DNA of 64,000 nt from Isoetes taiwanensis (lineage: Eukaryota > Streptophyta > Lycopodiopsida > Isoetales > Isoetaceae). The DNA lies in assembly GCA_021234155.1 (NCBI GenBank), contig JAJEKV010000072.1:3122299-3186298 (forward strand), in the 5' to 3' direction. The translations under genes and the position numbers were made by a program. Below the pieces are notes generated by a model that searched no databases, was not told the DNA's origin, and saw only the letters and a program-made list of their open reading frames with translations. Of the stretch, positions 1-64,000 are shown one piece after another; positions within the stretch are counted from its first letter, which is position 1, and each line of letters starts with the position of its first letter.

Positions 1-423
1 TCGTATTTGTGTGTGATAAAGAATTTTGTATTGAGAGATGTGTATAGAGATAGTAGAAGGTAGGGACGTGCTGAAGTTGCACGCAAGGTATGTTAGATTG
101 CACGGGATTGCGCTAGATTGTTTATAATTCAGTTTAGATTGCTCTAAAGTTCTTTCAAGGCCTTGGGTTTTTGAAGATCCAATTTGAATTTTCTAAACAA
201 TTACAATACCCTTGCTTTTCTAAGTTTATGTACTTGGGGGAAGTGCGGTGACTTTGTAGTCTATTGTTTTAATAGCAATATCTACTAATAACAATCAAGA
301 AGCCGTATGTTGTCAACATTTCTTTATGCCAATCAACACTTCTTTATGCATACAACAATAACACATCTGAAACAAGGAAAATAAAAATGCTCCCCCTTTG
401 TATAACTAAGCTGTCAATCCTAA
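1..423. other. AT-rich DNA without recognisable gene
   Basis: I see no credible reading frame, RNA gene or repeat here. The minus-strand frame that overlaps this stretch is a chance frame with no family resemblance. Confidence 0.5.
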
Positions 424-1334
424 ATGAACTTAAATTGGGGGAGAAAAGGTCATAAGTACAGGGCTCATGTTGAAAGGATGCTTTCAAAAACAAACCTAGC
501 ATCAGCACAGTTGGTTTATAGCACCATAAATCAGCACGTTCTTGCTCAGACGATATCTTCAACCCAAACAGGATTCTTGCCTGGAGGGTGTATTCCTGAT
601 AATGTTGCTGCGGCATATGACAACATGTATTGGGCAAGCCTAAATGCCCATCGCATTGTTTATCTGAAACTTTTGCCAAGGCATATGACATCATGGATTG
701 GGGTATCTTAGAGAAGTGTTTATTGGCTTTAGGGTTTGGTATCCATTCACAAGAGATGTGATGAAGCTACGTACTTCTACAGGATCTACAGTCTGTTATA
801 GGTTTGGTCGGTTGGCAAATCCGGGGGTTGCAGAAGCATCTTTTTCGGTGGGATATTGCTAAACTCTATGCCTGGAAGGGTAACAGTTGCTAAGCATGTC
901 TTAAGCAACACGCATGACTATTTCTGCCATTCTTGCTTCCCAATCAAAGTTTCAGGAGATTGTGGGTGTTATCATAACCTTTATTTCGGGTGGAAATGAA
1001 GTAGGGTTGTGACAGAGATTGTATGGTCTAAGTGTATAAAACCTAAGTTTACTGGATGTTTGGGCATGATAGATATCCATTTGCAGAGTAAAAGTTATTA
1101 TCTCAAAATTCATTTGGAGGCTTCTCGCAGGTAAGGATGATTCTCCTGGGTTACGACTTATTGCACACACTCTTACCCACTATATTCCTTTTGCTAAAGT
1201 CACATTTAAATCTGTTATTCCATGGGGTCTCTCTCTCATTAAAGAGGGACACGTATAATTTCCACTTTTTTCGGGAACCCTATTTTCTTAAGGCAAAAGG
1301 ACATGCAAGGCGTTTTATGCTCCATTATGGTTGA
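424..1334 (+). pseudogene. LINE reverse transcriptase fragment (decayed)
   Basis: This is part of a non-LTR retrotransposon ORF2, broken across frames. The first 95 codons contain the RT fingers-to-palm signature QTGFLPGG-x-I-DNV followed by a segment ending VYLKL. A neighbouring frame continues with AKAYDIMDW, the degenerate form of the LDFxKAFD motif. Near 868 another frame gives MPGRVTVAKHVLS, which matches the LAGR region after the catalytic palm. Around 1020-1120 a WSKCIKPK...GCLGMIDIHLQSK segment matches the post-RT domain of the LINE at 18.5-22.9 kb. Several frameshifts and stops make it non-functional. It probably belongs to the same family as that LINE (inference from shared motifs). 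Confidence 0.7.
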
Positions 1335-1520
1335 ATAAAAGGCTTTTTTCCAGTGTGAAAAAAAACTTAAGGGTTACAAATGGCCTCATTTTCTCGAGAT
1401 GGCGAGTCGAGAAACTAAAAAACATACACAAAACCAATGAAATAATTTACTTTCTACAACAAAGCGGTAGTATTCAATGAATTTTTATTAATAAATAATA
1501 GCATTACAATATAGTTTACA

Positions 1521-1811
1521 GTGGATGAAGAGACCATGGCAGCCGTGTTGTCACAATTGTTACACTCCCTTCACACACGAACCACCCGAGGGGAAGAATG
1601 GTCGGAGCACTTTCACGAATTGTGTAGGCTTTTGGAGCAAAATGAAGACGTTAAAAAACCTCATGAGGAGATGCTTCATGGGCCACCTGCTGGCCCGGCC
1701 AACCAACCTCGCCACCCTCTTGCCGCATCCATTCTTCAATGTCTAGGTAAAAAATGCTCGTTCCCCATTCTTCAAAAATGCTTCTTCCCCATCCTTCAAA
1801 GGCAGGTGTGA
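1521..1811 (+). CDS. Unrecognised short ORF, 96 aa
   Basis: The frame starts MDEETMAAVLSQLLHS and contains an acidic, helix-prone stretch (GEEWSEHFHELCRLLEQNE), then a proline/glycine-rich linker and two near-repeats of a CSFPILQK-like segment. I do not recognise the family. The surroundings (1385-1945) contain three related GAGTCGAGAAAC-type sequences near 1397, 1820 and 1918, suggesting a repeat or small mobile element. The minus strand of the same stretch is also open, which weakens the coding case. It could be an exon of a decayed gene or chance. Confidence 0.25.
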   Translation: MDEETMAAVLSQLLHSLHTRTTRGEEWSEHFHELCRLLEQNEDVKKPHEEMLHGPPAGPANQPRHPLAASILQCLGKKCSFPILQKCFFPILQRQV

Positions 1812-2140
1812 GGGCCTTTCTCGACTCGTAAGCCGAGAAATGTGGCTCAAAGCAACAAACCTCCCCGCCGGTTTTTTTTTTTTTTCCTGAGGGCCTCTTT
1901 CCACTCGGCCTCTTTCCACTCGTGAGTCGAGAAACATAACTCAAAGCAAAAAAGAAAACACTTTCTTTTTCCTTTTTTTTAACTTTTTTTTTTTTTTATT
2001 TTAAACTCTAAGAAACCCATTTTGAGTCGGAGATCCCATTTGTACCACTTATGGAAGCCACTTTGAAGAATGCAGTTTCTAGCTATGGTGATTGGTGCTA
2101 CACTGATTCGTACATGCATCACAAAAACTAGAGCAGGGTT

Positions 2141-2451
2141 ATGAATTCAAGGAGGTCTAAAAAGAAAAGCAAAAAGCACAAAAAGGATTTGAGGAACAAC
2201 CATTTGGATAGCAAAATCAGGAGGTTTACATTGATTCGGAGGTTCCAGAGCATGCAGCAAGCATGGCTTTTGATCTGCTTCCCTATCTTCTCTCTTCCTC
2301 TTGGATTTTGGAAAATCTTCGACCAAAGCTTCTAGCAAAGCTTCCTGGACAGGGCGAGATAGAGCTGTACAAGCAGAGATTTCTGACTGGTTCTATCCCG
2401 CTTATATGTCGCTTCTTACTGCTCACATTAGTCGATTATAGTCCACAATAG
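2141..2451 (+). pseudogene. Coding-like remnant with a lysine-rich start
   Basis: Two overlapping plus frames look like parts of one broken gene. The first starts MNSRRSKKKSKKHKKD, a strongly basic stretch typical of nuclear or nucleic-acid-binding proteins. The second reads AFDLLPYLLSSSWILENLRPKLLAKL, amphipathic and leucine-rich, but in another frame. I cannot name a family. The switch of frame near 2260 and lack of a longer open frame suggest decay. It ends directly before the tandem repeat at 2463. Confidence 0.25.
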
Positions 2452-2462
2452 GTTCCATTAGC

Positions 2463-3155
2463 AACCGCAAAGCTTGGAAACATCCTTGATCAGGCCGGAT
2501 TTAAGCGAAAACGACCTCCTAAAATTGACACCATCTGCAAGAAGGGGAAATTACAAATTTGGTCGAAATACCAAGAGATGCCAAAATTAAGGTAAAAAAT
2601 GGCAGATTCTGACCTTAATAGGGCTAATTTGTCCTCGGTAAGTCTCTTCAAGATCATATTGAAGGGGGAATCCAAGCTTATAGGTCGATTTGGCCAGAAG
2701 AGGGACCAATGTGAGAATTTAAGGGCTTGGAGTAGGCCAAAACCAAGTCTACAAGGGTTGTTTTACTCTTGGAGTTGTTAAAATCCAAACTAGAAGGCCA
2801 CACAGATTTTATTAGCCACAACCAAGAGCTTGGAAATGCCCCTGATCAGGTCGAATTTAAGCTGAAAGGGCCTACTGGAATTGACACCATCTGCAAGAAG
2901 GAAATTACAAATTTGGTTGAAACAGCCGAGAGCTGCCAAAATGAAGGCCAGAAATGACCGATTCTAAGCCCAATGACCGATTGCCCTCGATAAGCCTCTG
3001 CAAGATCATATTGAAGGAGAAATTCGAAGCCTGTAGGTCGATTTGGCCAGAAAAGGCACCGATGTGAGAAGCTAAGGGCTTGGATAGGCCGGAAACAAGT
3101 CTACAAGGGCCTTTTGCTCTTGAACATGTCGAAATCCAAACTAGAAGCCACACAA
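2463..3155. repeat. Tandem duplication, two diverged ~350-bp units
   Basis: Unit 1 (about 2463-2814) and unit 2 (about 2815-3155) align along their whole length. Shared landmarks are AGAGCTTGGAAA/AAAGCTTGGAAA, ATTGACACCATCTGCAAGAAG, CAAGATCATATTGAAGG, GGTCGATTTGGCCAGAA and ACAAGTCTACAAGGG/CAAGTCTACAAGGG. They differ by many substitutions and small indels, so the duplication is old. Frames inside it are short and unconserved between units, so I treat it as non-coding repeat. Confidence 0.8.
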
Positions 3156-3364
3156 ATTCAAATTCCATGCGCAACTCCCTTTCCCCAACTCCCTCCCCTC
3201 CTTTCCTCTCCCCTTTCCTTCCTCAACTTAGGGCGGATCCCCATTACGTAAAAGCAACCTGCCTTGCATTCTGCTGCCTCATCCAATCCTGTTGCGACAT
3301 GTGGCTCCGTTTCTTTCCCTGAATGCTGCAAGGTTCGACGGCAGCTCCAGATTTTCCCTCTGTT

Positions 3365-3545
3365 ATGCTTGTTCTTGAATTTACCTTACATTCTGGAGTG
3401 ATTTACCTTGCGTTCTTGGATTTACCTTGCATTCCGGAGCCATTTACCTTGCATTCTTGAACTCTTACCTGTCATTCCGGAGCTGCTATCAGATTTTACT
3501 GCCCGCAGAATGCAAGGCAGGTTGCTTCCACGTTAAGGGAATGTC
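3365..3545. repeat. Short irregular repeats of TTACCTTGCATTC
   Basis: Four or five imperfect copies of TTTACCTTGCATTCYGGAG-like text lie between about 3380 and 3490, spaced 25-35 bp. A related GAATGCAAGGCAGG (inverse orientation) follows at 3508. This may be a small minisatellite or a foldback remnant. The rest of 3546-4490 holds no gene I can support. Confidence 0.5.
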
Positions 3546-4494
3546 TCTCTGCTTGACATTCCCTTATACAGAAAAACCCAGTTTCTGGGTTTTGTCACGT
3601 AAGCAAAGCGCAGGCCTCCAAATCAAGACCATTTTCATTGAAAATAGGTACTCCGAGCTCTCGAAGTGGAGCAAGAACCAAAATCATGATGGCTAAACTA
3701 GCTACAGGACAGAAATCTATGGCGGAGACTACAAAAAGCTTCAGAAAAACAACAAACTCCAGGGCGACTTCAGTTTTTCAGATGGAGTGAAGGAGCATCT
3801 GAAAATTTTGCCCGATTCTGTGCCATGTCATCCTAATTCAGTTCTGCAGTCGGAATTGCCACGTGGCACAAGAATGCCCCAAAAAGAGCCTAATGGAGAT
3901 GGGCCCTTATGCCCATTTGCTCTCACCCCTTAACTTCCCCAACTCCTTGTTTGTAAAAATTGTGGAAAATATCATGAAACAAGGATTGTGGAAAATTGTT
4001 GCATGATGTGAAAATTTATTAGTGATCCAAAGTAAAATTACAAAATTCTTGATGGAGTCCCACTTTAACTGCATGAGGCCCATCTATTGGAATGTGTCCC
4101 TCTTTAATGTAATGCGACTTTTCTCCATTTCCAAAGAGATTGTTAGATTCTTGGCAGACAGTCAAAACATTATTTCATATCAATCCAACCGTTTGTGCTC
4201 AGTTGGATGCACCTTGTTAGTGGATTCCCCTACCATTTTGCTTTGCAGTGTACCTGTTGATTCAAAGACCTTGGAAAATGGCAGGAATCTTAACAATTAT
4301 AGCATGGCATGACTCAGATGCTGTAATTGGAGGCATTTCAGTTAAAGTTTTTGTTGAGGCAATGGGATAGAGCTCTTTGGCAAAAAGTTGTTGACTATCT
4401 ATAGCCTATTCTGCCACACCAAGAAGATATTCTGGTATGGGTTTGTCATAAAGAGGTTAAGGAGTGCAAATTTGTGAACTCTATGTCTAAGTTG

Positions 4495-5066
4495 TTGCTT
4501 GATACTTCTTCCTCCTAATAAGTGCCCCTTCAACTCCTTCCTCTTCAATGTCAGCAGATGTGGTCTTGGGCGTGGGATAAGCAGCTACATCTCAAAGTGG
4601 CAGTTCTGTGATGGCAGATTCTTCATAGATGTCTTCGGGTTAACATGCTTGCCCACAAGTTTAACCCTAGAATATCAGATCAATGTTCAGTATGCAAGCG
4701 TGAATCTGAGACCATTGAGCATTGCTTTTTTATGTGTGACTACCTTAGACAGGTATGGGATTGGTTGTTCTCTCTTTTTCAAGTTCACTAATAAGTCGGC
4801 AAGTGCTTTTGGCAATTTATCCAAGTACTTGGATGGAGTTACAAAGCCAAGCTTTTCATTTTGCAACAGGGTGGTTGCTTTGGACTACCTGGAAGCTAGT
4901 AATCTTCAAAGGTTTGGATGTTGTTCTCCAAGAAGCTGAAGATCACATTGCTAAGCCGTACTATTGTTCTTTACTCCTGAATGGTGAGGATGACTTTCCT
5001 GGCTCACGCCTTCTTAGACAAGCTCTTGGTCACTGTATCCCTCTAGGCAAGAAGGCTATATCGTAA
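4495..5066 (+). pseudogene. LINE C-terminal zinc-binding (zf-RVT) fragment
   Basis: Read in the frame through about 4619-4760, the sequence gives LHRCLRVNMLAHKF, then a C-x2-C ... IEHCFFMC block and VWDW. That is the zf-RVT domain found after the RT of plant LINEs, and it closely parallels VHRCIRVNVLVHRF...CPCCGSHRESIEHCLVLC in the LINE at 22.3 kb. Upstream in another frame WSWAWDKQLHLKVAVL matches the segment preceding that domain. From 4755 a further open frame of 103 codons continues as a plausible C-terminal tail. Frameshifts and stops show decay. It may be the 3' part of the element whose RT lies at 424-1334. Confidence 0.65.
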
Positions 5067-7094
5067 GGATGACATGATCGTCATATCCAGTGTATTCATT
5101 GTTCTCTGAGCTTCACGATCATCTAATGGTAGCAAAATGAAAGGAAAACTCGTCACCTCGCTGGTTATAAGAAATATATATGCACATATCCAAGCTCCAA
5201 CTTTGGCGGCAACTGTTTGCATTAAAATTATGGCTTTGCCCATTCTTTATATGGTGTGAACAAATGAATGTCGGTTAAGAAATTACATTTAAAAAGAAAA
5301 TTGTTTACACTCTGGTTTGGTAATGGGTCAAGCCTAGTGCAATTGACAGGCACTTTTATGCTGTTACCCTAACAGAAGATGTAAAGATTGGTTTTTTCAA
5401 CTACATCCTTTTTTGCTATAGTTTGAATTGAGAAACTTCACCTTAAAATGCTCTCCATAGTAGTGGGTTTAGAACTGATATCAAGTTGGTAAAAAGAAAT
5501 GTTCGCAGCCGCCGCGATAAATTTCTTGTAAATATAAGGATGTCTTGGCACAATGCTAATGACCAAAAATCACATGAATGTATCATCTTGAGAAAGGGAG
5601 GATTAATTGATCCATGCACCACTATCAACTTTCAAAATTTCAATGTCGATGCAACTAATCATTACAGTGTTGATACCACTCAACAAGACTTGCAAATGTG
5701 TATGCGGATTTAGATAAACAAAGACTGTCGAAGCTCTCTCATCTCTAATTCTAAACACACGAGAAATTCACTCACAAATTTTTCAAAGATGTAAATTTGA
5801 AAAAGTAGAACATAGCTTATGAAAAAAATGACTCTTTATTGGTTATCAAAGAGGTTTACAACATTCATGATAAAAATACTTGTCAAGCATTTTCATACAG
5901 TTGCGCGACTCTTCAGAATCTCACATGTTCTACATTGGATTTTCTACATTGGATTTTTCTTCACATAGGCTCGCATAAGCAGGCACACTTTCAGCATTTA
6001 GATATCCTTCCAGCCATAGGTTGAGTTGCCCTAAAAGAAAAATGGAATAAGTATGTCAGGAGCAAAGGTGTTTGGACATATCAGTGTCTATATCATAGTG
6101 TATGGCTGGTTGGGAGAACCCTTGTATCTACTTCATCGATAACAATGTGTTCTCACACATGTTCTCAAATCCCACATGTTCTCAAATAAACACACATTCA
6201 CTCTCAGACAGATTAGGGGACAAAGGGGTTCAAGAAAGAATATTGTTCGCGGCAATAAATTCTTGTATTACATAATAAATAACATTATTTAGGACCAGCT
6301 TTCTATTCCATATGAATCTTTAAGTAATCATGCAACTGCCAATTTTAGGCATTTGGATAGGCAAAGTGGGATAACGTAGGTTTAAGCCACCGAGTTAAAG
6401 TCTTCCATTAAATACTTGGTTGTCAAGTTCCTCGCCCATACGGAGAAAGAGGTTACTTACAGTGCTCTAGTGCTCTACCTGGTCAGTGCCAAAAAGCCCT
6501 GCATGTGTTTGCGTCAACAACAGAATGCCACATTGCTGGCTTGCAAAGGTTTCATTCCTGAGATTTTACAGGATCAGCTTGTGAGGGAATGCCATTCAAC
6601 CTGCAACAAATGAAAAGGAAATATTTTTCAAGATTTTCCACATATTACTTTACTTGCATTCTTACCCCATGCTTCTTGGCAGATGACAAGTTTAGGGATG
6701 AGCAAATCCTTCCGAAACAAACCTCGACACCTGTATCCAAAGATTCAAGTGGTTAATGCAAGTACATGATACTGCAGATGCTATACACTAGAAAGAGAGC
6801 CATATCCTCATTGCAACAAGCTATTCAGCTCCATGCTTCCAGTCACTAGAAAGTAGAATTGTATTAATATCCTCCAATAACAAGGTAGGCGTATCTCTTA
6901 TCAAGCACGAACTGCTATTCCTTACCCATACTCAAACATCATTTAATTCGCCTCTTGCCCTTTTGTGCCACCCATTCAGTCCTGCACACACGCATAAGAA
7001 AATTATCAATTTATAAAAAATGCAATCTAATAGCATTATGATACAGCTTCAGACCTTCCTGAACTCTTCAAGATGTCCAACACATGTTTCATCT
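5067..7094. other. Intergenic stretch with only minor ORFs
   Basis: One 75-codon plus frame at about 5486-5713 (MVKRNVRSRRDKFLVNIRMS...) is open but matches no family I know. A 20-bp-scale similarity links its start (near 5496, TGTTCGCAGCC...GATAAATTTCTTGTA) with 6244 (TGTTCGCGGCAATAAATTC). A second small frame lies at 6416-6613. Nothing else can be supported; the 3' flank of the PPR gene begins near 7094. Confidence 0.4.
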
Positions 7095-9890
7095 TCACAC
7101 TTTGCATCTATTCTCCAGCATCAACATATCAGCACAGATATTTGACATGAGCACATATCCAGAAGTGCTGTGGAAATTCAGGCTAACAATCCTATCAAAA
7201 CAACGACCTCCCACGTCAAGGTCCCCATGCATTCTACAAGAACCAAGTAAACTTGTCCATCCAACAATATAAGTTTGCATGGCATTCTGGAGTAGATCTT
7301 CTGCCTCGAGAAGGTATCCAGACCTGCCCAGAAGATCGACAATGCAGTTATAATGAGAGCTGTTGTGTGCAATACAGTGATTTTGCTTCATAGATTGAAA
7401 ATACCAACGACCTTCATCCACCAGCCCAGAACGACTGCATGCTATTAGTATACTAGTGAATGTTACTTCATCTGGGTCTATATTTTCTAATTGCATCCTT
7501 TTAAAGCATTCTATAGCTAGACGACTTTCTCCATGCATGGCATATGCTGCAACCATTCCATTCCATAATACAACATCTCTGTGTTGAAGATCATCAAAGA
7601 TTACATTTGCATCCCCTAGGCTTCCACATTTCATATACATGTCAACCAGTGAACTTGCCACTACAATATTCACCGGAAGCCCGTGCTGAAGAAGCCGTTG
7701 ATGAATAGTTCTGGCCTGCTCTATTGCTCCCATAATGGCACAGGCCTTCAGGACAGTCAGAAATGTGACTTCAGTAGCTTCTATGCCCTCTTCTTGCATA
7801 TGCTGAAAGCATTTGAGAGCCAATAAGCCTTCATTGTGTTGGGCATAGCCCCCAATCATTGCACACCATGATACTTCAGTTCGATTGGGTAAAGTCGAGA
7901 AGACATCACATGCCTCTGGCAGACTACCACATTTTGCATACATATCAACCAAGGTATTGCCTATCATGGGGTCTGCCTGTTTTCCTGCTTCAATAATCTG
8001 TGCATGGATAAGCCGGCTCTCCTCCAATGCTCCTTCGAGAGCACATGCTTTCAATATGCTCAAAAAGGTAACTTCATTTGGCTTTAAGCCTCCACATCTC
8101 ATATCTTCAAAGCATTCCAGAGCAGAAAGGCAGTCCCCATGTTGGGCATAGGCTGCAACTATTGCTCCCCATGACACAACATCCCTTTGCAGCAAGTTCT
8201 GAAAATTTTTAAATGCTTCCTCTATACTTCCACATTTGGCATACATATCTATCACGGTATTACCTAAGCTCACATCTGACTGATATCCTCTTTCTATAAT
8301 CTCTTCATGGATGATCCTACCCTGCTCTAGGCCACCTAGGCTAGTACATGCTTTCAAGGCAGCCAAAAATGTTACCTCATTCTGTACAATTCCAATCTGT
8401 TGCATCTTCTCAAAGCAATCCAAAGCCTTGCAGCCTTCGCCATGTTTGGCATATCCTGCAATCAATGCACTCCATGATATCACATCTCGATTGGGTAGTT
8501 CTAACAAGACTTTCAGTGCCTCATCAAACCTCCCACCTTTAGCATACACATCCACCAGGGCACTTCTCACCACAGCATTATATTGGAAACCACTTCCAAG
8601 AATGCTTTCATGGATGAGCCTGCCTTCCATCACTGCTCCTATGTTAGCACAAGCTTTAAGAGCACTTGACAACGTGAATTCATCTGAATGTATTCCTTCC
8701 TGTTGCATTTTTTTTATGCAAATCTAAAGACATTAAACCTTCTCCATGCTGGGCAAATGCTGCAATGATAGCAGCCCATGTTACAATGTCTCGATTCGGC
8801 AAGCTGTCGAAAATTATGTGCGCTTCTTCTAGGCCTCCACACTTGGCATACATATCAACCAAGGAGCTTCCAAGAGAAAGATCACAATGCAACGCCTTGT
8901 CAAGTATCTGTTCATGTAGTAATCTGCCCTGCTCAATTGCTCCTATGCTGCCACATGCTTTTAAAACACCCAACAAGATTACTATACCTGGTTCTAAACC
9001 TTCTTGGCGCATCCCTTCAAAGCAATGAAGGGCCAAATGGCCATGACCATGTTGGGCAAATCCTGAAATCATAGCTCCCCATATGACCAGATTGGGTTCT
9101 ATGCCTTCTTGTTGCATCTTCTCAAAACATTCTAGTGCCAAAACACTCTCTCCACGTTGTGCATATCCTGCAATCATGATACCCCATGATACTATATCCC
9201 GAGTAGGTAGATTATGAAATGTTTTGCAGGCTTCCTCTAGACTCCCACATTTGGAGTACATATCAACCAGGGTACTTCCTACAGCGACTTCTGATTGAAG
9301 ATCTTGCCCGATTATCTGATCATGGAAGATCCTACCCTCTGTAAGAGTTTTTTTCATGGTGCATGCCTTCAGGGCAGCAACTAGAATATATTTATTGAAG
9401 TCCACACCTGAAAGTTGCAATTTCCAGGATAGTTCAATGGCTGTCTGGCCATGACCAAGCTTTGCATTTGCAGAAATGGTTGCAGCCCAGGTGTGAGGGC
9501 TCGGTTTTGAGATCTTATTGAAGGTCTGATTGGCCTCATTTGAACCATCATAATAAGTGAAAAGGCGAATGAGATAGTCTCCCAAAAGAGAAACGCAATC
9601 AAGTCCACCATGGACCATAAGTGCCTGCACTCGCCTTCCACATATCAAATCTTTTCTTTTTTCACATTCCTGAAGGAGGCCATAAACATTATCCCGGTTG
9701 ATTGAAATACCTTGCTGCTGCATGCGCTCCGTTGCTTCCACGGCTTGATACAGCCAACCATCATCCATAAAACTTGTGAATCTAGAAATGTTCTGTTCGA
9801 CAAGACAAAACAGAAATTGTCAACCCAGAAAAGATGCAAATGTAAAGAATAAAAATTCTTCTGGTAAATTACCTCCGCTCGTTTCTGCAT
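7095..9890 (-). CDS. PLS-class PPR protein, E-type C terminus, one apparent frameshift
   Basis: This is an organelle RNA-binding PPR protein of the plant PLS class (family knowledge). Roughly two dozen 31-36-residue repeats carry PLS hallmarks such as LVDMYAKCG-SLEEA, DVVSW-AMIAGYAQHGEG-ALECFEKM and VTFLAALKAC-GGLEQGR-IH. The C terminus matches an E1 motif (GWTSLLGSCRMHGDLDVGGRCF, then GYVLMSNICAD); no DYW domain is seen, so any editing role would need a partner. The start at 9768 is probably not the true one. An upstream ATG at 9890 opens an 18-nt exon (9873-9890), followed by an 80-bp GT-AG intron (9793-9872) that joins in frame eight codons before 9768, with an in-frame stop just upstream. 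A run of eight T at 8708-8715 (A8 in the mRNA) breaks the frame after HKK; seven would keep it. This is either a real inactivating indel or a homopolymer error. Confidence 0.85.
9793..9872 (-). other. Predicted 80-bp intron in the PPR 5' end
   Basis: On the minus strand the donor is GAG/GTAATTTACC and the acceptor is TTGTCGAACAG/AAC. Exon 1 contributes six codons (MQKRAE) and exon 2 opens with NISRFTSF before MDD. Both phases are zero. The identical arrangement is present in copy B about 5.6 kb away. No transcript evidence was available. Confidence 0.6.
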
Positions 9891-11679
9891 TCCGAATAGC
9901 CTGAACAGAACGTATATACAGACAGGAGCTCAAAGGCATTTGTTCTTTTGGGCATATCTTAGGCTACCTGAGAAAACCGTCCGAAACGTGAAGCCATAAA
10001 AATTATAATGGATCATTTCCCCAGCTATGAGCTTCGTGACCATAGTACAGGCACGAAATCTCTCAGAACTTGACGGCTCTGTTGATTTTTCCTTCTGTTA
10101 AGACAGGTTCTCAAACAATTTAAACAATTTTAAGTGGAATATACTTGCAAGGAGTCATTAGATTGAAAAACTTAAAATAAGAATAATGAATTGACGATTT
10201 CTATCGTCTATGGAGACAAAAAAAAAAAATCTACGGGACCCAATAATAGCAGTTCCATTACTGTCTAGGACTAAAACATAGGAAATGAGCAAATGTATGT
10301 CCAAACCCTAACTAAATAAATGCCAAATACATGAAGGTTGGAAAAGCATCCCTCCAAGGAACTGAACCTTAGCAAGGGCCAATGGCACCACCACCACACC
10401 TTCCCATTTGCAACCTGGCAAACACCAATGAAGAAGCAAGAATCCAGAAACAACAAGGAGGAAAGCAATTAGCATAGACTTTTGCATTACAATAAGCAAT
10501 CTATAGAAGAACAAACACCGCTACATTCTACATCAATGGTGTAATCGTTAATGTTCAGGGGAATGTGTTCAACATTGACAGGAATGCTATCGACTAGCCT
10601 AAACACATGGGTCGGCTCACCATCCCCAAATGATGGCTCCGTCTCACTTTCAGTTTTTAATACCGCCTTTTCCTTTTTCCACCTTCTCTATCATCTTCAC
10701 ACCTCTCACGTGCCATAGATGACAGTTACCACGATTATGGCAAAAGCAATATGAGGGTCCTTTGAGTACACTCAGATGGTTTATATGCATCACACAAGTG
10801 CACTTCTCTTGGGTATTGCAGGAATTGGGCACACATCCTTCCCTTCCACACAGATCATTCCATGTGTAGGGGTCAGATGTGTTCCATAAGACTTCTAGAT
10901 TTGTCTATCTTTCCTGCAAAAGGGACTAGATCTTCTCTGTAAAAGTCTAGCCAAACTTGATATGAAGAGTTGGTCGGCATAGCTCGAGAATATCTAGCAT
11001 AATAACAGGGGGTTTCCCTTGTATTTTTGTACTTTTTTCTCTATGGTTTTCATATGATTTTGAGGTCGTATTCTATGAGATGTACTAATCATTACATCTA
11101 GAGTGCGCACTATAGTTTTACGTTTTAGTTGCACGTTCTTAATGGTTTTTGCTCCCTTACCCATCTCAATGGCCAAGATTGACTCTATGGCCTTTTAATC
11201 CAAAGGTTTACAATAAAAGCCCTTTTCTAATGCCATATTTAAAAATGGATATTGAAAGCAGATGTCGAGCTCTTCTTTTTTAGGGTTATCACAAAACATG
11301 GCGATGGCTCGTCAAATCATCTAAGGCAAGGGGCGGCAGCGGGTAGCCAAGAGCCAGAGTATCTTGTTGGTTCTGATCTGACCTTCTGCCTGCATTGGAT
11401 ATAACCAAACTATTCTTCACAATGACATTTGTTCTCTTCACGAATTTGCTGGCTTGGAATAATCGGGGCAAAAGTAAGAGCGCATTGGTTTCACTTCCTT
11501 GTAAAATTCGCTCCTTTATATCCTTGAATAAAATCCTAGCTCCTGATCTCTAGCTGTTTCTTTTCCTTCCATCCTGTGCGGCAGATTTTAAGGGATCTAG
11601 TATGCCATTCTTACTGTAGTTCCATGCCTACTGGACCCGGCACTAAACTTAACAAATTCTTCTTTTGATTTGCATCAAG
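9891..11679. other. Region between divergent genes, no CDS
   Basis: This stretch separates the PPR gene (minus) from the exon set on plus, so it probably holds both promoters. A 3'-end-like hairpin relic sits at about 10205-10245 (ATCGTCTATGGAGAC, an A-run, then CTACGGGACCCAA). It resembles the (TTCC)n-tailed element ends at 30.2 and 59.4 kb. The frames here are short and mostly shadow each other. One plus frame around 11420-11500 (LLAWNNRGKSKSALVSL) is open in both duplicate copies but cannot be assigned. Confidence 0.45.
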
Positions 11680-12404
11680 GAGGCAACTTGGCGGATGAGT
11701 TCCTCGTGCAAACAGAAGTCAACACCGATGCACATGATGTGGTACGTGAATAGGTTGGCCTCTTTTTTGGTGTTCTTTATTTTTTTTCATTTACTAAAAT
11801 TCAATATCTTTTAAAGACAATTCCAAAAATTTGTTGAGCGAGTTACGATTAGTGCAAATTCTTTGGACCTAAGCCAATCAACAAGCTGTCCCCAATCGAA
11901 AGATATGGCATGGGATGTGGATGCAGATTCAAAGGACAACCAAGGGTAAATAAAACATAGCCAAGCTCATGTTATTCATTATTAAACTAGGTTGGACGCA
12001 TTAAGGAATTGGAGAGAACGTTTAGTTTCCCCAAACAATGCATTCTTTAAGTAGATTTTTAACTACAGAGTTTCCTGGTCAACTACAGGTTAAAGACTTC
12101 TGGAATTTGATCTATTGCAACCATTTAACTTTGGTCTCTATGTAGAAGCTCTGTGCTGTAGCAGATGAACTTGTAAACTAAATACGTACATACGAGTTAG
12201 TGGCAGTATAAAGTAAACACACATGATTTCTTGTTTTATTTATAGAATTGTTCCTTCTATGCCGAACGACTCCATAGGCATCATGGGAGAATCAACACAG
12301 GTTGCTTTCTATCTTTTCTTGATTTAAATTCAAACTTTCTATTAAATAAAATGCTTTACCGTGATTATTACTGCAGGGTCACAAGGGAATGCACTTTTTT
12401 TAAT
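11680..12404 (+). CDS. Multi-exon small gene, 3' part (copy A), unknown function
   Basis: Four exon-like islands are framed by consensus splice sites: 11680-11741 (donor GTACGT), about 11839-11945 (donor GTAAAT), 12246-12300 (acceptor TTTATAG) and 12378-12404 (acceptor CTGCAG, ending in TAA). Exon 2 joins exon 3 as GG/A (Gly) and exon 3 joins exon 4 in phase 0. The peptide runs GNLADEFLVQTEV..., ...KDMAWDVDADSKDNQG..., IVPSMPNDSIGIMGESTQ, GHKGMHFF. In copy B the exon 2 acceptor is a clean AACAG/GTTACG; here it reads AGCGAGTTACG, so this copy may have lost the site. I do not recognise the protein, and upstream exons were not found. Confidence 0.45.
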
Positions 12405-13192
12405 GTCATTCTTACATTCTTTTATATTAAGAAATTCTTTTGTACTGTGTTTGCTACAACATTGGAACTTCTAGGATCGATGCTGCAGGATATGCATGTC
12501 ATTGTGGATGGTGGCCTTTAAAATGCCTTCTATGGGTTATTCTCATGGTTTTACCCTTTTTCACGCCAGCTTCATTTGGCAGCAGCATGATGATTATGGT
12601 GGTTGCACCTTCTGAGAGAAAATATTGTGTCGGGATTGGAGGTTCTAGCCTGGTATTTTTGAACACATTTCTTCATATTGCGATAATTCTAAAATATTGG
12701 AGGAGAGCTTGTATAGCTATAGTCTCCGTTTCCTCTATAAATCCTGGGCTTGGACACGTTGCTGGTTTGGAAGCATTTTTTATACATATGGCAACATAGG
12801 TGCATGGAGCAGGAAGTGCAGCTGGAAGTAGTCTTCTAATAGTTTTCAACAATATATGTGGAAGTAGTCTTCAATGCTGCATAGTTTTTCTACATAGTTT
12901 TTCAACAATATATGTGTACATCTAATTGTTGGTCTTAAACATGAGGGTTTCATGTTCTTGCAGCCCTTTAAATCAGGTAACATCTCCAGCTATTATCAAC
13001 AAATATCACATTCACATTTGACATTAGTTCTTGTTGGTATTCACATTTGACATTAGTTCTTGTTGGTATTTAAATTGCTGTAACAAATAAACCATTTGTT
13101 GGTATTTAAATTGCCAACAAATTTAAATTGCTGTAAGAAATAAACCATTGATGTAATAAATAAGTTACTAATGTTGGTATTTGTTTGTAACG

Positions 13193-13226
13193 TCCACGGA
13201 GACCCATAGGTCATGGGACCCATACA
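13193..13226 (-). repeat. Hairpin-type 3' end relic of a small retroelement
   Basis: The text AACGTCCACGGAGACC-CATAGG-TCATGGGACCC is a further copy of the hairpin ending found next to (GGAA)n at 30.2 kb and (TTCC)n at 59.4 kb. No microsatellite tail is left here. The surrounding 12945-13400 contains several ATTTAAATTGC / TTGTTGGTATT direct repeats (13020-13175) and no gene. Confidence 0.55.
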
Positions 13227-13400
13227 ATGGGCTAGTACAATCATTACTACTAGGATTAAAAAACCCCTGCCTCGAAAGGTTTTCAAGGGAAAAACCTTTG
13301 CAGTAATGATGATACTAGACAAGCGGAGATAATGACTACTGAGGGCTTTGTAATGTTGTTTATTTTTTCGAAGAGAGCAAAAAAAAATTTTAACATATAA

Positions 13401-13769
13401 CAAAAACCATTATATTACACGGCTTAAAATTAAATTCCCCCTTAAACCCCCTTTTGTTTGGGTGCATGAAGTAGGGCAGCGAGAGCCCTTATAATTATGT
13501 TTTGCACATACAAAATCAACACCATATAGTATATTGCCTGAAATCTTATAGTATTTTGCAAATCTTGTTATACAGTATATGAAATTCTATACATCCATAC
13601 CCCACAAAAGAGGAATTTTGTGTACGGTGTAGATTAAGGAATAAGGGGTGAATATACCTATCCAACAGCTCTCGTTGCCCGAAGTCACCCTCCGTGTGAA
13701 TATGCACCCAAACAAAAGGGGGGTTAAGGGGGAATTTAATTTTAAGGCGTGTAATATAATGGTTTTTGC
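13401..13769. mobile_element. 369-bp foldback (MITE-like) element at the duplication breakpoint
   Basis: The left arm starts CAAAAACCATTATATTACAC and runs to 13467. Its inverted partner runs from 13703 to 13769. The arms are about 67 bp with only a few mismatches and one-base indels, and weaker inverted similarity extends inwards (GGGCAGCGAGAGC versus GGGCAACGAGAGC). The right end abuts the first base of segmental copy B with no visible target duplication on either side. It is non-coding. A superfamily cannot be set from the termini alone. Confidence 0.8.
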
Positions 13770-15485
13770 AGCAAGTTCTGAAAATTTTTATATGCTTCCT
13801 CTATACTTCCACATTTGGCATACATATCTATCACGGTATTACCTAAGCTCAGTTATTACCTAAGCTCACATCTGACTGATATCCTCTTTCTATAATCTCT
13901 TCATGGATGATCCTACCCTGCTCTAGGCCACCTAGGCTAGTACATGCTTTCAAGGCAGCCAAAAATGTTACCTCATTCTGTACAATTCCAATCTGTTGCA
14001 TCTTCTCAAAGCAATCCAAAGCCTTGCATCCTTCGCCATGTTTGGCATATCCTGCAATCAATGCACTCCATGATATCACATCTCGATTGGGTAGTTCTAA
14101 CAAGACTTTCAGTGCCTCATCAAACCTCCCACCTTTAGCATACACATCCACGGGCACTTCTCACCCACGGCATTATATTGGAAACCACTTCCAAGAATGC
14201 TTTCATGGATGATTTGCCTTCCATCCTTTGCTCCTATGTTAGCACAAGCTTTAAGAGCACTTGACAACGTGAATTCATCGAATGTATTCCTTCTGTTGCA
14301 TTTTTTATGCAAATCTAAAGACATTAAACCTTCTCCGTCTTTGGGCAAATCTTTTGCAATGATAGCAGCCCATGTTACAATGTCTCGATTGACGAAGTTT
14401 GTCGAAAATTATGTGCGCTTCTTCTAGGCCTCCACACTTGGCATACATATCAACCAAGGAGCTTCCAAGAGAAAGATCACAATGCAACGCCTTGTCAAGT
14501 ATCTGTTCATGTAGTAATCTGCCCTGCTCAATTGCTCCTATGCTGCCACATGCTTTTAAAACACCCAATAAGATTACTATACCTGGTTCTAAACCTTCTT
14601 GGCGCATCCTTTCAAAGCAATGAAGGGCCAAATGGCCATGACCATGTTGGGCATATCCTCAAATCATAGCTCCCCATATGACCAGATTGGGTTCTATGCC
14701 TTCTTGTTGCATCTTCTCAAAACATTCTAGTGCCAAAACACTCTCTCCACGTTGTGCATATCCTGCAATCATGATACCCCATGATACTATATCCCGAGTA
14801 GGTAGATTATGAAATGTTTTGCAGGCTTCCTCTAGACTCCCACATTTGGAGTACATATCAACCAGGGTACTTCCTACAGCGACTTCTGATTGAAGATCTT
14901 GCCCGATGATCTGATCATGGAAGATCCTACCCTCTGTAAGAGTTTTTTTCATGGTGCATGCCTTCAGGGCAGCAACTAGAATATATTTATTGAAGTCCAC
15001 ACCTGAAAGTTGCAATTTCCAGGATAGTTCAATGGCTGTCTGGCCATGACCAAGCTTTGCATTTGCAGAAATGGTTGCAGCCCAGGTGTGAGGGCTCGGT
15101 TTTGAGATCTTATTGAAGGTCTGATTGGCCTCATTTGAACCATCATAATAAGTGAAAAGGCGAATGAGATAGTCTCCCAAAAGAGAAACGCAATCAAGTC
15201 CACCATGGACCATAAGTGCCTGCACTCGCCTTCCACATATCAAATCTTTTCTTTTTTCACATTCCTGAAGGAGGCCATAAACATTATCCCGGTTGATTGA
15301 AATACCTTGCTGCTGCATGCGCTCCGTTGCTTCCACGGCTTGATACAGCCAACCATCATCCATAAAACTTGTGAATCTAGAAATGTTCTGTTCGACAAGA
15401 CAAAACAGAAATTGTCAACCCAGAAAAGATGCAAATGTAAAGAATAAAAATTCTTCTGGTAAATTACCTCCGCTCGTTTCTGCAT
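13769..15485 (-). pseudogene. Truncated, frameshifted PPR copy (B)
   Basis: This is the 5' half of the PPR gene, including the 18-nt exon 1 (ATG at 15485) and the 80-bp intron. The second exon is intact for 234 codons (15363-14659), nearly identical to copy A. It is then cut by a TGA created by a one-base change (GGCATATCCTCAAATC on plus, versus GGCAAATCCTGAAATC in A). Downstream, segments at 14631-14305, 14348-14109 and 14157-13849 are in different frames. The gene ends at the foldback element, so all repeats after that point and the E motif are missing. It cannot make the full protein. Confidence 0.88.
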
Positions 15486-17270
15486 TCCGAATAGCCTGAA
15501 CAGAACGTATATACAGACAGGTTATAATCTGGAGCTCAAAGGCATTTGTTCTTTTGGGCATATCTTAGGCTACCTGAGAAAACCGTCCGAAACGTGAAGC
15601 CATAAAAATTATAATGGATCATTTCCCCAGCTATGAGCTTCGTGACCATAGTACAGGCACGAAATCTCTCAGAACTTGACGGCTCTGTTGATTTTTCCTT
15701 CTGTTAAGACAGGTTCTCAAACAATTTAAACACATCCAAGGTTTTCTCGTTGTGGAATGGCCTTCAAGTGGCTATGGAACATACTTGCAAGGAGAAAATA
15801 TGCCCAAATTTAGTCATTAGATTTAAAAACTTAAAATAAGAATAATGAATTGACGATTTCTATCGTCTATGGAGACAAAAAAAAAAGATGTATGGGACTC
15901 AATAATAAAACATAGGAAATGAGCAAATGTTTACCCAAATCCTAACGAAATAAATGCCAAATACATGAAGGTTGGAAAAGCATCCCTCCAACAGAAACAA
16001 GAAGGAGGAAAGCAATTAGCATAAACTTTTCCATTACAATAAGCAATCTATAGAAGAACAAACACCGCTACATTCTACATCAATGGTGTAATCGTTAATG
16101 TTCAGGGGAATGTGTTCAACATTGACAGGAATGCTGTCGACTAGCCTAAACACATGGGTCGGCTCACCATCTCCAAATGATGGCTCCGTCTCACTTTCAG
16201 TTTTTAATACCGCCTTTTCCTTTTTCCATCTTCTCTATCATCTTCACACCTCTCATGTGCCATAGATGACAGTTACCACGATTATGGCAAAAGCAATATG
16301 AGGGTCCTTTGAGTACACTCAGATGGTTTATATGCATCGCACAAGTGCACTTCTCTTGGGTATTGCAGGAATTGGGCACACATCCTTCCCTTCCACACAG
16401 ATCATTCCATGTGTAGGGGTCAGATGTATTCCATAGGACTTCTAGATTTGTCTATCTTTCCTGCAAAAGGGACTAGATCTTCTCTGTAAAATTCTAGCCA
16501 AACTTGATATGAAGAGTTGGTCGACATAGCTCGAGAATATCTAGCATAATAACAGGGGGTTTCCCTTGTATTTTTGTACTTTTTTCTCTATGGTTTTCAT
16601 ATGATTTTGAGGTCGTATTCTATGAGATGTACTAATCAGTACATCTAGAGTGCGCACTATAGTTTCACGTTTTAGTTGCACGTTCTTAATGGTTTTTGCT
16701 CCCTTACCCATCTCAATGGCCAAGATTGACTCGATGGCATTTTAATCCAAAGGTTTACAATAAAAGCCTTTTTGTAATGCCATATTTAAAAATGGATATT
16801 GAAAGCAGATGTCGAGCTCTTCTTTTTTAGGGTTATCACAAAACATGGCGATGGCTCGTCAAATCATCTAAGGCAAGGGGCGGCAGCGGGTAGCCAAGAG
16901 CCAGAGTATCTTGTTGGTTCTGATCTGACCTTCTGCCTGCATTGGATATAACCAAACTATTCTTCACAATGACATTTGTTCTCTTCACGAATTTGCTGGC
17001 TTGGAATAATCGGGGCAAAAGTAAGAGTGCATTGGTTTCACTTCCTTGTAAAATTCGCTCCTTTATATCCTTGAATTTTCACATCTTGCAAACAGGAATA
17101 GGAGTTGCTTGCTCTTTGCAAAAATCCTAGCTCCTGATCTCTAGCTGTTTCTTTTCCTTCCATCCTGTGCGGCAGATTTTAAGGGATCTAGTATGCCATT
17201 CTTACTGTAGTTCCATGCCTACTGGACCCGGCACTAAACTTAACAAATTCTTCTTTTGATTTGCATCAAG

Positions 17271-17990
17271 GAGGCAACTTGGCGGATGAGTTCCTCGTGC
17301 AAACAGAAGTCAACACCGATGCACATGATGTGGTACGTGAATAGGTTGGCCTCTTTTTTGGTGTTCTTTATTTTTTTTCATTTACTAAAATTCAATATCT
17401 TTTAAAGACAATTCCAAAAATTTGTTGAACAGGTTACGATTAGTGCAAATTTACTGGACCTAAGCCAATCAACAACTGTCCCACTGAAAGATATGGCATG
17501 GGATGTGGATGCAGATTCAAAGGACAACCAAGGGTAAATAAAACATAGCCAAGCTCATGTTATTCATTATTAAACTAGGTTGGACGAATTAAGGAATTGG
17601 AGAGAACGTTTAGTTTCCCCAAACAATGCATTCTTTAAGTAGATTTTTAACTACAGAGTTTCCTGGTCAACTACAGGTTAAAGACTTCTGGAATTTGATC
17701 TATTGCAACCATTTAACTTTGGTCTCTATGTAGAAGCTCTGTGCTGTAGCAGATGAACTTGTAAACCAAATATGTACATACGAGTTAATGGCAGTATAAA
17801 GTAAACACACATGATTTCTTGTTTTATTTATAGAATTGTTCCTTCTATGCCGAATGACTCCATAGGCATCATGGGAGAATCAACACAGGTTGCTTTCTAT
17901 CTTTTCTTGATTTAAATTCAAACTTTCTATTAATAAAATGCTTTACCGCGATTATTACTGCAGGGTCACAAGGGAATGCACTTTTTTTAA
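17271..17990 (+). CDS. Multi-exon small gene, 3' part (copy B), all phases compatible
   Basis: Exons are 17271-17332, 17433-17533, 17834-17888 and 17964-17990, all bounded by GT-AG. Joins are phase 0, Gly split 2+1, and phase 0, and the frame ends at TAA. The peptide reads through GNLADEFLVQTEV, VTISANLLDLSQST, KDMAWDVDADSKDNQG and IVPSMPNDSIGIMG to HKGMHFF. Relative to copy A, exon 2 has several indels (AGCTGTCCCCAATCG versus ACTGTCCCACTG) that sum to a multiple of three and keep the frame. That suggests past selection on the protein. The family is unknown. The first exon begins mid-codon, so more 5' exons should exist. Confidence 0.5.
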
Positions 17991-18535
17991 TGTCATTCTT
18001 ACATTCTTTTATATTAAGAAATTCTTTTGTACTGTGTTTGCTACAACATTGGAACTTCTAGGATCGATGCTGCAGGATATGCATGCCATTTTGTGGATGG
18101 TGGCCTTTAAAATGCCTTCTATGGATTATTCTCATGGTTTTACCCTTTCTCACGCCAGCTTCATTTGGCAGCAGCATGATGATTATGGTGGTTGCACCTT
18201 CTGAGAGAAAATATTGTGTCGGGATTGGAGGTTCTAGCCTGGTATTTTTGAACACATTTCTTCATATTGCGATAATTCTAAAATATTGGAGGAGAGCTTG
18301 TATAGCTATAGTCTCCTTTTCCTCTATAAATCCTGAGCTTGGACACGTTGCTGGTTTGGAAGCATTTTTTATACATATGGCAACATAGGTGCATGGAGCA
18401 GGAAGTGCAGCTGGAAGTAGTCTTCTAATAGTTTTCAACAATATATGTGGAAGTAGTCTTCAATGCTGCATAGTTTTTCTACATAGTTTTTCAACAATAT
18501 ATGTGTACATCTAATTGTTGGTCTTAAACATGAAG

Positions 18536-18974
18536 GTGGAGGTAACTGTGATCGTCCCATTAATGGCAATGCTAGGGGTGGTAGTGTTCGAACCCTAGGT
18601 AGAGGCAATAATGGGGGTGGCCATAGTGGAGGCCCGCTCGGAGGGGGTAGCGGTGGCGGGGATGACCAACCTCTTGAGGGTACTAGTACTGATGTCCGAG
18701 CCCTGGATAGTGATGATGCTGGTAGGCTTGGAAGTGTTGGTTCTGAGAATGGTAGGGATGGTCGTAATGTTGGAGGTGGTAGTGTTAGAGCCCCGTCCGG
18801 AGGGCCAGTCTCAACTGAAGGGATGCAAGAAGCCAGGCAAGTTGTTCACCAGATCTCTCGGTTGGAGAGTTGGGCTGATGAGGTAGACCGCATTTCGGAG
18901 GTCAATCCATTGGCTCTAGAAGGCCCGCAAGTTTCGCCCCCTCGCGAGAGGAGGAACAAGACTGTTGTGGGATG
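18536..18974 (+). pseudogene. LINE ORF1 C-terminal part, glycine-rich
   Basis: Open from the truncation point to the TGA at 18972-18974. It begins GGGNCDRPINGNARGG, contains several GGG/GGGSGGG blocks, then a more charged end with HQISRLESWADEVDRISEVN and PPRERRNKTVVG. It resembles the disordered tail of plant LINE ORF1 proteins that follows the zinc knuckle; the RNA-binding part is absent. Its TGA overlaps the ORF2 start as ATGA. Confidence 0.65.
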
Positions 18975-19832
18975 AATAGGACAATTCTCAGTTGGAATGT
19001 GAGGGGGGTGCGGTCCTCCAGTAGTAAGAGGGCTAGAGTTTCTTTGGCACTGCGTCAGCTTCATCCTGATATTGTTTGTATTCAGGAGCATAAGTGCCAC
19101 AGGGGAGATATGACACAATTGATGGATATGGTTGGAAGACATTTTGCATCCATTGCCTCTTCCTCGGGGCGTTCTAGTGGGGGTACTCTTATTGCTTGGA
19201 AAATGAATGTTAATGTTACGTACTCCGCAGCAGATAAGTATAGTCGTTGGGCAATTATTAAGTGGCTTGAGGGAGGACAGGAATGGGGGATTGTGAATGT
19301 CTATGCCTCAAACCAGCCATCTCAGAGAGGTGCTCTGTGGGCCACAATAAGAAACAAGATAAGGAATCTTGGTGGTTTGCAAGTAGCCTGGTTGCTACTA
19401 GAAGACTTTAATATAGTAGAAGCGACAATGGATCGCTCCGCCACAGTCTTTGGTGCGGGGGTTTTTGAGAGGGACCAATGATCTAGATTGTTGCAGGATC
19501 TGGCTATGGTAGAGGTGGAAGGAGATTTGTCTTTCACATGGTGCAATAGGCAGATCGGGGCGGGGCGGGCCTATGCGAGGCATGATAGATGTTATGCCTC
19601 CCCTCGCACATTGGATGAAGTACCCTCTCTGCATAGGAGCAACATTCTTTCCACCTCCATTTCAGATCATTATCCTCAATTGTTGTGTAGCCAGAATACT
19701 TCTACCCCCAAACCCTCGAGCGATTGCCCGTCGAATACCCGCTTCTTGACCGATGAAGTCTTCTCGTCTCATTGTCGGGACTTGTGGCTCCTCTCTGAGT
19801 GGAATGGCAGGCATGGTGGCAGCATTGGCTAG
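18972..19832 (+). pseudogene. LINE ORF2 endonuclease (EEP/APE) domain
   Basis: The frame begins MNRTILSWNVRGVRSS, the first catalytic Asn motif. It continues with IVCIQEHK (catalytic Glu), GGTLIAW, WGIVNVYASN, then LLLEDFNIVE where GDFN is expected (Gly to Glu change), FTWCNRQIGAGRAYARHDR and SISDHYPQLL (SDH motif). A TGA at 19479-19481 interrupts the frame; the same frame resumes at once. The damaged catalytic loop and the stop make it inactive. Confidence 0.85.
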
Positions 19833-20101
19833 GGTTAAACGTTTTGCTAAGGCTTTTGGTAGGCAGCGAGTTCAGCGGGGGCGGCAGGGAACTCCACTTA
19901 CTCTATAGAGAGTTGGGCGGTCGGGCACAACCCGATGGCATCCAGGAGAATGCCATCTTTGCGGTGAATCATATCTCTAGAGCAGGTCAAAGTTAAGGAA
20001 GCTTCGGGTGAAGTCACGGACTTACTTGGCTGAAACAAGGAGACACGAGCTCTTCGAGTTTTCTTTAGGGGCAAAGAAGCGGCGTCGGTATCACGGCATC
20101 A

Positions 20102-21110
20102 ATGGCATCCCTTACTTTGTCAGATGGTCGTAAATTGGAGGATCCTGCTGATCTCCAGAGGTATGTGCACGACCATTTTTCAATGTTCTTTGCTAAGCAG
20201 TCGTTTCCATACGAGCAAGAAATGCAGGATCTGGTTTTGGCTGTCGTTAAGCCGTCTATCTTGCACCATCAGCGTGATAGTTTAGAACAAGAACTCTCCA
20301 AGGAAGATTTAGAGGGTGCATGTATGTGCATGGCTAAGGATAAGTGTCCTGGGTTGGATGGAGTGTCTGTGGAATTTTTTCAGACTTATTGGGAATGGGC
20401 TGGAGAGTCAGTGTATCAGGTCTATCTTGACTTGCTGCGCTCTCATGAAATAGATACAATTCTTAACACTGCCTGCATTTCCTTGATCCCTAAGGTAAAA
20501 CAGCCATCCACGATCAATGATTGGAGGCCTATTTCTTTGCTCTCCTCTGTGTATAAGATTATTGCAAAAGCTTTGGCAGAAAAGCTTAAAAACGGTTCTA
20601 GCTTCCTCTATTAACAAGGTTCATCGGGTTCATCGGGGAAGAAACATCTTAACTAATGTTCTTTGCTGCTTATGAGGGCTTGTATTGGGCTAGGAAAGCA
20701 GTCGGGGGAGTTGTTTATCTTAAGCTCGATTTTGCGAAGGCATATGGCGGTGTCTTGTTGGGAGTTTTGTCTAGTATGCTTTCCGCTTTGGGTTGTGGTC
20801 CACGTTTTCTGAAACTTGATTATGAAGCTTCACACGCGTCGGCCACGAGCTACGGTTGTGTGCCGGGGGCCCTCCCGTTCTTTTCGATGGGAAGAGGAGT
20901 CCGTCGGGGCTGCCCTCGGCCCCATTTTTGTTTACCATGGTGGCGAGGCATTATCACAATTGCTCTTGATTTGCGGTAGATGAGGGAGTGGTAGAGGGTC
21001 TTCGGATGCGAGCGGCGGTCGGTTGATTTGCAATCAATTTGCACGGATGATACTTTTCCTCTTTGTGGCAGCGTAAGAAAGCAATTTTGCGTAATGTTAA
21101 GGGTTTTCTT
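20102..21110 (+). pseudogene. LINE ORF2 reverse transcriptase domain, fragmented
   Basis: The first open block (20102-20614) has KDKCPGLDGVSVEFFQTYW and LIPKVKQPSTINDWRPISL, RT motifs 1-2. A second (20656-20979) has YLKLDFAKAYG (motif A, second Asp region altered) and RGVRRGCP (motif B). ICTDDTFPLCG near 21030 is a ruined YADD box. Frames change at least three times. This would be the catalytic palm of the element used for target-primed reverse transcription. Confidence 0.8.
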
Positions 21111-21470
21111 TGGATACATTTTCCTTGGCCACGGTTGTCTTCTTAATTGGGGAAAGTGTTGGCTCGTGGGCTTTGGAGCGCGCCTCCACCTTGTTTGTTT
21201 CTCTTCCCTTGGAAGGTACTCCCGGTGAATGCATGTACCGGACTTACGGGCATTCCTTTTGGGGTGATATCTCTATGGGCCGTATGCGGGATGAGATTTT
21301 GCGGGGACTACGAAGCATCGAATTGGTGGAAGGGTAGTAAGTTGTCGATGGCGCGAGGATTATCGTAGCTAAGTCGAGTGCTCAGTAGCACCCACGTATA
21401 CACGATTAATACGTTATGTTAGCTCGAATGCAAGGTTGAGAATTGGGCCGTAATTGTCCGAAACTTTGTT

Positions 21471-22576
21471 TTGGGAGGGACTGCAGAAGGAGCAGTGGTT
21501 AAAGTAGCCTGGTGGAAGTGCCTCCGCCCTCAAGAGGATGGGGGTTTGGCAATCCTAGATTTGGCTTTGCATTCTAAGGTGTTAGTCTCCAAGTTTGTCT
21601 GGAGTATTCTCCATGAAGAGGTGTTCTCTCAGTGCGGCATTGCTTTTACAGTCCCTCGAATTGTGTGGCTTTTTCACAAGCCATCTGTCCCTGTGAAGTT
21701 GCCTTGGGCCTTGCTTTACGGTCTAAGGCCGTACCCACACGCTTCACCTTTTCTCAAGGGTGTACTGTGGGCCTGGGAGCATGTGCGAGAGTGCTTTTCG
21801 GGTAGACTATGCATCGGTATTTCATCACACTTCTCCTTTTACGTGGGTTCCCTCGCCTCAGACATACTTGCCTTTGGTGCCCGGCTTGCTGCCTTCGGGA
21901 CTTGAGGCCCGTTGGACTGGGGCTGCGATCTCCACCTTAGAGGATTGGTATTGGCATGGCCAAGCCCGGCTCCTTGGGAGTTTTTTCAGGCCGCTTTTGG
22001 CTTAAGAGCGGTGTCGAGCTATCGGCAGCAAGTGGCCTCCTATATTCCCTTTGCATATTCCTGTTCTCCTCCAGGGAGGGGTGGTCTTTCAGATTTGGAA
22101 GGTTCATTCAGGGGTCGATGAGTCATGTTTTGTTCGTTCTTGTTACCGAACATTGGTTATTCATGATACTTTACCTCCTTCTGACAAGTGGGCACTGAAG
22201 CTTCGTCTGGACATGGACTTGGAACTCTCTCCCCCCACCGAAGGTTAGGGTTCTCTTGTGGCAAGTGGTGCACCGCTGCATTAGGGTAAATGTTCTGGTG
22301 CATAGATTTAAGCCAGCTGTGAGTTCTCTTTGCCCCTGTTGTGGCTCTCATCGGGAGTCCATTGAACATTGTCTAGTCTTGTGCCCACATTTGCAAGCTG
22401 CGTGGGATTGGGTCAGAGCATTGTTCTGGATCAGGATGTGTAGCCAGAAGATACTTCTTCATGTGTTTCCAGCTTCATGGTCCTCTCCTAAGAAGCAGGC
22501 TTTCCATCTGTGTAAGGCGTGGTTGGTTTGGTTGATTTGGAAACGGCGTCGTTTATGGATTTTTCAAGGGATTTAG
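21471..22576 (+). pseudogene. LINE ORF2 post-RT and zf-RVT domains
   Basis: The block 21471-21905 carries AWWKCLRPQEDGGLAILDL, a conserved element following the RT thumb. Frames at 21912-22248 hold more of this domain. The block 22256-22576 contains VVHRCIRVNVLVHRFKP and a C-x2-C...IEHCLVLC zinc-binding motif (zf-RVT), then a tryptophan-rich end (AWLVWLIWKRRRLWIFQG). The 3' UTR and A22 follow. Confidence 0.8.
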
Positions 22577-22889
22577 TAACCTGTGGCGTCTCTAGTTCCA
22601 CGACTCAGACATAAGCTATTCCAGAGTTTTCTTGTGTTTACTGGCCTAGAGGAGACAAAGTTTTGCATCTAGCAAGATATTTTGCACATTGTAAATGCGA
22701 ATGGAGAGTTTGTACAGTGATTACTAGAGGCGATTGGAAGTTTACGCTCTAGTTTTTAGTATGGAGTGCTGAGGTGTCTTTGTCCCTTCGGGGCATTCTT
22801 TTTCCTCACTACTCCTCTTGTATCATTGCCATTCTTTTAATATAAGTGTCTCAGTTCTTCAAAAAAAAAAAAAAAAAAAAAAGATGTAC

Positions 22890-23587
22890 TTACTGTCCAG
22901 GACTAAAACATAGGAAATGAGCAAATGTATACCCAAACCCTAACGAAATAAATGCCAAATACATGAAGGTTGGAAAAGCATCCCTCCAAGGAACTGAACC
23001 TTAGCTAGGGCCAATGGCACCACCATCACACCCTCCCATTTGCAACCTGGCAAACACCAATGAAGAAGCAAGAATCCAGAAACAACAAGGAGGAAAGCAA
23101 TTATCATAAACTTTTGCATTACAATAAGCAATCTATAGAAGAACAAACACCACTACATTCTACATCAATGGTGTAATCGTTAATGTTCAGGGGAATGTGT
23201 TCAACATTGACAGGAATGCTGTCGATTAGCCTAAACACATGGGTCGGCTCATCATCTCCAAATGATGGCTCCGTCTCACTTTCAGTTTTTCACACCTCTA
23301 ATGTGCCATAGATGACAGTTACCACGATTATGGCAAAAGCAATATGAGGGTCCTTTGAGTACACTCAGATGGTTTATATGCATCGCACAAGTGCACTTCT
23401 CTTGGGTATTGCAGGAATTGGGCACACATCCTTCCCTTCCACACAGATCATTCCATGTGTAGGGGTCAGATGTGTTTCATAGGACTTCTGGAGCTGTCTA
23501 TCTTTCCTGCAAAAGGGACTAGATCTTCTCTGTAAAAGTCTAGCCAAACTTGATATGAAGAGTTGGTCGGCATAGCTCGAGAATATC
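22890..23587. repeat. Third partial copy (C) of the segmental duplication
   Basis: This matches 10258-10994 of copy A and the equivalent part of B (starts TACTGTCCAGGACTAAAACATAGG, ends GCTCGAGAATATC). It keeps the 87-bp piece that B lost, but lacks about 43 bp present in both A and B near 23290. At several sites it shares B-type bases (TGCATCGCACAAG, ATGCTGTCGA). It lies directly after the poly(A) of the preceding LINE. Confidence 0.88.
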
Positions 23588-23855
23588 AAGGGAATTTATG
23601 AAAGTTCCATCTACTTCTTGGAATGGACATAAAAGCGAAAGACACATACATGTGGTACAATGGCAAGGAACACGATGGAGAGAGCCTATTTTCTTGATTT
23701 TTTTGTCTTTTCCCCTTTTGTCGATTCAAATGAGTTTCTTGGCTAAAATTCTTAAGGAAACTTGAAATTGGGGTTGATTTGATCAAAAATTCAAGGGAAT
23801 TGCTTGTTGCCCGTGTAGGGGGGCAGCATCTTTGAATTCCTTGCTCTTCTACTTA

Positions 23856-24149
23856 ATGGATGTAATAATCTTTGCAATTATTAAGCAAGTTGATAGAATT
23901 CCTTGTGGATTTATCTCGACAACACCCTTAGAGCTTTGGACATTTTTCATTTCCAATCAATTCTTCCTTGATCACGTATTTCAACAAGAATATACCTTTG
24001 TCCCAAGTTATGTTGAGTTTGAGATAGAAATCATTGACTCTTGGTTACCGAAACTTGTTGGGAACAACAATTCCTTTGCCACTAGGATTTTTAGACTGAA
24101 TTGTGGTTGGTATAATAAGAAGCTTATAGTTAAATTGTATTCTGAGTAG
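23856..24149 (+). CDS. Small upstream LINE ORF (ORF0-like), copy 1
   Basis: A 97-codon frame from the internal Met (MDVIIFAIIKQVDRIPCGF) to a stop after KLIVKLYSE. It aligns end to end with the frame at 30612-30932, sharing FAI-KQ-DR--CGF, LW, EY-FVP, EF-I-IIDSWL and KLYSE. Roughly half the residues are identical by eye. The upstream Met at 23832 is possible, but the homologous copy starts at the equivalent of the internal one. Function unknown; no motif recognised. Confidence 0.6.
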   Translation: MDVIIFAIIKQVDRIPCGFISTTPLELWTFFISNQFFLDHVFQQEYTFVPSYVEFEIEIIDSWLPKLVGNNNSFATRIFRLNCGWYNKKLIVKLYSE

Positions 24150-24329
24150 GTGGTTTGCAAATAAATTATGAGTAACAGTATGGAAGGTCGTCTCCTGATT
24201 AATAAGTGGCATTCTCGGTCCAGTTTCTAGCATACCTCCCTCCTTTCCTTTTTTTTTCCCATATTCCCCTTCATTTCTAGCTCAACTTCCACGTTTCTTG
24301 TTGTTTTCCCCTAAACTTTTCATTATGGA

Positions 24330-26690
24330 ATCTAATTCCTATTTAAACTCTAAAAAAATATCTATTTTGTATTCCTTCTCCGATTTGGCGTGAAGATCGT
24401 TCGCATCTCCTCAGAAGTTTTGCGTCCTACCACAAAGATCCTAAATAGGCCCTGTTATTTGGCAATTTTTCAACTTTATTTCCAGACACAGTACATGTGG
24501 ATCCTACTTCTTTCAAAATGCCTATTTGGGACAACTTTTTAGTTGGCTGAATCTATATAGCGTCATGTGGATGGGGTTCTGAAGACTTGGCATCATCCAA
24601 ATGTCAATAAAATGGATCTTTACACCAGCATATCTCTCAATCTTTCCATTGTTGATTCAAAAGTAAAATCCTTGTCTCATTCTGCTGTCATTGTCAATTT
24701 AAATAAATGTGGAGTTAAAATTGATAAACTATGGGTTTTTTCCCTTAACCTTCACAAGGGCATACTTATAAATCCCATATATCGGACTGCAAACTTTTTC
24801 TTAAACTATGGCTACATTTGAAAATTACTAGGTTACCTTCCTCAAATGGCTTCGAGACCTGAATATGGACAAAAGGAAAAACCTATGTATTGCATTTACC
24901 TCTCTTCTTGGTCTTAATTCAATATACTGGAATGAGGAGTGTTTTCGTGCTCTTTTTAATTCTATTGAAACTTACATATCCACTGAGTAATCTCCTTCTA
25001 ACCTTCCCAGATCTTTTGTTCAATTAGACCTTTCTGGATATATTCCCCTTTCTATACATTTCATGGATATTTTTGGACAAGAATTTAAATTCTCTCTCAA
25101 GTGGTCTGGTCTTCCTTCCCAATGCCATGCAAAGACACTTCTGATATTCTAATTGCATGAGAGTGAGTAACAACAAAGAGGACTTGATTATAGATGTTCA
25201 GATTCTGTCTAATACACTGGCAACTCAGTCAAAGAATGATAAGATGGAAGTCAAATCTTCCAACTTTGACTGTCCACCAAATAATAAGCAATCTGCCTGG
25301 ACTAAAGTCAATTGTAGCTATAAAAGAATTCAGAAAAATAGAATACGGAGAGAGAATGAAAAGGGATATGAAGGAAAATCTAATATGACTCAAGGGAAAA
25401 TGCAATAGCAGGACAATTTTAGTTTGGTTAAGAAGAATGGAAATTACAGATTTGCTTCCATTATAAATCCAATGAAGATGGTAGCTTGAGAATATTAGTA
25501 AAGGAAAAGGCACCCTTCCAACAATTAGATACAACAAATACCACTGCATTAATCTCTGAATAAGATAATACAAGATGCTGAAGTTAGCAATAAGGGCCAG
25601 TGCTCATATACCCTTATGGATTATCCTATCAAGAGTGTAGGTAAGAGTGGTCCATTAACTAAGAAAATCAAGGAAATAAATATCATACAGCTCAGGCTGC
25701 ATCCACTACTATCAACAGTGGTAGAAACAAGACAAATGTTTATGTACAATCTCAAGACATGGTAATTGGTAAAAATGTTAATAATGCTATTATTATTAAC
25801 CTTGTTACTTGTGTTCCAGACAGTGTTGATCATACTGAACCAACTGTAGCTTCTGATGAAAATAACTTGCAGTCCATTAAATGCACCAGCCAGTTCAAGG
25901 TATTATCTAATCTTAATAATGAGCAAGGAGATAATTTAATTTTGAGCAAGTCTACCTTGGTTCCCCTAATAACCCTCATGAATTGAGTATCCAAATGTGC
26001 ACAATTGACAATAGTTGTAAACATAATTCCCTTCATGAAAAGCTTGACCTTCCAACTTTGATCGACTTAAACCCTAACCACTCTAAAGAGGATCTTATCT
26101 GATCTACTCTTATTTCCCCAGTAATTGAAGAACAACTAGCAACTCTTCAAGGTGGCTTATATGGTAGTACTATGATTTGTGAGGTAGAAAATACTGAGGC
26201 AGATGCACAAGGCAATGGTCATGACCCTACACAGCGTGATGAATATGTTGATCAAGATGCCACTCAAGATATTATCTAAGAGATTGAATTTGTTTTGGAT
26301 ACTCTATCTAGAAATTGCACATGTATGTACATGTAGAGATGACTGATCACAACATACTAAGGAACCTTCAAATGTTGCACTCATCAGGCAAGTAACTCCT
26401 TCTATTCTTAATGACTCTCTCAAATTTTGCTAATAAAATGTTTGAATTTATTCTTGAGGGGGTATCTGATTTAAATGACTATGCTGATCTTAGTGATAGT
26501 GATAAAGAGATTTGGGAAAATGAGTTTTTCCTCAGAATGATCCTACTGTTCTTAATAGTATTCAAAAAACAGGGAGGAAACTAAATCTGTTGAAATAGCT
26601 ACCATACCATTAAGAAAAGACTCCTGCTGGAAATACTAAGGGTAAGATTAAAAAAGGGAAAAAAGCTAGTAAAAGAAACAAAAGATAGTT
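24330..26690 (+). pseudogene. LINE ORF1 remnants, copy 1
   Basis: Segments matching the ORF1 of the split LINE appear in order but in different frames. MDLYTSISLNLSIVDSKVKSL...KLWVFSLNLHKGIL is at 24600-24760. GLNSIYWNEECFRALFNSIETYI and LKWSGLP lie near 24910-25110. CTSQFKVLSNLNNEQGDNLIL is near 25885, equivalent to CSNQFQVLANLSVEQESDLLL in the other copy. ORF1 of such LINEs is an RNA-binding protein that packages the element RNA. Confidence 0.65.
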
Positions 26691-26699
26691 TGATTTTTC

Positions 26700-27180
26700 A
26701 TGCATTCTTTATCTCCTTCCTTCATCCCTATAGGGATTCTCTCTTGGAATGTAAGGGGAATAAAAGGTCCCTTAAAAGGGAGACGTGCTATTGCACAAGT
26801 TAAAAGTTACAATGCTGACATTATCCTGTTGCAAGAGCTTAAGCTCCCTCGGTTTGATTGTGCATACAGGACTTACCCGAAATCTTCTTCTATTTGGATT
26901 GAATCTAATGGTGCAAGTGGTGGACTTGCCATGATATGGAGGGATGTCAATCATCATTATTTCTACAATAGCCCTTCTAAACTATGGCAGGTTGTTTCCT
27001 TCTCTATCAAAGATTCCTTCTTTGGAATTATCAATATGTATGCTCCTACTACTCCTAGGGATAGACAACTTGTTTGGTTAGAGATCAATAACTGGTTGTC
27101 AGCTCAGGCTAATAAGGAGTGGACTATAGCAGGTGATTTCAAAAATACACCAGTTTGAAACCTGAAGTTGCTAATCAATA
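26700..27180 (+). pseudogene. LINE ORF2 start, APE endonuclease N-terminal half, copy 1
   Basis: The 152-codon frame has ILSWNVRGIKGPLKGR, IILLQELKLP, GGLAMIW, FGIINMYAPTTPRDR and AGDFKNTP (GDFN with Asn to Lys). Closely similar to the ORF2 start at 44053. A TGA follows, with weak similarity continuing for some 20 codons before it is lost. SDH motif and RT are absent. Confidence 0.8.
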
Positions 27181-27446
27181 TAAAAAGAGAACTCGAGCTA
27201 AATCTGCAATAATATAAAAAGAGTAGTGCATAACTATATACATGCAGTTGCTACATTAAAATCATGCAATACACGAGCATTGAGTCCTCTAAAAATTAGT
27301 AGTTACTTGAAATGTGCATCTATAAGGAATTGAGATTAGATCCATGCTGAGGAACTTTATTAACCCTTTATCCATGTGTTTGCATGCTTCTTCCATGCAC
27401 CTACATTGTTTCTAATTTCATCTATTTTTAGAACATCTTTCCACTT

Positions 27447-27804
27447 ATGATCATTGCCAGGTATAGAACGAGTTCACACAGATTGGAGATAGAAACTGGG
27501 AGATGGTTCAGGATCTCTGCTGAAGCTAGAATATGCAAACTATGTACATCTGGAAGTGTAGAAAATGAGTGTCGTGCACTATTGCAATGCTCGACATATG
27601 CACACATAAGAGAGAGCCTTGGTATACAGGTACAGGATTTTTACTCATTGTTACAATGCCACACATAGTATTATGATCATATTTGAGGGCGATAGACACA
27701 TACCGATCCTTTTTATTATATTTAAAGATGTAAATAGTTCTGTTTCTAGGCTCCATGGCCTCTCAAGGCCCCAAGAGAGCAATAGATATAATAAATAAAT
27801 AATT
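27447..27804 (+). pseudogene. 3' end of a different non-LTR element: zinc motif, hairpin and AT-rich tail
   Basis: The open frame reads RTSSHRLEIETGRWFRI, then RICKLC...VENECRALLQCSTYAHIRE. It has the spacing of the terminal zinc-binding motif (C-x2-C, H/C, C) of some non-LTR ORF2 proteins. The histidine expected before ALLQC is replaced. About 90 bp later a hairpin-capable CCATGGCCTCTCAAGGCC is followed by an ATAAATAA-type microsatellite (27784-27810). This is a different family from the poly(A) LINEs. A parallel motif occurs at 58.99 kb. Confidence 0.6.
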
Positions 27805-29010
27805 AAATAAATATAGATTTTGGACATCAACATATATGTTGAAGAACAATAAGCATGCAATCGGATGCCCTCATCAAAGCAACAAAAGTTAGCTTCACAT
27901 TCCCAAATAAATATAGATTTTGGACATCAACATATATGCTGAAGAACAATAAACATGCAATTGGATGCCCTCATCAAAGCAACGAAAGTTAGCTTCAGAT
28001 TCCATATGGTTTGCAAGTTGTAAGTAAAGATAGCCATCCAATATGATTGAGAGGGATGACTCGCAGTAAAATTTCTGCCTCCATAAACATCTGGCTCAGG
28101 CAAAAGGTCGACAAGGCAGTTAAAATAGTACTTGCCAGGTTTATTCCATGCTCTTGTCATGAAATCAAAATACTTGCAGTTTTCATCTACTAGGCAGTCA
28201 CGACTTTATTCAAAAACAATATTACTAAAGGTCGCATCATTTGATTTTATGCCATTCCATTGCCTTTCTTTGGAACATGCTATGGTAAGTCTTATATTGC
28301 CAGAGTGGGCATAAAGAGAATGGGTATAATCTGAAAAAATGATTGCCCATGAGACTGCATCTAGACTTGGCAATATCTTGAACATTTTCCATGCTTCATT
28401 TGAGCTGGCACATATCATATACATGTCAACAAGGGTGTTGCCAAAAAGGCCATCCCGTTCAATTTTTATGCTTCACAATTTGATCACGTATCATTTTTTC
28501 CTGCTCTAAATACTCCCTTCTTACTACATGCCTTTAAGGTGCTCAACCACTAACTTTGTCTAGTTGTATACTCTCCTGTTCCATTTGAGAGAGTAATCTT
28601 ACAAATATATACCATTCCAATTGTAATCATACCCTGAAATGATCACATTTTAATGGGACCCAATCACGGTTCAAAAAAGTAATAAACAATGTCTCATCTA
28701 AGCTCCCACATTCAACATATAGATCAAGAAATTCATTAAAACAACTTTTAGGCCTATTCCACTTTAAACTTCGGTGTATCATTCTACCCTATTCGATTGT
28801 GTCACGTGCATGCTTTGAGTGCAACAATATAGACAAAAGTGTCACTTTTCAATTCAACATCTTGTTCTATAATTGAAAAGCATTCTTACTTGTTCCAAAG
28901 ATGTATTTGCTGCAATAACTGCACTGCAAGTGTATCCAGTTGGTTGCAAAATTTTATCAAAGACCTCACTTGCCTCTCACATGTTATCACATGAAGCAAA
29001 CAACATGATC
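27805..29010 (-). pseudogene. PPR pseudogene (PLS class)
   Basis: Read on minus from about 29010: LFASCDNM-EASEVFDKILQPTGYTCSAVIAA, later LKACSKKGVF, IRDQIVKH, LVDMYMICASSNEAWKMFKILPSLDAVSWAIIFSDY, YFNCLVDLLPEPD, and an E1-like CFDEGIQL...SSAYMLMSKIY. These are PPR and E-motif signatures in the right order, with many stops and frameshifts. The E1-like end is present twice in tandem (about 96 bp, 27808-27903 and 27904-28002). Not functional. Confidence 0.75.
27808..28002. repeat. Tandem duplication of 96 bp
   Basis: Two adjacent copies begin AAATAAATATAGATTTTGG and end at AGTTAGCTTCASATTCC, differing at about five positions. They carry the end of the PPR pseudogene. The left border lies in the AAATAAAT microsatellite, which probably seeded the duplication. 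Confidence 0.85.
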
Positions 29011-29785
29011 CACCCAAAATAGAAATTGAATTTATACCAGTATGACCCACAAAAAGAATTTAATCTTTTAGCGCCTAGCAAATCTTCCTTGCTAGACCCT
29101 TGAAGCAGACAGTATGTGAATTATTTTTCCTTTAATTTATTGAAGGATGTCAATCTATTTACCATCACATCATGGTATAGTAGCTACATCACATGGAAGC
29201 CAATCCACTACCTAGTCTCGATACTTAGGAACTGTTTTGCATGTTATTATCTAATACATAATATGGCAGATTTAAGGTCTTTACCACAGGACGGTTCCAT
29301 TGTTTTGATGTTACAGAGATAAAGACCAATGATTTACAAGAAATTGATGCATCTGTGACAGAATGATTTGAAATAGCTATGCTATCCATAAAACATACTG
29401 CTTGAGCACCAGATTAGTGCTCCCATGCTCGTTTGAAGGAGGAGGCCCCATTTTCCAAATGGAGTACTCATATTTTGGCATAAACCTGGGAGATTTAATC
29501 CAGTTGTACCATACTACTTCGCATGATTTGATGCCATGCTGCTAAAGTGTCTCCCCTAGGAAATCTGGCAGACCATACTTATCACACCAAGGCCTTCGAA
29601 CCTCGTGATGACTCAGTTTGACTCAGTTCCTCTTTTAAAAGAAAAAAAAAGAAGAGAAAGAAAAAAGCACACATATTAGAATAAACCTGCATTATGACTG
29701 TGTAGCTTCATAACTTCTACAGCCTGGATTAGAAGGCAAAAATGTTCTTGCTACTCTGTACCTAACGTTAAAATATACTTCATTC
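29011..29785. other. No gene; ends in an A-rich tail-like stretch
   Basis: No convincing reading frame. Around 29630-29665 an A/G-rich run (AAAAGAAAAAAAAAGAAGAG) could be the tail of a small retroelement covering 29400-29640. No internal promoter boxes were found to prove it. Confidence 0.35.
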
Positions 29786-29816
29786 CTTCCTTCCTTCCTT
29801 CCTTCCTAAATACTAT

Positions 29817-29852
<36 letters not shown>

Positions 29853-29864
29853 CCTTCCTAAATA
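29786..29864. repeat. Compound microsatellite (TTCC)n-(TCTA)n-(TTCC)n
   Basis: ATTCC followed by about five TTCC units, an interruption, about eight TCTA units, then TTCC again. Likely the worn tail of a (TTCC)n-ended retroelement like those at 30.18 and 59.40 kb. Confidence 0.9.
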
Positions 29865-30170
29865 CATAGTTTTCACACACTCTAGCACAAAGCAAAACCT
29901 TTGAAGCTCATGCAAATGAGCCAAGAAGCCTTGGGAGGCAAACACGCTAAACTAGATAATCTTCAACAAATGCATGTATTATTGATATAAAAAAAAGGGG
30001 GAAAAAAAACATGTGCAAGCTCGTTGCTTGCTCCAGTCGGCTCCTTGGTTCTGGAAAATTTGAGGAACCCTTGTAACCTATCGTGTAAATCTCGAAATTT
30101 ACATTGCAGTTTAGAAATAGCGGAAAAATCTCTTGCTAAAAATATCAATTTTCCTGGTTACTTCCAACAG

Positions 30171-30243
30171 GAATGGAAGGAAGGAAGGAAGGAAGGAAGG
30201 TTCTTTTATCGTCCGCGGAGGCCAATCGGCCTATGGGACCCAA
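30171..30243 (-). repeat. (GGAA)n tail plus hairpin 3' end of a retroelement (minus)
   Basis: About six GGAA units are followed by TTTTATCGTCCGCGGAGGCC-AATC-GGCCTATGGGACCC. Reversed, this is hairpin then (TTCC)n, the same ending as at 59371-59423. The rest of the element would lie to the right, where only short frames remain to about 30390. Confidence 0.75.
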
Positions 30244-30611
30244 ATTACACGGAGTGTGAGTATATAGTTGGTAGGCTAGACTAGACTTTGCAAGAAATGT
30301 GCCGATTGTGCATGAAAAGTCTCCCAAACCAAGGCCACCTCTGACTGCATATCCTATTGGCATGACTCTAGTAACATGAATTATCAAGAGGTTGTAACCT
30401 CAAAGACAGATTTGACGTTGGAACATGGGACGAGCACCTAAAATCTTGGCACTTTTGTCCTTTACCCCCTTTTTCAGTTTGAAATACTTTCTTGGCAAAA
30501 ATTGCTGAAACTTGATCGATCCTGCCTCATTGACACCCGAATTTCTCTGAATTGTGAGCTAGCCTTGTAGAGGCTAGCATTTCATCAGATTTAGAATGCA
30601 GAGATCTTCAA

Positions 30612-30932
30612 ATGGATACTAAAATCTTTGCAATTCTAAAGCAAGAAGACAGACTATTTTGTGGTTTTCTTGTTGGACAACCTTCTGATCTGTGGAATTC
30701 TCTGATCTACAGAGGTGTCTTTCCTGATAACTCATTTCAATTTGAGTACTCGTTTGTTCCAGGGTGTGAAGAATTCAAGATCCAAATTATTGATTCTTGG
30801 CTTGAAGAATTCCTGGGATCCAAGAATATTGAAGCTACTGCTACAATTAGAGCCTACAGTGAACAATTTGATTCCAAAATATTCATCAAATTATATTCGG
30901 AGGTGGAATTAGGAGATTTTTCTGCAAATTAA
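30612..30932 (+). CDS. Small upstream LINE ORF (ORF0-like), split element
   Basis: A 106-codon intact frame starting MDTKIFAILKQEDRLFCGFL and ending VELGDFSAN. It lies 200 bp upstream of ORF1 in a different frame and is homologous to 23856-24149. Conservation of the peptide between two diverged copies, with matched start and nearly matched end, argues for a real product. No known domain is recognised. It might instead be the first part of a longer ORF1 disrupted by a frameshift, but stops separate them in both copies. Confidence 0.6.
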   Translation: MDTKIFAILKQEDRLFCGFLVGQPSDLWNSLIYRGVFPDNSFQFEYSFVPGCEEFKIQIIDSWLEEFLGSKNIEATATIRAYSEQFDSKIFIKLYSEVELGDFSAN

Positions 30933-31132
30933 GTTTCTTAATGATGTTTTCTTCGATAATTCTGGCATTGAGGAGCAATCTTGGTCGTCTCTCTCATAGA
31001 TAGGATCCTGTCCTTTCCTTACCCTGTTCTTTCCCCTTTCTCCATTTCCGATCCTGCATATCCATTTCTGCTTCCTTTTTGCTGCGTTTTCTTTAATTTC
31101 TGGCCTTTGTTGTATTCACCTGCTCTTTTCAT

Positions 31133-32394
31133 ATGGAAAATAAAAAATACCTTAGCCCTAAATCATTATCCTTTCTGCATTCTTTTTCTGCTCTTTCGTC
31201 TGAGGATCAAACCGCGCTCCTACACCACTTAAGCTTTTTTCATAAGCATCCAGATCAATTCATCGTATTTGGAAATTTCGCTAATCTTACAGATACAAAT
31301 CAGGCTATGGATCCAAAAACCCAAAAAACTCCAGTGTGGGATAATTTCTCCAAAGATCCCGACATGTGGGGGCGCCTTCCTGCTCTGGACCCTGTCACTC
31401 AAGTTCCCCTGCCATATGGTGTCCCAAGACCTAATGCTGAGATTCAACCAGATGAGAACTATGATGCAGCATTGAAGGAACTCCGACCTATCGAAAGGAG
31501 CAAGCAGATGATTTACCATGGTATTTCTCTAAATTTGCCCTCAGTTCATTCTAAAATGTCCTCCCTTGTAGACACTGCTGTTATCATAAAAGTCTCAAGA
31601 TCTGGCATTCAACTTGATAAATTATGGTCTTTTTGCCTTAATCTTCAGAAGGGAATCATTATAAATGCCTTATACTGGTTAAATTATCCCTACATAATGG
31701 TTGAATGTGGGAGCCAAAGAACTGCAAATTTTCTCCTTAAGTTGGGCATTCGAACCTTTGAGGCTTATCAATTATCATTTCTTAAATGGGACCCAAGGCT
31801 CAGCTATGATGGTATGGAAAATCTATGTGTGGCCTCTACAACTTTACAGGGATTAAATCCCATTTACTGGAGTGAAGAATGCTTAAAGCTCCTTTTTAAT
31901 TCCATTGGGAATTACATATGCACTGAGTATTCCCCTTCAAGATCTCCCAGAGCCTTTATTCAAATGGACCTTTCCAAAGCCATCCCCACCTCAATCCCCT
32001 TTTCTGATGCCTTTGGCCAAAATTCCTATCTGTCTTTGAGATGGTCAGGCCTACCTCCTCTTTGCCAGATTTGCTCGAAAAGACATTATTGATTTGCTGA
32101 ATGTGACCAGAGAGCAGACAATTCTACTAGATCTGAACCTGATGATCGAACTACTTGCATTCAAAAAATTGACAATATAAACAAAGTCAATGGCAAGCCC
32201 CCATCAGGAAACTCAAATATCTCAAGCTTGACTACAAATGATTGCCATCAACACTTTCAATGGAATCGAGTCAATGGAAGCAAAAAAAGGATCAAGAATA
32301 ATCAGATCAAAAGGTCGGATGTGACTCCTCATTCTCCCAACAAGGATAAGAGCTTTCAATATTCCAATCATAGATCTGATAAACATAACTGTTC
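31133..32394 (+). pseudogene. LINE ORF1, N-terminal part (continues at 42737)
   Basis: Starts MENKKYLSPKSLSFLHSF. Residues about 120-310 form a domain like the DUF4283 RNA-binding region of plant LINE ORF1: LDKLWSFCLNLQKG, LNYPYIMVECGSQRTANFLLKLG, FLKWDPRL, FIQMDLSKAIP. It closes with a zinc-knuckle-like LPPLCQICSKRHY; the following TGA at 32090-32092 interrupts it, and FAECDQ resumes in the same frame, supplying the last Cys. The frame then runs to SDKHNCS, where the 10.34-kb insertion begins. Confidence 0.8.
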
Positions 32395-32514
32395 CACAAG
32401 GCCCCCAAAATTGAATCATTATGATTTTTTTTTAATGGTTTGTTGGTGAAAACCAAATCCATAAATCAGTACATGTTAGTGGGTTCAAAAGTTTACAAAC
32501 CATGTCTAGTTATC

Positions 32515-33100
32515 TAATACGGTTCACCAACATATTTTTCTAAGGTGATAAGACAACATTGTTTTATGACATGGTATTGAAACATGGCAATTTTAATTGG
32601 TCTCTGTAACAATTTAAACTATAGGGTTCATCAACATATTTTTATAAAGTGATAATTCAATATTGTTTTATGACATGGTATTGAAACATGGCAATTTTTA
32701 TTGGTCTATGTAATAACTTAAATTATATGATGTGAACTACTATTTAGTATGTCAAGTTTATTAGACTAGTATTTTATCACATCTATCTTCTTCAATATAT
32801 TGATATGGTAATTTTAAGCGCATATTTCTCATGATACTTTACAGTGATTAATCATCAATACACAAGCGTGGTAAATAATTCTAGTTTAAATATGCTAATA
32901 TGACTTTTTTTTACCTTGTTTTTTCTCCATGGTACTAAAACATAATTATGACAGTTAGTTTTTCTAACAACTTAAAATATCTAACACGAACTAATGCTTA
33001 GTATTTCAAGTTTAATAGAATGGTATTTGATCGCATTTATCTTCCTCAGTATATTGACTTGATAAATTATTTAGATATTTGTAGCAATCAACGGACACGA
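32515..33100. repeat. Left subterminal AT-rich repeats of the transposon
   Basis: A roughly 105-bp unit (GGTTCAYCAACATATTTTT ... GACATGGTATTGAAACATGG) occurs twice at about 32521 and 32626. A larger unit containing AACTTAAA-ATAT, GAACTA-TATTTAGTAT, CAAGTTTA, TAGACTAGTATTT and CAGTATATTGA is found near 32706-32830 and again near 32975-33065. The units diverge by 15-30 percent by eye. Confidence 0.7.
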
Positions 33101-34950
33101 TATACCTAGTTTCTAATATACGATATTTGATAGTGCTTCCTGACCTAGTAATATAATATTAGAGCATGATATTTGGCCTTAATTAGCACAATAAACTTAA
33201 ATGCTTTGAACATGTTTGATCACAAACCATGTTGTTACATGTAATGATTATTAATTGATATTCGTTTATAAAACAATCTCACTCCAATATTTATCATTGT
33301 TTTTACTTAGGAGAAAAAAGAAGACAACATTTGAAAATGCTCATTTACACTTCTTATATTACTAGGAAATTGTGAGTACAATTCTGAAGGACAGATAGAT
33401 AAACAACTCTTTCAATGCAAGGATTCTCTCATTCGCTGAATTCCCATCTATTGCAGCATTTGTACTACATGACTCTGCACCAAAGAGCTTGCTGGATCTG
33501 CATACACAATGTTGAGCAAAAAAATTCAGCATAACAAAAAATAAACTGACTTTGTGTTGTGCAGTCTCTTCAAAAAGTAATAAAAATTATTCATACAAAG
33601 AAATATTACCGCCATTTTGCCAAGATGATTTTGCGTGAAAATGAGCAAATTAGCCATTTAACAAGGACTGCAATTTCTGGCATTTTATCATAAATGCCAC
33701 TACATAGAAAAGATGGGCGACTCCATGATATCCTGAAATTACATTTACATCCCTGTGATAAAAAATATGTCAATTACTAATCATATGCTCGATCAAGCAA
33801 GCCGTAAATATAATCAAACATGCAATACTTGCTGCATTTGGCTAATCAAATGACGTAAGGAAAGCAGGATACAAATCAGAGATCATGTTTTAACACCTTA
33901 TCTACCATATTTCATCCAAAGATCCAGGCTAACACAAACAGCTAGAGAAAATCATGATAGAGGAAATCATGAAAGGTAAAATTCTTCTAAGATGTTCAAG
34001 CAAAGAATAAAATGTGCTACCTGTATGTCATCACTTTCCATTGGTGAGACAGGAGGGCTTGCTGCCAGAGGACCACTCTGATGGTAAACCTTCGAGGATG
34101 AAAAATGGACAGTTCCTACAAATAATTGTCTTTCTTATCACACAACTATTTCAGAGTTGTAAAAAACATTGTGTAATTTGCGACTCAGCCTTGTCTTTCA
34201 GAGCATGCATTCAAGAGCACCAATGCAGGCAGCAAGGCAACCTAAAAACAACAAAGATCAGAGAATGGAAGAGCTGGAGTGGTTGAAGAATACCGTGGGT
34301 TGAAGAATACGTTCCATGACAATTTGGGAAGTGAATATTGATCAGTTTGAAAGTAAAAGGCGGAGACTCGAGTTCTTGCTCCGATCCTCCTTCAAAGATG
34401 TACAATTGCATTATCACGTGGCCTCCTTTGCTAGAGGGCTCTTGTTACCTTTTCCAATTATGGCCTAAACTCGGGACCTTGAAAGGAACTCTAAGGGTTC
34501 TTCCGGAATTTCGTGCTGGATAAGAGGTTTTGAGAAAAAAAAAATGTAGGGACGCGTCTTCATTTATGTTGGCAAGTTGAGAAATGGAACTCTTATCATC
34601 GTGATTGCAATCCAAACTATAAAGCGGTATACTCGAGCATCCATTGACCCAATATTCTTAGAATCTAAAGACCAAAGCTTTCAAACTTTCCTTACAACTA
34701 CGCTCAAATTTAAACTCGGAAACATCCGCCAAGAAACATACCCATTAAAGCTCTTTAGCTTCGTTTTCTAGTTCAACCACTCAAAAGACAAATAACTGGA
34801 AAAGCGTTGCAATACCTCTAGTAAACAGCAGGTCCTCATAAATTCATATAAATTGTTTCATCGTGATTCTTCCTGGGTAAAAGCCAGGGAAAACGCACTT
34901 TTCTTCAAAAATACCCGCATTATTGAGCCCAGATAAATCTCCATCTATCC
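33101..34950. other. Transposon interior without recognised gene
   Basis: Plus frames at 34014-34286 (90 codons) and 34338-34523 (61 codons) are open but match nothing I know and are not supported by splice or homology cues. Otherwise AT-rich non-coding DNA. Confidence 0.4.
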
Positions 34951-34954
34951 GTCC

Positions 34955-35222
34955 ACTTCCTCCATCTCGAATCTGCAGGATTATCATATAATTTCACTCC
35001 AAAGAAGATTGGTTGCGCTTTCTTCTTCAATCCTCGCAGCCCACGGATTCAAGCAAAGGCAAGAAAGGGCCGCTCTTCCAACAACACATCTCCACCAGAG
35101 AGAGGAGAGCTGCAGTGCAACAGGCGACCACCGCCGTCGCCCTAGGCGCTCAAAACCCTAACCATCCTTCCATGAAGTTTTTCCATGATGACAGATCTTG
35201 GAAGTTAAGGTTTGGATTGTGA
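34955..35222 (+). other. GC-rich, leader-like segment, possibly captured gene 5' end
   Basis: In contrast to its AT-rich surroundings, this stretch has a mixed composition and a 69-codon frame from 35013 (MRFLLQSSQPTDSSKGKKGP...REERRAAVQQATTAVA-like). The sequence GGCGCTCAAAACCCTAACC resembles plant 5' leaders. It could be a captured exon plus leader of a host gene; the family is unrecognised. Confidence 0.3.
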
Positions 35223-35395
35223 AACCAAACAAAACGTTAGGGGAGGGTGGCCACGTAAGGTGCCGTACCCAATTAGGGCTCTGTAAAAAGCCTAATCAGG
35301 GCTGCGTGGACTGACCTAATTGGGACTCGCGGAGCTTCTAACGAGCTCGTTCTGAAACTGTTCCCCGTATTGCCCCCGGATAAAATACGGAGAGA

Positions 35396-35512
35396 GCTGT
35401 GGATGGGTGCTCCTACAGATATGGCAAATGCTTCTTTGGTTTCTCGTGATAGATGGTAGAGAGTGGATGGGTGCTCCTACGATATGGCAAATGCTTCTTT
35501 GGTTTCGTGATA
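35396..35512. repeat. Tandem duplication of ~60 bp
   Basis: GGATGGGTGCTCCTAC...GATATGGCAAATGCTTCTTTGG occurs at 35402 and 35464, with small deletions in the second copy (AGATATGG to GATATGG, TTTCTCGTG to TTTCGTG). Confidence 0.85.
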
Positions 35513-35819
35513 GAGCTTCTTATTTTATACATGAAATTTAAACGAATTTGCCTCTAAGTCTTCGTCTCTTATATGGTCTTCGTTTTATTGTATCTTAAGC
35601 CGAGAATAAGCTCAAAATTGATTGACTTTTGTAGAAGATCTTTGAGAAGACAAGACAATCACATGGATTGCACATAGAGACATCGAGGTTCATCCAAGTT
35701 TGTTTTATTTTGTGAAGAATTTAGGAGACAAAAACATAGAGATATTTATTTGCCTTTCTAATCCTTTATCTTTGGTTTTCGTGAACGGATATGGATTGAA
35801 GAGATGACTGATAACCCTT

Positions 35820-36770
35820 GTGAAGAGCCTGGCACGAACAATATTTGGCGTTTTACAGAAGCACGATGTAGTGTCATGGGCTGCAATGGTTGCAGGTTAT
35901 GTGCAACATGGGCATTGTTAAATTGCTTTGATTCTCTATGAAAATATAAACTTAAATGTTTAAAGCTTGCACAACAATATGATTTTAAGCATCCTCAAAG
36001 CATGTGCCATCATGGGAGCAGTTGAATATGGAATGTTAGTTCACAGCCAGATCACTAATAGTGGTCTTGAGTTAGATTCCGTTGTTGGTAGCTCCCTTGT
36101 TGATATATACTCTAAACGTGGTACCTTGAGGAGGCACAAAATATATTTAATAGACTGCAAAATCTGTATTGGAGTGCTCGATTATAGGTTATACTTGGCA
36201 TGGAGATGGGCTCAGGTGTATATTAGAACTTTCAAGAAATTTGACATAAAAATCTAAGATTAGAGACAGGCATTTCGAGTATTTTAAAGGCATATGATGA
36301 CATGGGAGCGTTAGGGTATGGAAGCTTCTTTCATGATGAGATCATAAGAAATGGACTTGTCTGATATAGTAGTCATGACTGCTCTTGTTAATATATAGGC
36401 CAAGTGTGGAAACCAAGACATAGCGAGATGGTTATGGGCTGAAATGCTTGCGTTATCAGAAGGCGCAGACAATGTGAGCTTAGTTGAAGAATGCTTCAAT
36501 GGCATGGAGAAAATGTGCCTTAAGCCAAATGATGCAGTCTTACTAGCATTCTTCCTGCATGTAGCCATGCTCGCTTTGTTGTTGAAGGTTGTTGTTACTT
36601 CAGGTCAATGATAGAAGAACATGAACTTACTCCTGGCATTAATCAAATTAGCGCATGGTTGATGTTCTTGCACATGCAGGATATCTAAATGATGCAGGAT
36701 ATTTTCTTCAGGCTTGTGAACATGATGACAACATGCAGAACTTTGACTTCTGAGTATCATAATAAATTTC
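35820..36770 (+). pseudogene. PPR pseudogene carried inside the transposon
   Basis: Order of recognisable pieces: ARTIFGVLQKHDVVSWAAMV-AGYVQHG near 35835-35920; SILKACAIMGAVEYGMLVHSQI, then GLELDSVVGSSLVDIYSKRG at 35985-36130; ILKAYDDMGALGYGSFFHDEIIRNGL near 36275; an AKCGNQD/ALVNI block near 36390; PACSHARFVVEGCCYFRSMIEEHELTPG near 36550-36640. These are PLS-type PPR motifs running to the last repeat before an E domain. Many stops and frame changes exclude function. It is not obviously a direct copy of the 7-10 kb gene, since wording differs throughout. Confidence 0.75.
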
Positions 36771-39110
36771 TGTGTATTACCTTGAGATATCAATGGCAAC
36801 ATCGTTCTTTTGTTTAGATGTTTGTAAATGTTTCCGTTTGGTAAATGTCCTTCTGTTCAGATTTTTATGAATGTTTCAGATTTGTAAATTGCAATTTTAC
36901 TATGCTAAAACGGTTACAAGAACATTTTGGTAATTGTTAAACATTGTTGTCAAATTAAAGATTGTTGCTAATAAATATTTATCAAGTTTATTTAAAAAAA
37001 ATATTGTTTATCCTTCAACTTTTTTTATGGACGATCATGGCAGCCTTCAATGGGCACCCTAGTATCCTATGGGCTGCCACCTCCTCACCGGTGGTACCAA
37101 TACCCCCACCACTTTGACACCTTATAACTTGAGGTGGCATTGTTAGATTGGCAAGCAATTTAGTTTTTCATATAGGCAATCTTGTTGGGCATGTTGCCAT
37201 TTCATATGCATAACCATTAAAATGCTTACATGATTGCAATATTAGTTTAAGCACTTAAGCGCAAACCAATGGACACCCTCCCTAAAACTGAAAAAAAATA
37301 ATAAACCTTGTTGTTAAATTCCCCAGGTTAACGTGTATGAACATGTCATGACTATGGGCTATGATGTTAAAGATTTAGGAAGAGGAAACTAACTCGGGAC
37401 AGAGGGAGGGTTTTCGAGGGAACCGGCCCCGGCCGGCAATGCATCCTAGAGTGGTGGCGGCTGGAAGCACCGCCATAAAGGGCCAATTTAGCCTAGAAAC
37501 CCATGGCGACCGTGAGTTTCCCTCCGTAACCTATTGCATTTTGTGAACCTATCTATAGTATCACCGACCTGCAGTTGTGCCCTTGGTCGTCCATCCTGCC
37601 TTGCTTCAAAATGGTTCAATGCAATAAGTTGGTCAATTTTTTGCAAAGAAGGTTATGACATGCTTTATTTGAAATCCATGTTTGTTTAGGAGGTGAAGCT
37701 ATTACCAAATTGAACATGTTGAAGCAAGTACTTCCTACATTGTATTAATAGTTTTCAAGGTATGCATTACAATGTTTTCATCTTTTACTTCTCAATGTTG
37801 TACCCATGCTTTCTATAAAGGTGTTGAAAACCAATTTCCCTTGGGATAACACAAAAACTACTTATGCCCTTCTGCATTGGCACAAATGTAAAGTTGGTCT
37901 AAGCGGATGTAACACCATGAGCCTCATGAAGAAATGCGGCAATTGAAAGAGGGGTGTATTCAAGGTGAATTTGGTCTAAATTTCAAAAACACCATGAGAA
38001 ATGGCTTAAGAAGAGACCTGACAAATCGATAGTTTATAGACACATACTTAAATAATACTAGCATTTCTGACTTATGCCTTAGACCGTAGAGAAGAGGCAT
38101 TACTATTTTTCCATGTTTTGCACCTTTCTTTAGGAATATCTGATCTAATGTCTTCCAGACTCTTTTGTCCGTCTGTATATTTTTTTGATGGGGTCTAACC
38201 GCATTATCCACATTATACTATGGTTTTCCAACCATAGCCATGAAGTCAAAATATGTTCGACTCTAGAATCCGTTTGATCTTGTAACATTGAATAACAGCA
38301 CCACCAGATTCACAAAATGCCTCTTTGAGATATTGGACCCCTTTGCAAATTAGGCAGCATCGCGGATCTTTAAAGCAAAGTAATACCACAACTATATAAG
38401 CCATCAATATTACTAGGCAAAACAAGTGTATCCACAAACCTTAACACATGAGTAGATTTCTCAAAGCTTAACACAGGTGCCTCTGAAGGCCTAACTGAAC
38501 TTTCAATTGCATATGCTATTTATGACACAACTTGCATTAAAGGACCTGCACGTTGCACATAGCTTGAATCAAATTTGTTTAAATGGCTAAAACTGCATAC
38601 CTCAAGGCTTTGAAAGAACACCCCAATTATTCAGATTGCCCTTATTATGGCATGGTTTCTAAATTCGAAACGATACGTATGCTTAGAGCACCCATATGTT
38701 CTCTGCTCACATCTAAAAGTATGAGGAAGCGGCCATGAGATGTTAACAATATTAATGAAGTGAACTCTACAATCCATAAACACTATATAGAATCGTAGGT
38801 TGTTTGAACTTTGCATAGATGTCTTATACAAAGTTTGAGAATGATGTCTTTGTGAACAAGTTGCCCCTTATTATGGTATGATTGCTAACTTCGAATCGAA
38901 AATTATGCTAAAATCAATATGTCCTAATGTCACAAAGTCTCTGAGATACATCCCAACTCTAACATCAACAATATAGGGAATCGATAAGTTCTAATGTCAC
39001 AAATTCTTGAGATGCATCTCAACTTAATTATGCAGGCAATGCCACATGTAAATATGTGGGAAGAGATGCGTAAAGCGAGGGCATTTGCTGACTACCAGTC
39101 CTATAACGAG
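36771..39110. other. Transposon interior, no gene; short direct repeats
   Basis: No supported coding sequence. A direct repeat CCCTTATTATGGYATGRTTKCTAA (fragments at 38639 and 38863) and another, TYCTAATGTCACAAA (38922 and 38988), are visible just before the 320-bp array. Confidence 0.4.
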
Positions 39111-40930
39111 TTGGGAAACAAGACAAGTTTGGATATAGTACACCCGGGGAGGGGCTTTTTCTTCCTCCCTTGGGGTTTCTCTTCAAGCCCTCGAGGGAAC
39201 CCCCGCACGCAAGTTCTCGAGCACGCCCTTGGTGGTAGGGAAGGCTCTTGAATCCCAAACCCCTACTTAATTCAATAGGGTTTAAGTATCGAACATCAAA
39301 ACAGCTCCGTTTGTTAATCCGACCGTATCAAAATGGTAGTTAGGAAACATCCTCGAAAAGAAAAACTGGACATCCACCACACGAATGTGCCAATTCCCAA
39401 ATTCCCCCTTTCTCGGCCTTAAGGGTACGGCAAGGAGCAGGACAAGTTTGGATATATAGGATGCGGGAGGGTGTTTTCTTCCTCCCCTTGGGGTTTCTCT
39501 TCAAGCCCTTGAGAGAACCCCTCGCATGCAAGTTCTCGAGCACTTATGGGTGGTAGGGAAGGCTGCGAATCCCAAACCCCAAAATGAATTCAATAGGGTT
39601 TAAGTATCGACATCAATTCTCGAGGCAAGGGCTGCGGCAAGGAGTAGGACAAGTTTGGATATATAGTACGGGGAGGGTGTTTTCTTCCTCCCCTTGGGGT
39701 TTCTCTTCAAGCCCTCGAGAGAGAACCTCTTGCGCAAGTTCTCGAACACTTCGGGTGGTAGGGAAGGCTGCGAACCCCAAACCCTACAATTTAATAGGGT
39801 TTAAGTATGAACATCAAAACAGCTCCGTTTTGCTAATCCCCGATCAAAATGGTAGCTAATGCGAGGAAACATTCTCGAAAAGAAAAATCCTGGACATCCA
39901 CCAACACGAATGTGCCAATCTCCAAATTCCCCCTTTTCGAGAGGCAAAGGGCACGACAAGGAGAGGACAAGTTTGGATATATAGTATCCAGGGGAGGGTT
40001 TTTCTTCCTCCCCTTGGGGTTTCTCTTCAAGCCCTCGAGGGAACCCAAGACGTATGAAGTTCTCGAAAGCACGGTGGTAGGGAAGGCTGCCGAATCCCAA
40101 ACCCTACGAATTCAATAGGGTTTAATTATCGGGGTATCAAAACAGCTCCATTTGTTAATCCGACCGTCAAAATGGTAGCTCATGTTTGAGGAAACATCGA
40201 AAAAAGAAAACTGGACATCCAGCTTGCCGCGATAATGTGCCAATCCCCAAATTCCCCTTTCTCGATGCAAGGGCTGTGAGGAAGGAGGACAAGTTTGGAT
40301 ATATAGTACCTGGGGAGGGTGTTTTCTTCCTCCCCCTTTGAGGCATCTCTTCAAGCCCTCGAGAGAACCCTGCATGCAAGTTCTCGAGCACTTCGGTGGT
40401 AGGGAAGGCTGCCGAATCCCAAACCCTACGAATTCAATAGGGTTTAAGTATCGGGGCATCAAAACAGCTCCGTTTGTTAATCCGACCGTCAAAATGGTAG
40501 CTCGTGTCCGAGGAAACATCCTCGAAAAGAAAAACTGGACATCCACTGCACGAATGTGCCAATCCCCAAATTCCCCCCTTTCTCGACGTAAGGGCACGGC
40601 AAGGAGCAGGACAAGTTTGGATATATAGTACCTGGGGAGGGTGTTTTCTTCCTCCCCCTGGGGTTTCTCTTCAAGCCCTCGAGAGAACCCTGCACGCAAG
40701 TTCTCGAGCACTTCGGTGGTAGGAAAGGCTGCCGACTCCCAAACCCTACGAATTCAATAGGGTTTAAGTATCGGAGCATTAAAACAGCTCCGTTTGTTAT
40801 CCGACCGTCAAAATGGTGGCTCGTGTCCGAGGAAACATCCTCGAAAAGAAAAACTAAACATTCACCACACGAATGTGCCAATCCCCAAATTCCCCCCTTT
40901 CTCGACGCAAGGGCACGACAAGGGTTTAGG
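39110..40930. repeat. Satellite array, ~320-bp unit, about six copies
   Basis: Anchors GACAAGTTTGGATATA occur at about 39121, 39439, 39649, 39966, 40288 and 40610, and a truncated one at 40917. Spacing is 318, 210 (a short unit), 317, 322 and 322 bp. Each unit contains AACAGCTCCGTTTGTTAATC, a hairpin CGAGGAAACATCCTCG, AATGTGCCAATCCCCAAATT, TTTCTTCCTCCCC, an imperfect palindrome from CTCGAGAGAAC to GTTCTCGAG around TGCATGCA (for example 40358-40388), and AATTCAATAGGGTTTAA. The last three units are the most alike. Long minus-strand frames here are by-products of the repeats. Confidence 0.92.
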
Positions 40931-41879
40931 AATTTCATATGTGGAAAAGAGATGGCAGTCTTGGGATTGTCTCTTAAGGGTATTAAATGTTATGAAGGAA
41001 GGTGCAGGAAAAAATATCTGCTTCTTCTTGATTGAAGAACCTTCTATTTGAGGTACTTGAGCTTAGTTCATCTCCTTTTGTTTTGTAATCATAAAAATCT
41101 ATTATGTTTACTCTAAGTTCAATCGCTTGCCATAATGTTAAGTTGGCTGCGATGTTTAGCTTTACATTTGGAGCGGTTTAATAAGCTAGCTATAAAATTA
41201 TTTATTACCTTGACATTGTAGTAGGTTTTTGAGCTAAGCGTTATAAAATTGTTAGTTAAGATGGTGTCGATGGTATCTCTATATTTACATATGAGTGGTC
41301 ATTATTCCTGCGCTAAATTCCTCACAAAACAATTGCCAATTTCTTGGCTAAATGACATTACATGGTTTCTTACAATATTAAGTAACGGAGGCAAAGCATT
41401 CACCTTTGGTTTTTGACGTTACACTAATCACAAATTTCTAATATTGCTACAAAGTTACAAGCTAGATATCAATTGACTACAAGGTTTCTTTTATTGCGAA
41501 GCAACACATTGATTTTAATCTATGTCATTAGTGACATGTTGTTTATTTTTCTTTTGTGAAATTTATTGATAAGGCTCATTTGATTCTTCGAAGCCTACGC
41601 GTATGCTTCCTATATATTTAGAAGCCTTGCATCTTTATTAAGGCTCAAAGCAGTTGCATTTGGAAAAATACAATATTAACAACATGATTAACAGAAGAAT
41701 AAACTATTAACGAGCATAGTAAACAACCACGTAAAGAAAACCTTAGGAAATTTGCAAATTCTAACATGGTTCTCAAACTAATAAGAAGAACGCGGTAGAA
41801 TACAAATTTGTGACAACTAGCACGTAAACGCATCTGAAATTATGATACTAAAAATGTATATAGAAAAATCATTCCATTA

Positions 41880-42630
41880 AATTAATGATGATTTTCAAAG
41901 ATCATCATAAACTCTAGAATTCATAAGTTAAATATAGTACGAACTAGGAATGGTTTTGCAAAATCAAGATGTGCTTAAAACACATCTTCTAAACTATTGA
42001 TGATTTCAAAAAACAATTGTACGATTGTAGAATTCATGTAAGTAAACATGATATGAACTAGCAATGATTTTGCTAAAAAACTATACACTTAAAAACAATC
42101 TCACAAATTAGTTATGATTTCTATAAATCTTTGAATTAGTACAAAAAATACGATATGAAGCACTATTGGTCTTGCAAAATCAATATATGCTTAAAATACA
42201 TCTTCTAAACTATGGATGATTTCAAAAAACTATTATATGATTATGGAATTCATGTAATTAAACATGATATAAACTATTAGTGATTTTGTTAAATCAATCT
42301 ACGCTTAAAAACAACCTTATGAACTAATAATGATTCCTAGAAACTAGTGTAAAATTTTGAATTAGTACAAAAAATATGATATTAGCCACTACTGGTTTTT
42401 CAAAATCAATATATACTTAAAACACCTCTTCTAAACTATTGATGATTTCAAAAACCTATTGTACAATCGTAGAAGTCATGTAATTAAACAGGATATGATT
42501 TTGATAAATCATTGTACATTAAAAAACAACCATACAAACTAATGATGATTTCTAGAAACTACTGTAAATTTATGAATTAGTACAAATAATATGATATGAA
42601 CCACTATTGATTTTGCAAAACTAGGAAGAA
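41880..42630. repeat. Right subterminal AT-rich satellite, ~220-bp dimeric unit
   Basis: Blocks TTCTAAACTAT-GATGATTTCAAAAA recur at about 41988, 42205 and 42430. Between them lie related half-units (AAACTAATGATGATTTCTAGAAAC, GAATTAGTACAAA-AATATGATAT), giving an A/B dimer of about 110 + 110 bp over 3 periods. It sits next to the right terminal inverted repeat, as subterminal repeats do in CACTA elements. 40931-41880 holds no gene. Confidence 0.8.
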
Positions 42631-42736
42631 CACATGATTTTTCTTTATATTTTGTATCGTCGTATAAAAAAATCACATATATACTGGTTTTCATGCTAAT
42701 TTTTTATACAAGTTCATTTTTGGGGGCCTTGTGTTC

Positions 42737-44165
42737 TGGAGTTAAGGTTCTACAGAAATATGACAAGTTCAAAGACAAGGGGAAAACTCCAATTTTGCAT
42801 AATAGTGTGCAAACAGAGAAGCTTCATGACCTACTAGACCAAGCGGTTGCAGACTCTCAAGATCTTCAAAAAATGCAGACTCAGGTCATGTCAGATCAAT
42901 TTGGACCTGCAAAAGTTAAGAATGTTCCATTAATTATTAAAAGCCATGCCTCTCAACAACCAGCTATTCTCAAAGGATTGAGCCTATGTGACAAGATTTT
43001 GGCAGAAAGCTACAGGGTTGATAAAGTTCAAAAGAAATTTGAGCCACCACAAATGGCTCAAATAAAAAAGTCAACTCCATATAGCAGCTCAACTCAGTTG
43101 AATTCATATGTGGCCAAATCCATCAAAAACAACACAGCTTCCAACACTTCGGGTACTCCAGCTTCTACAGCAAAACATATATCTGCAGATCTTCTTCTAG
43201 CAAATCAAGACAGAGCTATCCATGAACCAACTTCATTTGCTGCAGACAAAGTGAATCAAGATCAGCAGGTAGACTTACAAGACAACCTACTTGACAAAAT
43301 TGATTGTTCCAATCAATTCCAGGTACTTGCTAATTTAAGTGTTGAACAAGAGTCTGACTTATTACTGAGCAACAATGCAGATATTGACCATGTTACCATC
43401 CCTTCCTCTGAAACTAATGCTCTCCCCTCTTGTCTCATTCCATCCATCCCTTTAATTGACATACAAAATATACCCTCCTACTCATCAAACCACTCTTCAC
43501 CTATATCCAAGGAAATTGCAGAGCAGCTTGCCACTTTGCAGGATGGATTAGCTCAGGATGTAATCAGTACAAAGAGTGTGTCATCTGAAGAACAGGCAGA
43601 TAAGGATACTGGTATAGACACTCGAGACCTTGTGGCAGTAAGCTTGGAATTAGAAGGAGACAACATGGACTGCTCGAAGTCCCACATCTCAAACTCTCAA
43701 CCTGACTGCAACAATGTAGATCCATCTACCAGGCAAGTACCTCTCTTTTATAATTGCAATGAACTAGTGTCTGAAGATGATACACTAAATATGTTTGAAT
43801 TTGTGCCTGGGGGGTTTTCTGACACTGAATATGATAGTGACAAAGAAAACTGGGGAAATGAGAATTTTCTTTCTAATAATATCTCCACTACAAAGATATC
43901 TAAGAATAATTCAAGAGCTAAGAAAAAAAAATATCTCCCAAACCTGATATTTCTGCCTATCTGCATAAGACTCCTGCTGGAAATACAAGAAGCAAGAAGA
44001 ATAGGAGAAATAGATAACTCCACTGCCATTCCCCTTTCCCTTCCTTTTCTCCATGAAGATTATGACCTGGAATGTGAGGGGTATGAAAGGCCCCATCAAA
44101 AGAAGGAGAATAATTTCCCAGCTGAGACTTTACAAGGTAGACCTCATTTTATTGCAGGAAACTAA
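42737..44165 (+). CDS. LINE ORF1, C-terminal part (continues from 32394)
   Basis: Open for 476 codons from the end of the transposon to TAA at 44163. It begins GVKVLQKYDKFKDKGKTP. It is low-complexity and polar, rich in Ser, Asn, Gln and Asp, with no clear domain, as expected for the disordered tail of plant LINE ORF1. The last section (EDTLNMFEFVPGGFSDTEYDSD) is acidic. Together with 31133-32394 the restored ORF1 would be about 896 codons with one internal TGA. Its end overlaps ORF2 by 113 bp in another frame. Confidence 0.75.
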
Positions 44166-47100
44166 GCTTCCCAAGTTTGAAAGCTCTTGCCTTGCAGATT
44201 GGATCCAACCAGGTGCTTCTTCCACTTGGATTGAGTCCACTGGTACTTGTGGAGGACTCATCATGATATGGAAAGCTTTGCCTCATGTCTTCTTCTTTAA
44301 TAGCCCTAGTAAGTGTTGGCAGGCAGTTGTCTTTTCCATCAACAATTCCAATTTTGGAGTTATCAATATCTATGCTCCTACTTGTCCAAAGGATAGAGAA
44401 AATCTTTGGCCTGATATCTTATCTTGGATGTCTTCCCAACCTAGAGTTATTTGGATAGTCTCTGGTGACTTCAACAACACCCCAAACTGGGATATGAAGT
44501 TAGGAAACAGAATCAACATGTCTACAAATGAAAGAATCAATTGGGACTCCTTCATCTCTGAGCTAAATTTGATCCATGTCCCCTCCTCCACTGCAATATA
44601 TACCTGGTCAAATAAGCAAAAAAACTCGAATAGGGTATTTTGTGCTTTAGATAGATTCTATGTTTCCACCTCCTCATGTTCCTTTTGGGATAACTGCTAT
44701 GTAGTGAGTGATGAGTCTATTTCCATCTCTGATCATCAACCACAGTTTTTACATACCAAACATCTTCTGCATCTTCCAAGGGAAGGTAATATTCCTTTTA
44801 AGCTAAATTGCTCCCTTCTTGGTAATGAACAGTTTTGCAGTGACTTCAGGAATTTCTATATATCCCTGCAGGATAATCATACATCTACTAGTGCTTCTAT
44901 GAAATCCTTTTACTCAAAGATTAAGAAAGTTAAGTCCTGGATTAAAAATTGGTCTCAGAAACTTCATAAAGAAAAGACTAGGCTCAAAGAAAATTACTTC
45001 GAGCAAATGAAGGATATTAGAGGCCAACTTCAACATCATCCCCATGATCTAAATCTTCAGATTGGAGAGGAGGTGTTAGAAAAGAAAATTAAATCTATTG
45101 AAGAGTTGGAAGCTAGGAGCTTTGCTATCAAATGCTCCAGGTTTTTCTACAGATCTGCCAAAAACAGATTATTGAAAAATTCCATCCTTAAAGTTCACAC
45201 TGATACTGGTGCATGTCTAGACTCTCCAAAAGATATCAAATATTTCTTTCAAGAGAAATATGCCTCCCTGTTCAATGGCAGAGATTCTAGTTCCACTACC
45301 TCTACCTCAAAGAAAGATGATTTTATTTCCTTGATCAACCAGATCATTCCCAACTCATGTAATCTTATGAATGATTCTATTGCTGCCACTCCAACTGAGC
45401 AGGAAATTTTCAAGGTCCTCTTGAGTTTTAGCAAGGGTAAATCCCCTGGACCAGATGGCCTGCCACCTGAGTTTTACATTTGCTTTTGGGATATCCTAAA
45501 GACTGATGTGGTAAATTTAGTGCATGGCTTTTGGAAAGCAGAGCATCTACATCCATCTATTTCTGCTGGCTTAATTACTCTTGTTCCAAAAATTGATATG
45601 CCATCTGCCTTTTCTGATTGGAGACCCATATCCTTGACCAACTCCTCATATAAATTATGTGCCAAAATTATTGCCAATAGGATCAAACCTTTCCTTCAAG
45701 AGAACATCAATATTAAGCAATCTGCCTTTCTTCCTAATAGATTTATTTTGGATAACTATATTGTTGCTATGGAAGGTTTACACTGGAATAGGGTCTCTGA
45801 TCAAGATTGCATTCTTCTTAAACTAGACTTCAAGAGGGCATTTGATTCAGTTAACTGGGACTTCCTTGAATTTGCCATGCATAAAATTGGATTTAACCCC
45901 AAGCTCATTTCTCTAATTATGGGATTAAACACTAAGGCAAACTCGGTTGTTCTAATAAATGGCTCCCCCTCTAACTTCTTCAATCTTTCTCGAGGAGTAA
46001 GACAGGGTTGCCCCTTAGCCCCCTACCTGTTTCTAGTGGTTGCTGAACTCCTCACAAAGGCAGTTGATTATCATCAAGAATCTGGCAATATCACAGGTCT
46101 AAATCTCCCTGACAATCAAGGCAGTTTAATTCTATCTCAATATGCTGATGACACTTTTGCTTTTCTGGATTCTAATTCAGAAAACATTTCTAAATTCTTA
46201 GGCATAATTGACCTTTTCTCTGCTGCATCTGGAATTTATCTTAATGTTGCAAAGAGTGTGATTGTTGGAGACATTCCTGAGAATTATATTTGTGATATTA
46301 AGGTCCTTGGCACTATGCAAGCAACTAGGCTTCTTGGTATGCCTTTGTCACTCAATCCCAACATCAAAGGCTTGTGGGACCCAATCCTCCAAAGGATCAG
46401 GCAGAAGCTAAATTATTTCAAAAGTTCCTTATCTATGGCAGGTCGTACTATCATTGCTAATTACGTACTTGCGACTTCTCATATTTATTTTCCTCCTCGC
46501 TCTAGTTGTTCTAAGTGCATTTATAATGAGCTGGAAAAAACCATTAGGAAATTCATTTGGGGAGGAAATCATTGATGGGGCGGGATATCATTACGGATCC
46601 AAATCTAATGGAGGACTGGGATGCAAAAATTTATATCTGCAAGCTTGTGCCTTAGCAGGTAAGTTTGTTTGGAGAACTTTATCTGGGAACAATTCTGTAG
46701 CTTCAACTTTCATTAGGTATTGGCTCCATTGCACATATCCTGAAGGTCATCCAAGTGTTAAACACTGTCTGCCAGAGTCAGCCCTCACTTACTTGCACCC
46801 AGGTAGGAATTTCTCTCCTCTGATGCATAACATAATCAAAGCTTGGAATATTGTACAGAGATGTTATGACATCCCCTCAATTCAAGAACTCAACTTGAAC
46901 TCCTCCTTATTCCCGGGTCTCCCGGCCAGGGATAACAATGGTAACATCCCTGCTTTAAGGCATCCTAAAACTTACAGGAAATGGTTGGATCTTGGTATCA
47001 CTCATGTTAGACACCTAATAAGAAATGGTCATGTTATTTCCTGAAATAATCTTAGAAGGCTTCTTCATGGCACTTCAAGTGACAAATCTATTCTCAAACA

Positions 47101-47865
47101 CTTCAAGAGCATCTTGTCACAGTCTGCAAATCTGTTAGTCAATCAGGATGATTTTACCCTCAAGATAAATGGCCATGTCAAATACAAAGTCAGCTTAGTA
47201 TATAATCTGCTTAATCAAAGGGACACCTCTGCTAAAGCTGGGCTTAAATGGTCTATCTCAGAAAGGGAATGCAAGTCTTTATACAATAATGTCTGGAATT
47301 CTTACTGTCCACCAAAAGTCAACTTTTTCATCTGGTTAATAGCCCATAAGAGTCTCCCCAATCTTGTTTCTCTCTCAAGAAAGATTCCTACTGTTCAACC
47401 GAGGTGTCATTTGAATTGCACACAAGATGAATCCATGCAACACATTTTCCAGTGCCCCAAACTCCTGGAGTTTTGGTCATGGTTCTACAGAAAGTTCAGT
47501 GATATGTTTGTTGGGCAACCACATGGTAATTTGCTACAAAGATATATTGAATAATGATGCTTTTTGAATACCATTGTCTTCTTTGCTTTATGGAATATTT
47601 GGAAGTCTAGAAACGAGGGATTGTTTATGGCAAGAATAATTTTTCTATCTTTTGGATTAAGATGAACTTTCAACTAGATTTGGAAGCCTTTGTATGCGCT
47701 CACAAGAGCAAATTGGGTGACAATTATGAGGAAATGGGACTCGTTGGTAAATTTATAGGGGTTTTCAATTTGTATAATTCTGTTTTAAATGTCATTAATT
47801 CTAATGCTCCTTTCTCCGACCTTATTGATAGAATATCCGGAATTCAAGGAGAGGGAGGGGAATAA
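44053..47865 (+). pseudogene. LINE ORF2: endonuclease, reverse transcriptase, zf-RVT
   Basis: The first 840 codons (44053-46575) are open. Endonuclease: MTWNVRGMKGP, LILLQETKLP, GGLIMIW, FGVINIYAPTCP, VSGDFNNTPNWD, ISISDHQPQF. RT: GKSPGPDGLPPEFY, LVPKIDMPSAFSDWRPISL, LLKLDFKRAFDSVNWDF (motif A), RGVRQGCPLAPYLF (motif B), SQYADDTFAFLDS (catalytic YADD), then LLGMPL and SMAGRTIIANYVL. All catalytic residues are in place. A frameshift near 46565 (after FIWGGN) moves the reading to the frame ending 47044. TGA there is followed in the same frame by a block to 47554 with FFIWLIAHKSLPN and CTQDESMQHIFQCP (zf-RVT). A last shift gives ALWNIWKSRNEG and the tail to about 47865. Confidence 0.9.
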
Positions 47866-48742
47866 GTTCGACACAATCTTGACTTACCAAGAAGCTACAC
47901 ACTCACTGCAACAACTCGGGGTCTCAAATTTAGAGCCACCAGGCCAGATGCAAGCTTCGGATGATATCATGTTATATAAGGTTAGAAGTACCCGATAATG
48001 AATCTACGGGCTAAGATATACCGCGAGAGAAGTGGTGCAAATGTATTGCTGTTGAGTTTTTTGTTCATGTACCATTTCTCCTTTGAGAAAGACAACTCAA
48101 TGTACAGAGAACTATATTATTCCCACAAAATGCTCTCTGACCTTTATGGCACTTTACTCCTGCTAATGGCCAAAGAGGATGTTCATCAGCTGCTCATGGA
48201 AAATGGATCTGAGCATAACAGTTACAAGTTTGGTACTGACTCAGGGTTTTACTGGGTCTACAACAGAATCTTTGACCAAATCATGAAAGCCCCTTAACCA
48301 TCCTATCAGCTTCCTTTTTCCAGCCTCAATCTCTATCTGCAACAGTACTTCTTGCCATAATCCCAGTTGCTCAGTACATAATCATTCTCTTGTCTAACAC
48401 TTCAAACAGGTACTTGGAGATCAATTTTGTACTTGCAGGATTTTGGAGCTCGTTTGGCCAAATGGTAACCTTCAATCCAGCAACTGTTCCAGCTTACTCA
48501 ACTGGTGCAAATCAGCATTTTGGATAATTTTCTACTGCAGAACAACAGCACTTTCTGGCTGTACTTTTGGTGTCACGTTACTGTTTAAACATTATGCTCA
48601 TTCCATGTTGATACTTCTTTATTTTAACTCTAAGATGTAACTAATGGGAAATCTTGTTCCCTCATTGGTTACACATATGTATGGCTTTTATTAATTAATG
48701 GAAAAAACATCTCTTAACCTCAAAAAAAAAAAAAAAAAAAAA
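47866..48742 (+). other. LINE 3' UTR and poly(A)
   Basis: Contains one open frame of 99 codons at 47998-48297 (MNLRAKIYRERSGANVLLLSF...) with no recognised domain; it may be chance. The 3' UTR ends CATCTCTTAACCTC followed by about 22 A (48721-48742). The nearby AATGGAAAAAAC may serve as a weak polyadenylation context. Confidence 0.7.
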
Positions 48743-49928
48743 GACAGATTTTGAAAAGGCTTAAGAAGCCATGTGGTGCCCTAAAACAATGCATTATATG
48801 TATACTTATTCTTCGCACACTTCTTAGAGATGGAAAAAAGGATCACTTGTAATGCTCTGTATTCTCTCTACAAAGCTCCAATGCACAAATCCCGTAGCAA
48901 TTGAAAGCTTCTAGTGCAAAAATTTCAAATATTGCTTATGCTGAACTAAAGTTTCTGCTTGTAAAAGCTGCCTACTTTTAGTAAAGATTATGCATGCCCA
49001 ATGTTGCAAATCCATTGAAACTACTTTCTAGGTAGGTAATAAACCGTGTTTGAGAAGAATACCAGGAATGAATGAAGGCGAACATAAGTGTAGCATTGCA
49101 AGCAATTTCTAGCTCCAGCTATCGTGAGGCTGCAACTGAGCTGCAACCCTAGCATCGGACTTCTCCAGCAAAATGATATATGAAGAACTAGCAAATATCG
49201 TCCCCTGGTATTTTCCATTTGTATGCTAGAGCATGTTGACAAATGCAAACCCTGAGCTAAAACCATAAGACTTCTCATGAGGTTAAGTTAAAAAACGGGT
49301 ATAACCTATATTAGAAGCTCTGAACAACAATTTGGTGGCGAGCAACAAAGAGTATGTATTCAATTGTCAAGATGTATGCCTTGACGTCAAGACTGTAGCA
49401 ATAATCTTATCTTACCATGTATAATTAATTACTTTAGAAAGATGCATTTGAATATTCTCTTTAGATGCTTGCTTTAAAAAATGGCACGTATGGTGTTTGG
49501 GGTTTGGGGGGGGGGGATGAAAAAGGGCTCATGGAATGCTTATAAAATTGCTACCTATAGGCAACGTTAATGGCAACAATTAATGCATGCCACCTCATGC
49601 GATGTCAATACAAGAGGTGGCGCATTCACATAAGGTACTTTTTAGCCAACACCAACCATTGGATAAAAGTGGGCAGAGAAATCTTAGCCCTTGAAAATTT
49701 TACAATAATGAAAGGGAATTAATTGCACCAATTTGATGACACATGCGAGGAAACATTATGTTGCATTGAATTGAATTGACTCTTATCATCCACGAGAACC
49801 AAAAGGTTTATGGAGCCCAATATGCGAGCAAACCCACTCATCGCTTAGGATTCACCCTCCCCAAAAAAAAAAAAAAAAATACATATCAATACGATGATGC
49901 AGAATTTATTTCATCTCCCTTGATGAAA
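48743..49928. other. Intergenic, no gene
   Basis: No supported coding sequence. A G10 run is at about 49507-49516. A degenerate hairpin end (ATCATCCACGAGAACC-AAA-AGGTTTATGGAGCCC, 49786-49820) belongs to the same family as 30.2 and 59.4 kb, in the minus orientation. An A-run of about 17 follows at 49863. Confidence 0.5.
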
Positions 49929-50158
49929 GGGTAAAAGCACGTTGTGGTGTATCAAAAACGCGCATTTTGACGCCACATTTTGGCACCACCTTTGTGGTAG
50001 AATCAGGTGGTGCATACCGAAGCGGAGATTGCGGGAGTGCGAATTAATGAGCGTCGGTTATTTTGAATTTTATGCCACGTCATTGTCCCTCATTTTGAAT
50101 TTAGAAATAATCACCTCTTCTTCTGTTTTTTTTGCCGCTTCTTGCCGATTGAACCCTA

Positions 50159-51754
50159 ATGGAGTCAGAATTGAATGCCACTGGTTACACGATGAAATCT
50201 CTCCTCAAACAAGAGATTGTGCCCCATGAAGATCTAAAGAAGCTTTGGGGTGACAGAGTTCCAAATAAATCTGGCTACAGGTATTTTCCCCCAAATGTTT
50301 TTGTTCAAACTGAAAAATTAAGGCATATGTTTTATTGTACAGGTTGAAGAATCTGAGCAATGAACAATACAAAGAGTTCACGCAAATTTACAAAAGAATT
50401 ACAGGGAAGCCACATACATGGAGTGGAATGGCTCCTGGAACCTGGACAGTGGCTTATTATCTGCATATAAAGGGGGAGGCTGTTAATTGGAAGAGCTTCT
50501 CGGATTATTATATAAAACTCCCGATGAGAAAGCAGAGGCCAGTTCTTCTAGACCCAAGAGAAAGCATAGGCAAATTTAACCTGACCAGGAGGAAAATAGT
50601 AAAAGTGACAGGGATGATGAAGATGATAGGGAAAAAACCAAATCAGGTTCCTCTAGACCACACATTCAATCTGAACTCACAATCAAAACAGAAAAGCAGA
50701 GCAATGTTCTGAGACCAAAACATGCCATTGCAGGTATGTTCAATTATTAGTTGTGTTACAACAGAAAAAAATCTCAAGCTTGACCTAGATTGTTTTTATC
50801 AACACATAAAATGTAACATCAAATCCACTTCAAGAATGAGGTATGTCTACTACCATTTTGCATCATGTTGGCTGTATTGTCATGTTGTGTCTCTATGATG
50901 TCATCTGTGGGGCATTTCGTGCAATGGATGCGAGGTATGTGTGGTCTGGTGAGTGGTGAGTTGTTGGCATCCACCATGTCCCACACTACACCCCACCATC
51001 TCCCACCACTACACTCTACCATCTCCTACCGCCACACTCCACCATGTCCCACACCACACCCCTCCACCACACTCCACCACCACTATACTCCACCACCACC
51101 ACCACCACACTCCTTCACCACCACCACACTCCACCACCACCACACCACACCACCAGACTCCACCAAGTTTTATGACTTGAAAGAGAGGATCCCTGCATCG
51201 GCCGAGCCAGAAGTGACCCTCCAGAAATTGAACCTTCAAAAGGCAGCAGTTTCCAGGCCTGGATTACAGGAGTTCTTAGAATGGTGTTTTTCAAAATTTG
51301 AGATTGCATTGTGGTCCAGCATGGCTAAGAGTAATGTTGACTTGTTGATGAGAAAGTTGCTGCAGGAATATAGGGCAGATTTCTTTTTTATTTGGAATCG
51401 GGATGACCGCACCAACACAAAATTAAAAGTGGTTAATAAGCCAATTTTCCTTAAGGATCTGTCCAAAGTGTACGAGAAATTTGGAAATACCAAGTGAAAA
51501 CACATTGTTGATAGATGATGCTGAGATATAAGGGTTACGCCAACCAGTAGAACACAATGATATGTTCAAATAGTTTTGCTCCCGACAGGTTGGATTCCAA
51601 TTTCCTTTTGGAGCAACTCAAACCATGGATGGAGGGACTTCTGGCTGCAGAAAGTGTGCCAGCTTATGTGAAGGAACATCAAATGTGGAATACGTGGGAT
51701 TCTGAAGAGTCGCGCAACTGCATGAAAATGCTCAACAAGTATTTTCATAAATGA
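50159..51754 (+). pseudogene. FCP1/NIF-like HAD phosphatase gene, damaged
   Basis: Exon 1 (50159-50280, MESELNATGYTMKSLLKQ...) joins exon 2 (from 50343) across a 62-bp GT-AG intron, in frame (GYR/LKNLSNEQ). Exon 2 shifts frame near 50520. The continuing frame is DEKAEASSSRPKRKHR and, after a stop, SKSDRDDEDDREKTKS, a charged nuclear-like linker. The conserved part is 51255-51600: SRPGLQEFLEWCFSKFEIALWSSM (motif II Ser), NKPIFLKDLSKV (motif III Lys), then in another frame NTLLIDDAE (motif IV Asp-Asp) and PVEHND. The tail LEQLKPWMEGLLAAESVPAYVKEH matches the usual C-terminal helices. These are CTD-phosphatase-like HAD motifs. A clear motif I (DxDx) is not seen; LDLDCF near 50785 is a weak candidate. 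At least three frame breaks suggest a pseudogene. Confidence 0.6.
50985..51166. repeat. CCA/CAC-rich simple repeat inside the phosphatase locus
   Basis: Irregular repeats of CCACCA, CACACTCCACCA and CCCACAC over about 180 bp. On plus, this is open as a Thr/Pro/His-rich peptide; on minus as a Val/Gly/Trp-rich one. It probably lies in an intron, because the HAD-like sequence only starts after it. Confidence 0.8.
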
Positions 51755-51904
51755 ATCTTGTAAAACTCTTTGAAAGTCAATATAAGTAAAAAAATTTCTA
51801 TGATATGTGTTGTACTTTTTCAATTTAAGATATTTGAATGGATTGTGAGCAAATGTTCTCGTGTGTGTTTAGAACTAGAGATGATAGAGCTTTGGCAGTC
51901 CCTA

Positions 51905-52215
51905 GGTAAAAGTATGTTAGGGTGTCCCTTAAAAAGTATTATTTAGTGACCAAAAAATTACCTAAAAAGGTACCCAGGACTGGGTACTGGGTACGCGTTC
52001 AATAAAAGTTACATTTTAGAACTTTTATATATATTTTGGTCTCCGGTAGCATTATTTTTATCTTAACTTTGAATATTAATGCGTCCTTGACTTTTATTTT
52101 GGACCTTTGCACTAGTTTTAATGAAAATAAAAATGAGAAAGTACCCAGTTCTGAAGTACCTAGTGTATGTACTTTTGCAGGTTCCAAAAGTGGTACACCC
52201 TAACATGCTTTTACC
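51905..52215. mobile_element. 311-bp MITE-like element with GGTAAAAG termini
   Basis: Left end GGTAAAAGTATGTTAGGGTG (51905), right end the inverse of GGTAAAAGCATGTTAGGGTG (to 52215), one mismatch in 20. Inside is the palindrome GTACCCAGGACTGGGTAC (51970-51987) and a related GTACCCAG...GAAGTACC near the right end. No clear target duplication. The terminal sequence also matches 49929-49952 (GGTAAAAGCACGTTGTGGTG), upstream of the phosphatase gene. Confidence 0.75.
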
Positions 52216-53013
52216 CCCCTGTCTATCTAACAAATACACATTTGGAAGTGGTGCTGAGTGGAACTGAAACTGTCGTGATTAACTCCACCGACATCAAAAT
52301 TTTGGAAGCTGATACGCAGTGGTTCAATGATCAGTTGATCCTCCTCTTCTCAAGGTGATACTTTCATCTGATTTGTGATCATCGGGATTGCGCCATCATA
52401 TGCATATGTTTGCAGATACATGGAATACTACTTGATGCTCCAAGGAATGAGCCATCCCTTTCATTTCTTTGACCCTCTTTCTCACTCGACATTGTCAAAG
52501 GACACAAATAGTTACAAAACAATAAGGAAACATGTGAATCTGGATAAGTGCCAGTACATGTTTTTGCCTGCTTGTGATGGACATCACTGGACCTGTTTTC
52601 TGATTGTAAGCCACGCGTGTCTCGTACAGAGATATAAACCGAGGATATATCACTTTGATAGCTCGGGCTTGCATGGCAGAAGCAGACATATTGAGAGGTT
52701 AGTGCTTGCTCATTGCATTTTGCTGTTGTGGCACAATGACAACAAACTTTGAATGTAGGTTCCTGGAATTGCTTGGACACAATAATTTCAGCTTTACAAC
52801 CTCAGATGTTGTGAAAATTTTCAGAACGCCTCTTCAAACCGATGGTCATTCATGTGGCCCTGCCGTATATTCGTTTATGCACAAATTTGTGAGGGGGTAC
52901 TTGAAAGGAGTGAATATATTGTTGCCTGATCTAGTAAGTCAACTCAAATGCAGTAGACAAACCAAACTCTGTTATTGACAAAGTGTGGTTAACTGCAGGT
53001 TGTGGACATTTAA
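52216..53013 (+). CDS. Ulp1/C48-family cysteine protease (SUMO-protease-like), 3 short introns
   Basis: Exons: one ending 52354, then 52416-52697, 52759-52933 and 52999-53013 (TAA). The introns are 61, 61 and 65 bp, all GT-AG and all phase-compatible (FS/R/YMEYY; IE/R/FLELL; PDL/VVDI stop). The family catalytic set is visible. VVINSTDIKILEADTQWFNDQLI is the substrate-side W-x-N/L-N-D motif, with GHHWTCFLI (His), YHFDSSGLHG (Asp) and QTDGHSCGPAVYSFM (Gln and nucleophile Cys). Family members cleave SUMO or similar modifiers; many plant copies ride in transposons. The N-terminal exon border is uncertain. The open frame runs back to 52181, but that part is the MITE end, so the ancestral exon starts after about 52216. 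No promoter was identified. Confidence 0.8.
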
Positions 53014-54234
53014 CAAGGTGACCTAGCAAACGCACTAATGACCTGCATTTGCACCACAAAAAAGAATCTTTCAAAGATTCCCTAAAAAAACCCTAAATTT
53101 TGCCACTTTTGGGGGGTCATTAACAAAAATGGCCCTCCGTTTCAAATTTAAGGTGTCGTTTTAGGATGGCCATGTCATAACTTGAACATGTTTTTTTATT
53201 TCAACATGCATATTTGGGGTCTAAAAATGTAAGTTGTATTTAGTCTTTTATGCAAACTTGTCTAACATGCCAAAATCAAGAGAGTGCAAAAAATCTTGTT
53301 TTTCTACATTGCGGAAAGTGTAAATGAAGCTCCTAAGCATTTCGTAGTAAAAATTATGTATACATTACCGGTGGCCTGAGTGAGCAAATGCTAATAGGGC
53401 AAGCAATCTGCACTTTGCTACCCAAAAAAAAAAAATTGTTGTCAAGCTATGAGCCCATAGCATGAAAAAACAATGTTGTCGGGCTACACATTATGCAGCT
53501 AAATAAAGAGAGTAAAAAAAGTCAGATAGCAAAAGATAATACTTGGATAATACATGCACGGTTTTAGGAAAGGCCCATAAAACGAGTAGGTAAGAAAACA
53601 ATCAATTAGGTCGTGGAGTGAAAAATAAGTAGGTTTGAAAAAAAACCAGTAGGTAAGAAAATGACCTGGTAGGTAGTGCCTATGCGCGCATGGGCAAAGT
53701 TTTGATTCTATGCTATGCGTGCATAGGGAAGGTTTTTTTCTTTGTTCTGAGTTTGCCCTTTTTCTCTTAGAAATTGGCCTGATGCTTTTGCCTGCCTTTT
53801 TGGTCGAGATTGCAGCCCGTTGGCTCCGGATTTAGCGCCAGATTGCAGCTTAGAGGTGGATTCTGCGTTGCCAAGTAAGTATTTCAAACCCTTTTGGCGT
53901 TTAGAAAATTTGGTCGGCCAAGTTCTTCTCAGGTCGGCATCATGGACAGTTCTTATTGATCGGTCAGGCTCTTCTCAGGTCGGCCAAGATCTTCTCAGAT
54001 CTTATCATGGACACATACTTTCATAGCTGCAAAAATTGCAAAACAAGGGTTTTGGCACAGTTCTGGGTTCTCCAAAAATGACTTTTTCTGTTGAGAAAAC
54101 ATGGGTTTCGGTTTGTTTTGTTTTGATCAATGGACATCTTCTTCAAAGCAGATTGAATGTTTTTGCAGAAACTACATAACAGGAAGGCCAAACAACAACA
54201 GAAAGACAGAAAATGATATAGCTTGTTTTGTAGT
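53014..54234. other. Non-coding, two palindromic motifs
   Basis: No supported gene. Two members of the CTATGCGCGCATAG family are at 53678-53691 (CTATGCGCGCATGG) and 53712-53726 (CTATGCGTGCATAGG). Short repeats of TTCTCAGGTCGG occur at 53925-54000. Confidence 0.5.
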
Positions 54235-54240
54235 TTGTTG

Positions 54241-54303
54241 TTTACTTCAATGGTAGGTTGGATCAGCCTGTGGGTTTGGAGGTTCGAATCCTCTACTGCC
54301 TTA
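54241..54303 (+). ncRNA. tRNA-like sequence with B box (pseudo-tRNA or SINE head)
   Basis: GGAGGTTCGAATCCTCT (54278-54294) forms a proper T arm and carries the RNA polymerase III B-box consensus GGTTCGAATCC. A possible A box TGGTAGGTTGG lies 30 bp upstream. The 3' ACTGCC has no complementary acceptor strand upstream, and no anticodon arm folds convincingly. I therefore call it tRNA-derived, not a functional tRNA. Confidence 0.35.
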
Positions 54304-55230
54304 ATCTCTCTGCCATTATTTTTCCTTTGTCTTGTTTCTGTCCGTGATCATTTCTTTTAGCTCTGGCTGCTTGCATAGGTTTTGAATATGGGCTCTGGAA
54401 TTAGTTTTAAAAGCACTTGTGTCTATTATTAAGCTTTGAGTGCATCTTCCATCAGAGCTCTTGCATCTTGTGTCTTGCTTTGAATGCTTCACAACATTAA
54501 TGACACTTTGTAGGCGCAATCTTGCATCAGAGTTCTTGCAACCAGAGCTTTTTTAGCATGAGGTAAGAAGATAATATGTATGATCTAAAGATTTTGCAAT
54601 ATCTACTCTGAAACTTTATGGAAAAGCATTTTGCACATGTTTGGAGAAGAATTTGTTCCTTTTTCTTTTGTGAATAGAGTTTAAGGTGATTTGAAAGATG
54701 ATTTTGCAGGTGGATTTTGGCAATTTTGCAAGTACTTTAAGGTAAAATTTTAAGATAATTTGAGTTGTTTCTTTTCTTTGTAAGAGATTTCTAGAGCCAA
54801 ATACGTGTAGTTGCCATGTTTTTGGAAGAGTTGCTTGTCTCTGGAAGCATGTCAAATTAATTTATGCTTTAGACTCTTACTTGTAATGGAATATGGAAGT
54901 TGATAACCTCTTGTGAACTCTTTGCAAAGATATAGCAATTGAAATATAGCATTTGGATCATCGATTCATGCTTTATAAGACTTTGTATAGGAGGTTCGTT
55001 TCTGCCAAAGCATCCAGGTTCTCCATTCCCTTTTGCAGCCTTTTGCAAGTTGGTCCATACATCAGCAATTTTGTTCTCGAGATGTATTCTTGCTTTACAT
55101 TTTGAGTTCAATTGGATCATGCTTGACTGCTTGCAGGTGTTTGGATCCTCTAGAATTTGGGAGTCAATAGGTTTTGTATACTTAAGTGACAACTTTACAA
55201 GTCTAGACAATCTAGCATAAGTGAGAAAGC
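54304..55230. other. No supported gene
   Basis: Only short, inconsistent frames. The 222-codon minus frame over 54869-55537 is produced largely by the tandem array that follows. Confidence 0.5.
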
Positions 55231-55490
55231 TTTGCCTTTGTGTGCATAGTGACGGACAAACAACAAAACTTTTGCCTATGCTCGCATAGACACAAACAAA
55301 CAAAAAAATATTTTGCCTATGCGCGTAAAGACTCGGACAAACAAAAAAGCTTTTGCCTATAAACTTTGGCCTATGTGTGTGAGGCGAGACAAACAAAAAG
55401 ATTTTTCCTATGGCGCATAGTCGCATAAAACAAACAAAAAACTTTTTTATGTATCGCGGCGCGATGGACAATGACAAACAGAAAAATATT
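55231..55490. repeat. Tandem array, ~40-bp unit with CTATGCGCGCATAG core
   Basis: About six units of the form TTTTGCCTATGCGCGCATAG-AC-GGACAAACAAAAAA. Starts are near 55231, 55271, 55312, 55352, 55403 and 55444. The palindromic core is best kept in units 2 and 3 and degrades in the others. On the minus strand the period of about 13 codons gives a repeating FFVCPSLYAHRQ-like peptide. Confidence 0.85.
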
Positions 55491-55849
55491 TTGAAAATAC
55501 TTCGTTTTGAGCTTAGACAAAGAAAGCCTCTGAACACAAGAGCATTTGGTTACACAAAAAATTATAGCTATGCTTGTAGCTCATTCCTCTTGAAGACCTT
55601 CAAAATCTTGAAGAGGAGAAAAATGTTCCAGAAAGTGAGGAAGTTCACAGGGTTATAGCATGTTATTTTGGGACATATCAATTTACACAATCTTTGTGCA
55701 TTAGAATGAGCTGTGATTACTCAAAGATAATGGTCATATATATGGACTTATTATTTATATGCGTGGAGGCAAAACAAATCTTATCAAAAGCTCTTTTTCA
55801 TGATTATTTCACAAACCTAGGGTTTTTGAAGGAATATAAATTGTGTCTG

Positions 55850-56041
55850 TCTATGCATGCATAGGCAAATGCTATACACGCATAGAAAAAGACTCAAAAG
55901 ATTTACACGCAAAACACTATACGCGCTCATTGATATTGATACTAAAGAAGAAGTTCCTGCAAAAAAAATGTCCCCTTGATATTAAAAAACGTTTGTGAAA
56001 TATTAATTGAATTGATACTGTCATATCTATGCGCGCATAGA
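55850..56041. repeat. Dispersed palindromes TCTATGCRYGCATAGR
   Basis: TCTATGCATGCATAGG at 55850-55865, a degenerate GCTATACACGCATAG at 55872, ACTATACGCGCTCA near 55917, and a perfect 16-bp palindrome TCTATGCGCGCATAGA at 56026-56041. They lie outside the tandem array, in otherwise unremarkable AT-rich DNA. Confidence 0.75.
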
Positions 56042-56243
56042 CATTTTTCTTTTCCCTTGCATTTTAGTGATTCAAAATAGTACTATTTTTTAGTTTGACT
56101 TGAAGCAACAAATGTTGTCCTCTGTTAAATGTGTACCTTTTGGATTGAAACTTTTTTTCTGCTGCCCGTTTTCTTTAAAAGAGGTCAAAAATACCGAATT
56201 TACGTGTTTTCAAAAAAGGAATCTGCAATTGCACCACAGGTCA

Positions 56244-57857
56244 TGTGACGTCCCCTACTCATATACGGTGCACTCACCGTATACAAACAGGAGTTCATCC
56301 CCCATACCAGCTCCATGCTAATATAGGGCCCTCCACGTATCACTGCAACCTTGAAGAGTTCCAGTGGGAAGAATGAAGGGGTCCTTTACCCTGTCTCCCT
56401 CAGGGCCTACCTAGCTGCGGAAGCGTGAACATACATGTCAGTAGTACATACATCAACATCATATGACCATCACGAAGGATGGTCCTCCACATATCTGCAT
56501 AGACAAAGATCAGCACATCACATAGGGAATCCTACCCAAGGCTCGGACTCAAAGGGATGGCCCGGACGGCTTGGGTCTCGTGAGTTCATTGCGCATTTAA
56601 TTCATGGCAATGGATTTACCGGCATAAGAACATGGCATAGGGTTGTCCACTCCATCCGCCCCTCCGTGCACACACTTTGCAGTAGTAGGTGAAAAGTCTT
56701 CGGGACCGGATCAGAGCCCGCCGGGATGCATAGCCAAAAGGGCTACTCCCGGGGTCATCATCCCAGTTCCCGATGGGGCAGGTAGGGATCACCCCTCAGA
56801 GATCTACATGCTGATTCAAGGTGACTAGAGGGCCTTTGCCCATTCGACCGGGAACCCACTGGAAAGTCATGAACACCACTTCACGGGTGTTGAGCCCATG
56901 CCTTACCCACACTCGGTGGTAAGCCATTAGACCTAGTCACAATGATCCCTTGTAGGGCCTTACACACCGGAGGGATCGTTCAAAGAGTCGAACACGAACC
57001 TCCTTCTTAGCGGCCCGCCCCTTCACCCACAACCGTGTGTGGTTCTTGTACACGTGCAGTAATCTATGGTGTGCTAGAGAGGCTAATCTAGGAGCATCTA
57101 CTACCAAGCTTGAAGTCTCTACCCCCTTCCCAATACAAGGAGTTCACAGAGATACATCATCCATATAACATCACGTGGAAGAACTAAAGAACATAGATCT
57201 AATCTATATTATAGAGTTAGGTTCTTTAGTTAGAGTCTGTATCTACTCATCTAGAGATCTAGATAGCTGCTAAAGACGATTTAATAGGCTAAACCCATCG
57301 ATACAATGACCGAAAAACGGTTTAGACCATTAAATCGACTACATACCCGATCCATGAGTTGTTCCTCCTCGACCGAAGTTCGACCATCCCACTTGAACCG
57401 CCGAATCAAGGGAAACTAATGGTGCCATTCTCTCGACGGAGTCCGGGAGGCGGTTTTGACTCCTAGAGCGGCCAAAAACGAGCTCTAAAACCCTAGGAAC
57501 GAAAATGGGCAAGTTAGGGTTCTTCTACTTAAATAGGCAAGGGTTGGGGCTTGGGGTTTCCAATTATCCCTTTAGGCATGTGGGATAATTGGAAATGGGC
57601 CCACTTGCCTTTAATGGCTAGGTGGCCAAATGTGCCTACATGGAAATGTGTGCACCTAAATGTGCCCACATGGAAATGTGTGCACCTTAATAAATGTGCA
57701 TGTGCACATTAATAAGAAGTGCACATACCTAGCAAGTTGCCCCTAGGGCTACTCACCGGCTACACGCTTGGCGCATTATCGTCGGTTGAGTGGCGGTACG
57801 TGTGCGAGACAAGACAAGATAACGCCCCGGACCAGATATCGTGGCCGGAACGCCACA
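56244..57857 (-). mobile_element. LTR (1.6 kb) of a minus-strand LTR retrotransposon
   Basis: On plus the segment starts TGTGACGTCCCC and ends GGAACGCCACA. The ends are thus TG...CA with an 8-bp near-perfect inverted pair (TGTGACGT and ACGCCACA). Immediately outside the right end, TTCTCCCCACCTT (57858-57870) is a polypurine tract AAGGTGGGGAGAA on minus, as expected before a 3' LTR. Composition is GC-richer than the left flank. It contains direct repeats GCC-ACATGGAAATGTGTGCACCT (57632, 57664) and the palindromic pair CCAATTATCC/GGATAATTGG (57558-57592). No second LTR is in the window. Confidence 0.65.
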
Positions 57858-57870
57858 TTCTCCCCACCTT
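57858..57870 (-). promoter_or_regulatory. Polypurine tract of the LTR retrotransposon
   Basis: Minus-strand AAGGTGGGGAGAA directly adjoining the TG end of the LTR. It would prime plus-strand DNA synthesis in family terms. A near-copy (TTCAAGGTGGGGGAGACC on minus) lies 40 bp further in at 57905-57922. Confidence 0.55.
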
Positions 57871-57944
57871 GAAATGATGTTGTCTCGGCAAAGATCGCGG
57901 GTCTCCCCCACCTTGAATCTTCCCTAACCCGCAATCAACCCGAT

Positions 57945-59735
57945 GCATGTTATATACTACTATTATACTTACACATTTATTAAGATTACCTTAAGGTAAT
58001 ATTTTTAAATTATTATTACGCCACTACATTATCAATTAACTTGTCAATTAACCAGAACTTCTATTAAAACAGGGTACTTATTATTCCTCGTTATTATAAC
58101 ATTTAGTTTATCACAATTTAACACTTTCATATACAATTATTATTTAAGGTACTCTTCATTCACCCCTATCCCGGAGTTATATTACATGGGGGACAGAAGT
58201 GGAGATGGTGCGGAGCTTCAAGTATCCGGGAATTGATTTCACTACCAACATGCCCGGGATGAGTGTGGAGAGGAGAGCCAGCAACGGTGCTGGAAGGCTT
58301 TATATGCAGTAAAAACGTGTTGCGACAGATCTCTGTGGCTGGGCGAGGAGAGCACACCTGTTTAGAGCTTTGGTCGAGCGGGTCTTCGCTATATGGGGTG
58401 GAGGTTTGGGGCCCGCCAGTTAGCAAAAATACATGGGATAGGTTGGAAAAGGGTCTGAAAGCTTTCTTGACATATAGCTTGGGAGTGAAGGACACCGCAC
58501 CGTATGTCGATTTTTTGTTGTATGAGACGGGTTCCTCGCCTTTACAAAGATTCGCTATTGCAGCATCTTATTTTGCTTCCATAAGGTGGATGGGATGGAT
58601 GAGCATCGCAACCCCCACATTTTGTGTTGTTAACGGAGGAGGGCAAATGTTGGAAGAGGGTATGGCACCAGCAATCGCAAAGGGATGGTTTAGGAGGTGG
58701 TCTATGGATTACCAACGGATGGTGGCACCGCGCATTCCGGATGCGCCCGGAATGGGCAATTGACGCGGGCTATCTTTGCCACCCCGTGGATGCCTCTACT
58801 CTTGCAAAGCCCAAGATGTAGCACTATCACGCCGATTAATCCCGGCCTTGAGCATGGACCCCATCTCGGTACTTGAAAGCACACATCTCGTTGAAGAAAC
58901 GGAGAGCTATTGCTGCCATAAGGACGGGTTCCCATTACCTCGTAATTGAAACAGTCACCGGGGTTGAATGGCGTACCACGGATCCCCGAGGAGGAAAGGA
59001 TATGTCGGTGTTGTGAGATGCGCGTGATAGAGGATGAGCACCATGCCCCTCCGGCGATGCCTAGTATATGCCCATGTCCGAAAAGGTACACCGATCTTAG
59101 ATGCTCGACACACCGCTACATCAATTTACTTGCATCACCTATGTAGGTGGCCGGGAGCTTACATCCCGCAGATTGCTTGATTCGGGCCGTCCGGACTTGC
59201 TCTTCCGGGGCATGGTATTTGAGAGCCTACTGCTAGGGTTTTTCCTCCCAAGTGGGGGTTTTTTCATCCCGGTAGTAGGGTTCTACTGTACAGTTACATT
59301 GTTTGTTTTTGGTGTTGGGGTTTTTGGCTTTTTTGCCTGTTCTCTGCATGTACTGTCTCATAGGCCTTTGGCCTCCGTGGACGTTAAAATAAACTTCCTT
59401 CCTTCCTTCCTTCCTTCCTTCCTTGCAACACATTCCAACAAAATTTGTGTTGCAAGTCCTCGCACCTTAAAATCCTGCATTAATTTTACAATATCTATAA
59501 TTACATACTTACTATCTTAATTATTAGAATTACTCTAAGGTAATGTTTAAGACATTACTGTACTATTTCATTACCCAATTAACTTATCACTTCATAACTT
59601 AATCTACGCAAGGTAATTATTAACCTTACTTAATACAACGTTTAAGTTTATCAAAGTTTATCAATTTCATACAAAATTTACACTTCTAAGGTACTCTTCA
59701 TCCCTTGCAACATATTATGACTAAATTGGTGTTGC
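57945..59735. repeat. Two ~270-bp units, the first interrupted by a retroelement
   Basis: Unit 1 is 57945-58160 plus about 59424-59460; unit 2 is about 59461-59735. Common marks: TTACCTTAAGGTAAT / TTACTCTAAGGTAAT, TTATCAATTAACTT / CCAATTAACTT, AAGGTACTCTTCATT / AAGGTACTCTTCATC, TTGCAACA...GTGTTGCAAG. A third, partial unit with ACCCTAAGGTAATATT is at 60340-60480. These lie in the presumed LTR-element interior. Confidence 0.7.
58161..59423 (+). mobile_element. Non-LTR retrotransposon 3' part with hairpin and (TTCC)n tail
   Basis: The element interrupts repeat unit 1. Protein traces, in order and several frames: VRSFKYPGIDFTTN, RALVERVF, YGVEVWGPPVSKNTWDRLEKGLKAF, PYVDFLLYETGSSPLQRFAIAASYFASIRW, then RICRCCEMRVIEDEHH, a C-x2-C...H zinc motif. 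These match the region after the RT palm plus the terminal zinc motif of non-LTR elements, unlike the poly(A) LINEs in the window. The 3' end is CATAGGCCTTTGGCCTCCGT, a hairpin, then GGACGTTAAAATAAAC and about seven TTCC (59397-59423). It is 5'-truncated: endonuclease and RT palm are missing. Confidence 0.75.
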
Positions 59736-62000
59736 AAGTTTTAGAGGCTCGACCTCCTGCCCTCGGGGCCTCTATTGGCCTCGAAGTTGACCCTCACGTT
59801 ATTACTATTTTTAATTATTAATAAAATTTTGGTTATATGGTGACCACCCACCTATCTACATGGATGCATGGCTAATCTCCGTAGAGGAAGAGGGTGAATC
59901 TTCCATTATGGCAGTGGAGGCAGCCTATATGCCTATATGCGGCTCATGCCTACACCTCTAGTTGCCTGGGCGTGGGATATATCCTTCCAGCGGGGGGGCG
60001 TGAATAGCTTCCTCCTATCAAAGCATATATGGGGCTAAAGGTGCCTTTCCTATCAATGCATTCCCGAATGACCTCCTTTCTCGAGGGTCGTCTACTTCCC
60101 ATGGGACAGTAGACTTTCTAATCTACCTTCCACTTTCGTCCAGCGAAACGCGGTCATGCCTATATTGACATTACACCGCGCCCTAGAGATCCAGCATGAG
60201 CGGTCTCATCATCGGTAACAGCGCGTACAACCCTACCTAGCATAGGTTGCATGCGTGGAATTAATCTTAACTATACAAGCATTTAATCTACACACAAAGC
60301 GACATGCACAGGCGATTTTTCTGCTGGCCCCTTTAATGCATGTGATTAACATAATTACCCTAAGGTAATATTTATGAATTAACATTATCATAGTATCGGA
60401 TACATTACTTCGATAGTACAATTATATTTAGTCTAATCTTTGCAATATTTAACGACTTTTAGATCGCGATTATTTGAACAATAACCCCGATTTAGACCTA
60501 TTGTTACATAGACAAGGTTTTAATTATCATACACAAGAATTAGATGTGCTTCTTATTCTCTTCCTTGGGTCTTTACATTACCCTTGGAAGTATATCCCTA
60601 AGATGCACTTAAGTATATTTGAATTCTATTTTCTATCTATTTTTACAAGGACCCCAAAGGTCATATGGCTATCCTTGGAAGGAATTGCATCCTTGTGAAG
60701 GATTAATTAACATGCTACCTCACATTATCGTTTGTTATTTAACTTATTTCTGCATGATACACATACGTACAACATTTTCTATCAATTATTAGGATCTATA
60801 TTTAACTTATCTATAAGATACATTAAAGCTTATAATGCATCGCCGCCTTACCTAGGCTAGAATGCATCCACCCATTGAGCGTGTCGAGTAATTTGGAGAT
60901 GACTTGGTCGTTGCATTGCTCCCATAGTTTTGCTCCACTTCCTTGGTGTAGTTAGCTACCACGTCGGTCTCGCCGCTATCTTGAAGCCCTGGAGTGAACT
61001 CTATCATTATCTATCTTGCGCAATCATATTCCCGCTTCAAAAAAAATGGTTACGCACCCCTTCAATGGCGTTGTGAACGTCATATCTATTCTCTCCCCTT
61101 AATCAATTCTTACTTGCACATTAATTTACTAGCCGCTCATATATAACCATCTAAGATGGATGCACCTCCCATCATTTATTTCAATAGAAAATGGTACCTA
61201 CTTAGTTAGAGCGATTCTAAATGGCGTTTTGTCACAACATCATATGCTATTCTTTTGGAACCTCAAAGGGGTTTTTAAAACTGGTACTTTGCTTTTCTTC
61301 CCATTAAAATCAATCCAAAAATTTTAATTGAAGGTCAACAACATGCCAATCTATAGTAGTAGAGGATAACATACTATAGAGACTAAAATGAATGAACCAA
61401 CTCTCAAACTTATTGTTTATTGAGGCATTTATGCAAGTTCTTATAGCCCGATCTTTGGGTACTTTTTGGAAATAGTTTTGATTCTAAAAGAACTTTAGAT
61501 GGTTAGCATACTTTCATCATGACAATTCCTTTTGTCTCAAAAAGACTATTTGATTACTATAATTCTTATTTTAGATGTACCTTACATGTATTATTCTTTT
61601 ATATTCTAGAGATTCCCCTTTCTTAGTTATTTGGCTCTTGGAATATTTCCTACCAATCAATTGATGTCATCGTAACAAGTTGGCGGACTTGTTAGATTAC
61701 TTCTTTTCTTTCGGTTGGATTATTCTTTTGGAGGTACTAGATTTATACATGGTCAACAATTATCCTAGTAATGATTCCTTCTTAGTGAGGAGATCAATCT
61801 CACCAAGTGGTTTCAATACGTTGGATGCGGTTAACAATCGTGTATAATTATAGTTACTCTATGTATTTCCTTCCCAATCTTGGCTTAGCTCAATATTGGG
61901 GCAATTCCTTCAGCGAGAATATGCGGAAATGCTTTCTAATCCCAATATGGATGTTCAGTCCATACATTTAACCTACTAGGCCCCATGGCCTTAGATCCTT
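59736..62000. other. Retroelement-like non-coding DNA
   Basis: No supported CDS. Moderately GC-rich text at 59740-60240 and AT-rich text at 60240-62000 are consistent with the interior of a non-coding (LARD-type) or decayed LTR element belonging to the LTR at 56244, but gag or pol motifs were not found. Confidence 0.4.
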
Positions 62001-64000
62001 GAGCTTGCTAGAAGCTCATCCATTAGTTGCTTTTTGCTTGAAGTAGCAAAGGTAGCGTTCTTAAGTCGCCGATACCCGGTCTCCTTGGCGGTGGCTCCTC
62101 TTTGATGTAGGAGGTTGACTTTGTTCGTTAGAAGCCTCGCATTGCTTGATGGTGTAGTTGATCACTTGAAATCTTCCATGCCGCTTTTCAAAAGCCTGAA
62201 GGTGGTTGAAAAAGATCTTTCATCTTGAACTTTTGTCTTGGCGGCTAAAGGCGACGACTGTCGATGTCGCCGACTCCATCGATGTCTCATCATGTCGAGT
62301 CCTCTTTATCGTTATCGTGTTGCCCGAAGAGTGTTGGCGATGTTGATTGCTTCACCCTGCAACTTGCATGACATCTCTTCCTTTGATCTATTGCGCTATG
62401 GAAAGGAAGGAATAACAAAGGGAACTATACATGCAAAACATATAAACACATAATTACAATTACTACTAGAGCTATTAGGTCCCCCTTGTGCCTCCCTTGA
62501 GTTGCATACCTACTCCTTGGTGATGTCGCCGGTGTTCCTCCGGGTGCAATGGTGTTGACGATCTATATCCTCCTATTTGTATGTTGGCTCATTACTTTCA
62601 GGGGTAATTTGTTGATATACTTGGGCCCTCCGATGTTTGTCGGCTATGGCACAACATGCTTTGCATCACATTCTCACTAAAGGTGTGTTTCGGCGTTGAT
62701 GCGCCGACATTTCGATTGCGCTTCACGATCCTGTTTTGGTGGTAGTTGTTCCTCCCGCCATTGATACTTGAAGCTATTTGGGCGTCTCTTGAGGTTGTCT
62801 TGCGCGATTCCTTTGGCTATACTCCTCACGGAGTTGTTCTCTTCTGCAGTTGTTCTTTGAATCGTCCATCCTTGGGTTCACCAAGTTGCATGCAAGTCAG
62901 GTATTGCAAGTCATCGGCTCGCTTCGCCTAGATGCTTCTCCATCGAGCTTCAAACTTCCTTGTTTGATCCCCTCGATCACCGCGGCTTGGGCGTTGTCCG
63001 TTCCGCCATGCTATGCCGTCTTCTTGTCTTGGGAAACCTTCCGGTGGCTTTGATTGTGCTCGTCGGTTTTGATCCTCCCGTTGCCTCTAGGGGCTTCGTG
63101 GAAGAAGTCGGTTGCTAGCACTTCTCAAGCTTCGGAGTTCGACCTTTGTCTCTCTATGCATGTCGGCCTCTCGGCAAGTAAAGCTTCATGGCTCTTCTCC
63201 CTGCTTTGGCGATGTTGTAGGGATGATGGATCCTTATCTCTGTGACTTGACCCTTGAGTTGAAGAAGTACCTGCCTTAGATATGCTCTTGTCGTTGAATA
63301 GCACGGCTATTATCTTGAACTCTCTTTTTTTGAAGGTGCTTTAGTTGCTATCCTTGTCGTTAAGGTATCGAATGCTTCTACCTTGGGCATTTGGCGTGCC
63401 ACATGTCGGAGATATGATCGGCTTCTTCTCTTCTAATTCTTGGTAGGAGTACGTGAAGCCATCACCCTAGTTGTTGAAGGCATATCTCCTCGTCAGCGAT
63501 TGCCTTTCGTAAGTGCATCTCCATCTAATCCACGTATCATGGCGCATTCCCCTATATTACCACAAAGGTGGAATTATGGTCGTCGAGATGTTGTCTTCTT
63601 AGTTGGCTCGTTGATGTGGGCGTTCCTCCTTCTATTGTTGAGGCCACTTTCGTGTCATAAGTTCGTCAAGTGTTGCTGCTGCCACAAGATGTAGTGTTGC
63701 GTCGGCGATGTCTTGGTGCGGTGGTGATGATCTTGACATGACGGTATTGTCTCTTATTGACATTGGGTGGGCCAGTGTCTTCTACTTCAGGGCACTTAGG
63801 AAGTGTTTGGAGTCGAAGGTTTGCTTTGGCCTCGGTCGTTTCTCCCTCGTACTTGCTCTTCCATTTTGATCTTGGGCTCTATGCTTCCCCATTTGGTAGT
63901 CGAAGTGAAGGAGCTTCCGATCTAAAGCGCTAAATCCGTAAAACATGACTCTAAACTCATGTTTCTCCCAGCGTATCTGTGAGCATCAAGGATATACAAT
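62001..64000. other. GC-rich non-coding stretch, no gene identified
   Basis: Plus frames of 60-85 codons (for example 62746-62931, 63054-63245, 63440-63694) look coding-like only through composition. On minus, a Lys/Arg/Ser-rich reading around 62870-63150 is open in pieces but carries no gag zinc knuckle. Recurrent words (GATGTCGCCG, CTTGGCGG) suggest old repeats. I assign nothing. Confidence 0.35.

Follow-up and report, generated by a model that had tools for sequence, protein, structure and literature searches.

The window analysed here, a 64,000-nucleotide stretch of Isoetes taiwanensis DNA, contains a 10.3-kb insertion that very probably belongs to a large EnSpm/CACTA family with the ends CACAAGG...CCTTGTG, as a non-autonomous copy with internal rearrangements that the tnp2-type transposase of a sister copy most likely moved into a LINE. 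The family is unusual in its CACAA for CACTA, its weakly matching transposase and the want of a subterminal motif common to both ends.

The insertion (32395-42733, 10,339 bp) opens with CACAAGGCCCCCAAAA (32395-32410) and closes with the exact reverse complement of this sequence (42718-42733), and the inverted repeat is extendable to 21 bp with 20 matches. TTC adjoins both ends, and no 2-bp, 4-bp or 5-bp duplication fits the flanks at this site. An earlier sequence-only reading had placed the repeat, its inverse and the two TTC copies correctly to the base. When the window was simulated under a first-order Markov model, a CAC-starting perfect 12-bp inverted repeat with a 3-bp duplication at 0.5-20 kb arose in 0/60 simulations, and the same with a 10-bp repeat at a mean of 0.33. 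The 21-bp terminus has no match in viral and prokaryotic contig collections, which are non-plant and so little informative, and the window holds no Rfam match at the gathering threshold. The boundary features are as follows:

32395..42733, + strand: EnSpm/CACTA-superfamily element, very probably non-autonomous, 10,339 bp (TIRs, duplication, other genomic copies)
32395..32415, + strand: 5' terminal inverted repeat CACAAGGCCCCCAAAATTGAA (CACAAGG start in 21/21 copies)
42713..42733, - strand: 3' terminal inverted repeat (direct sequence and family comparison)
32392..32394, no strand: target-site duplication TTC, left copy (flank comparison)
42734..42736, no strand: target-site duplication TTC, right copy (flank comparison)

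A search of the genome (1.658 Gb) with the 5' 100 bp gave 40 scored matches, out of 649 first-look candidates, at 96-100% identity. All 20 fetched copies, each at a different site, start with CACAAGG (21/21 with the window); one listed match without its first five bases was excluded from the fetch. The 3' end was reached in 9/20 copies, seven in the first stretch and two after extension, with 11/20 not followed that far. Each of these nine has a matching 3-bp duplication, as does the window element, and all ten complete elements, 6,487-12,808 bp long, terminate in ...CCTTGTG; this invariance of the ends is partly a product of selection, the copies having been chosen by 5'-end similarity and the 3' ends located with a search pattern that tolerated 3 mismatches. 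A looser pattern (4 mismatches) yielded three additional sites in copies L024 and L025, without duplication. The termini are thus not confined to the window, and the sequence-only reading's proposed search for further copies with 3-bp duplications is borne out by nine complete elements elsewhere in the genome.

The element itself encloses a smaller element, which carries a PPR gene relic:

35240..37282, + strand: nested TIR element, 2,043 bp, GGGGAGGGTGGCCA...TGGACACCCTCCC, with TA duplication (sister copies, own family)
35238..35239, no strand: TA duplication of the nested element, left (empty site CGTTAAAACTG in copy L012)
37283..37284, no strand: TA duplication of the nested element, right (sister-copy comparison)
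35826..36751, + strand: decayed fragment of a PLS-type PPR gene (the aligned path crosses 12 stops and shifts frame at least once)

The PPR fragment lies wholly inside the nested element, which is missing at the equivalent site in L012, L013, L014 and L015 and present in L010 at 93%. Further, the left end of the nested element has 25 genomic matches, of which 20 start at the first base of the end, and TA adjoins the end in 8/8 loci read. The nested element inside the CACAAGG element inside the LINE is a three-level nest, which gives a relative order of events: the PPR carrier entered the CACAAGG element first, and the loaded element then entered the LINE. Our first reading had been a strict Pack-CACTA event, in which the CACAAGG element itself took the PPR gene from the genome, as the fragment sits between its TIRs and other CACTA elements hold captured gene pieces (PMC8978399 and PMC8903248, excerpts). 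It is now very unlikely: the PPR piece lies wholly within a 2,043-bp module that is bounded by inverted ends and a TA duplication of its own, and this module is absent from sister copies, which overturned direct capture, and recurs elsewhere with TA at its end.

The CACAAGG element also contains a second gene fragment and several repeats:

34012..34512, - strand: Auxin_canalis (FORKED-like) gene fragment with an intron-sized gap (PF05703, E 0.0023, 18.3 bits, below cut-off)
32517..32727, + strand: tandem repeat in the 5' subterminal region, two copies of 104 bp (88%), with a related block recurring to 33068
39121..40923, + strand: six-unit array (five units about 320 bp long, the other 207 bp)
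41889..42620, + strand: array in the 3' subterminal region; from 41951 onward its units measure 102-114 bp, and a TGATTTTGCAAAATCAA-like palindrome stands at the start of each

Unlike the PPR piece, the FORKED-like piece shows no transposon wrapper of its own, and it could be a direct capture by the CACAAGG element. Among three sister copies scanned, L009 matches PF05703 above the cut-off of 24.8 (E 2.1e-6, 28.3 bits), L012 weakly (E 0.32) and L015 not at all. The match in the window is little better than one to SiaC (E 0.0061), which was judged to be chance, as were weak matches to VMAP-M1, Toxin_20, DUF5945 and POM121. These come from a Pfam rescan of the element in shorter pieces, with the array covered through four of its ORFs; whole-frame scans of 33100-41900 had returned a weak Auxin_canalis match (E 0.037) as their sole match and had missed the PPR relic. 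As for the repeats, the TGATTTTGCAAAATCAA-like motif recurs in the array units with up to 4/17 mismatches, and the rest of the window has 12 sites at up to 5 mismatches. Subterminal repeats are present at each end separately; in the window copy, no single motif at both ends, as EnSpm elements would have it, rises above shuffles in either orientation (k-mers, local alignment).

The placement of the family turns on its termini, its duplications and its transposase. CACTA is the terminal pentamer usually given for plant EnSpm elements, and CACAA stands in its place in 21/21 copies. Transib and Chapaev elements have target-site duplications of 5 bp or 4 bp, and a CACA start is typical of Transib and RSS ends. 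The EnSpm-type 5'-CAC...GTG-3' termini are seen at 21/21 5' ends and 10/10 3' ends, partly by selection; the EnSpm-type 3-bp duplication flanks 10/10 complete elements, nine of them outside the window, and a 4-bp duplication flanks 0/10. Additionally, the part of a transposase gene matching tnp2 (Transposase_21, PF02992) is found in 2/20 fetched copies, both complete and duplication-flanked: L024 (E 5.3e-5, 22.9 bits, or 22.0 bits in a longer read-through) and L025 (E 2.2e-5, 24.2 bits, on reading through stops). Both matches lie at E < 0.001 and under the curated Pfam cut-off of 28.6 bits. The frames are interrupted in both copies, and some of the breaks may be introns. EnSpm transposases have a DDE/D triad together with C(2)C and H(3-4)H motifs; a CRRC is visible in the transposase ORF. 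One L024 transposase piece has no solved-structure relative at E <= 1.

These observations make it very improbable that the family belongs to another CAC-ended superfamily such as Transib or Chapaev. Such an origin draws on the likeness of CACAAGG to the CACA with which Transib and RSS ends begin, on the sub-cut-off tnp2 score, and on the clade as a whole having mostly CA..TG ends and 2-5 bp duplications (PMC12730594, excerpt); it is countered by the uniformly 3-bp duplications, by the PF02992 match at E 2e-5, and by the same excerpted source classing 5'-CAC..GTG-3' ends with 3-bp duplications as EnSpm. By the rules applied there, CACAA lowers the case for a canonical CACTA element, not for EnSpm membership. 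Hence, the sequence-only reading, which had drawn the CACTA/EnSpm assignment from the CAC ends and the 3-bp duplication, is supported by the ten duplications and by the tnp2-type gene in the copies where it had proposed to look for one. Its suggestion of a divergent or unnamed family likewise gains from the invariant CACAA, the weak tnp2 match, and the failure to find a published description of a CACAAGG family among the literature matches listed or in the main text of the paper on the Isoetes genome.

Within this EnSpm family the window element is very probably a non-autonomous deletion derivative, without a working transposase gene, and it has family TIRs and a duplication in the manner of a Pack-CACTA element. 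What persists of the gene is a single relic:

40890..41048, + strand: relic of the tnp2 C-terminus, about 50 codons, its first residues overlapping the array end (L024 ORF match)

Aligned with the transposase ORF of L024 over 53 residues, the relic matches at 83% (E 1e-20), and longer remnants occur in L019, L021 and L026. The genome contains transposase-bearing copies alongside deleted ones, and the deletion series, from most of the gene through half of its last frame to the last ~50 codons, lets one read directly how the non-autonomous copies arose. An overlooked transposase in an autonomous window element, given how insensitive Pfam scans are on stop-interrupted frames and that whole-frame scans also missed the PPR relic, is scarcely credible, since the sister transposase pieces recover just those last ~50 codons in it.

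The host of the insertion is a LINE, with the following parts:

30414..48742, + strand: host LINE, about 7,987 bp without the insertion, A21 at 48722-48742 (duplication, poly-A, homology to a related LINE)
30402..30413, + strand: LINE target-site duplication AAAGACAGATTT, left copy (direct sequence, matches 48740-48751)
48740..48751, + strand: LINE target-site duplication, right copy (at the end of the A21 tail)
31097..32394, + strand: ORF1 left part, DUF4283-like (E 3e-4, below the curated cut-off)
42737..44165, + strand: ORF1 right part, continuing the frame of the left part
44014..46575, + strand: ORF2, endonuclease and reverse transcriptase (PF03372 E 6.7e-9, PF00078 E 1.8e-33)
47045..47554, + strand: zf-RVT part of the ORF2 C-terminus, open in a different frame (PF13966 E 1.7e-13)

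The two halves belong to one insertion. Joining the ORF1 flanks with both TTC copies kept reads ...NCSSGVKVLQ; with one TTC dropped, the junction reads Cys-Ser-Gly and the frame is open over 908 codons except for a single stop at residue 332 (about 32090), which marks the LINE as not intact. The sequence-only reading had reconstructed precisely this join and taken both halves as one element. Further, the 12-bp duplication AAAGACAGATTT and the 21-A tail bracket both halves. The duplication alone is moderate evidence because 2% of random downstream 9-mers also recur somewhere in 29000-31100. At 30453, 40 bp after the left duplication, homology to a related LINE sets in, and that LINE (23701-27187) is collinear with both halves and lacks the insertion; blocks around the junction are spaced 1,590 bp apart in the related versus 1,631 bp in the joined LINE where well matched, and 746 versus 832 bp where weaker. 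The uneven CpG content of the halves was considered as a sign of two elements and ruled out, as the related LINE has an equal gradient (observed/expected left/right 0.31/0.08 and 0.32/0.05, on small counts of 14/4 and 10/2 CpG). Two separate LINE insertions or an assembly error at the junction, for which the nanopore-based assembly (PMC8566536, excerpt) and the clustering of indels at CpG in the ~320-bp array could be cited, are practically negligible against the in-frame join, the duplication and poly-A lying outside both halves, the collinear relative, the agreeing CpG gradients and the same termini with duplications at nine further loci.

The window element has kept both ends and has no working transposase gene. 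Most likely these ends were bound in trans by the tnp2-type transposase of a sister copy, which would have excised the element in a cut-and-paste manner and inserted it into ORF1 of the LINE with duplication of TTC. The FORKED-like piece would stem from a host gene and have been acquired as DNA; the PPR piece very probably arrived inside the smaller TIR element, with its TA duplication, and then travelled along. The CACAAGG element is most likely a disabled passenger transporting scraps of other genes. This transposition mechanism is itself already known, whereas for the CACAAGG family no description was found. The family documents EnSpm elements with non-CACTA ends in a lycophyte, and CACTA-seeded searches would miss it. 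Repeats similar to plant proteins were removed from the published Isoetes repeat library (PMC8566536, excerpt), and the family may be under-annotated for that reason. Tentatively, it could be a distinct non-seed-plant EnSpm lineage with its own divergent transposase and different recognition sequences at each end, acting as a carrier in high copy number by which pieces of host genes and other transposons are spread through the Isoetes genome.

Among known systems, the family resembles En/Spm, Tam1 and Tgm in several respects: the ends are CAC...GTG, the duplication is 3 bp, the subterminal repeat regions are long and AT-rich, and full copies have a tnp2-type transposase that deletion derivatives lack. 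It differs from them in its CACAA, its sub-cut-off transposase match and the lack of a subterminal motif common to both ends. In Tgmt*, one motif is repeated at both borders (PMC2613891, excerpt), whereas the two ends of the window element share none beyond chance. The EnSpm families of Puccinia, as described in an excerpt of PMC12730594, were classed on the same 5'-CAC..GTG-3' ends and 3-bp duplications and are likewise only weakly similar to known EnSpm proteins, but are fungal and have TET/JBP genes; the likeness is one of description. Pack-CACTA and other Pack-TYPE elements also keep TIRs and duplication, have lost the transposase and hold host coding DNA, whereas the PPR piece here arrived in a nested element, and the rice and maize Pack-CACTA set has 5-nt duplications as against 3 bp in the quillwort family (PMC8903248, excerpt). 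Finally, the Chenopodium CACTA element Jozin captured host gene fragments in its 5' part and in some copies has a tandem repeat array near the 3' end, as here, but belongs to an angiosperm family with a 171-bp monomer, and its array occurs in copies retaining Transposase_21 (PMC8978399, excerpt).

The ends of the element can be read directly from the window, where CACAAGGCCCCCAAAA begins at 32395 and its exact inverse ends at 42733, TTC adjoins the element on both sides, and the terminal inverted repeat, when extended, matches at 20/21 bp; the sequence-only reading had placed the termini and TTC flanks in this way. A 12-bp inverted repeat starting with CAC and carrying a 3-bp duplication was encountered in none of 60 simulated windows. 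Joining the flanks keeps the frame of the LINE ORF1 whether both TTC copies stay or one is dropped, and the version with a single TTC, which that reading had proposed to be in frame, reads ...DKHNCSGVKVLQ. The finding is real, and its first reading is supported by the genomic copies as well: all nine read to their 3' end share the termini and a 3-bp duplication, and a Transposase_21-type gene, also anticipated, is matched in two, below the curated cut-off.

The two halves of the host LINE are one element. Its own duplication, AAAGACAGATTT, lies at 30402-30413 and again where a 21-A tail (48722-48742) ends, against a control in which 2% of random downstream 9-mers recur anywhere in 29000-31100. 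A related LINE at 23701-27187 is collinear with both halves and has no insertion there; well-matched blocks flanking that point lie 1,590 bp apart in it and 1,631 bp apart once the host LINE is joined, and for weaker blocks the two distances are 746 and 832 bp. Further, CpG observed/expected ratios of the left/right parts, resting on small counts, are 0.31/0.08 in the host and 0.32/0.05 in the related LINE. The host LINE measures about 7,987 bp without the insertion, with EN-RT and zf-RVT domains, and has one stop in ORF1 and an ORF2 split across several open frames, so it was either defective already or has decayed since.

Several observations adjoin these. Each copy of the LINE duplication also has TAACCTC upstream (30395-30413, 48716-48751), a match that may reflect a longer duplication with an expanded A tract, or chance. 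The CpG observed/expected ratio is 0.08-0.10 across 42737-47550 as against about 0.3 in the LINE 5' part, with the same gradient in the related LINE, and 0.64 in a third LINE (18800-22600). Further transposons turn up among the fetched loci, with LINE-like ORFs judged by eye in L014, a match to zf-RVT in L020 and one to reverse transcriptase in L027. Elsewhere in the window, an ORF at 50817-51497 that matches a NIF-type phosphatase (E 7.7e-8) overlaps CCACCA-type tandem repeats, and a two-piece inverted repeat (5527-6156 and 51494-52414; 72-74% identical, about 45 kb apart) is probably another dispersed repeat family.

The search for relatives covered 1,658,258,908 bases in 1,110 contigs; the published Isoetes taiwanensis assembly is given as 1658.30 Mb in 204 scaffolds and 909 contigs with an N50 of 17.40 Mb in a passage of PMC8566536. 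With the leading 100 bp of the element as query, 649 first-look candidates came up; the 40 that were scored are 96-100% identical to it, and they set a lower bound on copy number. Twenty of the 40 were fetched, one listed match without its first five bases being left out. Every one of the 20 starts exactly with CACAAGG, and their upstream flanks all differ. Seven reach their 3' end inside the fetched 9.9 kb, and two more do so after a short extension; the matching duplications of these nine are GTA, AAA, TAA, TAA, AAT, AAA, TAT, TCA and TAT. With the TTC of the window copy, a 3-bp duplication thus flanks 10/10 complete elements of 6,487-12,808 bp, none of which has a 4-bp duplication. Loosening the end pattern to four mismatches added three sites, within L024 and L025, all lacking a duplication. 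Similarity among copies extends over 0.1-1.2 kb at the 5' end, far more in L010, and over about 0.6-3 kb at the 3' end in copies read that far; the middle is highly variable.

Complete copies with a match to the tnp2 transposase profile (PF02992; curated cut-off 28.6 bits)
L024: 10,935 bp, duplication TCA; E 5.3e-5, 22.9 bits, below the cut-off
L025: 12,808 bp, duplication TAT; E 2.2e-5, 24.2 bits, below the cut-off

A longer read-through of L024 matches tnp2 at E 1.1e-4. The tnp2 frames of both copies are interrupted, at different places, and some of the breaks are perhaps introns. Pieces of these two, searched against the leading 9.9 kb of every copy, located parts of the gene in 7/20. Longer C-terminal parts are retained in L026, L021 and L019, and the window element keeps the last ~50 codons (40890-41048; 83%, E 1e-20), a short tail also seen in L009 and L018. 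By this series of remnants, the window element is shown to derive from a tnp2-bearing element through internal deletion. Its remaining contents are as follows.

Features inside the window element
34012-34512, minus strand: Auxin_canalis (FORKED-like) gene piece with an intron-sized gap; 18.3 bits, below cut-off
35240-37282: nested module of 2,043 bp, inverted ends matching at 12/13 bp, TA duplication
35826-36751: PPR relic within the module, 12 stops along the aligned path
39121-40923: array of six units near the 3' end of the element

The FORKED-like region is common, whole or in part, to 5/20 copies (L009, L010, L011, L012, L015); it scores 28.3 bits in L009, above the cut-off of 24.8, and E 0.32 in L012, with no Auxin_canalis profile match in L015. 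Array-like sequence occurs in nine of the 20 fetched copies; L024 and L025 yielded none. Indels among the array units cluster at CpG: 16/34 indel events touch the 67/315 columns near CpG, a count from the five full units, leaving out the short one, in which any indel touching a CpG column was included, favouring clustering; either real change or nanopore consensus error at methylated sites may lie behind this.

The module has an empty site, CGTTAAAACTG, in L012, and is also absent from L013, L014 and L015, where the sequence next to the site differs slightly; a few bases further on, L015 carries a different insertion. A Mutator-type (MULE) transposase lies at L015:4019-5375, inserted near the A-rich spot that the PPR module occupies. 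The module is present in L010 at 93% identity. Searching the genome with its left end gave 25 matches, 20 of them from its first base, and TA adjoins this end in 8/8 loci read, of which the pairs L031/L032 and L036/L037 have flanks in common and thus do not count as independent. The module, recurring with its own ends and TA, is therefore a separate TIR family carrying PPR DNA.

PPR sequence also occurs elsewhere: two tandem copies of about 4.7 kb (8186-12948 and 13765-18537, 93-96.5% identical) include PPR gene sequence, with a third, partial one at 22890-23590. Within the best 120 of 7,733 matches to a PPR gene of the window, Ceratopteris, Adiantum and Diphasiastrum are among the top-ranking named ones at 34-46%, and mosses and gymnosperms also appear. 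A 501-aa PPR ORF (L024:7398-8900, minus strand) sits inside that transposase-bearing copy, between parts matching the 3' region of the element.

We infer the following order of events. The LINE would predate the entry of the CACAAGG element into it. Since L010 has the module at the same site, the PPR-bearing TA element would have inserted into an ancestral CACAAGG element, and a copy with this load would then have moved into the LINE. Given heavy decay in the PPR piece and few breaks in the LINE, the former was probably dead before the insertion into the LINE. On account of the shared termini, uniform 3-bp duplications and transposase in full copies, the movement was most likely cut-and-paste, with a sister copy supplying its tnp2 transposase in trans.

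In comparative terms, elements that combine 5'-CAC..GTG-3' ends and 3-bp duplications are called EnSpm in a passage of PMC12730594, and parts of PMC4158355 and PMC2613891 give plant CACTA elements a CACTA terminus and a duplication of 3 bp. A rice and maize set, in the portion of PMC8903248 concerned, has 5-nt duplications, in contrast to the 3 bp of the CACAAGG family. The family differs from canonical CACTA elements in its CACAA end and weak tnp2 score, and these, together with the lack of any motif found in common between the two ends of the element, argue against full canonical status. The listed literature matches hold no description of the family, and the main text of the Isoetes genome paper does not use CACTA, EnSpm or DNA transposon. 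Hence, within the literature searched, the CACAAGG family with its variant terminus appears undescribed, and the kind of element is known. Chenopodium CACTA elements, as presented in part of PMC8978399, likewise carry an array near the 3' end.
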